Assembly: GCF_000002995.4 (NCBI RefSeq)
Contig: NW_025062479.1
Location: 581,001-645,000 of the forward strand
Direction of reading: 5' to 3'
Length of the DNA: 64,000 bases
From: Brugia malayi
Taxonomy: Eukaryota > Nematoda > Chromadorea > Rhabditida > Onchocercidae
Shown: positions 1-64,000 of the stretch, piece after piece
Numbering within the stretch: position 1 is the first letter of the stretch
Layout of the letters: every line of letters starts with the position of its first letter
Notes under the pieces: generated by a model
The model's input: the letters and a program-made list of their open reading frames with translations, nothing else
The model's database searches: none
What the model was told of the DNA's origin: nothing
Program-made: the position numbers and the translations under genes

Positions 1-250
1 CTATATGAACTTCTGTAAAATTTTTTGAAATTATGGTCTAACTGATTCTGTGAATAATGTACCTACCTTGTAAGAGTTTGAAATGACTGCTATAATAATT
101 AGCCTAGTTGAAATATTATAAGATCAAAAAAGAATTATGATAAGGACAAATTGAAAATTATGCGAAAAATTAAACCAGATATGCGGAGGAGGGGTTGAAT
201 CGATGAAAAGCTGACAAAATTCATTCAGGGGAAAAAAAGAAAAAACTAAA

Positions 251-3200
251 TCAAAGAGAGGTAACATCACAATTAACAAAAAGTTGCTCAAAAAATAATT
301 CAGTGTCATTTTGGTACATAATAGTTTCTTTGGGAAGTTTATCATTGGAATGCAGCATATTGTTGGAAGAGTGATGCAGAAATGCTGTTGTTTTGATAAA
401 TGATGAATTTTGGTGATCGTTGGAGTTACTGTTTCTACGGATGATATCATTGTCATCGCTGTTTGCATTGCATTTGGGAGGTGATTTCATCAGTATTACC
501 GGAGTTATGGTACCGTATTGCTGGCTTATCTGACTCGAAGTTATAGAATTCTTTTCTGCTGAAGTCCTGAGTACTAACTGTTAATCTTTCATTTTAAACT
601 TTTGAGATCTTACTCTTTTTTTTTTTTTTTTAATTTAAAATTTGAGCATTCAAATCATTATATGCACAATAAATTACAATAAATCCAGCAGAACATCCAA
701 TAAATGAAAGATATCAATATTTTATGTTAATGGGAAATATATGGATTAGTTTTAGAAGGATAAAGGAAATTTATAGCAAACCCCCTGAATGTGAAGGAGA
801 GAGGCAAATAAAAAGAAAGTGATCATATGGAATTTTTAAAATCTCTCTTTGCTTAAACCAATTTATTCTAATAAACAAAATGGAAAGTATAAGAGGGAAA
901 AATGAATAAGAGAAATTTACCCTCAACAATGCTACAGGATACAAAATGCGGGTAGGACGAGCAATCAACCACAGATGTGGAAAGAATGCTATTTGGTACT
1001 TCCGTGGTGGCTATTTGACTGAAAATTGAAACGATATTTAAGAGAAAACAATCTTTCAAATAATAAGCGTGTTCAACTGCTCAAAAAAAAAAAAGAAAAA
1101 AATTAATGAATTTGAAATACCTCATAAACCTCATTTGTTGATTAACCAAATGACCAACAGCGCTTTGCCGCATGCGAACATTTTTGTATGGCTGACATAC
1201 GGCAATATATACTTTTGGCGCAAAAAAGCAACATAGTGCTACAGTACCGCTCATAGAAATACACATACACAAACTTGTCATTTGTATCTGTAAGAGTAAA
1301 AATTATGTAAATTGGCAACTTTAAAGAGCAAAACAAGTGCTACCAAATATGACGATTAATCAAATTATAATATTGTTTAGTAGTTTGATGGGTAACAAAT
1401 CTTACTAATGATCAAAAAAAAAAAATTCATTTCAATTCTTCAGCCTTTATCTATTTATTGTCCAAAAATTCATTTCCAGTTTTCAGTTGTTTCCACTTAT
1501 TTACAGATTCTTTGAATACCATTAATTTTAGGGATAGTTATGAGAATAAATAGCCAGAATCTGTGCAATCACCAAAAAGTTTAACATTTGGAAGCAAAAA
1601 TTCAAGCAGAAGCAATAACATTAGTCAGCCAATTTCATTTTAGCTGAAATTTTAGCTGTTGAGCAGAATCTATTAATCTTAAACCTATTTATCACTTTCA
1701 ATTCTTCCTTTTTGTTTGTAAAACAACTTAAGAGCATGCATATTTACTGTGCAATTTAAAAAGACATGAGTGCATAAATTATATGTTACACACAAGCATG
1801 CAACCACTTCAAATCTCACTTTGTTGGTGGAAAATAAAAATGAGCTCTGTGATGGGCGTTTTATAGATGATAGATACTGTTAAATTGCAGCAGTCATAAA
1901 CAAATCAGAAAACTTCAGGAGAGATGGATGAACTTAAAGGTTGCCATCTTTCGCTTCATTTGACAACGATTCATCAGCGGTTTCAGAAGAACTTAATGTG
2001 AAATCTGCATGCGTTGTGTTTTGACTGATTCTTAATTGATTTTTACTCGTTTCAATAATTTGTTCACCTCGACGTAGACGCGTGCGTGACCAGCGGTCAA
2101 CATTAATATCGATCCACGGGGAATGCAACGTTAAAGCATGCGTAGATACACATAGTGAGATGAAATTGCGTCCACAGTAAATCCTCGTATCGCCATTGTC
2201 CATATCATGCTTCACTTTAACCCCTTGAACGATTGCGTTCAGCTGATTACCCTTCTGATCTACATTTGCTTGTCGTGCTGCCAGCATGCATCGCTCATGC
2301 TTATCTTCATAGATCCCAAATACGTCACTACCACCGTCATCGTCCAGAAATAGCGCAACTGTAGCGTCGATATCGCGACGTAAACAAAATTTGTCCTTTG
2401 CTACGGTGACATTTTCATGAATTAACACTTCCTGTTTCGTTATAGAATGCACTCGTGTCGGTGGATCTGTTCCCTTCACATCAAACACGTGAACAGTATC
2501 ACTGTTAGCCCGAACCCGTGGACCCTGTACCATATCGAACAACACCTGAAGTTCCTTCTTTCACCATTTTTTTAAATGTTTTTTTTTTTTTCGGTATTTC
2601 ACGAATTAATCCCTACAAAATCCTACTAGCTTACCTGTGTTTCTTGTTGGACAATTTCAACGGATGGATGATGTACAGCAGCCACTCGTCCACCACTGCA
2701 AATAGTAGCCGCAACACCACCAATGCGACAAATACGGATATGTTTGTTGAGTGTTATTTCGACCACTACGTCATGGGATAAAACCAGCGCTAAAGTGTCA
2801 GATGGTGTGACACATAAGACAGCCTGACATGACGAATCTCCTCTCCAGGAAAATTTCACCTTACGACCCGGTGGATTTTTACAGATACTTGAGCTTGCGG
2901 AATGAAACATTGTTTCGGGTACAAGAACCACCTCACACTAGCAAAATTTAAAAAACAAGTGATAAAAATCCGAAATATTCAACTTAAAGTTTAATGTAAC
3001 ACTCCAGTATTATGTAAATTATCATGTTTTTAAATTGAGTGCTTATTCCGTCTAAACGAAATATGTCCATTTAATGTCAAGGACAAAAAAAATATAAGCA
3101 TGCAGAGTGACACATCAAACACATACCATCTAAAAATCATGCAGAAAAAAAAAGTGTTAAATTTAAGCACTGTTTTTTTCAAAACCAATAATTAAATCTG

Positions 3201-6200
3201 TTACCTTGAAATTATTTTGTGTTGCGAAGTAAATTGGTCCTGGAAAGAAAGAATTCAAGCGTTACTAACATTTATAAAAACTACGTAATTTAGTCATTAA
3301 TACTTGAAATGACGTATTCAAAATCACGTAAAAGATACATGAATGTCAACTTTCGTGTTCACATAAAGATGTGAGGAATGCGACGAAAAATACAAGAACT
3401 AACCAAAGGAAAGCCATAAGATACTCGTACTGTACATTGTGAAGCCAATTAATCGTGTTTCATTGAAATTTTCAGGAATTTTTCGTGTTTTAAAGGCATA
3501 CAATGTACAAGCGATGATCAGAAGCATATTGTACAGTAATGAAATCAGCAAATGAGAAGCTCTAGCTTTACAGGTTAAAACTGTTTCTTTCCGTGACGGA
3601 AATAATATAGCGGTACCTGGTGGATCAATAATCAACCATACTAAAGAACCGATCAGTTGTATCGATACAATACCGCAACATATTGCTATCTGAAATAAGT
3701 AAACTTATTTTGATATTTATGATTCTGATACACACAGTAGACTTCCTAAATACATTTTCATATTTTTTTCACTTTTTATTTTTGTTCTTTTCAGATCAAA
3801 ATTTTGCAATGAATTTGGAAAAGTAAAATCAAACAACGAAATTTCAAAAGATGAAACCTGCGCACTGGGTACAATGCAATCAAGACGTCCTACACTTTGC
3901 ATCAAAAATATTCTTGCTAAAAGATTTGTTTTGGTTAAAATTGCAGCATAAATGGTAGACATTGATAAGCCAATGAGAATTCGTGATGCTGCACATATTG
4001 CAATGTTTGGCTTAGATACAAGGATGAAAGTTGCCAGGTAGCACAATAAAATTCCAGCTAACATGAAGTAGCACAATTCACGACCAGATGCCATTATAAC
4101 AGGTGTACTGCTATATCGAATAAATACCTATTGAACAGAATCACTATTACTTATGTTCAGTTAAATTTAATCTGTATTGGATTTAATTTAGTTAGAATAG
4201 CCAAAGTTATTGATCACAGAGAAATAACTAATTGTGGAAGTTAAGCTATCAAAGAAAATCATATTTTTTTTTATCTTTTGTTTGCGCTTTATGTTTTGAA
4301 TTTAAATTTTTAAAAAATAAGCGGAAAAATTACTGCAAAAACGAAAAGTGTTGCTACTATGCCAAGTGTAGAACATATGGCTGGTAGCACTACCCATGGG
4401 CTATTATATTCCAATGTTGTTGGTGGTATTAGTTTGCATGCAACCAAATCGTCATTAGGTGCATAACCTAATGGACACTGGAAACATCTGCAAATTCATT
4501 TCATATTTATCATGAAGAAATAAGAGAAAAAAAATTCAGAACAAAAATGGATTTTTTTTTATTTTTTCAAAATTTGGAAAACTTTTTATTTTTGGAATTT
4601 TAATATCATTTCGCTTAGTGTCTCAATACTTGCACTATTGAGAAGAAATAGTATTCGAACTTTTCTTAAAGCATTTTTACTCATCTTGTTTCATTGATGA
4701 TAATTGATGTTGACACATCGCATGGTATGCAAGTCCAACAACAATTCTGATCCTGATAAGCACGGTAGTGTCCTCGTGGACAATCTGTGCTGCATACTGA
4801 TAACGGTAATGAACCATCCCATCTTTTCAATCCTTTCCTAAAAATTCAAAATATTTTTCAAACTAATAAAGCTTTTCTTTTTTTTTTTTTTCAAAAAAAC
4901 TCAAATTGTATAAAATTTCAGCATTTAAAATGCTTTATCTTTTTGACCGGAAATTTAATTTTAATCAAAGCACTTCTAAATATGGCAACCTGATACGGCG
5001 AACATTTAGATTAAGCTTCTTTCCTGCAGTCCATTTGCCAACATTTTGATAGTAGCCCATATCATTTAATTGATAAATATTATAATTGCCAATCCCATCA
5101 CCATTTGCGTCAATATGCGGTGGAACGCCAGCTGTAAGAATTATAATTAAAAGCCTTAAAAAGCTTTAAAACAAGGTGTGAATTGAAATTTCAGTTAGTT
5201 TCCTGAAGAACTAAAGATTTTCCAAAATTTACTACCATAGGAAATCATTTCTAATATTTGATTTTTTTTTTTCTCTCTCTTCTGTGATTTTGAAATCTTA
5301 CGTTCAATTGAAACGTTCCTATAATAACTTTGCAATCGTGCTCCATCGAAATCGGTTTTAGAAATATTGCAGTTGTGGAAGTTCAGTGATGAACAGGTCG
5401 TCTGTAAATTTATGCAAAATACAAATCAATTATTTAATTTTTATCTTATCAAAATTTCGAATCTAATTCTGGAATTGGAATTGCTTTCAAATACTCGGAA
5501 AGCGATTAGCCAAGCATTTTATTAATAGCTTATCTTATCAGTCGTAGTTAAAGAATTCAGTAAATTTAAAAATTTCAAGTTAAATTACTTTCTCCTTGTA
5601 GCAAATGATTTAGCACCTGTATGTATTGATGAAGTGCTCTAGCGACAACGTTTACTGCATCGATAACAAATGGTACGTAAGCTTCTTGCTTAAAGGTAAT
5701 GCCATGTTTGTCAAAACACTCTCCGAAATTATTGTGTTCGTCCGTACAGTTAATCAATTCCCAGTACTCACGAAGAAATGTATTTGATGGCCATAAATTC
5801 TTGAAATATCTGTCAAAATCTAAATTTCAAGATTTAATTTTGTTCTAGAAGCAAATAAATTGTGAGTGCTGAAAGTAGAACTAAAAAAGAAACTTTAAAA
5901 AATACAAAAACGATAGATTAATTCTTTCTTAAATTACATAAATTATAGATGAGAAATGTATTTTGTTTGGGCTATTTATCATCTATGTCTAATTTCATTG
6001 TTGTATTTTAAAACTTCCTCAGGTATCAGCTACCGCGACTTTCAGTTCAATTAATAAATTTTCTAAAAAGCTATGAGTGTAAGAAAGATTTCACATTTAA
6101 ATGATACAACATCCTCTTCACAATCACATAGTTTCAAACCTGGCACAACTTTAAGATCAGGTGAGATTGTTACCGCTCCACTGGTCATTGCTTCATAACC

Positions 6201-7999
6201 AGTTATAACAGACTGTTTGATCCCCCAAGAATCACTAGCAATCCACCTGAGTTCCATTTCTTTTTAAATTATTTTTATGCGACAAATTATATTTTTTTGG
6301 TTCAAAAAGAAATGTGTAAGATTTCAACTATTTCTTCATTTTGTAATTTATGGCTAATTTAAAAGTCGATAATTTGAGCTACTGCTCGTAATGAAATAGT
6401 TTCTTCAAAGCTTTTTAAATGGAAATGGAAGGAAATTAATTTATAAATATTATTACTTCGATTCGCAAAATTTCATTTGCTTTTTTTAATGCCATAACTT
6501 TATTCTTTTCTTTTTTTATAAGATTTACCAATATATCGTCAGTATAAATCATCTCAACTATATCATTTTATTTTTTCAGCTTATAGGTAATAATTTTTTA
6601 GGAATCTTTCCAGTCAGTTTTCATTATCCGCTTGATTTTCTTAGAATTTTAATCAGTTTTGAGTTACGGCTATTTGTCAACTCCCGGTGACTTTTAACTT
6701 CGTCATGCGAAACTTAACGTAGTTCCAAGACAACTTTATAGCAAATGAATACATCAATATTCTAATGCGCTAATCAGCACTGCTTTACTAAGCGTATAAA
6801 AAAGTCCACGTGTAGTGTTACGCTTATGAGTCATGTATTGTGTTTGCTGATTTGTGTTTTTAAAGAGAAAGATTATGAGCTACCAGAAGTAATTATCAAA
6901 AGTTGAATCCTCATGTCTGATATCATCTAAACTTGAAAGCATTCGCCTTAATTGGTCCTCATCAACGAATATTACAACACCACGTGCTTTCTTTGTGTAC
7001 TTCATTTTGAAGAAAAGCTCTCTGCAAAAGAGTAATAAGAAGTTTTTGAAGAGAAACAAAAAAATATTAAAAGTTAAGTGAAAAAAAAATTCTTAACGAA
7101 AAATTTTTCAAGTGAAAAAGAGAAATTACTCATAAGGTTAAAGGATAGGGGAAAAGGTATGAACTGATAAAGATTTAACAGGAAGTAATTAATTGACTTT
7201 AATTGAATATCTGTCAATTAATTTCATCAAAAAGAACCGATCGCTCACTTTTACAACGATCAGAAAAGGTTAACTAACTTGAATTGACTATCTGTCCACC
7301 GTCGATTAATCTTATGAACGTCACCATCAATGCATATCCCAAGTTCTGCAGCTGCAGCACGAAAAGAATCGATCCCTCGTTCTCCGTAAGCCCCAGTTAT
7401 AGCAATCGCATGCACGTAAGTCCAGCCTAGTGCCGAGACCTGACATGAGTCATCAAGTTATGTTCTCCGTTGAACATATCAAGTAATAACTCGTTGAACA
7501 CGTAGATTGCTCAACTGTCACGTGACTATCCTTTTCTATCTGCTTTTCTTAGCTAAGAGAATCATTTTAACAGCAAACGACCTTATAATAAAAAGAAGAG
7601 AAAAAATTTAGAATCTCTTCTCAATGTTGTTGTAATGTTTTAGATTGAAAGGGGTTTTACAACTTACTACGTGTGCCATAGCAGTGGCTTGAAAATTGTC
7701 TGGTGGTACCACACGTGAGAAATAAGCAAATCTGAAATAAGAATACTCCAAACGTTGAAGTATTTTGCTGCACAATTTTCAGTTTCTATTTTTAATTATT
7801 ATTAACAGAATAATGTCTGTTTAATTCTTCACAAACCTCGGTTTCTCGCTAAGCTCAGTGCCTGTCGAGGAATAACTTATTTGAGGCACCTGAAATGCAA
7901 TCGATGAGATGTAAAATATTGATACCAAAAAATTAATTTTGTTCTTCAGATGCCTTCAACAAAAATGAGCATACTAATTAGTTTAGGCTATCCCTTTTC

Positions 8000-8031
<32 letters not shown>

Positions 8032-9025
8032 AAGCTAATTGGACAGATAACAAACAAGGAATTTGAAATTTGATATTACTAAAAGAGGCACATACAAAAG
8101 GAAAGTCCTTAAATCCAATTCAATTTTTCATTAAAGTTTTTTCCATGAAATGAAATATTTACTTTGAATAGCTGTAGCATAGATGCCACCATAACAGAAA
8201 CTTGACTGCTAGCAGCACCAATAACAGCTGCAACTGGATGATGCTGGTAGATGGGTTTAGAACCATCGGAGCAATAAATCTCTTCCGCTTGCGACATTAT
8301 CGTTTTGATGAATACCAAAGTTTGTTCCAATGCATACGAATCAACTGAGCTTAAGCAAATAAGCTTCTAAGCACTTTTCCATTAACATTTGCAATCATTA
8401 TTATAAGTGCTAATAATGGGTAATGCTAGTCAGAAAATATTGCTTCTGTCAAGCACTTTTTAAAGCAAATTCTAGACTGATTCGGCTGTGCTAACAACAT
8501 GAGAAAAGCAATATAAAAAATTCAAAATTTAAATTTTGAAAAAAGAATGGTTAAGAAATTTGATGTGTTATATTATTGCCGCTTTCCCTTTTCAATTTTA
8601 AAATTACTTTAATCTGATTTATCATTCTTTTTTGCTACAGGAAAGCTTAAAATTTTTGATCTCGAAACTTTTAAATAATCATTCCGAAGAAAGTGAGTAA
8701 TTGAATGAACAAGGATTTACTTTGTAAAAACTAAAATTCACCATGTATCAAGAATCTGAGCACCAAGCAAAATGCCCGGTAAAATTGTCTCATCATTATT
8801 AACCAAATCTAATGCATAGAGCATTGCTTGAAGTCGTTGTACACCTTGCGCTGCTTTCAGAACACCACACTCAGAACCATTGAAACCCGCTTCATGTACA
8901 GGGAAGAGACCTCCCAGTATTATATCACCTTTCAGAAATACTTGACGACCAAAGATGATCGATGAATTTTCAGTTAGTAAAATGACGAGAATGAGACGTA
9001 AATAAGCGAATGAATGAATTAACAT
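251..9025 (-). CDS. Metabotropic glutamate receptor (class C GPCR), group II/III-like
   Basis: Multi-exon gene read right to left. The start at 9025 gives a signal peptide ([17 protein letters not shown]) before [13 protein letters not shown], the start of the Venus-flytrap domain; an ATG further upstream would add a non-hydrophobic leader. Exons seen: 8743-9025, 8163-8349, 7837-7889 ([17 protein letters not shown]), about 7680-7732, 7280-7438, 6890-7022, 6100-6250, 5585-5815, 5300-5402, 4985-5132, the cysteine-rich linker at 4690-4840, then membrane segments at 4300-4490, 3830-4130, 3404-3690, 3205-3239, 1121-1287 (seventh helix, FFAPKVYI) and tail exons 921-1018 and 251-558. Phases join at the junctions checked ([24 protein letters not shown]). 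The conserved ligand-lobe pieces [16 protein letters not shown] and SDSWG are kept. GGLFPVHE and LGAQILDTC resemble groups II/III more than group I. The tail ends VTSL, which fits a class I PDZ ligand. Expected role: glutamate sensing through Gi/o at the neuronal plasma membrane. Confidence 0.9.
1934..2910 (-). CDS. Unrecognised 295-residue protein nested in a receptor intron
   Basis: Two exons, 2635-2910 and 1934-2545, joined in phase ([13 protein letters not shown]). I do not recognise the family. There is no signal peptide or membrane helix. The sequence is rich in beta-strand-like stretches such as [15 protein letters not shown] and [14 protein letters not shown], and ends in a Ser/Glu-rich acidic tail. 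Base composition is clearly higher in GC than the surrounding intron, and codon use looks coding. The whole gene lies between glutamate receptor exons 3205-3239 and 1121-1287 on the same strand. An open frame continues 27 nt above the ATG up to a TTTTGCTAG acceptor, so either the mRNA is trans-spliced there with a very short 5' UTR, or another exon lies upstream. The second option cannot be excluded, because the frame would also join the receptor exon in phase. Confidence 0.7.
2938..2952 (-). promoter_or_regulatory. Candidate trans-splice acceptor for the nested gene
   Basis: Read on the minus strand, a T-rich run ends in GCTAG 27 nt before the ATG at 2910. In nematodes such a site so close to a start usually receives a spliced leader, which would let a gene inside another gene's intron make its own capped mRNA. 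It could equally be an ordinary cis acceptor. Confidence 0.4.
7783..7981. repeat. Source half of a 199-bp perfect inverted repeat
   Basis: This segment contains receptor exon 7837-7889 and intron on both sides. Its reverse complement occurs without any mismatch or gap at 10627-10825 (coordinate sum constant at 18608). Confidence 0.9.
8000..8027. repeat. Poly-A tract of 28 bases
   Basis: Uninterrupted A run in a receptor intron, just outside the perfect inverted repeat. The partner copy near 10580-10595 has only a short interrupted T/A tract here. Confidence 0.9.
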
Positions 9026-9418
9026 ATGAATTTCGTCTGTTACTGTATTGTCGTCGTTCTTTCCTGCTACACGTACCGTTGTTATATTAATTACTGCATG
9101 CAAAGACTCCCAAGAAGATATTGTCGCAAGAAGAGCAAAAAATGTCTCGTAGAGTCAGCATTTTTTTGGATACAAAATCATCGATGCAGACAATTTGATA
9201 CCTTCTTTCCCTACATTTAGAATCTTCTCTGAAAATTATTCTAATTATTCAGAATTCAAAAAATGAGCAATTTGAATTTCGTGATGTTTTCAATGAATGA
9301 ATAAAATTATATGAAAGGCGACCAATTTTATCACACAAAATAACTAGTTTGCAAATGGCGGAAATAATAATGACAGCAAGGAATAGCGGAAAAGACAATG
9401 ATAAAAAGGTGTAATGAA
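9026..9418. other. Intergenic, receptor 5' flank
   Basis: AT-rich. It must hold the receptor promoter and the 3' end of the 9419-9710 gene, but no TATA box or other distinct motif stands out. Confidence 0.4.
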
Positions 9419-9710
9419 TTAAGCTAAACGAAATCTGCGTAAAATTAATCTCAAGAAATACATTATTAAAAAAGATGAAATAATCAAATTCCCAAGTTGC
9501 ACAATTTGTTTTATTTTCTCATTCTTGTTATCTTCCACTTGTCTCTTCAATTGTCCTTTATTAATAATTGGTGACACTTTTGCATCACTCTGTACAGCAT
9601 TAGTTTTTTTAACAATCCTGGCTTTGTCTAAAATTTCATTAAAATATAAGGGAAGCATAAGGAAAAATTAGATGCATCTTACTCCTAACTAATCTTCTCC
9701 ACTTTGTCAT
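9419..9710 (-). CDS. Small tail-anchored membrane protein, 78 residues
   Basis: Two exons: 9683-9710 (MTKWRRLVR plus one base) and 9419-9627, with a 55-nt GTAAG...TTTTAG intron that keeps phase. The product is basic at the N terminus, has a charged lysine-rich middle (KRQVEDNKNEKIKQ), and closes with one hydrophobic helix, IISSFLIMYFLRLIL, followed by RRFRLA. That is the layout of a tail-anchored protein or micropeptide facing the cytosol from ER or mitochondrial outer membrane. No family recognised. It sits about 400 bp upstream of the glutamate receptor on the same strand. An alternative is that 9419-9627 is the last exon of a longer gene starting further right. Confidence 0.45.
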
Positions 9711-10434
9711 GCCTTCACTTATAAGATTCTTTAATTCCAACAATAAAGTGAAAGAGAAACTTTTTAAGTTTTAAAGTTAGTCAGCAAGTGAATTCGAACC
9801 TAACAAATCATTACCAAATGTCATTCCTATTTCTTTCACAAATATCCAACTTTTCTCCAACCAATTTTAGGAAATTTGAAAGAAAATACAGTTTATTTCC
9901 TTAAATGAGTATGAAAAATGGCAGTGGATGATTGTTTGAAAGCAAAGTGGGAATAATGAAATATTAAAAAAGAGTTATCAAAATGTGATTGTATGACAAA
10001 GTTTGAAAAATAACTAACACGAGTTCCTGCCTATAATACTACTTTTCTCATGTTAGCATGAATATTTGAACTCTTCTTCTTTCAGAATTACCTTTTGAAA
10101 AAAAAAAAAATTAATAATTCAGTGAGATGATGGGAAGGAAAAACGAAGTTAGAAAGATATATGTGCAAATGTCATAAACTTACTTTTTCTAGTAAGTTTT
10201 TTAGACAAGAAATGAACAATTTCTAGATCGGTCCATATTTTCCATCGATGTGCATTCCAATTATTCCTTTGAGAGGTGATGCTAAGCAAACATTTCAAAA
10301 AATTTTTAAGCTTAATGGAGAAGTGAAAAAAAAAATTTTCTTTTTAAAATTTATCGTGATTGGAAAAAAAAAGAAGCAACACACACACATCGAAGAATTT
10401 CTATTTGTAAAATTCATGATGCATAAATTATGTA
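9711..10434. other. Intergenic, nothing recognised
   Basis: AT-rich with A and T runs; no convincing exon on either strand. Confidence 0.4.
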
Positions 10435-10855
10435 AAGTAATATTTCATTTCATGGAAAAAGTTTAATGAAAAATATTGAAAAATTGAATTGGATTTAAGA
10501 ATTATCCCCTTATATGTACCTCCTTTAGTAATATCAAATTTCTAATTCCTTTTCTCTATCTGTCCAACTAGCTTCAGTTTTTCTTTTTTTAATGGGATGA
10601 CCTACTTAAAATGGCATTCTAATTAGCTAATTAGTATGCTCATTTTTGTTGAAGGCATCTGAAGAACAAAATTAATTTTTTGGTATCAATATTTTACATC
10701 TCATCGATTGCATTTCAGGTGCCTCAAATAAGTTATTCCTCGACAGGCACTGAGCTTAGCGAGAAACCGAGGTTTGTGAAGAATTAAACAGACATTATTC
10801 TGTTAATAATAATTAAAAATAGAAAATGAAAATGTGGGAGGAATGAAACAGTGCA
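10435..10855 (+). pseudogene. Inverted partial copy of the glutamate receptor (one exon and introns)
   Basis: On the plus strand this stretch matches the reverse complement of about 7760-8180. Flanks are eroded: 10435-10600 aligns at roughly 85 percent by eye, and the piece matching the end of exon 8163-8349 is unreadable. The core 10627-10825 is identical to 7783-7981 and keeps the acceptor, the 53-nt exon coding [17 protein letters not shown] and the donor. No neighbouring receptor exon is present, so it cannot encode a receptor by itself. It lies about 1.6 kb upstream of the receptor start, facing away. Confidence 0.85.
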
Positions 10856-13800
10856 GCAGATATGATTTAATATTATGGATATTGAAAATTTAATGCAAAA
10901 ATGATGAAATTCAATAAATTTTCATAAAAGAATGCAGAAAGTATAAATCAAGCGTCGCTCAGTAAGAGAAACATGCCGAAAGAGGTAGTCGACTTCATTT
11001 TGTTTATGTAATTTTACGAATTTCAAGATTTATGTGACAGTTTCGAAATTCTAAAAAAAAATGGTGAATGAAAAAGCATAATTGTTATATAGCATAAAGT
11101 CCTGTTTTCGCTTTTTACCTCTTTCACTAACGGGGTGATAAGTTTTCAATTATTAAAAATTCCAACTTTCATCATTTCTCTCTAAAATTAATGAAATAAA
11201 TAATTCAAATATTTGGAAATTTTAGCGCATAATTATTTGATATAAAACAAAAATTCATGCTGAAAGTTCCATTATTAGAGCAATTCGTTCTTAATATACC
11301 TTTTTTTGCAAAAAAAAAACTTGATTTAGGATTAAATAACACTTCTTCCGAAAGGTATCAATAAAATATAATTTTGTACTAGCGAGAAAGATACTGTAAT
11401 TACTGGAATTCCCGTTAAATTATTCTACGTAACTGAGCAAAAAAAAACATCCTTAAAAGCTAAATTAATTATTACTTCGCTATTTTTCATTCTTCCAAAA
11501 AAAAAAATATCGTTTTTACAGATGCAAAAATTCAGTCAGATACTTATCATTTCAGTAATATTTTCATCCAAATATACATATATCGTTACTATACCATTGA
11601 AGAAAACCAACAGTTATTAATATTATTTCTATGAAACCAAAATAGAAAGCTAATATTTATGAATTATTATTCATTATTCCAATTACTCCAACTATTTTTC
11701 TAACACTGATAGTTTTCAGTAATCTCAGCAGAAAATATTAAAATTATTCAAATACTTTATGAGAATACAAGCAAAGGAAAAAAAAAAAACTAAGTTGTGA
11801 CTAATGTCGAAATTTTGACAGAAATCTATTTGAGCAAATGGTGAATTGCTATCTTTGATTTTCTAAATTAAAAAAAAAAAAAAAAAAAAGAAGGAAAAAA
11901 AGCAAGATAAAAACACAATTACTATAATAATTCATTGATTGCCCTGAGAATTAGTGCGATAATAGAATGTTTAGGAAAATAGCCCAAAAGAGAAAGGTGG
12001 GAGAATGGCAGAAAAAATGCATTGCATCTATTAGTTAATAAATTACTGATGGGCATAATTGAATTTTCTAATGAATGATATATAAAAATTGCTCTTAAAA
12101 AAGATTCCTAATTTCTCTTATGCTGGAAAAGTTTCACATAATGCAAAAAATAAAATTAAATGCAAAAATAAAATTATTACTTTCACTCTTTTTTCAAGTT
12201 CCAAATTTATTTCCTGCAGTGTTTTAGTACTTCGCAATGGTCATTACATTAAAATAGTGATAAAATTAGTCCAAATTTTATGAAATTACTATAAAAATAT
12301 CTCACTGTAATGACTAATCACAAGTATACTTTACTGGAATATTTATCATGATGAGTTCTAATTGTAAAAATTAGATGCAAAGATAGGATTTGGAAAATCA
12401 ATAATTTAATTGACAACAGCAGCCAAATAAGATAATACATTTGAAAAGAGTAGATGTTGTAACGAATATTTATTTACCTCTCTTTCAATCAAAATCTTTT
12501 TTATCGTTATTCAAGTAATTAATATTCATGAAATGCTTGAATCATGAAATTTATCATATTAACAATTGTAGATAGTTCATTCAAACGCTTAATGCTTAAA
12601 TGAAAATAAAAAAGTCACTTTTTTTTTAATTTTTTGACATTTATCAAGTTAACAATACTGCAAATCCACTGTTTATTGGAATTCATGAAAATTCATAATT
12701 TACTGAGTTAAATCTTACTTTCAAATACTAATATGCTCATCGAACACTCCAACAACAATCAATTTAAACAGAGCACTGAAGAAATAAATGCCAGCGATAA
12801 AACTGTTAAAGCACGGCAATCATAAATTTTTCGGGAGGCACTAATAAATGTTTAGCAGCTGAAAGCGACACAGAAAACTGAAAACAGAAAACTTCTAAAA
12901 CTACTATCTTGAATACTTTCAAAAAGTAGGCGCTTAGTTATATCCAAAATTTGCATGATAAAATAACGGATAGGAAATCAGGATAATACTGCTTCAGGTG
13001 TTCATACCTAAGAAATTTGAAGAAATGCAAACCTAGTTATTAAAATTGTGAACTCTTACCACTCATTCGCAATCCTTTAGTTTGGATTTAAACTTTAAAA
13101 AAAAGAAAATTCCTTGAAAATCTTTTAAAAAAGTTGATGAAAGCTTCATAAAGAAAAAAGATATTTAGGGCATACTTCAGCTATTCTGAAACGCCAGTTA
13201 CTTTGAAAATTTACACTGAAAACGGTAAGCTCATGCAGTCTGCTTATAAACTTATTAGTTTGATTTTTTTTGTTCTTTTCATTAGAAATTTTAAACAGAG
13301 GTGAATTACGAACATCAGGCAGTTATGAAGTAACAGAACTGAAATTTATAATTACTTCTTTCATATTTATTATTCTGAAAAGCACTTGAATCCACCTTTG
13401 AAGTTCCTTTGCAATGTGTAATAAGTGGACAACAAAGTTAAAAAAGTCAAATGTTTACAAACCTATTTTGTTTATTTTCTTCATTTAATTCATACTAATT
13501 TTTCGTACAGTTCCTTTTCTTACTTTTTTCCTTTTCCTGAATCAGTTTCATTTCAGCATGAATTCCTTTAACATCAATTTTTATTGCTAATTGTAACAAA
13601 AAATCCTAACATTGGCAGAAAATTTAGAAGGAGAGCAGGAAAATAACGAAGGATTAAAAGTTGAAATGTATATAGCTATATCCAATTTGAACTATCACCT
13701 TCAAATTTCAATGAAATTCAATTCACAAATGAACTTAGTAGCAGCAAAATGAGTTAGAAATACTAGATGAATACTAAAACCACCTTGTCTATCTGTTTTT

Positions 13801-14451
13801 TGCACTGCTTTAAAAGTGATGCCTTATATATACAAAAAAAGTTACATCAAATTTTTTATTTCCTTGGAGAAATTCGAAAATAAATGAATAGCAGAATAAA
13901 AAAATATTAATTGAAAGATACAGCTGTGAAAGCACCAAATTTCTGCTATGGATTATAATTATTTAGCTTGATGGAAACTGAAATTATACAGAGGCAATAT
14001 GATATAGAGGCGACAAATTATATTAAAGAATACCAATGAGATTTGTTTTGATAGAGTTCTGAAATACTTACGATTATAATGTTACTATTTCACTTCTTGA
14101 AACACACAATATTTGGGTAAAAATTGGCTATGCTTGAATTTTGAAATACAAAATTTAAAGCAATAAGCATGGCTTTAAATTATTATAAAAATAAAGCAAA
14201 ATCTTCGAGTAGTCTTTAGAGAAGCAGTTGACTGATTTTGAAATCTTCATTATTTACATTCTTTCTTTAAAAACTCTAAATACTATTATTCTAAATTACT
14301 CATAATTTTCAATAATTCATCATCGCGTTGTTATTGTTCAAATCATTCACCGCAACCGAATGACCATTAGAACAAATCATTGTTAAAAAATGATTGTAAT
14401 GATAACATAGACGAACGATTTATCAAACAGAGAACGAACTGTAATTCGCAA
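10856..14451. other. Long non-coding stretch
   Basis: About 3.6 kb of AT-rich sequence with many homopolymer runs, for example the A run at 11871-11889. The open frame at 12089-12283 has AT-driven codon use and no splice support. I see no gene. Confidence 0.4.
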
Positions 14452-14670
14452 TTAATAATAAGATTAATATTAATATAATAACTAGTATAATAATAATACT
14501 ATCCTGCTGTAATTAATATAATAATATTATTAACCATTATTATTTTTATTACTGCTGCTATAATATTAATATTAATCACTAATAATAATAATGTTATTAG
14601 TAATATTGCTAATAATAATTATTGCAGGAATAATAATAATAATTATTATTATTTATAAATTATTATTATT
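14452..14670. repeat. Cryptic AAT/ATT simple-sequence region
   Basis: Interrupted runs of AAT, ATT, TAATA and ATTATT over about 220 bp, including a near-palindromic TAATAATAATTATTATTATT stretch near 14631-14655. Typical slippage-prone DNA. Confidence 0.8.
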
Positions 14671-14864
14671 ATTGTGGCGACAATGTTATTTTTACAATTA
14701 TTTAAATTCATGCAGTACTGCATTTCGGTTTTGATGTAATTAGATTTCAAGTCTTACCTGACTGATTGCTGCTATGTGATAAGCTAAGAGTTAGATATGG
14801 AATGGGAAGAAGTAATGTTAGAAACAAACAAAACTATTTGATTTTGTGATGTTAATTTTGAAGT

Positions 14865-15047
14865 TTAAAATCTGAGTACTGTCACTGTCTGAAAACTCTG
14901 AGAAGAGAAATAAGAGAAGTAACGAAAGAGTATAACAAATAACAACAAAGTTAATAATTTTTTATTTCTTTCCATTTCCTCTTTAATTCTCTTCGCTTTC
15001 CATTCTAACTCGTCCATCTCGGTTAATGTTCGATTTCTCATCAAATT
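14865..15047 (-). CDS. Possible terminal exon: charged coiled coil plus hydrophobic end
   Basis: A clean acceptor (TTGTTCCAACAG) leads into an open frame beginning NLMRNRTLTEMDELEWKAKR, then KEEMERNKK, a hydrophobic stretch LLTLLLFVILF and a stop at 14865. The first 35 residues look coding (purine-rich, heptad-like); the rest is AT-driven and may be intron after an unseen donor. No upstream exon joins convincingly, and the exon at 16500-16609 does not match its phase. May be an orphan exon or part of a gene with long introns. Confidence 0.28.
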   Translation of the reverse strand, partial: NLMRNRTLTEMDELEWKAKRIKEEMERNKKLLTLLLFVILFRYFSYFSSQSFQTVTVLRF

Positions 15048-16499
15048 CTGTTGGAACAATTAGTAAAAAAACAAGAAAATATCTCGGAACAACTAATTTA
15101 GAAATATTTTTGATAGCAGCGATGCCTCATTTTTTATTATTACAATAGAGTTTCTATAGAATTTTTACTCAAAAATATACAATAATTATTTGATAAAAAC
15201 AAAATATGAAATTAAACATCTGATGCAGAATATATCCAAAGCAATGAATTTGAACTCTTTTCCACTCTTCCAGATTCAAACCTACACCCACCTAATATCA
15301 ATTGATTTTGATAAATATATTATTATTATTATATACAGAGAGAGGTGAGAAAATTTCCAAACACAAAATATTTTCATCCGAATTCTAGTATTATCTTTTT
15401 TTAATAGCAATTATAACTTCTATTTTAAAAACACGCTTGATGGATGGATGTCTCAAATGTCAAACTACTTCATGCTGAAATATTTTTACAATGATTAGCT
15501 TTATCTAAACATCAAATGATTCATTTGTCATTTATCATTTAAATAAATGAAAGCGCATTTGATAATTTATGACAGCATTTTCCGATTTAAATAGATTTAC
15601 ATTCAAAAATCCGGAAAATAACGACAAAAGGAAACAAAACTATAAGTATAGTCAAAATTCTAATCAAAAAACAAATATTGAAAGGACATTTTAATATAAT
15701 CAAAATTGCTGAACATTACTCGTTACCATTTTAGCGATGTAAAATAGCACACATTAAAATTTATAGCTATTGTTGTGACAAATCAGTCAGCAACAACAAT
15801 GATTTTGAATTTTCTCGCAATACCTTCCTTTGAGCTTCGTTTCACGTAAATTTTTAGAAAACTATAAGGTGAGATTATGACTTCCAAGCTAACAAGGTAG
15901 TAATGTTACTTGCAATATTCTAATTTATTGTTTGATTTATTTATTTAGTTAAAAAGGCAATTTCATGAATCCATTATGACCAGTTCACAGAGCATTTTAA
16001 ACTTGATTGGTATAATTCTGTTCTCCATTTATCTCCTTATGTGGTGACACTTGAAAGCTGTTATTATAGCAATGAAATACAAATCATCACTTCTTTTTTA
16101 CATTTCAATCCAATCTATTTTGTTTAGATAATCACATGCTGCATTATGTATGAATTGTGTTATATTCCGATTCAATGAATTTGTAACTAATTGCTATTTA
16201 ATGCAAATATTAATTCTTTTTTTCTTCATGACAGCTTTCTTTACAACAAATGTAATTTAATTACATTTTTTTCATTCATAAATTAAACCAAAAGCTCAGT
16301 TGTGATGCTTTTACAAATTTTTTTTTTTATTCTGAATTCTGAACATATTTTCAGTGCCTCATTATATCCAAAAGTTTTTTCTACTTGAACAAGGCTGATA
16401 ATTGCAAATTAAAAGTGGTAAATTAAAATTAATAAGATGAAATGAATTATCTTGTACTTAAATGGTTTGCTTAGTGTATGTTAAACTAAAGATTTCTAA
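15048..16499. other. Non-coding, nothing recognised
   Basis: AT-rich, with a short ATTATT run at 15318-15334. No exon, RNA gene or repeat found. Confidence 0.35.
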
Positions 16500-16877
16500 T
16501 TACATTTGGATTAATTGTCGATCCAAACGTTGATATAAAGAAATTTCAAAACGTTCAGCATAAATCGCTTTTGGCATTTCAACAATTGATGCTATAGTTT
16601 CAAGAACTGCTGTAAGAATGACTCATCCATTTCAAATTGCGTTTTATTAATTTAAAATATTCTCTTCGTTTGATTTTCAAAACGGACAATTTTTAACTTA
16701 TTTGATAAACAAATCTCTCAGATCACTTCATGCTAAATTTCAAGTAACAAATTTGATTAATGGAAAATAATTACAAAGATAAGGAAGGAATAATTCATTA
16801 AATAGCAGTAAAGTTTTTTCAACAAATTCAAATCAGTAGGATTAGTGACGTAGCGGTTTGAGTTCCTTTAGTGCATC
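16500..16877 (-). CDS. Possible last two exons of an unrecognised gene
   Basis: Exon 16500-16609 has a good acceptor (ATTCTTACAG) and reads VLETIASIVEMPKAIYAERF, then EISLYQRLDRQLIQM and stop; its residues look like real protein, unlike its surroundings. A 28-nt candidate exon at 16850-16877 (DALKELKPL) with a TTTTTAG acceptor and a weak GTCACT donor joins it in phase to give KPLPVLETIAS. No further upstream exon found. The product is a charged, probably helical C terminus of unknown family. Confidence 0.35.
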
Positions 16878-17156
16878 CTAAAAAAGTGAGTGAAGTGTTA
16901 TTTGATATCTTCGAGAAGAATTGAAATACCTGTAAGATGTTTTCATTTTGTAAACAATTTATACGTCAACATAATCAAAAAAAAGAAAAAAGGGAAAGTG
17001 GAAGAAAATGTAATAAGAATTGATTGGATGGCATTTAGAGTATATTTGTATTATGGAATATCAAATCACATCTGATCTATTTAGAAAATATTATTATATG
17101 TTTAAAAAATCTGCAATATGAAATCTTCTCTTTTTGCCACAAAAAATTATTCGATG

Positions 17157-17865
17157 ATATCGTTGTTTCTCAATTTGATCTTTAGCAGATCTCAATCAGA
17201 ATGTAAACTTAAATGCAAAAGAACACTTTCAAAAGCTACTATCTAACAATTTAACATCTAAATCATCTTAAACAGAATATGGCACAAATAAATATAACTC
17301 GAACTAAAGAACCTATTAAATTTTAAATGATATACAATTAAATATACTACAAAAAAAGAAAAATTTGACACGAAAATTAATATACGACAAGTATATGTGA
17401 AATAAAAATTTAACACAGTCAGATATTATTAAAAAAGCAGTAAAAGCATTTTCAATAAAAAATGTTTAGAAATATTAAACGAAATAACATAGACTTCAAC
17501 TTTGATTAAGTTGTAGATAGTCCAACATTTTTAATTATTTTAGTCATAACTAATAGTTTTTGTTTTTTTTTTTTTTGTTCAAAAATTTCGAAAACTTCTG
17601 TTTATTGCTTGAAGTGATTAAGTTATAGATAGTCCTCTAGTATGTTAATTTTCCACGTATTAAAATTTTCTTTTCTTGTAGTACATTTAATTTTATATCA
17701 CTTAAATTGTAATAGGTTCTTTAGCTCGAGTTATATTTATTTGTGCCATATTGTGTTTAAAATGATTTAGATGTTAAATAGTTAGATAGTAGCTTTTGAA
17801 AGTTTTCTTTTGCATTTAAGTTCTGATTGAAATCTGCTAAAGATCAAATTGAGAAACAGCGATAT
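17157..17865. mobile_element. Foldback (MITE-like) element with arms of about 235 bp
   Basis: Left arm 17157-17392 and right arm 17632-17865 are reverse complements at roughly 90 percent by eye, from the outer ATATCG(T/C)TGTTTCTCAA inwards. The 240-bp middle contains two direct copies of a TTGATTAAGTT(G/A)TAGATAGTCC-type motif (about 17502-17525 and 17615-17635). No transposase frame is present, so this is a non-autonomous hairpin element or an inverted duplication. Confidence 0.75.
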
Positions 17866-18719
17866 ACTAATCTTTCATCATAATAATTGGATAGACTATG
17901 TGCAAGTTTATATATTGTTAAAATATATTTGCAAATTAGTTTAAAAACTTTTAAAGCAGCTAAAAACAATAGCTTTAACAACTAATAACATTACCAGCAC
18001 AGTGACCCAATGACATTGCATGTTGGTCATGTAATGTTTTTATTCTTCGGTTAATTTAAATTACAAAATTGCAGGAAATATTAGAGTGCTAATAAGATTA
18101 ATTCAATCTTCTTGGCTAAGGATAAATTAGCATTGCAGTACAGCTAAAAGGTGAAATATGCTGAATATTCAAAAAACATCGTTTGAAAAACTTTAGTCAA
18201 GTAGTGATAGCATGTAATTTTCCGCCAATAAATATCGGTACTGGAATTAATTTTAATCGAAATTTCCTATTAATAATAAAGGACTGTAAAACATTTTAAT
18301 TAGCTTTAATTTTAAGAGATATTTTTTTAATAGCCACAACTTATCTGAATATCAAGAAAATCTTGGAAAGAAATTGTCATTTTGAAGAAATTTAAAATGT
18401 TGATAATAACTGAAAATATAAATCGAAATAATTGACAATAATAACATTAGAAATGAGTTCATTACCACAATATAAGTCATCCATTTAATTTCATATTAAT
18501 GATCAATTAAAAAAGTCTCATTTGAGAACTCATGTGAAGAAATTAGCGAGCAAACGAATCATTCTGCCAATATTAATGCTAAAATACGTGCACACACTCC
18601 GACAGGCCATTTCATCCCGGTAAATACAAGAAAATCTTTTGGGCAGGAAAAGCCACAAAGGGGGTGGGCAAGTATTCGGGTAACAATCAAATTAGGAAAC
18701 AAAACAGATTACTCAATGA
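17866..18719. other. Left flank of the palindrome
   Basis: AT-rich and gene-free. From about 18540 the sequence resembles the far flank of gene C (reverse complement of about 35185-35380), sharing GAAATTAGCGAGCAAACGAA, so the duplicated unit was originally longer than the near-identical arm. Confidence 0.5.
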
Positions 18720-18722
18720 AAA

Positions 18723-19172
18723 TTTGCATATGTTCCGTCCTCTTAGAATAGTATATAACAAGCTCCAGTAGTCATTCACTTCATTATTTTCTCGGTGAGT
18801 GAGGTGGGTGTCTTTTCAAATTGTCTTTCTTTTGTTTCATCTCACGTGGGTTTCGAGTTGTCCGCGTAAATGATTTGTGTGTAAATAACGGAACTTTTTA
18901 CGGAACTGAAAAGGTCAGATGAACTAGAATTTATTGAGAATCGACGATTGAAAATTTGCCCGCCATCTGATTGATCATTAGATCAGGGTAGAAGTAGTCG
19001 AAGTCTTCTCAAAATTGACATTCCTTAGCATCTGCTTTGCTGGACAATTCTAGTGGCCACCACTATTAGTTGTTTGATTTATTTTCTGAAGTATTATTGG
19101 CGGTATTTGTAACTTAAGAAAGTGACGACCTGTTAGAATTAATTTTGATATTATAATAATATTTAGTCTAGA
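18723..19172 (+). promoter_or_regulatory. Shared upstream module, copy A1
   Basis: Holds TATATAAC (about 18753), then ATTTTCTCGGTGAGTGAGG (a possible 5' UTR donor), a CACGTG E-box near 18844, and a block reading CGGAACTTTTTACGGAACTG. The same blocks in the same order precede B1, B2, A2 and C. Confidence 0.7.
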
Positions 19173-20739
19173 ATGGAATCCGAAAATAACAAGACCAGTG
19201 ATGGATATGACCAAAGTTCCAATGGAGTTCCGCTAAAGAAAGATCCCAGAATTTGTGATTCGGCTAAGGTTCCGGCAGCTTTCAGTGAAGGTTACTGTTT
19301 TATGAATACGTTTTGTTTGCCTTCAACTGAAATGAGAATGTTTTTTTTTTTTTTTTTTTTGCTCATAAATATTGCTTCTTTTGTTGAAAATCTCAGGTGC
19401 ACTGGTATCAATCGATCGTGAAAATTTGCCTCAACTTCTGGAGGTGAACAAGTTTCTTAAGGAGGAAATGTCACTCTTAAATACGCGGGCGCATATGTTG
19501 AAAAAGAAATTACCACCAATATTGAACAGTGAGGGGAATGATTTCACTGACGAAGTAAATCGTGTTCATTTTCCATTCATTTCTGATTTATTTGCTGTTA
19601 GCAGAGATGTCAATCTTAAATGTTAATTTTTTCCAAATGCATTTGACATTCAAGTGCATTTTGTAATGTAAAGAATTTTGTTGGCAAAGTTTTATCTGAT
19701 CTTTTAACGTCCTCTTTTCTAGTTTATAAGAATGAAGGTAGAAATGGATAAAGAGAAGGCTCGGGCGAACAAATTGAAGGCATTATGGTTTTCTGAAGAG
19801 AAAAAGATCATTGAAGAAAGATCGAAATTAAAAGATGAAGAAGATGAATGGAAGGAGAAAATTAAGATGAAAGAAAAGCTTACATCCAAAGTGAACGAGC
19901 TTCATGAACAGATATTTGAAAAAACTGTTGGAGATGAATTGAACTTTATTCAGCATAATTTGTTGGTTGAAACAGATCGCTACAATACATTACGAATTGA
20001 CTTTGAAACATTTGAACAAATTGTGCAACAAACTGAACAAGAGTTAAGCCATCAGGAAAAGGTTTGCCTTTTTTCTGTCAATTTGAATTAATTAATCACA
20101 GAAATATGATCTTATTTCCACTCTCTTTTTTCCTTTATATTTAATTTTTCTGTTTGAGTTGCTTTCGAAACAAACTGAATTAGTTATTATAACTGATAAA
20201 ATTATTAAAATTGATAGGATTTGTCATAAAAATGATGTGTTCCAATGTGTTGTGCTGCCTCTTACCTATGTAAGGTTGTTGCTTTGTTATATTAATAAAC
20301 TTGAATGAATCCTTCGATCATTTATCTCGATTGAAGTATTTTTTTTTGTTTTTTTTTTTTTTAAATACATCTTTTTTAGACCTTTGAAGATGACCTGGAC
20401 CAAATGCAAATCATGAATGCAATGGCGCTAATAGAGCGTGACCGTACAATTTGCACATTGGTAAATCAACTGAAATGGATAACTAAAAGATCTATCCGAG
20501 CTCAAAGGTCGTGACCTTATTGGCAAGAACTTTCATTATAATCAAAATTAGTATAGGAAATTAAACCTATCACATTGACGAAGAAGTCAGTAAAGAAGTG
20601 AAAAATGCAAGTAGTAAAATTCATTTTAGTATATAATTAACTTTTACTGTATCAATTTAGTGAGAACCTGACAACAGTAGTGCACACTGGAACTCAAACT
20701 GTCACTGAATTCGAAACGATGTTCGACGATGAAATATAA
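19173..20739 (+). CDS. Coiled-coil family protein A, left copy (A1), 273 residues
   Basis: Five exons: 19173-19290, 19397-19554, 19723-20061, 20380-20507 and 20661-20739, total 822 nt and in phase throughout. Exon 1 gives a polar N terminus (MESENNKTSDGYDQSSNGVP). Exons 2-4 form a long charged coiled coil, for example KEKARANKLKALWFSEEKK and DEEDEWKEKIKMKEKLTSK. Exon 4 would stop at TGA 20512-20514 if unspliced, but the AAAG|GTCGTG donor joins exon 5, ending VTEFETMFDDEI; this ending is conserved in C, so I accept it. No signal peptide or membrane segment. Family unknown; a structural, germline or spindle-type role is only a guess. Paired with B1 about 1.1 kb downstream, with the same upstream module. 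Confidence 0.78.
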
Positions 20740-20883
20740 TTATAAATGAGATTATGTCATTTCCACTTGTATTACTATAAAGTAGCATATTTTAATCGAT
20801 CGATGAAGCAAAAAATTGAAATAGTTTTGAAAAATAATCTCCTAGAATAATTATACGCAGCTCTCAATGCGAGTTTTACTTAC

Positions 20884-21022
20884 TTTTGCCTCCACCTGTC
20901 GCTACTGAATTTGTGAAACCGAGTATATCCTTTGGGTCGATCGCACACGAAACTGGCCACATCCTAAGTTGTGGTTTATCTCCTGGGCCTAGCAAGCGTA
21001 ATTGTGGCAGCGAAATCCTCAT
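20884..21022 (-). CDS. Possible exon opposite to A/B, left copy
   Basis: On the minus strand, between A1 and B1, an ATG opens 46 codons of well-composed protein (MRISLPQLRLLGPGDKPQLR ... SVATGGGK) that ends exactly at a consensus donor A|GTAAGT. GC content is high for the region. The next exon would have to lie inside A1's 3' part and none is apparent, so this may be a captured exon. The plus-strand frame over the same DNA (20886-21077, with an HETGH string) has no splice context. Confidence 0.35.
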
Positions 21023-21276
21023 GTTGTGGGCTTATTTATTGTATCTTTCTTGTAGATTTGTGACTTTGCAAAACTAACGAAGATTGGGAGAAAAGAGAAG
21101 AAACTAGAAATGTAACGAATAAAACTGAATATTATGAGAAAAGCGAATTCTTCCTACCCACAAGAATGTGGAAAAGGAGCGATAGACAAATTGATTAAAT
21201 TTCAAACGCTAAAAACTTGAAAATAATAATTTGATAATGGAAATGAAAAATACAAGGAAACCTAAACAGAATGCTC

Positions 21277-21835
21277 AATGAGTGTGTCCAAAATTTGCAT
21301 ATATTCCGGAATAGTATATAAGAAGCTCCGTAATCATTCACTTCATTATTTTCTCGGTGAGTGAGGTGGTTGTCTTTCCAAATTATTTTTCTTTTGTTTC
21401 ATCTCACGTGGGTTTCGAGTTGTCCGCGTAAATGGTTTGTGTGTAAATAACGGAACTTTTTACGGAACTGAAAAGGTCAGATGAACTAGAATTTATTGAG
21501 AATAGAGAGCTCAAAATTTGCCCGCTATCTGATTGATCATTAGATCTGGGTAGAAATGGTTGAAGGCTAAGAGAGCTTTTTTGTGGTTTACATACAGCAA
21601 ATTTTCATCATTTCATGTGATTGAGTAGTCCTTTATATATCGCCGCCTAAATCCAACTTAGACTAAGTTCCACTCATTCTTTTCCGAACTTATCAAATTT
21701 GACAACACATTCCTTAGCAACTGCTTTGCTGGACAATTCTAGAGGATAACATCGTTGTTTGATTTATTTTCTGAAGAAGTATTAGTGATATTTGTAACTT
21801 AAGAAAGTAACGAATTTCTTTAATTTGGAAGAATT
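21277..21835 (+). promoter_or_regulatory. Shared upstream module, copy B1
   Basis: Aligns to the A1 module: AGTATATAAGAAGCTCC (TATA-like), GGTGAGTGAGG, CACGTGGGTTTCGAG, CGGAACTTTTTACGG, then ATTCCTTAGCAACTGCTTTG and AACTTAAGAAAGT. About 130 bp at 21567-21695 is present only here and in B2. Confidence 0.7.
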
Positions 21836-21867
21836 ATGAAAGAAAGACGTGATGGCTTCAGTTTAAG

Positions 21868-22288
21868 ATGGCATTCGAAAATTTCGGTTTTAACTCAATA
21901 CCGTCCTTGCTTGAAACTATTCAGCAACGCATTGTTGAAATTGATGCGAAAAACGAAGAGCTTGAAGAAAAGATATCGGAGTTTGAGCAACGCGCCAGAA
22001 TGGATGTACCGAATAACCAAGAAACACCGGAAAACGTAAGTCATTTTTAAAAAAAATTTAAATGCTAGAAATCAGAATTTGCATGAAAAATTGAGATTTA
22101 TTCCGAAAACTTAATTTTAGATGCAGCAAAATCAGTCGGATGGTAGTGATTCGGATGAAGAAATTGAAGAATTCCTGCGTGAGTTGTACGCATTTAACGG
22201 CGAAGCGCAGGCGAACGGATTAGCACCAGCGGATGCAACGAACGCAGCGGATGCAACGAATGCAGCGGATGCACAAAATCATCAGTAG
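21868..22288 (+). CDS. Acidic coiled-coil protein B, left copy (B1), 111 residues
   Basis: Two exons, 21868-22035 and 22121-22288, each 168 nt, joined at N|MQQN. Residues 1-50 form an amphipathic, coiled-coil-like helix (IQQRIVEIDAKNEELEEKIS). Residues 60-85 are acidic (SDGSDSDEEIEEFLRELYAF). The tail holds a short repeat of ADATNA. No family recognised; no signal or membrane segment. Start choice: 21868 heads the frame that stays open across the intron. An out-of-frame ATG at 21836 overlaps it and another at 21850 stops after four codons, so the true start would sit behind upstream ATGs unless the mRNA begins below them. Confidence 0.7.
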
Positions 22289-22837
22289 TTTTCCTTTATT
22301 TCATGGATTTCCCTTTTTAAGCATACCTGAAATTGTAAGTGCTACCAAAATATTGTTTATGATAAATAATGTTACAATTTCTCTATCCAGCAGTTTTTTC
22401 CTTCGGTGAAATTTTGTGAACTCATTTCTAAATTTGGTATTAATCTCTCAGTAATTTCTGTTGCGAAGTAGCAGGTTTGGTTTCTCTCTATTTTATTTCT
22501 CGAACATTTTATAGCTAATCTTAGGTATTATGGGCTGTTGCTAATCTCTTCCATTATATCCCCTTTACGAATTACTGGAAGGATCGCATAGCACATTTCG
22601 AAGTTTCATTTAACTCATTGTGGTTCTCTCACTATTTTAACGTCGTAATGGGGTGTGGCACTTCTCACAGCAATTTAGCGCATAATTGAAAACGAACTAC
22701 TTAATGTGGTTCAGTGTTAAAAACGGGCAGTATTCCTTGACCGGTTGGTGTAACGTAAGTAGCGAAGAATGCTAAGATTTAATGGATTCATAGTTATTCA
22801 AATATTTGTAAATTAACTAAAATTGATGACACAACCA

Positions 22838-23262
22838 GTTCAAAGATGTGAGTTTGTTGACAAAAACTTTCATTATAATCAAAATTAGTATAGGAAATTA
22901 AACCTATCACAATGACAAAGTGAGCAAAGAAATAGAAAGTGCAAGTAGTAAAATTTCATTTTAAATATATCATTGACTTTCATTGCATCGATTTAGTGAG
23001 AACTTGACAACAGTAGTGCACACTGGAACTCAATGTCACCGAATTCGAAATGGATGTCCTCTAGCGAACGCTATTTTTGACGATGAAAGATAAACAGATA
23101 TGAGATCTATGTCATTTCTGAATGTATTTTTATAAATATTTTAATCGATAAAGCGAAAAATTGAAATGGTTTTGAAAAATAATTTCCAGAGGTAATAATC
23201 TTCCAGAATTTGCTGGTAAGCACTAGTGAAATAGTGAAATGACCGATCGTATCGCGGAACTC
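22838..23262 (+). pseudogene. Orphan 3' end of an A/C family gene
   Basis: Matches the last intron, last exon and 3' flank of genes A and C, and is closest to C (reverse complement of about 33095-33505), including AATAATCTTCCAGAATTTGC past the gene end. The last exon still opens after TCGATTTAG with SENLTTVVHTGTQ-type coding, but a 3-base loss (GGAACTCAATGTCACC) and further changes alter it, and no exons 1-4 precede it. Remnant of another family copy in plus orientation. Confidence 0.8.
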
Positions 23263-25558
23263 GAAATAATCTCGCAAACCTCCAATTAACTTACATAATA
23301 TATCAAATAAAGTTGTATATAGTCCATAATACTAAAATTTGTGTTAATTGGACATTGGAAATGTAAAACTGTTTCAAATTGTATCATGCAAGCAGCATTA
23401 TTTCAACCTCATCTTTAAGTAAGCTTACCTGCTTGTCCAGATATTTTCAACTGATAGTAAAGATATGTGCATTGTTTAGTATACTAAAAACTACTTCTTT
23501 GTTCCAAATCAAATTTGCTTGCAATATCGAAATGTTGTAAAAGTCTTCTAAGCTGATAGCTTTTCATTCTTTAAGTATAATATTAATACCCGTCCCTTAC
23601 TATATAAAGAGCAAAGATCATCTGATACCCAAAAAAAAATTATTAAAATGAGCGAATGAATCGTTTATCGGCCAACTTTGCCAACCATTAATGAGCGGTT
23701 AACATTAGCATAGTAATCAGTTTCAAAGGTTAGTATTTAACAAAAAATAAATTTGACGCATAGATCTAGAAAAAAGTTAAAAGGAAACAAGTTTTTATTA
23801 TATACATGCCCGGTAAACTAGTCCCGACAATGCTATAATTATCTCTTTGGTTCTGTGATTTAAAATGGATTAGGATTTTTTAAATATAAACTATAAATAA
23901 TTTTCAAAATATTCATCAGTATGTTAGCTGCCAATGAATTATAATTAATAAAAAAGCGAAAGAATTTCTTTGATTGCTCCGCTGAATGTTGTTGTCAATA
24001 ATAAGTTAATATTTAGAAACTTTAAATTTTCAATTCTTGCTGGCATTTTTTTATTTTTGTTATTAAATATTAATAAGTAATAAATTATATTGAAAGGTGA
24101 ATGTAAAATGATTCTTTTTTGTCTCTTTTTTATAATTATTAAAGTTATATGTGACCTTTTTTATTTTATATTTTTTGTTGATTTTAAGGTAACATTCTTT
24201 GCAAATGACATTTGAGTAAAAAAATTGTGGAAATTATAATTTCTGATTCCGATAAACAAAACATGATCGGTGAAAGGTCAGTAATAAACAGTGTGAGAAA
24301 AACATTTTATTTGCTTATTAGCTATATAAATCATATATCATTAATGTTCAGAATTTTTAAGCATAATTAATGCAAAATAAGAACTAAATGTTTAATAAAC
24401 AATTTATATGATAAAGAAAAAATGAAGCAAAATAAACTGGAACCTATTGAAGCAGAAAATGTTCTGTTTTTTAATCCAAAATCAGAAAACTAAATGATTA
24501 GAAAATTTTTAAATTTTCAATATATTTTTGGAGAAAATAAAATATAAAACTAATTAAGTTAATGCTGAAAAATGATATTTGAATTCAAATGCTTAAATTT
24601 GACATATTTTATTTAAATTGTAGAGACAATTGATCCATATTTTTTATTAATTTATACACTTTTATTTTTGATGACAAATGCTCTAAACTAGGCCGCTAAA
24701 CAAAAGCAACAGTTAACTTATTGTAAGATCGGATTCTTTGGTGCCTCTGTCCGAAAAAGATCACTCAAAACTCTAAAAGAATTTTTAGGTAAAAACAAAA
24801 AAAATCGGTCAATAATTAATTTTTTTTTTTTTTTTCAAAATAATTGCAGAAAAACTTTGTTAAATTGAAATACTAATAAGTAGGTACTTATGAGTTACTA
24901 AACAATATGTTATTGCACTGCTCACTAAAAATTCTTCTTTTAGAGTTTTAGAGATTATTAATCAGTCAGTTGCTAAAAAAATGATTTCTGATCAGCAATG
25001 TTAAGAATTAGACCTTTGTGCTATAAAATTTCTTTGCGTTTGCACACACACAAGCAAATAAAATCTTTTGATTCTGAGCTTTATGACAAACTGTTTGCAA
25101 CAGATTAAATGCAAATTTTATTGTTCACGTTGACAGCATCTTACCGATAATATTATTAGCTTTTTTTTTATGTATAAATAGATGTAAGCTATAAAATGCA
25201 ACAATTTTTCAGATAATTTTAGATAATTTCAGAGAATTTTCAGATTTTTTCTTCCTTTTGAATTCACTCATTGTTTCAAATTCTTTGCGTAAGATTCAGT
25301 CCAAAGTAATAGATTTTATGTTTGAAATTTTATCGCATAAGCATTAAATGTCACCCCACCATAACATTATGCCTCATATAGCATTCTGTTCTCGATGGCA
25401 ATCTTGGTTCTGTCCTTGATGACAATCTTGGCTTTGTCTTTGTCCTTCTCTTCGTTTACTTAGCAATAATATGTAGTACTGATGAATGTGTGCTGTTTTT
25501 CAGTCAAAAATTTAATTAAAAATTTGTATATGTCTATAATAATTATATAATCAGAGAA

Positions 25559-26843
25559 ATGGTTCTGAAACTTGCAATATTGGTTATTGTCGTTCTGTCC
25601 ACCTGCGGTATGAGAACATTTACCACTAATGGTAAAATTTCTATAAATGCTTAAATATTATTGCTATAAAGTTTTCTATCAATTAAACTATCTAAAAGAT
25701 ATTGAATGTTTGTTGCAACAAGAAATTTTGCTATTTTTCGACGAATATATTGAAAAATTAGAAATAACTACAGTAGTATTTCAATGATACATCGAAAGGA
25801 ATAGTAAAAGGGACTGAACTTATACTCGTTGAACATCTAAGGCTTATTAATGGTAAGAGGCCTATCTATCTGATGGATTATTCATAACCGATTACTGGCC
25901 AATATTTTCAGAAGAATAGTTTTTTGCCTAATGTTTCTGCTGAAAACCCTTTGTATGTTGCCGAAACTTTTATTTATAATATCATAATTGAATGAATTTA
26001 ATAAATATGAGATAGTAATTAAGAGTCAATTTTTATTAAGACTGTATCAGTAGTTATAATAGCATTCAATAAGATCATTATAGTCGTATCGTTTTTTCCT
26101 TTTTCTTTTTTTAGAATATCAACCAGTAAGATGTCAACGATTAACATACAGAGAAAATAGTTACGTTGGTTACAATATGAAAAATGGTAAAATACGTGGT
26201 GTAGGTAGCACCGCTTACCTGAAATGTCACCTTTATCACAACCTTTATGGCAATAATGTCACTACATGTTCTTTTGATGGAATATGGCGACCAAAGCTTG
26301 GTTACTGTTTCATTTCATTTCAATTATTAAATTCTACTCAATGTTGATGTCATTCTATTCACTATTTAATTTATATTTTATTGCAAGAAATATTGTTCAT
26401 ATGTCATTGTATGATTATTATCTTGCAATCATGAAAGAATTATTTGTGTAATGCTTGGAAAAGAGTAAGGTTAAAAATTCTCAAACCCTTAATTTTAGGT
26501 GTTTGCAAATTGAAACCACAATACGATGGAAACTTTTGCAAACCATATGGATCCGACAGACAACCATTATTGAAATACAGTACAGTAAAGCCTTTTCCAT
26601 CTATCATTGTTGCACCATTAAGTGTGAACTTTAATTTATCGCTTTCATCTATTTTGTCTTCTATGAAACATTTTTTGTAAAATGTGAAATTTTCAGTCAC
26701 TAAAGACTAGACGTGGTACCCTAATAACCATTAAATGTCAACCTGGACAACGTCTTTATGGTAGTGCAATATCTAAATGCACAGATGGCGTGTGGAAGCC
26801 AATTTTGGGAATATGTGCTGATAAGAATAAAACGAGTAATTAA
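25559..26843 (+). CDS. Secreted protein with two sushi (CCP) domains, 168 residues
   Basis: Four exons: 25559-25607, 26115-26300, 26499-26623 and 26697-26843, 507 nt in phase. Exon 1 is a signal peptide, MVLKLAILVIVVLSTCG. Sushi 1 spans about residues 20-80 with cysteines in VRCQ, LKCH, TTCSFDG and GVC and the typical GIWRP tryptophan. Sushi 2 has cysteines in GNFCK, IKCQPG, SKCTDG and GIC with GVWKP. It ends shortly after, DKNKTSN, so it is secreted, not anchored. The GTGAAC donor of exon 3 is chosen because it restores the domain. Sushi domains bind proteins outside the cell (complement-like, receptor-clustering or host-facing roles); the partner is unknown. It is the only intact gene in the palindrome spacer. 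Confidence 0.8.
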
Positions 26844-27547
26844 AATTATTATTTTAATTACTTGTCAATTAGTCATAAAAAATCTTTTGTTGCCTTATTT
26901 TCAATTCCAAATTAGAGTTATTAACTTTATTGGAATTTTGATTCCTTTCTTCCAAAAGTTGGAAGTATTTTCAGGAACTGAATAAACCAAGAAAAATATG
27001 CATGAGTAAAGAATGGGTCGCGAGTTGATAGTTCCATTACTTCATTGGACTCTGAAAAAATTTGATTGATTTGTTGATAAAAATATCGTTAATTGTCGAT
27101 CAGAACTTTTTCACGTTAACTAATTATAATGTATACAAAAAAAAAATGTATTAAATTTTTTGGTTGATAAAAACATCTTAAATAGCTTCTGATTCTACCT
27201 GTATGAAATTACGCATGAGTTCCATAATTGGTCATATTTAAATTGCTTTGGCTAGCTATAATTCCGTCGCGGACTGAACTTATGCATATTTTCGATTTTC
27301 GATAATGTAATAAACCAAAAGTTTCATCGAAAAATTACAATCCTATTGTCTCATTCATTTAGCCATGTAACACATTTCATTTTCATCTTAAGTAATCGAC
27401 ATTCTAGGAAAATTCTGATTTTTACATTTTAGTTGTTTAAAGAATAGTATATCGATGGTTGGTGTTACATTCCTCTATCAAAAAGCGCATTTGTGTCACA
27501 GTATTTAATTAACAATGACATTAATTGTTTTACTTACTGTTCCTTTA

Positions 27548-27800
27548 CTTAAAAAAAGTGTCTTAATCTTAAAAATTTTTTATCTTGAAAGCAATTATGC
27601 AAAAATTTCCATTTTTCCTGATTTGCTGATTAAAAGAAAATCCGGTTTTTGATGTGTCGTTAAATAAATAAATAAAGCGGTTGATTCATATCCCTTCTTA
27701 AGTTGAAGTAATTTTACGCAAAATACAAATTAAACATTTGATTATTTGATAAAATTTTCCAGTATTAGACAAAATTGTTATTCAGGTCTATTTTAAAACT
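27548..27800. repeat. Dispersed repeat, copy 1
   Basis: Direct repeat of 42003-42260, over 90 percent alike by eye, starting AAAAAGTGTCTTAATCTT and running to TTGTTATTCAGGT. Copy 2 has small insertions (ATGATGC; TTGAC). No coding capacity; unknown element. Confidence 0.85.
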
Positions 27801-28513
27801 TTAATAAAAAAATTTCCTAAAAACTTCATTCATACTTGAAATAATTAAAAATCAATCATTTACGCTATTTTTATGACAATAAGCTAAAACTACACTTTAA
27901 AAAAAAACATAGTGTGCCGGCTTATTTTAAGTTTAGATTGTCGTTTGGTTTTTTTTCTGCAATTTTTATTTATTCATTTTATATTTGTACTTTTTCTGAA
28001 ATAATCACTCTTGAAATCTCGACATTTTATTTGTATTTATCAGTTGCGAAAAATACTAATCCTAATATTTAAGAATAAAATAAGTTAAAGTTTTTGAATA
28101 TCTCCTAGATCACAATTAAATATTTTTAAATCTAGCTGCAAAATTTCCTCAACTTAAATAATTCTTTTTTAGTTCAGAAAATTTGCCCTTTTTAAAATGC
28201 TTTTTTTCTTTTTTTTATGGAGGGAAGGATGATTGTTTATGTTGCTTCATCCTCCTCCTCCCCCTAGCCCATAATACCTAAGATTAGCTATAAAATGTTC
28301 GAGAAATAAAATAGAGAGAAACCAAACCGGCTACTTCGCAACAGAAATTACTGAGAGATTAATACCAAATTTAGAAATGAGTTCACAAAATTTCACCGAA
28401 GGAAAAAACTGCTGGATGGAGAAATTGTAACATTATTTATCATAAACAATATTTTGGTAGCACTTACAATTTCAGGTATGCTTAAAAAGGGAAATCCATG
28501 AAATAAAGGAAAA

Positions 28514-28934
28514 CTACTGATGATTTTGTGCATCCGCTGCATTCGTTGCATCCGCTGCGTTCGTTGCATCCGCTGGTGCTAATCCGTTCGCCTCCGCTTC
28601 GCCGTTAAATGCGTACAACTCACGCAGGAATTCTTCAATTTCTTCATCCGAATCACTACCATCCGACTGATTTTGCTGCATCTAAAATTAAGTTTTCGGA
28701 ATAAATCTCAATTTTTCATGCAAATTCTGATTTCTAGCATTTAAATTTTTTTTAAAAATGACTTACGTTTTCCGGTGTTTCTTGGTTATTCGGTACATCC
28801 ATTCTGGCGCGTTGCTCAAACTCCGATATCTTTTCTTCAAGCTCTTCGTTTTTCGCATCAATTTCAACAATGCGTTGCTGAATAGTTTCAAGCAAGGACG
28901 GTATTGAGTTAAAACCGAAATTTTCGAATGCCAT
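28514..28934 (-). CDS. Acidic coiled-coil protein B, right copy (B2)
   Basis: Mirror of B1: exons 28767-28934 and 28514-28681. The predicted 111-residue product is identical to B1, including the ADATNA tail repeat and the out-of-frame upstream ATG at 28966. Identical copies at both ends of a palindrome suggest recent duplication or continuing gene conversion; expression of the two cannot be told apart from sequence. Confidence 0.7.
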
Positions 28935-28966
28935 CTTAAACTGAAGCCATCACGTCTTTCTTTCAT

Positions 28967-29525
28967 AATTCTTCCAAATTAAAGAAATTCGTTACTTTCT
29001 TAAGTTACAAATATCACTAATACTTCTTCAGAAAATAAATCAAACAACGATGTTATCCTCTAGAATTGTCCAGCAAAGCAGTTGCTAAGGAATGTGTTGT
29101 CAAATTTGATAAGTTCGGAAAAGAATGAGTGGAACTTAGTCTAAGTTGGATTTAGGCGGCGATATATAAAGGACTACTCAATCACATGAAATGATGAAAA
29201 TTTGCTGTATGTAAACCACAAAAAAGCTCTCTTAGCCTTCAACCATTTCTACCCAGATCTAATGATCAATCAGATAGCGGGCAAATTTTGAGCTCTCTAT
29301 TCTCAATAAATTCTAGTTCATCTGACCTTTTCAGTTCCGTAAAAAGTTCCGTTATTTACACACAAACCATTTACGCGGACAACTCGAAACCCACGTGAGA
29401 TGAAACAAAAGAAAAATAATTTGGAAAGACAACCACCTCACTCACCGAGAAAATAATGAAGTGAATGATTACGGAGCTTCTTATATACTATTCCGGAATA
29501 TATGCAAATTTTGGACACACTCATT
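28967..29525 (-). promoter_or_regulatory. Shared upstream module, copy B2
   Basis: Mirror of 21277-21835, with the same TATATAAGAAGC, E-box and 130-bp insertion. Confidence 0.7.
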
Positions 29526-29779
29526 GAGCATTCTGTTTAGGTTTCCTTGTATTTTTCATTTCCATTATCAAATTATTATTTTCAAGTTTTTAGCGTTTGA
29601 AATTTAATCAATTTGTCTATCGCTCCTTTTCCACATTCTTGTGGGTAGGAAGAATTCGCTTTTCTCATAATATTCAGTTTTATTCGTTACATTTCTAGTT
29701 TCTTCTCTTTTCTCCCAATCTTCGTTAGTTTTGCAAAGTCACAAATCTACAAGAAAGATACAATAAATAAGCCCACAAC

Positions 29780-29918
29780 ATGAGGATTTCGCTGCCACAA
29801 TTACGCTTGCTAGGCCCAGGAGATAAACCACAACTTAGGATGTGGCCAGTTTCGTGTGCGATCGACCCAAAGGATATACTCGGTTTCACAAATTCAGTAG
29901 CGACAGGTGGAGGCAAAA
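29780..29918 (+). CDS. Possible exon opposite to A/B, right copy
   Basis: Mirror of 20884-21022: ATG at 29780, 46 codons, donor A|GTAAGT after 29918. Same uncertainty. Confidence 0.33.
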
Positions 29919-30062
29919 GTAAGTAAAACTCGCATTGAGAGCTGCGTATAATTATTCTAGGAGATTATTTTTCAAAACTATTTCAATTTTTTGCTTCATC
30001 GATCGATTAAAATATGCTACTTTATAGTAATACAAGTGGAAATGACATAATCTCATTTATAA

Positions 30063-31628
30063 TTATATTTCATCGTCGAACATCGTTTCGAATTCAGTGA
30101 CAGTTTGAGTTCCAGTGTGCACTACTGTTGTCAGGTTCTCACTAAATTGATACAGTAAAAGTTAATTATATACTAAAATGAATTTTACTACTTGCATTTT
30201 TCACTTCTTTACTGACTTCTTCGTCAATGTGATAGGTTTAATTTCCTATACTAATTTTGATTATAATGAAAGTTCTTGCCAATAAGGTCACGACCTTTGA
30301 GCTCGGATAGATCTTTTAGTTATCCATTTCAGTTGATTTACCAATGTGCAAATTGTACGGTCACGCTCTATTAGCGCCATTGCATTCATGATTTGCATTT
30401 GGTCCAGGTCATCTTCAAAGGTCTAAAAAAGATGTATTTAAAAAAAAAAAAAACAAAAAAAAATACTTCAATCGAGATAAATGATCGAAGGATTCATTCA
30501 AGTTTATTAATATAACAAAGCAACAACCTTACATAGGTAAGAGGCAGCACAACACATTGGAACACATCATTTTTATGACAAATCCTATCAATTTTAATAA
30601 TTTTATCAGTTATAATAACTAATTCAGTTTGTTTCGAAAGCAACTCAAACAGAAAAATTAAATATAAAGGAAAAAAGAGAGTGGAAATAAGATCATATTT
30701 CTGTGATTAATTAATTCAAATTGACAGAAAAAAGGCAAACCTTTTCCTGATGGCTTAACTCTTGTTCAGTTTGTTGCACAATTTGTTCAAATGTTTCAAA
30801 GTCAATTCGTAATGTATTGTAGCGATCTGTTTCAACCAACAAATTATGCTGAATAAAGTTCAATTCATCTCCAACAGTTTTTTCAAATATCTGTTCATGA
30901 AGCTCGTTCACTTTGGATGTAAGCTTTTCTTTCATCTTAATTTTCTCCTTCCATTCATCTTCTTCATCTTTTAATTTCGATCTTTCTTCAATGATCTTTT
31001 TCTCTTCAGAAAACCATAATGCCTTCAATTTGTTCGCCCGAGCCTTCTCTTTATCCATTTCTACCTTCATTCTTATAAACTAGAAAAGAGGACGTTAAAA
31101 GATCAGATAAAACTTTGCCAACAAAATTCTTTACATTACAAAATGCACTTGAATGTCAAATGCATTTGGAAAAAATTAACATTTAAGATTGACATCTCTG
31201 CTAACAGCAAATAAATCAGAAATGAATGGAAAATGAACACGATTTACTTCGTCAGTGAAATCATTCCCCTCACTGTTCAATATTGGTGGTAATTTCTTTT
31301 TCAACATATGCGCCCGCGTATTTAAGAGTGACATTTCCTCCTTAAGAAACTTGTTCACCTCCAGAAGTTGAGGCAAATTTTCACGATCGATTGATACCAG
31401 TGCACCTGAGATTTTCAACAAAAGAAGCAATATTTATGAGCAAAAAAAAAAAAAAAAAAACATTCTCATTTCAGTTGAAGGCAAACAAAACGTATTCATA
31501 AAACAGTAACCTTCACTGAAAGCTGCCGGAACCTTAGCCGAATCACAAATTCTGGGATCTTTCTTTAGCGGAACTCCATTGGAACTTTGGTCATATCCAT
31601 CACTGGTCTTGTTATTTTCGGATTCCAT
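30063..31628 (-). CDS. Coiled-coil family protein A, right copy (A2), 273 residues
   Basis: Mirror of A1 with exons 31511-31628, 31248-31405, 30741-31079, 30295-30422 and 30063-30141. Splice sites and predicted protein are the same as A1; the only length change I saw is one base in the intron 1 poly-T tract. Its module carries TATGTAAC where A1 has TATATAAC, so promoter strength may differ although the proteins do not. Confidence 0.78.
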
Positions 31629-32078
31629 TCTAGACTAAATATTATTATAATATCAAAATTAATTCTAACAGGTCGTCACTTTCTTAAGTTACAAATACCG
31701 CCAATAATACTTCAGAAAATAAATCAAACAACTAATAGTGGTGGCCACTAGAATTGTCCAGCAAAGCAGATGCTAAGGAATGTCAATTTTGAGAAGACTT
31801 CGACTACTTCTACCCTGATCTAATGATCAATCAGATGGCGGGCAAATTTTCAATCGTCGATTCTCAATAAATTCTAGTTCATCTGACCTTTTCAGTTCCG
31901 TAAAAAGTTCCGTTATTTACACACAAATCATTTACGCGGACAACTCGAAACCCACGTGAGATGAAACAAAAGAAAGACAATTTGAAAAGACACCCACCTC
32001 ACTCACCGAGAAAATAATGAAGTGAATGACTACTGGAGCTTGTTACATACTATTCTAAGAGGACGGAACATATGCAAA
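31629..32078 (-). promoter_or_regulatory. Shared upstream module, copy A2
   Basis: Mirror of 18723-19172, except the substitution at 32046 that turns the TATA-like box into TATGTAAC. It also keeps GTGTGTCC near 32085, which A1 has lost. Confidence 0.7.
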
Positions 32079-32081
32079 TTT

Positions 32082-33237
32082 TGGACACACTCATTGAGTA
32101 ATCTGTTTTGTGTTTCCCAAGTTGATTGTTACCCTTCTACTTGCCCACCCCCTTTTGTGGCTCCTCCTTAACAAACTGTCCAAAAGATTTTTTTATAATT
32201 TACCGGGGTGAAATGCCCCTTTTCCCCTGACTTGTACACACGCATGTATGTATGTATATGTGTGTGTGGGAGAGAAGGCATTTACTTCACGTGTACTACC
32301 TACTACCCACTCACAACTTTTTAGGAAATGAATAAATTATCAATGTTCAAGGTGGAAATTTACAGAGGAATTTGATGGCGGCCTTTCATCATATTCGTTT
32401 TACTGCCGCTTTTAAAGACTTGTGTAATTGGAATGGCCAATTTGGATTTCCTTGGCCATTGTTTTAAATATCGTTTAATGATTCAAAATTGGCCAAAGTG
32501 TTTCACGTGTAAATGAGGTTTCAAGCAACTTTCATTCTGTTAAAGTTCAATTTAATTTACTTTTAAATTTTTTCGTTGATTGTAGCATGAAAAAAATAAG
32601 TTTTCGGTGTTTTCTTTTTTATCATTCACTGAATCTGTTTTGAAGTTTCATGCTAGGATGGATAGATCTGTTATGTCGCTAAGTCTTTTGTAGTAGTAAC
32701 TTGTAACCAACGATTGCACTCTAAGTCTGAATAAACTTTCTACACTAAGGTATTCCAATTTAGTACCTTTGCAGATTTATTCTTTCAAACTGAAGCTTTG
32801 ATTTCTTTTTATTCGTTAATCGCTTCTTGTAATCGGTTGTAATCATTTTCGGTATTCATTTCGAATTATCTTAAAGTCTTTTTCAATCGTCTCGCATTTA
32901 AATCAAGTATCCGTTATAGATTTTGAAATGTGTGACATCATTTTCTTGGAATGAGATTTGCAATTTGAAATACAAATTGTGGACCAACTTGTAGGTACCA
33001 ATCCACAAGATCACAAATTAAATTGCTGTTACTATTGAATATCGGGTAACATTCTTCGTTAACTATACTTTCGTATAATGAAGAGCACGGTCGGTCATTT
33101 CACTAGTGTTTCCTAGCAAATTCTGGAAGATTATAACCTCTGGAGATTATTTTTCAAAACCATTCCAATTTTTCGCTTTATCGATTAAAGTATTTATAAA
33201 AAAAAACATTCACAAATGACATAGATCTCATATCTGT
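32082..33237. other. Interval between A2 and gene C
   Basis: Starts with a diverged extension of the palindrome flank (to about 32220), then a short TGTATGTATG/TGTGTG run at 32243-32268. The rest, to 33060, shows no gene; 33095-33237 is the 3' flank of C that also occurs at the orphan fragment. Confidence 0.5.
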
Positions 33238-34724
33238 TTATATTTCATTGTCGGACATATCATCATCAGACTGTGAACCATACGTTTCGAATTCGGTGAA
33301 AGTTTGAGTTCCAGTGTGCACTACTGTTGTCAAATTCTCACTAAATCGATACAATGAAAGTTAATGATATATTTAAAATGCATTTTCACTACTTGCAACG
33401 TCTACTTCTTTACTGACTTCTCCGTCAATATGATAGGCTTAATTTCTTATACTATTTTTGACTATAATGAAGGTTTTTGCCAATAAAACTCACAACCTTT
33501 GAACTCTGGCAGAGATAAATTCCAGTTGTTTGGTCAGTATGGATATTGTTAGGTCACGCTCATTTAGTGCCATTTCATGTGCATCTTTTATTCCATCCAA
33601 CTTCTCTTTAAACATCTAGAACCATCATTCATCAAATTTGAATAATATTCATTAATCAACCTTACACAGGTAAGAGGCAGTACAGCACAGCAAAACGTTA
33701 AATCATTTTTATGACGATACAATTCTATAAATTATAGTAACTGATTCAATTTGCTTCGAGAGCAACTCAAACAGAAACATTAAATGCAAAGAAATATAAA
33801 GGAAGGAAGGGAGAGAGAGTGAAAATGAGATCATATTTCTGTGATTAGTTAATTCATACTAACAGGAAAAAGCCAAACCTGTTCCTGACGGATTAATTTC
33901 TGTCTAGCTTCTTCTGCAGATAGTTTGAGCTTGTTCACTTTACATTGTAGTTTTTGACTATGGATTTTATGTTTGATCAGCCGAGCAATTCCCAATTTGT
34001 TGTTATTACTAATGTCAGATAACAACTCACAACATTGTTTTACTATGGGATAAAGATTTTCATGATCCATAAGTTTTTGCTTCCACTCAGTTTTTTTAAG
34101 TTCAAATTCCGATTTTTGTTTCTCAAGGAGTTCCTGCTTTGATTTTCGTAATTTTTCCAATTCTTTTTGCTGAACTTTCGCTTTGTCCCGTTCTATCTGC
34201 ATTGCTGCATACTAGAAAAGGAATTGCTCAAAATCAAAGAAAAATTTGTGAACAGATTTTTTACTTTGCAGAACGCTTGAATGTTACATATACTTGAAAA
34301 GAAAAAAAGAACAATTTAAAACTAAATAATTCAGTGGTCTTTAAGGCTCATTTACCATTTCATTAAAGTTATTTCTTTTTTTTTTCTGTGCTAATAGTAT
34401 TAGGTCTCCCAGCCAACGTAGGTATATTTTCAACAAAGTTATGTTCTCCTTCAGATATTCGTTTCCTTTGATAATATCATTTATTTCATTCTCTGCAACC
34501 GAAGATTGTTGTTCTAAAATTTTCAGCAAAATAACCAACATTTATGAGCGAAAAAACATTCTCATTTCAGTTGAAGGCAAACAAAACGTATTCATAAAAC
34601 AGTAACCTTCACTGAAAGCTGCCGGAACCTTAGCCGAATCACAAATTCTGGGATCTTTCTTTAGCGGAACTCCATTGGAACTCTGATCATATCCATCACT
34701 GGTCTTGTTATTTTCGGATTCCAT
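33238..34724 (-). CDS. Coiled-coil family protein C, diverged paralogue of A, 276 residues
   Basis: Five exons as in A: 34607-34724, 34356-34513, 33879-34211, 33497-33615 and 33238-33340, total 831 nt in phase. Exon 1 encodes the same 39 residues as A. Exon 2 has A's length (158 nt) but reads EQQSSVAENEINDIIKGNEY. Exon 3 is a lysine/glutamate-rich coiled coil (KSKQELLEKQKSEFELKK). Exon 5 repeats A's SENLTTVVHTGTQT and ends DDDMSDNEI. No stop or frameshift, so it appears functional. The near-perfect match to A covers the module and exon 1 and drops at intron 1, while the coiled-coil exons share only scattered residues. No B gene follows it. Confidence 0.75.
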
Positions 34725-35200
34725 TCTAAACTAAATATTATTATAATATCAAAATTAATTCTAACAGGTCGTCACTTTCTTAAGTTACAAATACCGCCAA
34801 TAATACTTCAGAAAATAAATCAAACAACTAATAGTGGTGGCCACTAGAATTGTCCAGCAAAGCAGATGCTAAGGAATGTCAATTTTGAGAAGACTTCGAC
34901 TACTTCTACCCTGATCTAATGATCAATCAGATGGCGGGCAAATTTTCAATCGTCGATTCTCAATAAATTCTAGTTCATCTGACCTTTTCAGTTCCGTAAA
35001 AAGTTCCGTTATTTACACACAAACCATTTACGCGGACAACTCGAAACCCACGTGAGATGAAACAAAAGAAAAATAATTTGAAAGAATACCTATCTCCCTC
35101 ACCGAGAAAATAATTAGAATAAAGTGAATGATTACGGAGCTTCTTATATACTATTCCAAGAGGACGGAACATATGCAAATTTTGGACACAGTCATTGAGT
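34725..35200 (-). promoter_or_regulatory. Shared upstream module, copy C
   Basis: Close to A2 up to about 35060, then nearer to B around the TATA box (AGTATATAAGAAGCTCC). CACGTG near 35050. CTCGGTGAGGGAGATAGG replaces the GTGAGTGAGG of the others. Confidence 0.65.
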
Positions 35201-36433
35201 ACTGTTTTGTGTTTTCCAAGTTAATTGTTACCCGTATACTTGCCCACCCCCTTTTATAGCTCCTCCTTAACAAACTGTCCAAAAGATTTTTTTGTAATTT
35301 ATCGGGATGAACTGTTGAAGTGTATGCATATATTTTAGCATTAATATTTGCAGAATGATTCGTTTGCTCGCTAATTTCTTCTTCATTGTCTTTCAGCTTT
35401 GTCCATTTTTTCATTGTTAGTAGTAAGTATAGAATTTTTGGCAGTAACTGTAGTGATACCTTAGTGATAATTACTTGCTTAGTCACTTCGTTTCAGCTTC
35501 TATATTTTTTTCTCTCAAAATGTCGTGATGATTTATTGCTTATTTTATTATCGCATTAGATATTGAGTTAAAACCAGTTTTAGCTAAAATATTAAAGATC
35601 AGCATTTTTCAAAAAATACTTTGCATGATCTTCATCAAGAGTCACGACTGCTTTGCTTTTTATTAAAAGCGAATTTCTAAAGATTTGAAATATTTTTTGA
35701 GCTAACTTCCTTTCCCCTACTTTTGATGCAAATATCAAAAACAATTTTCGGGAGATTTTTATCCTTGCATACTTTCGCTGATTGCTTTTTTCTAAAATTT
35801 TGCAGAAATGGAAATATGATTTGGTATGATAATTTCTAAAATCAATTGATGAAACATTTATTTTTGGACATCACGATGATTAATTTCATAAGCGTTAAAG
35901 GTAACCATAAGATATTCTACATGAAATATTTGCTGCAGCAATATTTGTTCATTTTGCAATAATTTGATCTGATAAAAGAAGAAAAACAAAAGTGAAATAT
36001 GCAAGAATTTGCTTTATTTTTTCACCTCTACAATTACTGTATTATTGCTCTTTTCTTTCTGCAAACAGACTTTGCAGAAAGTATCAAAAGTTCATTTTAT
36101 AGGTTTAATTGCTGTCGCCACAATGGCAAAGCTATAACGTAATGAACAAAGGCTATTGTTTTAAGTGATTTTAATCCGCTTTGTAACCTTAGCATTCAAT
36201 AAAATCCCTCCCAATTTTCTTCCTTATAAAGCCATTCATTATAGTTCCTTGTTTGGTATGGCTTGATTGTGAGGTGTCTAGCTTGCTTATATCTTTAAAT
36301 GTTTTATAATTAAGTTACATTTGTGTGTTATTTATCAATTCGTTATTGTAATGTTGTATAATTTGTAATGTTAATCTGTGGTTTAATTATCCAAGTTTGA
36401 GGTTTGAATAATAAAGTGTTTCACGAAGTACAG
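35201..36433. other. Non-coding, right flank of the C unit
   Basis: 35185-35380 matches the left flank of A1, with AGCATTAATATTTGCAGAATG. The frame at 35151-35486 crosses this repeat and is not supported as a gene. Nothing else is seen to 36433. Confidence 0.4.
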
Positions 36434-37047
36434 GTAAACAGTACAGATTCGAGAATCTACCAGTATCGAAGACAAAGAAATCAACGATCTGAACTATCAA
36501 GAAAGGAAACCTATTTTGTTTCACAAGGAAACAGGGCAGTAAGAAAGAAATACTAAATTTGCTTTCACAACAATTGCATTTTTATTTTCCAAACTAACAA
36601 TTTCTGTTCAAGAATCCAATCAAATCAATGCTTATTAAATTGTATCTTGAAAAAGCCAGCCATATTTTAAATAATACAAATTTCGACAAAATTGCTCAAA
36701 TTGTTTTGAATTTGAAATAGGAAGAATCCAATAAATTGTATGATAATAAGTTAACATTCTAAAATGCTCCCGCAAAAATGTAAAATTCTAGCACAAAATT
36801 ATAATATAATAATATTTGCAGTATAATTGTATGCCAAGAATTTACTTTAATGAATATATTAATCTACTAATTGGACACCTTCATTTTCAATTTTCTTATC
36901 AATGCATCTTTTTCACTTTTGATTTTTGTTTGTAATCTCAATGAAAACATTTGGTAGAAATGCACGGCTGGACACAATTACGATGCAGTGACAGTAATTG
37001 GACCGAGGACGAAATCCAAACGAGAATTTGTCAAGTATTTGAAGTGA
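36434..37047 (+). CDS. Possible terminal exon pair of an unrecognised gene
   Basis: Exon 36434-36538 (after CACGAAGTACAG, ending at GCA|GTAAGA) reads VNSTDSRIYQYRRQRNQRSE and continues to QGNRA. Exon 36958-37047 (after TTTGGTAG) reads KCTAGHNYDAVTVIGPRTKS, then KREFVKYLK and stop. Both are whole codons and join in phase 0. Residue use is far less AT-biased than the surroundings. The product end is strongly basic. No start exon was found, so this is at best the 3' end of a gene. Confidence 0.33.
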
Positions 37048-39769
37048 ACGATATGAAACTCGCTTTTTTCTTCATTTCTTCTGAAAAATTTTTAGAATTT
37101 AAAATAAATCAAGTACTTTAGAGAATTTGAATAGTCAGAAATTTCAGTTGCACAATTTCTAGCTTTTTTTTTTTTAAATTATATATTGAATATAAATGAC
37201 TCCAAACATTCTTTTGCCTACTGGAATCTCGAATTTATCACTGTGAATGGCTAATTGTTTACACATGACAGATTGTAATGCTGTTGAAATACGTCCAGTA
37301 TTTTAATATCTGATTACCATTTTATTACCGTTGCGATAATAACAAAGGTTATCATTTTTTTTTTTTTTTTTCAATTCTTCTATGCTCCATTAAATTCTTA
37401 AAATTATTTTTTTACCTGAAAAACAATGAATAAAATTTTTAGCACGAGAGTTGCACAATAACTATTCTAATAATTATGGGAATAAGTAAATGAAGCTAAA
37501 TTTATCCATTCCATTTTGAATTTCAATTGATACCTAGCATAGTAAACATAACTTGATGGATGAGAATAAAAGTTTGATGTGAGTGAAAATTGCCAATAGA
37601 AGTTAGTAATAACAGGTTAGTTTTCATGGTTCTTGTACCTATAACAATAATTAAATATCTTAAATTTTAAAAAAAAAAAAAAAAAAACAACTTCAAAATA
37701 TAAAATTTCTAGCTCATTTCTCTGAAATATCCCTATGTTTTATTTTTTTTTTTTTTTTTTTTTTACTTGAGATGAAATGAAGGTTAAATTCTTGATACTA
37801 AAGAATCGAGTTCCAATCATTTTTGGATTTGCAACTGCTTTTTCACTTGCATATCGAATGCTTTAACATGTAAAAAATCCTAAGAAGGATGCAAATACGA
37901 CCGAAAATTGCACTTATGAAGGTAATGTTATGTCTATATCAAATTCAGAACTTTGTAATTTAGAAAAATAACTTCAAATTTGTAAATTGAAATTCAAAAA
38001 AACTGGTCACTTTTTCTGCTCTTTCCTTCGTCTTTATAACCATTCTAAAGTCATATCGCTTTAAGTGACATTAGTTCGGTTTTAGTTTCAAACATGCCAT
38101 AACAAGCATTCGATCAAAAAAAAGATGTCGACTAATTGGACTTATAGATGATCAAAAAGACATATTTTTTGACTTCCTTGCATCATCCATTCAACTCTTC
38201 CTTCCAATCTTCCCACATTTAAATTTTATTTATAAATTATTTCATTCTTATTGTCCATATGGCAACATTTACTGATAGTATTTCATCTCGTTTAGAAAAG
38301 GAATGTAATCAACCTTGTCTTTTAAAATAGTTTTTTAAGATGGGCAGGAATTCGTGCCGCATTTCTGATTTAGATAACATTTCGAATTTATACAAAAATT
38401 TGTGAAAAAAAATGAACCAAAAAAAATAGATTTTTTGTGAATCCAGGATAATAGCACGTCCAAAGAATATTGATTTGAAATTTTTTAAATAAATCTCAAA
38501 AGTTGCCAATTCAAATTTACAAAAATCTTAAATGTAAAAAACTTTTCAGGAAAAGATGTGAAAACGTTTTCATCGGCAGTTAGCATCAATTAGAAAATAT
38601 AAAACTAACTTTCTTCATTGCTAAAAGTAAGATGCAATTGCGTGGCGATCAATTTCATTTGTTTTGAACATTTTTTCGTTTATTTAAGGTATATTTCCAG
38701 TATAACTGATTAAAACAAAAATGAAAATTTTTATTTTTTTAAGATACAACTTTATTTCATGAAAAGTTTATATGAATGTTTAGGGAGGAACTCTTAACTA
38801 TATTTTCTTGCAAAGATAATTTTCAAAACATCCTTCTCTCTGTAACAATATTAGAATTGATTATAAAAAAAATGAAAGAGAGCAGATTAATTAATTACTA
38901 TTAAATGATCTTTATAATCGAAAGTTGCAAGTGGGGAAGTGATGGACGAGTTGAATGATGACTTTGACCTATTAACCGTTGTACATCTTCAATAATAGAA
39001 ATGTACTGCCAATCATGAGTAATTGATGATGTTCACGTAAGTTTCTGGCATGAAATTGACTTCAAAAGAAAGTTTGATGTAAATAATATAGATTGGTTTT
39101 GATTTCTGAAATATTTGAAGAGGAATTTATAAAGACACAAATTCATTTTCTGCTTTCTTCATTTTTTGTTCTCACCAAACACTATTTCTGTGAAATGTTA
39201 TATTTTACATAAAAATTTTTTAATACAAGAGGTACTGCGAACACACAACAAATGATATAAACGTAGCGGTTAATAGTTTAGTATCTTCAAACTTTTCATT
39301 AATTTAAGCAGCAAATTGTTCAAAATTTCCAGAATAATCATAAGAAACTGTTAATTCATTAAAAACAAGACAGCAACAACAAATACAATCTGAATATATA
39401 TCTAAAATAAATTGTTCCACTATTATAAAGTCCTTCTGGAAATTAATAACTGATTTTGTCCGGTTTATAGTGATACTACCTTGTGGAGTATGTTTCATCG
39501 AATTACTTAAGTGTAACAAAGCATTTTTAAAATTGAAATAATTGAAATTAGGTCAAATAATGGCTAAATTCAGGATGATTCTAAGAAACTATTAAAAAGC
39601 AATGAGAACAACTTGCAGTTGTGATTAAAATATACAACGAACAAATTTATTTTCCTCTCTATTTGTATGGGAAGATCACTTGAATTTACCCGTTTCAAAA
39701 TGAAAAATCGTCCACGGATAATCACTGAAGTAGTTTAATCGATTTCAGAATTTCATATATTTGATCAAA
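37048..39769. other. Non-coding, nothing recognised
   Basis: Several poly-T or poly-A tracts (37352-37370, 37668-37686, 37742-37764). Frames at 38309-38509 and 39304-39519 have no splice context or recognisable protein. Confidence 0.4.
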
Positions 39770-40558
39770 TCAACCAAATCTTGGTTTTATGTATGAATCC
39801 ATTTCGACAATAATATGATCCAATTCATTGTTTTGAGATTTATCCCTGTAAATCAAACAAGAAGTCAATTCGTAATGCCGCAAAGGCCTTTGAAAAAAGT
39901 GACACTAAATTAATTAGCAAAAGTCAAACAGACTATGAAACAAATTAAACGGAACGAAATTTAAATTAAATTTTTCTGGATATAAGTTTTTCCATTCTGA
40001 AAAGTTATGAATGCTTTATACCGATGGTTTTTTCGAAAAGCTGTTCTCCATTTCTGAAGCATTTGCCTATGAAGAATATCAATTTTTCCACCTTTCCGAA
40101 TTCGATACCGGGCTCTAAATCACAAATGAGTGAATCATTTTGTAATTATCAAAACTAATTCATATGAACAAGACAATTCAGCTCTTCATCTCTTTGATAA
40201 AATAACAGCGATAAATGGATTTTTCTAAATTTCTAAAAATCATAAATCCCTAAACTTTTATTTTTTATAAAAAATCTTCCAGTAAGAATCAATTTATTTG
40301 AAATAGTAGAAAAAAAAAAGTCTTTTTTATATGATATTTCAGATAATACTTTAAGGTTTAGTCATTTTTATGCAATTTTTTCGAAGTATTAATTAGATTA
40401 TGGTTTTAAGAAGGCTCTTATATTGCTTCTTTGAACACAATTTTTAGTAATTGTCTGAAGAGCCGATAAAAACTTTTTAGGACTTATACTTACTTTTCTG
40501 GCAATTTGCTGGATACCAGGAGGAACATGAAGAAAAGGATAAACAATTCGTGACGCAT
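39770..40558 (-). CDS. RFamide neuropeptide precursor, FLP-33-like (KPRFamide), 77 residues
   Basis: Three exons: 40494-40558, 40022-40114 and 39770-39845, 234 nt with all phases matching. Exon 1 is a signal peptide, MRHELFILFFMFLLVSS. The middle is basic (RYRIRKGGKIDILHRQ, FRKNHR). The precursor ends at the stop with NNELDHIIVEMDSYIKPRFG. A C-terminal RFG is the amidation signal of FMRFamide-like peptides, and a single peptide at the precursor end with KPRFG recalls C. elegans FLP-33 (...GIQKPRFamide), often compared with NPY/NPF peptides. Cleavage after KNHR would release a peptide of about 24 residues before amidation. Too small per exon for simple frame finding. Expected in neurons, acting on a class A GPCR. 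The family is clear from the end motif; orthology to flp-33 is inferred. Confidence 0.72.
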
Positions 40559-42002
40559 ATTACTACAGAAAAACGAAATGTATCTGAAATTTATTGAAAT
40601 TAACAAAATTTATAACAAATAATTTTATCCTACGTTTTACGGTTCATAATAAAAACTATTTCGATCGAAACGATTTTTCGTGTTTTACAATAGCTTAGAC
40701 GAAACATGGAGACTTTAATTTTCTGGTCTATATGAAATGAAATAGTTTAAATTGGAAAGTGCAAACGAATTAGAGTAAAAACACAAAGAGGGAAAAGAGA
40801 ACTGAATCGTTTCAATCTACTACTTACACATCAAAGTTTACTTCAGCATTCAAAAAATTTTATATAAAGAAATGACTGGTGAACTGTTATTTAAATATAT
40901 TTTAAGTTAGTTAAATTTATCACTTTTGAAATGCGAAAATTGATGGCAATTTATCTAGACTGATTGTATTTGCAGAGCAGATGAGCCGTCTGGATTGAAA
41001 ATTAAACGCCACTAACATATGGACAGCAGACTAAAATATTTACGGCGGTAGAAAAATGCAATTTTTTTCTCTTTTTTTTTTTTTTTTTTTAAAGGACACA
41101 AAAGAGACCATTTAATTTCTAATTTTAATTAATTAAAACCAAAATTCGATTTTCTCAATTATCTCAACACGCCAAACAATTCACCAGTGAGCCTTCAAAA
41201 TGGAGTCAAATTTGAAAATCGGAAGAAAACAGTACTTTCCTGAACAAAAAATTTTCAATTTCTCATAATTTTGAAGTTTCTCAGTAGTTTTGCATAACTC
41301 AACCTTTCAACTTTTGCGCATTATTTATTTTTACGGCTAATAACACAGCCTACAGATTATAAGGGAATCAATAGAAAAAGATTCATTTTGTGACATTAAG
41401 ATAAAATAATCTGTAATTGGCGCATTTTGCTGCAGTCACCGCTGTAGTATAATATCAAACGGCGTCCAATAAATGATAATGTAAGCACTGATGTAGAATG
41501 CAACAAATTAACAGTAAAATAAATAATTATTAATTTATCAAACAAACAAAGTTACTCTTGTTATCAAAAAAGACGTGAACAAAAAAGATGAAATTTGAAA
41601 TGTTCATTTTTTTTTAACTACTGGTTTTGATTTTATTTTCTCACCATTTAAGAGTCATTTAATGCTTTCTGTATGAGATCAATTCTGGACTAGGTAAGGT
41701 CACTTTGCTCTTCTCATTAAACCAAGTCCGCAATATTTTTATTTAAACGCAAGTGTCCGAAGTTGAAATTTCAATTATAAAGTACCGTGTATTCATAACT
41801 GTTCATAAATTTTCAGTGTCAAAGTAAAAACAAAGACAATACCAGTGTTATCCCAATGTTATTTGCAGTGGAATACAGTGACATTATAGGCTGAAGTTGA
41901 TCTTCGTCATTTTTATGTTAATGTTTATGAGTACTTCACATCAATTATCCTGATTCTCTGATATGAATATTAATTGTTTTACTTAATATCCTGTCCCTTT
42001 TC
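40559..42002. other. Non-coding, 5' flank of the peptide gene
   Basis: AT-rich, poly-T tract at 41072-41090. No distinct promoter motif and no exon found. Confidence 0.4.
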
Positions 42003-42260
42003 TTTAAAAAAAAAAAGTGTCTTAATCTTAAAAATTTTTTATCTTGAAAGCAATTATGCAAAAATTTCCATTTTTCCTGGTTTGCTGATTAAAAGAAAAT
42101 CCGGTTTTTAATGTGTCGTTAAATAAATGATGCATCATAAAGCGGTTGATTCATATCCCTTCTTAAGCTGAAGTAATTTTGCGCAAAATATTGACAAATT
42201 AAACATTTAATTATTTGATTAAATTTTCCAGTATTAGACAAAATTGTTATTCAGGTTTAA
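42003..42260. repeat. Dispersed repeat, copy 2
   Basis: Direct repeat of 27548-27800 in the palindrome spacer, about 14.4 kb away. Same orientation, over 90 percent alike by eye. Confidence 0.85.
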
Positions 42261-45200
42261 AGATAAATATTTTCAATCTAGTACCGAATTTATCTTTGTT
42301 GATATGTGCTTCAATGCATCATACTTTTTTGGTTTCAGATTTCTGTTGTCTACTAAAGAATCAGAATAAAATGTTGATTTTTCATTTACAACTAAGTTTT
42401 TGCAACATGTCTTAGGAAATAGCAAGAAAGAGTGTAAAAAAAAATCGGCAAATAGGAAGCAATGAAGGTTAATGTAAATGAATTCTACAAATATTAAAAC
42501 AATTAGAAGTGAAAAATCTTAAAACACAATTTTCTATCACTGAAATAAAATTTCTTACCAAAAAAGGAAATAAAGAAAAATGAAAACAAATAACAGTTGT
42601 AAAATTCAGCATCAAATAATCGACGAAATGATTCATTAAGAAACTATCAGTTTTGGAAATATTAAGCAATTATTAATAGCAAGTTCAAATTACCATTAAA
42701 AAATTCAGTAAACGATATTTCAGCATAAACTTCACCATTAGTAGATTACATGCGAGTGTACTACAACTTTAGCCTTCATCAGATATGTAATATTTAAAAG
42801 TTAATCTAAAAGCACACGAAGTCAAAGTGTTATGACATGTTTTGAATATAACATTTGAGCAACAACTACTGCAATAAACATAGTTCTACAACTAACTTTT
42901 GTAACAAATTAGCTAATGTATTAAATTAATGGATGTCAACATTTAGTGTGTTTAGTGGTTGCAATGTCAATAAAAGTTAATGTCATTTAATTGTCCATCC
43001 GAAAATGAACACTTATGACAACGCAATTTTAAGGACGTGAAATATAATTAATACAGTTTAAAAGAAATAAAATATAAATAGCTGTGCTGATGGAAAACAG
43101 GTTGAATAATGATTTAAGAAAGAAATTCTATCAAGCTAATTTCATTTTGCATCAGCAGATCATTCTCGTAAAAATTAAAATCATAGCTTATCATCCGATT
43201 AATGACTATCACAATCACTACTACTACCAGTACTATTGATCTTCCATTTCTTGTCTCATCATTTCAATTATCAAAAGCTGTCAGTGACGTTTGGTATGCT
43301 CGGAGATGAATTAATGTTCATTTAATCATCAAAATTCATGTGATTGCAACAAATATTTCCTATGACTAAAATGACAAACTATGAGAATTGTTGAATTATT
43401 CGAATCTTTTTTCATAGAAAAAAGAATTTAAATTTTGCGCGAAATTCTTTTCATTCAAAGTGGAAATGCATGCAAGTAAGTGCAATCGTTCTTTTTCAAT
43501 TACAATTTATCCAATTTGTTGTATTTGTGCTTTTTTTCTTTTTTTTTTTTTTGTGGACAAAATTTTATCAAATTTAAATAACACAGATTAGTAATGCAAT
43601 TTTAGCATTCGTACATCTTTTGCAGATCTTTGCATTTCATAACTGTAATGGTCGCTTCTTTTACTAAAAAATTAAATTTTCAACAGAATTTTTTAAAAAA
43701 GATAATATTTTCTTTGAGCTCTTTTTTCAAGTGGAAAATATTTTAATAGCGCAAAGAGGCCTGAAATACATATTGGAAACTTAAATGAAAGGAAATAAAA
43801 GTAGAAAACTCTTATCAGTACTAAATAATTTGCTAACAATCAATCTTACGTAATCTTAATGATAAATTATCATTTAATTTCTGCTGTAGCTGTTAGTTCA
43901 ACGACCAATTACGAAGGAATAATTAAATGAATTAAGCAAGAAAATGAATATTGAAATATTATGGACTTATTGAGTTTTAAAAACGCCACAAAATTATAAA
44001 TGTGCTTGTTTAGATTTGACAGTTTTATTAAACATCTGCTCGCACGTTTTCAAAGTTTGAAAATAATTTATAGTTTCAGAAAGGATTCAAAAAAATAGAA
44101 AAAAAAAAAAACATTTGGTAACAAACTAATTGAAGAATGATTATTTCTATAACTCATCTAAATTATAGATTTAGAAATACATTTATACCTAACTCTGTAT
44201 GATGACATTAACAAATCTATTATTAATTTATTTGGTGTCAACTATATTTGTCACATTTAATATTCATACCTTTTTTTACATTTCTTCATACTGTTTCGTG
44301 CTATGCAAATAACAACGCATTGGCAAAAAACTCACTAAACTAGCAGGATGAATAATTTATTGAAGCTAATATATTCATTATTCCAATTGTTAAGCATGAA
44401 ACATCAGATTTAATGTACAGATAATATGAGAGCGTAAACGAGAACTTCAAAAACTAACCAAAAATTTGAAATTATAATTTTGTACACTGAATGAATTGAG
44501 TGTAATGTTCAGTAGCTTTATAAATAACCTGCAAGTAGCTACCGCCTACCTCACATTTCCTGTACCCTTAGGGTATTTCCACTGTGAGTGGAAAGAAGGA
44601 AATAAAATACTGGATTGAAAATACCGTTTGAAATATTTCATAAAGGTATTCTAACTTAAAAAAAATTGATCAAAGGCGGGATCAAAACTATGGTCAACAT
44701 AAAACAATCAAGAAGAAAGTAAAAATTATGTTGAGAAAATATAAGTCATTAGCCATTCGTTCATCCACTTTTTAAATAAAATTTTTGTATAATGTTCATT
44801 AAAAAAATGCCAAAATAGGTTGCTGAATGAGTTTAAAGGAAATTATTTTCTCTCAATAAATTTGCAATTGTAATTAATTACAATGGCTTTTCCAATTTTA
44901 TTATATTTTAATCGCTTTAGTAGAGGAAGTCGAACTTCAAACAAGACCGTACATTTCTGATTCTATCTATACGTTTTAATTCGTTTGTTTTTTTATATAG
45001 ACTAACTGTGCGTGTTCTTCAATCATTAGCAGTATTAGTTTTTCAAAAACGACTCCAAAATTTATTGTAGCAACTCTCATTGATGTGTAATTATGAAAAT
45101 TATACTTGAATGATGGTTGAAAATTTAGATAATAGATAAAACAGAGGTACAGAACAAATGTAACATTTGTTTCAAATTTTTTTCGTTTAAAATAAATCAT

Positions 45201-47017
45201 TACGTGACCTATCACTTCCTAATTTATTAAGAAACCAGTCAGGTGTGTAATTAGGCGGCGTTATTGACCGAAATGTTTGTACAAGAGCTTTCGATAACAA
45301 TAAGGATGAGGAAGAAATTTGAAAAAAAAAAAGTTTGTTTCAGGAAACTATGGAAAAGGTCAAGAGAAGATGGAAAGAAGAGAAGAAAGATGAGTTTCTG
45401 TTTACAAGATAAAATGCAAAAGAGAAATATTCCTTCGGGATTTAAGTAAATCCTGCATTTCTGTAAAAGTAATTTATTCTAAATTTAGATTAATTTGGGT
45501 TAAATAAATTGATTAGAGATAAACTAACGCAACATGAAATTTGTATAGATTGGGTGAAAAAAGAAATTTAAGAACTTTTAACTGAAAAAACAAGACTTGA
45601 TAATAAAGAATTAAAGTTTATGCTTAAATCATACATACTTGTTTATGCTAATGTCAAATACACCATTAAAACTCTTCTAATCTCTAATATTTTTTGCGAC
45701 CTTTCCACTATCCTGGTATCTCTGTAATCCTTGATTACTTTAAGTTAGTTCTCTATAAATCCTTAATTCCAATTAGCAAATTGTAAATACAACTAGCATA
45801 GAGCAACCCGCTTTTACCAGATCATTACCACCTTAAATCATTCATTTCATCCATCAGATAAGCTAAGTCAATCAAAATTATCAAACTTTCTCGGGAAATA
45901 TATGCTCCTCTCACATATGCAATCTAAAGTTCCAAATATGACAAATGATCTGTAAGATTTAAAATTTTAGAAAAAAACTCTGCATTTATATTCAATTACC
46001 CATAGGAAAAATTTTGGATTAATAAATTGAAATATATTATCTTTGGCAGCAATAATTAGGTCAGATTGTCAAGATGAACTATCGTGAAAAGTCACGACAA
46101 GTTCATAGCAACAATAATAAACTGCATTTTCAACAAAAACCAAAATTCAGACCTCCATCATTAATTTTTACTAGCTAAGAACTTTTACGTATTCCATCTG
46201 TTATCAATATTTTGTATTTGTTAAGTTCCATCATTTTAGAGAAGCAAAATATTAAACAATATCAAAAAGAATAGTTTGTGCATACATTCAGTAATGAAGA
46301 TTACAAAGAAATTTTTGAAAATAAGCCAATAATTAAGGATTTAGCTAATTTTCTGAAATGTATGGAAAGTAGTGCTATTTACATTTGAAATATACGGTTG
46401 TAAGCTTTCTAAAGTTGACTGTTATTAAGTGATCAGGAGATCGACTCCATTTTATAAATGAAAAATTTTAATATATTAAATTCATGCAATATAAATTCAG
46501 CTTTAATAAAACACGAATTGTTACTGTCTCACTATATCAACTATGTTTCGTCAAAAATAAATATTTTAGCATCGGAAATGAAATGTTATCTTCGTTCATC
46601 ACATCATATCAGTCAATTGTTCAGTTTTTTTTTTTCTTCTCATTTTGCAGAATTTAGCATAAAAAAAGAACTCTCTGTTCATCAATCATTCAGATGTCAA
46701 AACATTGCGAGAATGCAAGAGCATTTCATTCCCCATACTTCAAATTAATATTCTAACTTTATTCTTTTAACTTGTGATATTACCAAGAAAAATGAACGGA
46801 AAGGAATGACAAGTGCATAATAAAAGGATCAAAAAATTTCAACACAATTGTTAAAATTGTTAAAATGTAAGTTTTTAGTGTAATTTTCTTCATTTATTGC
46901 AAATTTTCCACTCATATGAATTTCTAACCAAATTTATTCGATAGACAATATCGTACTATCAACTCTCAAATTATAATGATGGCAATTCCGTCTATCACAT
47001 AAAGAAACTTTCATTGC
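42261..47017. other. Gene desert of about 4.8 kb
   Basis: No exon with acceptable splice sites and codon use on either strand. The small frames at 42469-42669, 44976-45215, 45264-45449 and 46458-46748 are AT-driven or poly-K artefacts. No RNA gene recognised. Confidence 0.45.
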
Positions 47018-47411
47018 TCATCCTCGTTTCGCTGGTGGAACAAGTTTCCTAGTAAAATTAAGTGATTCATAGAAAATTTTTGAGAAATAAGAAACAAGAT
47101 AAAATTTAGAAAAGCAAGATTGCATAAGAAAAAGGTAATGATTTCGTTCACATTTAATATATTATAAATTTTGAATTTTATGTTAGGATAGATGATGACT
47201 CGTTGAAGGACGGAAAAACGATCAAATACTTCAATGAAACTTGATCTGCCGACATTCTTTTACAGCATGCATCCCAATCGGCTGCTATTTTGAGTTTGAA
47301 AATCAATTGGCGGAATAAATATATAAATTGAAAAACCATTAAAAATATAGGAAACGCTGTTAGCCCTACTATCATTAGTAGTAATCCAACTATTACCATC
47401 AAATAGTTCAT
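47018..47411 (-). CDS. Possible small membrane protein, 70 residues
   Basis: Exon 47230-47411 begins MNYLMVIVGLLLMIVGLTAF, continues hydrophobic for about 40 residues (one or two membrane helices) and then reads AADWDACCKRMSADQVSL. A GAA|GTATTT donor joins exon 47018-47048 (acceptor TTTTACTAG) in phase, to end KKLVPPAKRG and stop. Unspliced, the frame would run to 47178 instead. No family recognised; the short basic tail would face the cytosol. Codon use is mixed, so the call is tentative. Confidence 0.35.
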
Positions 47412-48259
47412 TCAATCGTCATTAGATAAACATTAATTAAGTGAATCGATGAAGAAACATAACTATGATAATAGCTTTGCAAATTCCTTTGATCTAAAAG
47501 AGGATTTTTTAAAGCTACCCATGGTATGTTAATGTTTTAGAAATAGTTTTGCGTATAAAACTGATCATAAAAAAAAAGACATTTGTGAAATATAATTGAC
47601 TTGTCGTGATTTATAATTTCTGACAAAGCTCATTTTGAATTTTTCGATATAGAACCACAGTGGATTATTTTTATAAATTTAAATCCAAAATTTCCTGAAT
47701 TTGAAAACTGAATAAAATTGACGTCAGAATGGCAATTTTTACCTTGAAGATTTTTCTTTTAAAGTGAAATGTCATCACATTGGATATACTAATAAAGTGA
47801 CTCTTTGAGGATGTGATTACTTTTCTAACATATTAAACCTACACAGGAGAAACTTTGCAGAGAATTATTGGACAGCACAAAGAATTTAAGTGACATAATA
47901 CTGATATTTAACATAACCACAAAAAGACTAGATCAGGTCGATCTCCTCAAATTCTAGGATATTTATAATTTTGTTCTGTTCTTAAAATTAAAATTAACCT
48001 CAATCAATATATTTTCAACAATATCACATCATTTTAGTCTCGCCTTGATTCCAAAATATCTCTATTCGTCACATATTTACTTCTTCCACATTAGTTTGTT
48101 TTAAAATCAAAATTAATGCTGTAACAAAAAAAAAAAAAGAAAAAAAAATGATATGAAGGTTTTATTTCTTGCAATCACATACCAAACAACTTCTCAACTC
48201 TCCAAATTTCACACGCCTCACGCACTTCAAAATTTCAACAACAATTTTTCAATTTCATA
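47412..48259. other. Intergenic, 3' side of the methyltransferase gene
   Basis: AT-rich, A-rich run at 48126-48147. Nothing else seen. Confidence 0.4.
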
Positions 48260-48858
48260 TCAAGAAGGTGAAGCTATAATACAAAGGTGTCTTGAAGAAA
48301 TTTTTGGATTAAATACGGACAAAATATAAGCAGAATAACCATGTTCTCTCAAAAAGAATAAGCGATCCAATAAAACAAACATTTCTAATGGTGTCTGCAT
48401 CATCGTTTGCAAAAGCTGAAAGAATTGGTACGTACAGTAAGAGTACACGATCAAAAAGGTTAAAAAAAATTTTATACTGCAATGATAAGACTGTGAACTG
48501 CTGTTGTTTAATAACTAATAGTAATAAACAAGTAAAAAAAGTAAAAGACCAGATAAAGAAACATATACGCTAATAAAACATTCCAAAATCTTAAGATTTC
48601 AAGTACTAACCGTAAAAGGTTCAACATATGCGAAATACGGTTCTTGGTCAGTGTAGATCATTCTGTACAACCGATCAGTTTGTAAAACAGCATTTTCGCT
48701 CAATCCTAGTCGAGATGCTAACTTAACTCCAGTATCTTTAACGTCATCAAAACGACAATTTAGCTTACGACATGGTGGTAGTAAGTCTGAAACAAAAATA
48801 CAGTGATATATTGAAATTAAATTCTTTAAAAACCAGTTTTTCTGAAAAATTTCCATGT

Positions 48859-48902
<44 letters not shown>

Positions 48903-51659
48903 AGAATTCCCTGAAAAAGTAGAATGAAATCAATTGAAAGCTAACAAAGTCTAAATTTATCCATTTAACTTATTAGAATACTCATTCGTAAAAAGGTAAA
49001 AGTAAAAAAAAAGGCAAACGTAAAAAGCTGCATTCATTCCCTAGCTTTCACTTATCAACCCGCGTATAAAATTAATATTGTTTGCTAAAGAAATTTAACT
49101 TTGCTTATGAACTCACAAATTTAACACTCGAGAACAGGAGAACGCATCTGTCATTGTTAAACAAAAAATGCTGTACTTGAAAACTAAAGCACAGTTTAAG
49201 AAAGTTAAAACATCACCCTTGTGTTTGTCGTATAGACATTCCAGTAAAGCTCGACTGATAAAATCTTTTGTATGCTTTTTTCGATCTTTATCAGAAGTAG
49301 GCCAACTGCAACATTTTGAACATGAAAAAAAAAAAAAAAAAAAACAAAATTATATCTGAAGCTACGCATAGTATTTAGAAACTGTGAATATCCAGATTTT
49401 TTTCACTTACTTGGAAATGTGCTTTTGACAAGCCAATCTTAGCGCACTCACTGGTAACACTTCACAGGAAATGGATCGTTGTTTTAGTTCGTTGCTCATT
49501 GCCCAATGAAACATTTCCTTTTCTAAATTGATTCTATTAAACATTTTATATATATGATGTAAATATTTCTAGAACTTATTTTTTATCAAATATATTTTAT
49601 CAAAGACAAATTCCTAACTACTCTAGCAAAGTTATCACCGAAGAAACGTTATAAAAAACTTACTTAAATTTGACATTTTGTGATAACAACATGGAATTGT
49701 AAAAACAAGTGGCACTCGATTACGGTCCAACTTGCAGAAGTGACGTAAGAGTGTTGGTTGGAGATCACCACATCCATGCAATGAAACTACTGCAGTTCGA
49801 TCATGCTGTAATAACACTAAGTTTAAAATAACACTGTGAGAAATTGTCAATTATTAATTTCATTTTATTTATTCTGAGATTTCTGATATAAAATCATTTA
49901 AACCAACGCAGACTACCTATGCAAGTTCAGCATTCTAATTGGTAAAGCTTTTGGTGGATTAAAAAACTGCACCATTAGCAATTAAAGTTGGAAGCAAAAT
50001 TCAAACCTCATCTCCTGAAAGAAATTCTAATAGTTTTTGATCTTCTGTACCATCACAAATGATAGTCAAACAAATAATTTCGGCGTATGCTGCAATCAGG
50101 AGACTGTTTATGTTGAAGATCACATAAATAGTATTTCAAATTTATGGAGTTTGAAAGACCGTTTTAAAACTCACTGCAACATTTCCTGGCACGTTGGCAA
50201 AACTTTTCATTACAGTCAATTCCAACGACTTTGCAATGCCGTGATAACTCTTTGATCAAATGTCCCTAAACGTTTCTCAATTATCAAGCATTCATTATAC
50301 GGAAAAGAACAACAGTTTTAAAAATCTGAAAGCACGGAAATTTTGGCTAAACTTCGTAGCAAAAATTCTAGATTGACCACCCATACTACTGTGATCACCT
50401 ATGCAATTATAAGTTGACTGTCTCGAATGGAATGATCTTTAAATTTCAATTAAAATTTGGAATTTACGACAAATGATTTGTGTGTAATAGACTTACCACA
50501 CCACACCCAACATCCACAATACGATTGATGCCGTAAAGTTTGCAATATGCCATAAGCAAAACTGTGAAGTTTTCAATTTCATGGCGTTTTTTGACAGTCA
50601 TACAACTATTCCCTTGAATCAAAGGTGTATCGAACTGCGACAAATTATCAGGCAAAACTGCTGCCAAACAAGAATTACTTTGATGTATAAATATTTCATT
50701 ACTGGCAACATGAAATTCGAGCAAAGTCTCAGGACAGTACTGAAATCGGGTAAAAGAAAAAAAGTGAGCTAAAACCTCTGTATTTGCACGAGGGTTTTCA
50801 AACGCTGATGTCTTTCCTCATATCAGTCTCACCCAGAACTTGCTTCCCATCCGCTCAAGAACGCGGAAACCCAAAATCTGTTTCTGTTCTTAGCAGTGTG
50901 GAGTTTCTGCAATCATGCAAATGATATAGGTTGTAAAGAGTTCCGAACTTATGTGTTTTAGCATTACAGTCTATTATTTCTCATGCTTAGAAGGTTTTCT
51001 TGATCAAATATTGCAACATTCGGTGGTATTATCATGTTCATATTGAAGCTAAAATGAAAAGTGTGAAACTTCTTACTATGTATATTGATAACCGAAGGTA
51101 GAAATAAACTCACTCATTTGAAGTGAGCTAAGAATGCTTATAATTTATTACCAAATAAATGGAGAAACTTACTGGCGTCGGTTTCTGAAAAGGAAACAGA
51201 TTGAGTTCTTCGTTGTTCAGCTTTTCTAGGTATTCTAGCCACTGAAATAAGCTACATTTGATATTTAAAACGAGCTTCCATTAGTGTACTTCATGGAAAA
51301 AACATATTAATTACATGTAAGAATTTACATTTCCCATCTCCATTGGTTTGCTTATATCTCAATATTAAAATATGCAAAAACAACATACGATGTAACCAAA
51401 CTGATTGGAATAGTTTATTATACAATAGAAATTATCTCTAAATCACTGATAGGATTTCAGTAAGAAATCTGAACTCTAGCACTGATGCTGATAATAGGTG
51501 ACTGGGCAAAATAAAAAGCCTTACATTGCGCGGTATGCGTTCCCACAAATTGTTTGATAAAAACTTGACATTGGGACAGTCATATAAAAATTTGTGTTTC
51601 AGAATGAAATCCACAATATAAGATAGCAAATCGGTATCACTCCAATTTTTTTCGGTCAT
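48260..51659 (-). CDS. METTL25-family methyltransferase-like protein
   Basis: Exons read from 51659: 51526-51659 (MTEKNWSDTDLLSYIVDFIL), 51174-51241 (WLEYLEKLNNEELNLFPFQK), about 50501-50740, 50171-50265, 50007-50093, 49665-49805, 49410-49530, 49203-49306, about 48613-48786 and 48260-48415. Family marks in order: MTVKKRHEIENF, the SAM-binding motif I region IVDVGCGVGHLIKELS followed by VVGIDCNEKFCQRA, SLHGCGDLQPTLLRHF, PCCYHKMS, and the C-terminal LLDRLFFLREHGYSAYILSV with NPKISSRH. This is the METTL25/METTL25B (RRNAD1) pattern. Likely a soluble SAM-dependent methyltransferase; the substrate is not established from this sequence. It follows TMEM135 on the same strand, 638 bp downstream. Confidence 0.88.
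48863..48898. repeat. (AT)n microsatellite
   Basis: About 18 uninterrupted AT units in a methyltransferase intron. Confidence 0.95.
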
Positions 51660-52296
51660 CCTTCGATCATATTACCATCATTCACTTTAGTTTCTGATAA
51701 CTTCGCGATTAGAAAAACGACAAAAGGGGAAAAAAAGTAGAAAAAAAAAAAAAAAAAAAAAATGGAAATTTGTAACTGTAAGTTTTCATCTCATTCATGT
51801 CACACTGCCATATTATTCATATTGTGAGAAAAGGAAAAGAATTCACATTCGTTTTAACGACATACTGTTTAAATAAACATATGTAATAAAAAGTTTATAA
51901 TAATTTTTATTACAGAAAACCAACAGTTTATGCGAATTGTAACAAATTCAGTATTTTCTAGAAATCAATTTCAAGGCTTGTCCCAAAATAAATACCTAAA
52001 AATTAAAGGAACAAATTAGGATATACAAAGGAATGGATAATAATGAAGGATGATGGAAGTAAAAGGCAACCAAAAATTAAAAGAAATATAGAAGTAAAGG
52101 GAAACGTTCAAAATTATGAGAAGCAAAAGAATGGAAAACAGGATGGCAGATTAACACAAATGAGAACCAAATATTTGCAAACAACCCAAATTAATAATGA
52201 CTTTAAAATCCGGTGAAGCAGAAGTTTTTACTGATCATGAATCACATAAGGAAAGCAAAACAACAGGTAGAAAGTTCGAAAGAACGTTATGAAAGA
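51660..52296. other. Intergenic between TMEM135 and the methyltransferase gene
   Basis: 638 bp, with an A run at 51741-51761 and purine-rich DNA. Longer than a usual nematode operon gap; no promoter motif seen, so operon or separate transcription is open. Confidence 0.4.
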
Positions 52297-55200
52297 CTAA
52301 TCATGATGTATCACTGACCATATGTCGTTAAGTGAAGTGAACCTTGGATCTAACTTGGGTATAAAATGCGGAAACTTCTTCGAAGAATCATAACCAAAAC
52401 TATCAAACAAGCGCCGGTTTAGCTGCTCAATTCTGAAATCAAAATATAGAACATTTCAGTGATACACAACATTTGAAGTGCCATTTCATACTCAGAAAGT
52501 TTCGTTGGTAAATGAACACAATGGAATATTTAACACCCTAAGCAAATGATCAATTTTTATATCTCACTTCTACATTTGGCTGGCTTAACAAGAATCACAA
52601 TTAAAAAAAGAATTTATGCAAAAAAAAAATAATAATTTAAAAAATGACTGACTTATTTCCTGTAAGCCCAGCGAGGAATTTCCAGTAGCCCTCCCTGAGC
52701 GTATGAGGTTCGATCACTGCATTCCATGCAACATAACCCGTTGCAAGCGCATAAAGGATTACATCCACATAAGGTATTACCAAGTTTTTGTAGTATGAAA
52801 AGAAAAAGCCCTGAAGCATTTCAAAAACTCTAGTTTTGTTCTGTCATTATAAGTAAATGAAATCTTTTCTAATAGCAAAAGAAAATAAGAAAAAAAAAAA
52901 AAAAAAACTAACCTCAATAAACTTCCAAAACACGTACATAGCAATGGAAATATTAGGATAAAAAAATAATGACAAACCAGCTACTGCACCACAAAAAGAT
53001 AATGGTGAAACCTGATTTGTACACCAACTATAACCACATCGTGAAACCTGAAGTACAGTTAACAGAAATTTTTTCTTATTAAAGCTGATAAAATATGCTC
53101 GCAAGGCAAGGGTGAGCGAGAATATTCAAAAATTAAGTAAAAAACCTTAGCCAAACAGTCCGCCATTCATTAAATCATATCGTCTATCAATGATATAACT
53201 TTAAAACCCAAACAGCAGTCAGAAGATGTCAATTATCACATTTGTATCTTTTTGATTAGTAAAAACCTCCAAATATCGTATGACTAGTTTAAGCTTCATT
53301 AAACCGCAACTTTCTACTTCAAGATTTCATATCTTGTTTTCTTAAACACGTGCATGTAAAAAACCCAGTTGCTGAGGTTGTGGAAAGGAGGATATAAAAT
53401 TCAATATCGAAGAAAAACGAAACAAATCATTCTTAATAAAAAAATAAACAAATGAGATAAAAACAAAATATAAAAAATGAACGAATCACGTACTTGAAAC
53501 AATAATGCCAGAAATCCGTAAAACAACGGTAAACGTAGAGTTCGAAATCTCAGAATATGTTTGATAGACGCAGCAGGCTGACGCGTAATTTCTTTTCCAA
53601 TTTTGAAAATCACCATACAGACACTCCAGATTAGAGCTTGAGAAAAATTGTTGAAAAACACCTAGAAATGATAGTACACTGATGATATGAGGATGAATGA
53701 GAAGTTCTTAAATCTTAAACATTCTTAAAAATTCTTAAAAATCTTTTTCATTCTTAAAAAATTCTTAAAAATCTTTTTCACTAAATCCCGGGAAGACTTG
53801 TTGGTCGAGAAAGTTGTATAATATATATCATATACTATTAATTTTTTAAACTAATTCATCCTCATATCATCAGTGTAATAAATATCATTCTTTTGTTCCT
53901 TCTCTTCCATTCCCTGTTCATTTTTATCTCTCTCTTATATAGTAAAGTTTTCTCTTCTTTGAAATATATAATCACTCCTTAAGTCTTAAGTCAAAAAGTG
54001 AGCGATGAGACCTCAATATAATTATAAAAACTTTTTGCAAACGTATAGAAAGTTCATATTTAAACAGAACTACGAAACTGATTTCCTCGTCATATTTAAA
54101 AACCTTAAGATTGACATGTATATAAAAAACAATTATTGAAAACAAATACCATTTATAACAAAAATGCTTACCTCAATAAATCTGCTAATGCATGAATGTT
54201 GGTGTCGGCACAATGGATGCTTTGCATACCTTTGTCGCAGCATTAGCAGAGCAGTTCCGATCGGAGAATACACTCTTTGAATCACATTATGAGAAAATAA
54301 TTCTTTCGTTTCATCCATTAATAAAACATATCTGTAAAGTGAGAAAAAAAAAATGAATCAACGACATCTGGTTTTTACAAAAAATATTCTACCTGCAAAT
54401 TCCACGCAAACTTGAGAGGGAAAAAAACCAGAATCTCGGCCAATACAACTGTGATTTCTAAAAAATTTAGAAATACTCTCCCATGCATCGCAATCTAAAG
54501 CCGTCCAGTAAAAAAGGAAAACTAGATAGGCTATTTATTTAAGTTTATTATTGCAAATTAAAGAATGATTGCCATCATTTATTTTTGTATAACACATATT
54601 CCTCAATAGAAGTAAAACACCTTAAATTAAATGTAAGATACAAGTTGGAGTAACATGGAAGACAGGTCATTCCACATTAAGGAATTTATATCTCATGCTG
54701 ATTTTGCCGAGATCGTGAACGAAAGTTTCCACTTCATCTGCAAACTTCGCTGTCTGTCTGGGCAATTAAATGAAATTGCTGAACGGGCAAGGTATCGAAC
54801 CTAATACTGCTGTTATATTGCAACCAAGCATTTAACAATACCTGATACACTACGCAAACACCATAATGTACAACACTGAGATGTGAAATATTCACTGAAT
54901 GAATAGGACATACTCGATAGATTTCCTTAAATTAGTATGAAGTTCATTTTTATAATATAAATGAAGTAATCCTGCAAGTCCAATCCCAAATATGATCACT
55001 GCACCATTCGGTATATACTTCAGATAACCGTGATTGACTAGCTGATGATAAGCTGTTTCTGATGCCTACAAGAGCAATAATTCCTTATTAAGCACTATCC
55101 AAGAAGAAGCAAAACAGGGCATAAATTATGATAAATAAAGATAGAAACATTTCAAAATCACCGATTTCATGTTGCGAATAGACTTAGAGCGACCCAATTT

Positions 55201-56120
55201 ATTTTATAAACTCCGTTCCCTTTCCATCTCTTTTTTAAAAAAAGCAAAATTAAAATCAACATTATACTGAAATTTTAGCAGACCAAGTTGATTAGATACA
55301 AAGCTAGCAGTGGCCTCCTCTTCCGATTTTCGATTAAAATCGCAAGCAGTGCAGAAATCATTCCACTCATAAAACCAAGCGTTGGAACAGTGAAAAATCC
55401 CAATATTTTCCTATAATTACATAAAGAAGTACCTATTTAGAAACGGTCACAATAACATTCCAAATAAAAAACTGTAATGTAATTTTCGACGAACCTTATC
55501 TGACACGTTAGCCAAAGAAAAATAATTAAATTGGTCGTTAAGAAAAAAGAAGATCGAACTGAATCAATTAATATTTTACGCCAACGAACTTGTCGTACAT
55601 CCTTTGCCGAAAAAATATTAGTCAACTGAAAATTATTACTGTACTCGAAAAGAATTAATTCTAAAGAATAAAAAGAATTAAAATTCTTGCAAATTTAATA
55701 CTTATTTGCTTTGTAAAAGTTCAACATATTTCTTCCTAAGTTTTTGATACCTTCTTGTAAACGTAAAAAAAGGTTTTATATATGCTTATACTGTTACAAT
55801 TTCCCATTAAGTAATAACTGACATTACTTGAAAAGAAATGATGGAACAATGTGTAAAAAAGTGATAACACAACAATCTGTCTGAGTCAAATATTAGTACG
55901 ATCCCAACGTCACCTAGCAAAGGCTACGGTTTGTTATAATCCCTTGACCTACGCCGTAAAAGATGATATAGGTCTTGAGGGAGAACAACCATCCATCCCG
56001 CAACGAATCGGTGATCGCTCCGTAACAATCAGGATTCCACGTATGCACCATTTCGTAACACGTCGCTCTGTTGATTCTTAATCCAAGTGTACCAACTAGA
56101 AACTTGCTTAATACGCCCAT
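52297..56120 (-). CDS. TMEM135: TMEM135 homologue, multi-pass membrane protein
   Basis: Exons include 55953-56120 (start chosen at [10 protein letters not shown] by comparison with the family; an ATG at 56180 is also possible), 55495-55625, about 55290-55410, 54915-55065, 54133-54330, 53410-53660, 52915-53048, 52660-52810 and 52297-52430. Family marks: [13 protein letters not shown] near the N terminus, [33 protein letters not shown] (cysteine/histidine-rich centre), the [20 protein letters not shown] repeat region, [16 protein letters not shown] and the C-terminal [11 protein letters not shown]. About six hydrophobic segments. TMEM135 proteins sit in mitochondrial and peroxisomal membranes and affect lipid handling and mitochondrial dynamics. 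Its introns hold a tRNA-derived fragment and a 24-bp inverted repeat. Confidence 0.9.
53675..53877. repeat. 24-bp inverted repeat with direct repeats between the arms
   Basis: 53675-53698 and 53854-53877 are perfect reverse complements (TACACTGATGATATGAGG...). Between them, 53706-53780 repeats ATTCTTAAAAATCTTTTTC-type units. Lies in a TMEM135 intron; could be a small foldback element. Confidence 0.8.
54779..54862 (-). repeat. tRNA-derived fragment (SINE-like or tRNA pseudogene)
   Basis: The minus strand carries an A-box-like TGCGTAGTGTATCAGGTA (54839-54856) and, 37 nt later, a textbook B box GGTTCGATACC (54791-54801). The spacing fits a tRNA, but the T stem has a mismatch and the 7-bp acceptor ends do not pair, so it is not a working tRNA. 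Either a tRNA pseudogene or the head of a SINE. Confidence 0.55.
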
Positions 56121-57011
56121 TGCTCCCTCACAACCGTGACACCGGTTCGTGTGATTCCCAAACGGTGAAAACCCTGACAAGGTTTCGGGTCACACGGGTG
56201 TATGGTATGTTCCTCTGAAAATGTCAACCTCACAATAAAGTATTTGTAACTCGTAAACTATAGCGACACGACACCGTAAGACGAAAAGAAGGATGATGGA
56301 CGTAGTATTTTTTTTGATGTTAGGATTTCCTTTTTTTTTCTCACTCCTTCGGTGACTTTTCTGAATTTCCAACACATTCTAGTAACTGACTAACCACCGA
56401 GTTTTTAGCGCTCCACTCATGAAGAATCAAGATTTCAATTCTTAAATTAATAAAAAAAAAACACCATCCTGATCCTTGCCGACCACGCGCCTGCGTCACC
56501 AAACTCTCACACACGTTAATTGCATCCTGAACATAAACCTATTCAGAATAATCACTGACTTCTCCCTCTCCCTCTCTCTCTCTCTCGTATTTCCTGTATT
56601 CACTTAGTAATTAACATTCTACCTTAGTTGAAGGTACAATTAATAGATAAAGTTATTATATTTAACTTGCAACCATAAGATTTTTACATTTATTTTTTGT
56701 TTATTTGGTACATATTTACAAATATGCCTTGTCATTTCCTTTGTCACTCTTTACATACCATTTCAAACGTTTTCCACTCCCTGTACTCTCTTAATTATTA
56801 CATTCTGTTGTTCTTGTGAAGTTATTTCAATGCCTGACACATTAGCATAATTGTCATCCATTGAACTCAATTCTCACTAAAGAAGAATTGTTGTCATTTA
56901 TTATTTGCTTCCAAATATGTTCCTAATATAATTTAATACATTTCTAAGGCTACAAGAATGAATATGCCATTATTTATTTAATCCCAAAAGCATATCAATT
57001 GATCCAAATGA
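56121..57011. other. Intergenic upstream of TMEM135, with a CT tract
   Basis: About 0.9 kb. The first 300 bp are richer in GC and should hold the TMEM135 promoter. 56561-56586 is a CTCCCTCTCCCTCTCTCTCT run. The rest is AT-rich and empty. Confidence 0.5.
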
Positions 57012-60000
57012 TCACGAAATTTTGATTTGTCGCATTGTTTCATCCATTATTAGATCCACATAATTGTCAACCATTATTTCATATTGTGTCTTCTTAGACT
57101 TTTCATTTGGCATATCATCTAATTCTACGTCTGGTTCTATCTGAAAATTCCATTTTTGAATTACTAACATTATTCAAACTCTACTAATTATTTGATAGAT
57201 AAAATTGGACAGACGACTAAAGCATAGTTTGATTTCAGCATAAAACTTTAAGTAATACCTTTTGTAGTGGTTGTGGGATGCATTTTACGCTGCCAAACGA
57301 CACTCGTCGGCCACAGCCAGTAGTATAGCTACGTTCGGGTAGAGGTAAAAACATGGGATCATTTCTCGATTCGTTTTCCTCTTTTCCTGTGCTATTATTA
57401 CTTTTTGCTTTCATTTCATCAATTTCGGCAAGTGTTTTTGGCTTCAGCTCTGAAATTCAATTATTTAAATTTGCCTGTGAAATTTACAGGAAATTATTAA
57501 ATCAGAGCTATAAATTGCTCTGCTATTTTTCATGTCAAATTACGAGTTTTCTTCTGATAGAACCGTTTAGGATAAATCCGATGGCAGAAATATAATAAAG
57601 ATAGGAAAAAAAAAAGCTGACCTGGAAATAGTTGTACCAAATTCAGATGGTGAAGAATTCCATTATCTCGGTAGGCAACTCTTTTCAAAAAGTCATTTGA
57701 GATCAGCAGCTGGGTCAAGTCAAATGCTCGAGGAAGAGCGTTTTTTTCTGCATAAAAGATGTTACCAAACGGAATAATTCGAATCTGTGAAAAAAATTAT
57801 GCCTTCAGAAGCATCAGGGATTCATTTCTTAATCCTTCTTTCAGCTGTGACTGTCATCACTTTCATGAGCTTAGTTCCATACAATTACTTGTAATTTATT
57901 TTTAAATTAAAGAAAAAGAAAAAAACGAAATCTATACGCAAGTTATTTACTATGTATTGTGATGAAAGTTCGTCGAAATACTCTATAGCAGCAGTTAAAG
58001 CAATGGATAAATAAGGCCACACGGATTTCATCGGTACCGTATCAGAATTGTCATCCGTGATGGCGTTATCAATTCTGCCTGATATCTCCAATGTTTCTGG
58101 ATCATGTTGTATGATTGCAATCTTAGCCTGAAGTACTAAGTTATTAAGTCAACAATTTACTCAACAATTTTATTTACTAAATCATCCAGAGGAGTAGTAT
58201 TTTCAAAAAGCTAGTGATGGGAAAGTAAATTCCTGATGTAAGATTCTAAATCAGCTCGGAAAGTATCGAGAAATGGCATATCCTACAGAATTTGGTCTCC
58301 TTTTTCGACTTGTAACTTATCTATTCAAAACAATTTATCTGACTGAAAAATTTCAACTTCAGAACAAACCGCTTCGATTCTTAAAAGCATTCCATGGCTC
58401 CATTCGTACTGGTATTGCCACCTGTAAGCATTACTGATCCTTTTCACCAATTCAAATAATTCACTTCTCGTCAAGCAACTTCGAGGAAATGCTATTTTAA
58501 AAGTTATTTGGGCTTCATCGGGCTGTGGTAGCGGTGTCCAATGTAATGCCTGCAACTGGGATCTTATTTTAACATCTGCGCTGTCGAACTGATAATTTTC
58601 AATGTGATTCAAAATTGATAACATAAATCTTCGATTAGATAAGGAAATAATCTCATACTGTTCGTATTCAAATAGCATAAATGATTAGTAAATAGTCGGA
58701 TGAGAAGAACGAAATTTTGCAAGAAGGAAAAATTAAAATATTTTTCAACTGATTACGGGTGGTCTTTGGGAAACTGTCGTTATCAGCTGGTGAGTGCATT
58801 TGATGGGTGCTTTCCGATACATGACTTTTATCAAGTTATTCTGGAATCAGAGCAAATTATCCATGAAAAATGATTTGGCTTTTCTAATCGAGATCTTGCA
58901 CTAAAGTAATAAAGGTGATCGCTTAAATCATTTATATCCATGTCAGGTAGGAGAAGGAGATTGAACTTACTTGATACCCCTAAAGTCAATTAGTAATATA
59001 TATGGTCAAGTTTATAAGATACCCGGAGACAGACATATCATTTCCTCAATTACCTCAAAATCACTTTCGGAAGATGAAAGACAGTAATACTGCACAGAAG
59101 TATTATTGATCCAATGATTCAATTTTTTAACACGTTCTTCTTGAGCTTTTCTGCCTTGCAATGCGCTGAAAATGACAATTTTTATGGTAAAACAAGGCAT
59201 TTGAGAAATTTCTAAAGGAATACTTTAATTTGGCGATCTTCAAAATATTATCAATTTTTCATGCATCGATCCTGAAACCTTAGTTTTTTAATTTCATCGT
59301 GCCATAGCTGTTTTCTCATAGATAATGATTCTTGGATGGTTATTTCTACAAGTTTCAGTTCTTCATTGCTCCATTGCTGCTTAATAAAAATAATCGGCAA
59401 TTTTTCCTGAAATTACTTTCAATCTGATATAAGTGTTTGTTCAATTTCATAATTTAATATTTTCAGCACTTATTTCAGCCATAAGCATTTAAGGACTCGC
59501 TTTTTCCTAGTTTTTTGTCTCTTTTTTTTTTTTTTTTTCTAATGAAGACTTAGATTACTGTAGGAATAATATAAAGATTAACTCATTTAGATTAAATATA
59601 CTTCTCGCTAGAAGTAACTGTATTTGATGAATGGCGGAGACTAAAAAGGAGTAGTGATTACTGCTCTATTTATGCCATCCAGAAAGACTCTGAGCCTTAA
59701 ATCAGACGACTTTATGTCTTATACTTACTTATCACTTTATGAAATTTTTGAAGTGTTAAAATTAATGCATTCCATAAATGTGAATACAGTGCAAAACTCA
59801 TTCGTAGCAGTAGTCATTGCACTTGAAATAATCATTCCTTACAAATTTCTCTTCGTTTTAAATAAATGATGGCTTAGAAATAGATTACTGATTTCATTTA
59901 TTAAATAAATTATTTTAATTTGCTACAGAAATATCAGTGCAAGCAAATAATGCAAATGCAAGCAAATGTTTTTATTCATCGAATCACTCCCAACTCAAAT

Positions 60001-62244
60001 TTTTGTTGTAAATGCTGGATGTAAAATTTTTTGCATGAAGTTATTATGTTAGTTAAGCCAATTAGCCGGCAAATAAAATCAGAATACGATATATTGAAAT
60101 TGTTATTTTCTGCATTTGATATTTCGTTATTTTTTTTTTTTTTTTTTTTATAGATTGCTTCGTTATTCAGTATATACTGTCTCCTAATCACTATACCACT
60201 GCATGATGAACCGGATAGTACAGGGATTCGGTGGAACTTTCGACGCCGTTTTTAATCATCCCGCTAAATTTTCATATTTTTCCCAAATAATAATCGGTGG
60301 GCACATTCTCGCTTAATTTTTTGATCAAGCATTCAACAATAATTTCACTGATATATTTATAAAATATCAGTAAAATACTCAGTCGAATTCTACGAAAACA
60401 TTTTTGACTCAAATTAACTAAATTACATTTTATTATGATATTTATAAATGATGCGTATCAACGTGTCAATTTTTCTTGTAGACAGTTCAGGTTTTTGAAA
60501 TAGCATTCTCAATTTTTACTTCTTCAAGACAATGAACAGTTTGTTTAGGAATCAAGATCGAGAAAATAGTAATCATCAGGAAAGATGTGAATTTAGGCTT
60601 CACTTAATAATTTAGTAAAATCTGTAATTTTCAATTCGAGGGAGATCATTACTAAGGGAAAACAATTCATTTTTAACGAAAGAAAAAACACTTTCTCCAA
60701 CGGATGCTTTCACTTCCTTCCTAACTTTTCACAGCTTTGAAAAGCTTTAAATTGGAGAAAGTTGTTTTTTCCATTATTTGAAGTAAAAACAAAAATGAAA
60801 ATTAGTCAACTGAACATTTCAAATAAAGGTTAAATAAATTACTAATAGAAAACAAATTTAGATTGTTCATTTTTTTGATTATAAAGTTCTAATATATTTG
60901 TTTTCCAGAAATGGAAGAAATAGATTAAAACAATAAATAGGTTAATGAGCTCCAAAACTCACAAATTGCTCATCGTATCAGATTGACTATTTGATTTCAG
61001 CAGTTAAAAGAAAAAAAATGAAATTATTATCCGTTCCTTAAAAACTGATACAGTGCATTAGCAATGGAATATCTATCAAATTTTCCTTTTATTACATTTT
61101 TATTTTTTACTTGAATGTTACATTTTCCCATTAAATGTTTCAGCCAAAATGTTAATTTTTATAAACTTAAGTTACGCACAAGACGATGACGCGTAATATT
61201 TCACTTTTTCTTCCAAAAACTTTTCAACGATTAAACAAAATGGACTCTTCGCTCACATCACGTAAAACGAAAAGTCATTTTGGATTACAGACCTGAATTA
61301 TATAATACATTCTCTGGTAAAAAACAGAAAATACTGAATATTTTTGTAAGCCATTTCAGATTTTCAAAAAGTTCGAAAACAAACTAACATTTAGATAAGG
61401 TATCGCACACTTTATAGCTTCACAGTCAGCTGTTTCGCAAAGAAAAATAATCGGCTCTCTCGATATTATTTCATTTACATTACCTGGATGATTACTGATT
61501 TGAAATTTCCAAACTCGAAATATTTTCTTATTTATATAAGACAAAAATTTTCATGTATTTTTATTACTGGTATTTTAATTAACTCCTATTTCTTCAGTTC
61601 TACCATTTCTCTTCACTTCACCAATTAAGATCATAAAATCTCTTAAGCACCAAAGTTTTTCACAAGATGATAAGTTTTCTTCAAGTTCAAAGTGGATAGT
61701 GTCATGAAGTTACAAAAACTTTGTCACTTGAACTTTACAACAACTAAAATTTCTAAATTTTTTATTAGCTATCTCTAAGCGAAAATGTAAAAATTCATAA
61801 ATCATTTTAACAATATATTAAAAACTTGCAGTGGAAGTGATTTATAGTAATGATGGCCTAAAGTGGAAGATCATTAAATGCAACAAAGGATAAATCATCT
61901 ACTTTCTAATTATGAAACCTTATGAGTTACGACTAATTTATCTTTTTTTTTTTTTTGATTTTAGCAATTATGCAAGTAAACTTAATGAGTAATATTTAAC
62001 ACTGTAACATGTTGAATTATTTGTTTACTTTATTAGATACTTATAAAATTGCGCTATATTGGGAAAATGTAATGAAAACTTTCAGTTGCCTAATTTTTCG
62101 CATGATTAGAAAGTAAGCAGCAAATGAGGAATAAAAAAAAAGAAGAAGCAAACCGATGATGTGTTGCTCGGCATCGATTGGTGCATTAGTAATTAATTTG
62201 ATAATTTGATTCGTGAAATCCGACTCATCACCAAAAATATACAT
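57012..62244 (-). CDS. Unrecognised conserved-looking protein with an RRVSF motif, about 458 residues
   Basis: Nine exons: 62154-62244, 61389-61513, 59279-59379, 59054-59165, 58370-58657, 57951-58127, 57622-57784, 57259-57449 and 57012-57140. They total 1377 nt and join in phase at every boundary, which supports the model. The first two exons lie 2 kb from the rest and are less certain. The product starts MYIFGDESDFTNQIIKLITN, has a charged helix around residues 75-125 (SMRKQLWHDEIKKL, EERVKKLNHWIN), then a folded middle with QALHWTPLPQPDEAQITFKI and YRWQYQYEWSHGMLLRIEA. Near the C terminus, CGRRVSFGSVK fits the RVxF docking motif of protein phosphatase 1. No membrane segment. Family not recognised; PP1 binding is inference from the motif alone. 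Confidence 0.65.
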
Positions 62245-64000
62245 CTTCAAATTAATATTTATTATCATGAAATTAAAGAAGAGAGAGTAGGAAAGAAGAA
62301 AACGAAAGAAAAAAGGAAAAATCTCATTGAGATAATTCTCGTGCAGTGTCATGCCAAGAAATGTAAAACAACAATCTACGACGACAATTTTCAAAAGCAA
62401 AAGATTGAGAAAAAGAAATGACATGAAATAAGAAATTAAGTTGTAAAAAGTAAAATTAGCTAAATTTTATGGAATACAACTTAATAATATATGAGTCATA
62501 AGTGATAAAGTTAGTATCATTATCACAGTATCAATGATGATTATTCATTAATTATTACATTAATCTATTTTAATAGAATTCTAATTTAAATAACACGAAA
62601 TGCATTCTTTTTCTCTTACATAGAAAAATGTTTTTGCAAATCGTTTACCTAAAAATGAAATTGAAAATATGGCATAAAAATAGTCCAATACTAATTATGA
62701 AAATGAGAAAAGATAATTTAAGAGATAAGATTTCATTTCAGAGTGAGAAATCGTGATATAATGTCGTTGTATATTCATATCAAACTTAACTTCGCAACAT
62801 CTCATTGCTGATCTAAAATTTCAAAAAAAAATTTTTTTTTAACTTAAATCAAGAAAGAAACATTCGACATATCAAATGCAAAAGATACAAGGATTACAAT
62901 TCCGGAATAAGTTGATAATTCGGTTTGTCATTGATAAGCTAGTTGATGAGGTATGGTACATTGCGGTTCGATGTTATTGAGAAGTCTTCGTAGCAATTTT
63001 TTTTCTTTTTTTTAAAGTTTTTCCTCACGAAATTTCATTATAATTTTTTCAGCCTTAATTGAGTACTTATATTTCACTTTAGGAAAAGTGTGCATTTGTC
63101 ACATTTCCCAGAAAAAAAAAAAAAAAAAAAAAACTGAGAAATGTTTGTTTAACGAATCACAGTAGCTCTGAAGAAATATTATAAAACCGTTGTGATCGAT
63201 CATTCATTACATCATGCACTCAAATTGATTGATTATTTTATTCCAAAAAACAAAAAAAATAGTTACTAATTCCATTCACTTTGATTGGATGTTTAATTTT
63301 TCAATTGAATGTTTACTTCTGAGCTCATTGCTTTATTTTATTAGTGTAATTTCGATCTTGAAAAATTTTTAAAAAAAAAAGAAAAAAAAAGAGTGAATTG
63401 TCTATAGCTAATCAAAGCCTCAATAAGCAGTACTTGTAAAGAAAAAAAAAATCAATATCAAGTATTTTTCTAAGCAAAAAATTAAGAAAATGATAGCATG
63501 AAAGAATGTTGCTTTTGCTTTTGCTCGATGAAAATCAACTGCAATTAGAGTTAGAATATGTATTATTCATGAAATAAAACATAATATCCAGAAAAAAAAA
63601 AAAAAAAGCATAAAATTGAAGTATACAGAAAGTAATTTCAAGAATATCACATATTTGACTTTGAAAATGATGGAAATACCTGGCTACACCTTTCAACAGA
63701 TAAAATCATTCGACGACTAATTAATTTATTTCTTTCTGCACAACGCTGAATGTTCAGTGCTAAAGATAAACATTATTGAGGATATCGTCATTCTAAGCTA
63801 AAATGATTGTAAGAAATAGAACTATAAAATGATGATTTAATTTGCATCATTGTTGTTAGAATCATATTTAACAACAATTTGAAAGATTGATAATGATGAT
63901 TTTCATATCTGGTTTCTTTTCTTTTTCTTGGCTTTTAAAGATATTCCACTACACTTTAAGAACATGAATTTAAATCCAGAATATTTATTACATTTCTCAC
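62245..64000. other. Non-coding right end of the window
   Basis: AT-rich, with homopolymer runs (A run at 63112-63133). Apparent frames on both strands at 62206-62424 follow from biased composition. Nothing supported. Confidence 0.4.

Follow-up and report, generated by a model that had tools for sequence, protein, structure and literature searches.

The window analysed here, a stretch of 64,000 nucleotides from Brugia malayi (v4 chromosome X, 581,001-645,000), contains a palindrome at about 0.60 Mb, near the chromosome end, in which two inverted arms carry the same pair of genes, designated A and B. Arm, spacer and arm together span 13.4 kb. The features of the locus, numbered from the first letter of the window, are as follows:

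18470..18718, + strand: left outer flank, B-type upstream sequence, 231/233 to the B locus at X:1047 kb
18719..22536, + strand: left palindrome arm, gene A then gene B
18739..18861, + strand: B-type promoter stretch of the left arm, running on without a break from the B-type outer flank
19173..20739, + strand: gene A, left arm, five exons, 273 aa
20885..21022, - strand: open exon candidate opposite to the genes, 46 aa, with a mirror copy at 29780-29917 (+)
21868..22288, + strand: gene B, left arm, two exons, 111 aa, acidic
22537..28265, no strand: spacer, 5,729 bp
22804..23232, + strand: A-family 3' remnant in the spacer
28266..32082, - strand: right palindrome arm, gene A then gene B
28514..28934, - strand: gene B, right arm
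30063..31628, - strand: gene A, right arm
31940..32062, - strand: B-type promoter patch of the right arm
32083..32373, - strand: right outer flank, A-type upstream sequence, 246/248 to A'' (X:1088 kb) over the aligned part
33241..34724, - strand: gene A' (Bm12098), a diverged paralogue immediately beyond the right arm, on the strand of right-arm A

The palindrome is confirmed as real. A repeat finder reported the arms as 100% (rounded) complementary, in blocks 18719-19359/31442-32082 and 19342-22536/28266-31460, and a base-by-base alignment over 3.8 kb resolved one poly-T indel (at 19341) and four substitutions (left/right 18755/32046, 22208/28594, 22384/28418 and 22473/28329). The two methods agree on the near-perfect 3.8-kb arms, 5.7 kb apart, of the original prediction, and the paired-coordinate sums given there, 50802 inside and 50801 outside the poly-T change, follow from the alignment. 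The prediction had also called the palindrome large; its arms, at 3.8 kb, are shorter than those of the large mammalian class of >10 kb (PMC5997626, the part available). Such likeness cannot have arisen by chance, because it extends over a 3.8-kb arm at 99.9% identity. Weaker homology runs on beyond the outer arm ends (18605-18718), and at the inner ends it stops abruptly.

The palindrome is X-linked, on the basis of assembly identity and published depth. The sequence that contains it, at 24,943,668 bp, has the size of the chromosome X entry in Table 1 of PMC7181701, where two other B. malayi contigs, C137 and C138, correspond in the same way to chromosomes 3 and 4. In the part of that source available, the pseudoautosomal region of the X starts at 22.3 Mb, and the palindrome lies outside and far from it; sex linkage, offered earlier as inference, was thus correct. 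Diversity on the B. malayi X is described as low, and the chromosome has a neo-X history (PMC8575316 and PMC7181701, each in part). Within the window, neither a known structured RNA (Rfam, gathering score) nor a tRNA (ARAGORN, bacterial code) was found.

Genes of the arms and their relatives on the X

Both genes are intact in each arm, as had been proposed. The five exons of gene A (19173-19290, 19397-19554, 19723-20061, 20380-20507 and 20661-20739 in the left arm) are separated by GT-AG introns in both arms and encode identical 273-aa products. The protein is highly charged and, judged by eye from its sequence, is likely to form a coiled coil; it is 97% identical to the B. pahangi protein P0001 across the full length of the latter. 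Assignment of gene A to DUF4200, the UniRef label of its homologues, was rejected, as no DUF4200 match was obtained at E<=1, and P0001, P0002, P0004, P0005 and P0006 had no Pfam match at E<=0.01. The neighbouring paralogue A' is about 41-43% identical to A overall, and A'', at X:1088 kb, is a further member of the A family. Gene B (Bm8625; exons 21868-22035 and 22121-22288 in the left arm) is open in both arms, with a single Q/E difference between the products. Its B. pahangi counterpart is QQG55_36970, and four B loci outside the arms are about 89-93% identical to the arm copies. The names Bm8625, Bm8627 and Bm12098 are absent from the main texts, as distinct from the supplements, of the literature searched. 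The idea that A and B are diverged copies of one protein was discarded, P0001 and P0009 being without similarity (E 29), although the two genes do match in the promoter/5'UTR and in some downstream flank. The 46-aa exon candidate occurs at five places, all on the X and adjoining A or B copies, in full in the two arms and as residues 14-46 only in the other three; against the PDB, it gave no match up to E 10.

Both families are clustered on the X, where B occupies at least six loci and A is represented by one gene in each arm, by A' and A'', and by remnants. The original prediction mentioned neither this wider family, nor A' and the A remnant next to the arms, nor the promoter block common to A and B. 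Among the matches listed, those within X 0.59-1.27 Mb make up at least 14 of 18 for gene A at the DNA level (the remaining four are each 105 bp or shorter), at least 21 of 21 for the B half-arm, also as DNA, and at least 12 of 12 for the gene B protein. Protein searches returned homologues of A and B from Brugia and Wuchereria only. The spacer also contains traces of this cluster. Its first 640 bp are 97% identical to sequence downstream of the B locus at X:946 kb, and the A-family 3' remnant is closer to the 3' end of A' (85%) than to the arm's own A (76%). A further segment, 23666-27493, is a copy, at about 80%, of X:12.94 Mb. Over its full length, the spacer has a single match in the genome, at this locus. 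No Pfam domain was found at E<=0.01 in the five of its six frames scanned; two spacer ORFs scored 19.3 and 17.3 bits against Sushi, below the curated cut-off of 20.7 bits.

Promoter mosaics, exon 1 and gene conversion

The unrelated A and B genes carry a common promoter/5'UTR block. We painted this block in the arms using 364 informative columns, with B-type defined by the agreement of four other B loci and A-type by A''. Outside the arm, A'' is the single A-type standard; A' is itself a mosaic in that part (159/235 to A''). Up to 18861, the left arm shows B-type sequence with a few exceptions, and from there on it is A-type. In the right arm, 16 of the 17 informative columns of the patch are B-type, A-type sequence flanks it on both sides, and A' and A'' agree at 144 of 145 positions across the same stretch. 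The two outer flanks match each other at only 141 of 211 positions. From this pattern, the right-arm patch is likely to be a conversion footprint; alternatively, a different B locus could have donated it, with one recent duplication following.

Exon 1 behaves similarly. In B. malayi, A, A' and A'' encode the same 39 residues in this exon, and A differs from A' or A'' at 2 of 119 nucleotides. In B. pahangi, A and A' are likewise identical over those residues, and both differ from B. malayi at the same three positions; the W. bancrofti A' (P0010) is without exon 1. Ectopic gene conversion within the A/B family is well supported by these comparisons, through the promoter mosaics and the species-specific homogenisation of exon 1. 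The earlier choice between recent duplication and conversion thus gains conversion at the level of the gene family, and for the arms both readings stand.

Within the arms, all four substitutions are near an end, no more than 37 bp from the outer one or 329 bp from the inner one. The substitution-free stretch of 3,452 bp was equalled or exceeded in 102 of 200,000 uniform simulations, in a test chosen post hoc. Illumina polishing could have produced the same distribution: because short reads anchor in unique DNA only near the arm ends, interior differences may have been erased, which would mimic a conversion tract and inflate arm identity. Noncoding GC content is 31.4% in the arms compared with 27.8% in the spacer and 26.9-27.3% in the flanks, the direction expected of GC-biased conversion, though it may instead reflect ancestral sequence.

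Origin of the palindrome

We favour, with a probability of roughly two in three, an X-linked palindrome formed within the X-clustered, multicopy A/A' and B families of lymphatic filariae by inverted duplication, followed by non-allelic gene conversion among the copies. The duplication would have placed one A-B pair on either side of the spacer, with its outer junction in the shared promoter block and an abrupt inner junction. Conversion would then have exchanged promoter and exon 1 sequence across paralogues, and probably also acted from arm to arm, so that the arms stay 99.9% alike, against about 89-93% between the arm's B and the four remaining B loci. The data establish the structure, its place on the X, the copy number, the intact genes, the mosaic promoters and the identity of exon 1 within species; the sequence in which these arose, and a leading role of arm-to-arm conversion in arm identity, are what we infer. 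The main competitor, less probable but a substantial contender, is one inverted duplication of very recent date, perhaps through break-induced replication from the shared promoter block, in which the arms are alike because they are young and conversion had touched promoters at an earlier time and among other copies. The nature of the two junctions suits such an event, and conversion from a B locus into the right arm followed by duplication is as economical as duplication followed by left-to-right conversion, each requiring two events. A single duplication accounts less well for the uneven spread of arm differences, which polishing could nevertheless have caused, and exon-1 identity within each of two species indicates that conversion operates in the A/B family.

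An assembly artefact, through double placement of a single A-B unit or inclusion of a chimeric palindromic read, is very improbable. Near-identical arms are what it predicts, and the assembly was edited manually, grafted with sequences from an older assembly and polished with short reads; moreover, PacBio subreads averaged 5.9 kb (N50 8.8 kb), a length at which few can be expected to cross the structure from end to end. Ordinary subreads are, however, longer than one arm, the outer flanks belong to different paralogue types, the full-length spacer lacks a second match in the genome, and the arms carry four differences. Missed-adapter chimeras, for their part, would be without a long unique spacer. 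Long inverted arms flanking a spacer also recall a transposable element whose inverted termini are very long, an explanation that we consider scarcely credible and rejected on the single genomic match of the full-length spacer; each arm carries two genes with introns, which have paralogues away from the palindrome, and the five of six spacer frames scanned yielded no Pfam domain at E<=0.01.

Beyond the favoured history of duplication and conversion, the cluster might form an X-linked amplified network engaged in sexual or meiotic conflict, in which a promoter block kept uniform by conversion co-regulates two unrelated protein families even as the A bodies diverge, with the palindrome acting as a hub of conversion on an X that males carry in one copy; we regard this as a speculative and rather unlikely extension. 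The more unusual aspect of the locus is that a promoter block stays alike between gene families with no relation to each other, even as the coding bodies of the A type diverge. In practical terms, population and expression studies of B. malayi that use short reads may miscount the near-identical A/B loci.

Comparison with known systems

A nematode parallel is provided by hsp-16 of Caenorhabditis elegans, in which a pair of different genes is duplicated as a near-perfect inverted repeat. That locus is autosomal, has shorter arms and contains heat-shock genes, whereas the Brugia case belongs to a taxon-restricted X cluster. Sex-linked amplification is also represented in Brugia by a multicopy DUF1759 (OVOC12909-type) gene with possible Y-to-Y gene conversion, although it resides on Y contigs and encodes another protein (PMC7181701, in part; the available main text of that paper has no match to "palindrom").

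Sex-chromosome palindromes in the literature found are from mammals, with plant examples. With the X palindromes of primates and mouse (PMC8981503, PMC5997626 and PMC9122934, each in part), the Brugia structure shares a sex-chromosome location, here outside the pseudoautosomal region, arms more than 99% identical, intact multicopy genes in both arms, and signs of conversion. Its arms diverge by about 1.0e-3, compared with 4.7e-4, the median for X palindromes of primates (PMC8981503). It differs in lying on a worm X, in arms shorter than the >10 kb of the mouse definition (PMC5997626), and in gene families that are, as far as searched, unrelated to mammalian palindrome genes. A short X-linked palindrome in a filarial nematode, on an X with the low diversity and neo-X past noted above, would be an independent case in which to ask whether hemizygosity promotes such structures.

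The palindrome and its place on chromosome X

The palindrome lies on chromosome X and duplicates, in inverted form, an intact pair of genes inside a local multicopy family. As originally predicted, near-perfect inverted arms stand ~5.7 kb apart (spacer, 5,729 bp), and in a base-by-base alignment they differ at four substituted positions and in the length of one poly-T run (~0.1% divergence). Similarity ceases abruptly at the inner arm ends (22536/28266), and a weaker match between the arms persists for ~115 bp beyond the outer ends (18719/32082).

Features of the palindrome and its gene family (window positions; X, chromosome X, C139)
18719-22536, left arm, repeat arm of the palindrome
28266-32082, right arm, repeat arm of the palindrome
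adjoining the right arm, A', diverged relative of gene A (Bm12098, P0005)
X:1088 kb, A'', diverged relative of gene A (matches Bm8627, P0004)
in the spacer and near X:946 kb, gene A 3' remnants
X 946474-952212, B-carrying segment
X 1045625-1050721, B-carrying segment
X 1072709-1077233, B-carrying segment
X 1262014-1269907, B-carrying segment

All four substitutions sit close to the arm ends, at most 37 bp from the outer or 329 bp from the inner one, and the poly-T indel falls inside a 3,452-bp substitution-free stretch; in a test picked post hoc, with the data already seen, 102 of 200,000 random placements were equally extreme. Because short-read polishing, anchorable only near the arm ends, might mimic such a pattern, this clustering is not counted as proof.

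According to PMC7181701, chromosome X of B. malayi measures 24,943,668 bp (Table 1); males carry most of it in one copy, and its pseudoautosomal region starts at 22.3 Mb. The window occupies 581,001-645,000 of a contig of that length. Given its assembly position and this published male copy number, the palindrome locus is X-specific, which bears out the sex linkage that had been proposed earlier as an inference. The main text of that paper makes no mention of palindromes, and no description of a filarial X palindrome was found among the matches listed in a search of titles and abstract openings, most subscription papers, bioRxiv and supplements lying outside its scope.

Several other elements were observed in the region. 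A spacer block (23666-27493) is ~80% identical to X:12.94 Mb, and two short ORFs in it resemble Sushi repeats just under the Pfam cut-off. Likely class C G-protein-coupled receptor exons occupy the minus strand at 3717-4127 and 8738-9154 (7tm_3, E 2.2e-21; ANF_receptor match under its cut-off), and a ~400-bp dispersed repeat at 36113-36569 is present on several chromosomes. Smaller inverted repeats or self-complementary stretches (17157-17385/17640-17865, 7775-8165/10434-10833, 14454-14673 and 48837-48918) are possibly MITE-like elements. The same X region holds a second near-perfect palindrome (X 1255627-1258456/1258705-1261536; 99.7%, spacer 248 bp). One of its arms contains a match to DUF1759 (E 9.3e-09), and since this domain is associated with retrotransposons of the Pao type, the structure may be an inverted transposon pair.

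The gene pair and its relatives

Each arm carries intact genes A and B, in agreement with the original prediction. Gene A comprises five exons with GT-AG introns, and its 273-aa product is identical between arms; gene B has two exons and encodes 111 aa, with a single Q/E difference. The two proteins are unrelated in sequence, and a Pfam search of the gene products returned no domain reaching significance.

Homologues of A were found in B. pahangi (97% identical, equal length), W. bancrofti (79% identical) and B. timori (covering 75%), and a family profile search recovered eight proteins, each from Brugia or Wuchereria. One exon of a distant relative on chromosome 4 is 32% identical to A across 112 residues, and chromosome 3 contains three weak A-like places (E 0.03, 0.29 and 0.59). 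Between A' and A'', exon 2 shows no amino-acid change in the 54 codons compared, whereas exon 3 gives dN 0.083 and dS 0.093 (116 codons, a few being intron edge), suggesting little constraint on part of the body, or sequence exchange. A tandem array with a period of ~61 bp (X 1086424-1087074) lies immediately upstream of A''.

The relatives of B found were two, Bm8625 of B. malayi and one B. pahangi protein. All six B loci lie on X, at 0.60-1.27 Mb; exon 1 is open in every one, and exon 2 has a common stop in five, the copy at X:1264 kb having a different C-terminus with no stop within the stretch examined. The four loci outside the window, whose segments were the sequence read from X 0.94-1.28 Mb, occur in both orientations and share 97-99.6% identity with each other across 3-5.8 kb, versus about 90-93% with the left arm and 89-91.5% with the right.

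Promoter mosaics and sequence exchange

A promoter block running from a TATA-like motif into the 5'UTR is common to the nine copies compared (A left, A right, A', A'', B left and the other four B loci). The arm difference at 18755/32046 alters this motif, which reads TATGTAA in right-arm A and TATATAA in the other eight copies, left-arm A included. Promoters were painted over 364 informative columns, with B-type defined by agreement of the other four B loci and A-type by A''. In the left arm, the promoter of A starts as B-type beyond the arm end, stays so up to 18861 apart from a few columns, and is A-type thereafter. In the right arm, A-type sequence outside gives way to a patch at 32062-31940 in which 16 of 17 columns are B-type, followed by A-type sequence again. 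Of the two outer flanks, the left agrees with a B locus in 231/233 positions and the right with A'' in 246/248, against only 141/211 between the flanks themselves. A' and A'' agree in 144/145 over the 150 columns that follow the boundary inwards and in 159/235 outside, where A' is mosaic, so that the A-type standard there is one sequence (A''). A mosaic is likewise present in the promoter of B within the arm, which has an A-type TATA region and mostly B-type sequence further in.

These mosaics indicate ectopic conversion in the family. The right-arm B-type patch is best explained as copied in, its probable donor being either the left arm or, before the duplication, another B locus. An independent line comes from exon 1, in which B. 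malayi A, A' and A'' share a stretch of 39 identical residues; at the nucleotide level, A departs from each paralogue at 2/119 positions. In B. pahangi, A equals A' across these residues, and both depart from the B. malayi sequence at three shared positions, although overall identity between A and A' is only about 41-43%. The pattern is one of concerted evolution, seen also in the separate assembly of a second species.

Origin and comparison with known palindromes

Recent duplication or ongoing arm-to-arm conversion had been favoured earlier as the source of arm identity. To this, the promoter mosaics and exon 1 add ectopic conversion within the family, and in the likeliest course of events, as we infer it, promoter homology joined the outer side during duplication and conversion between arms would since have kept them alike. 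As a working guess drawn from analogy alone, multicopy X genes that share promoters, such as these, may have sex- or germline-specific expression. Noncoding GC reaches 31.4% in the arms versus 27.8% in the spacer and 26.9-27.3% in the flanks, an elevation that, although other causes are possible, resembles that of primate X palindromes as described in PMC8981503.
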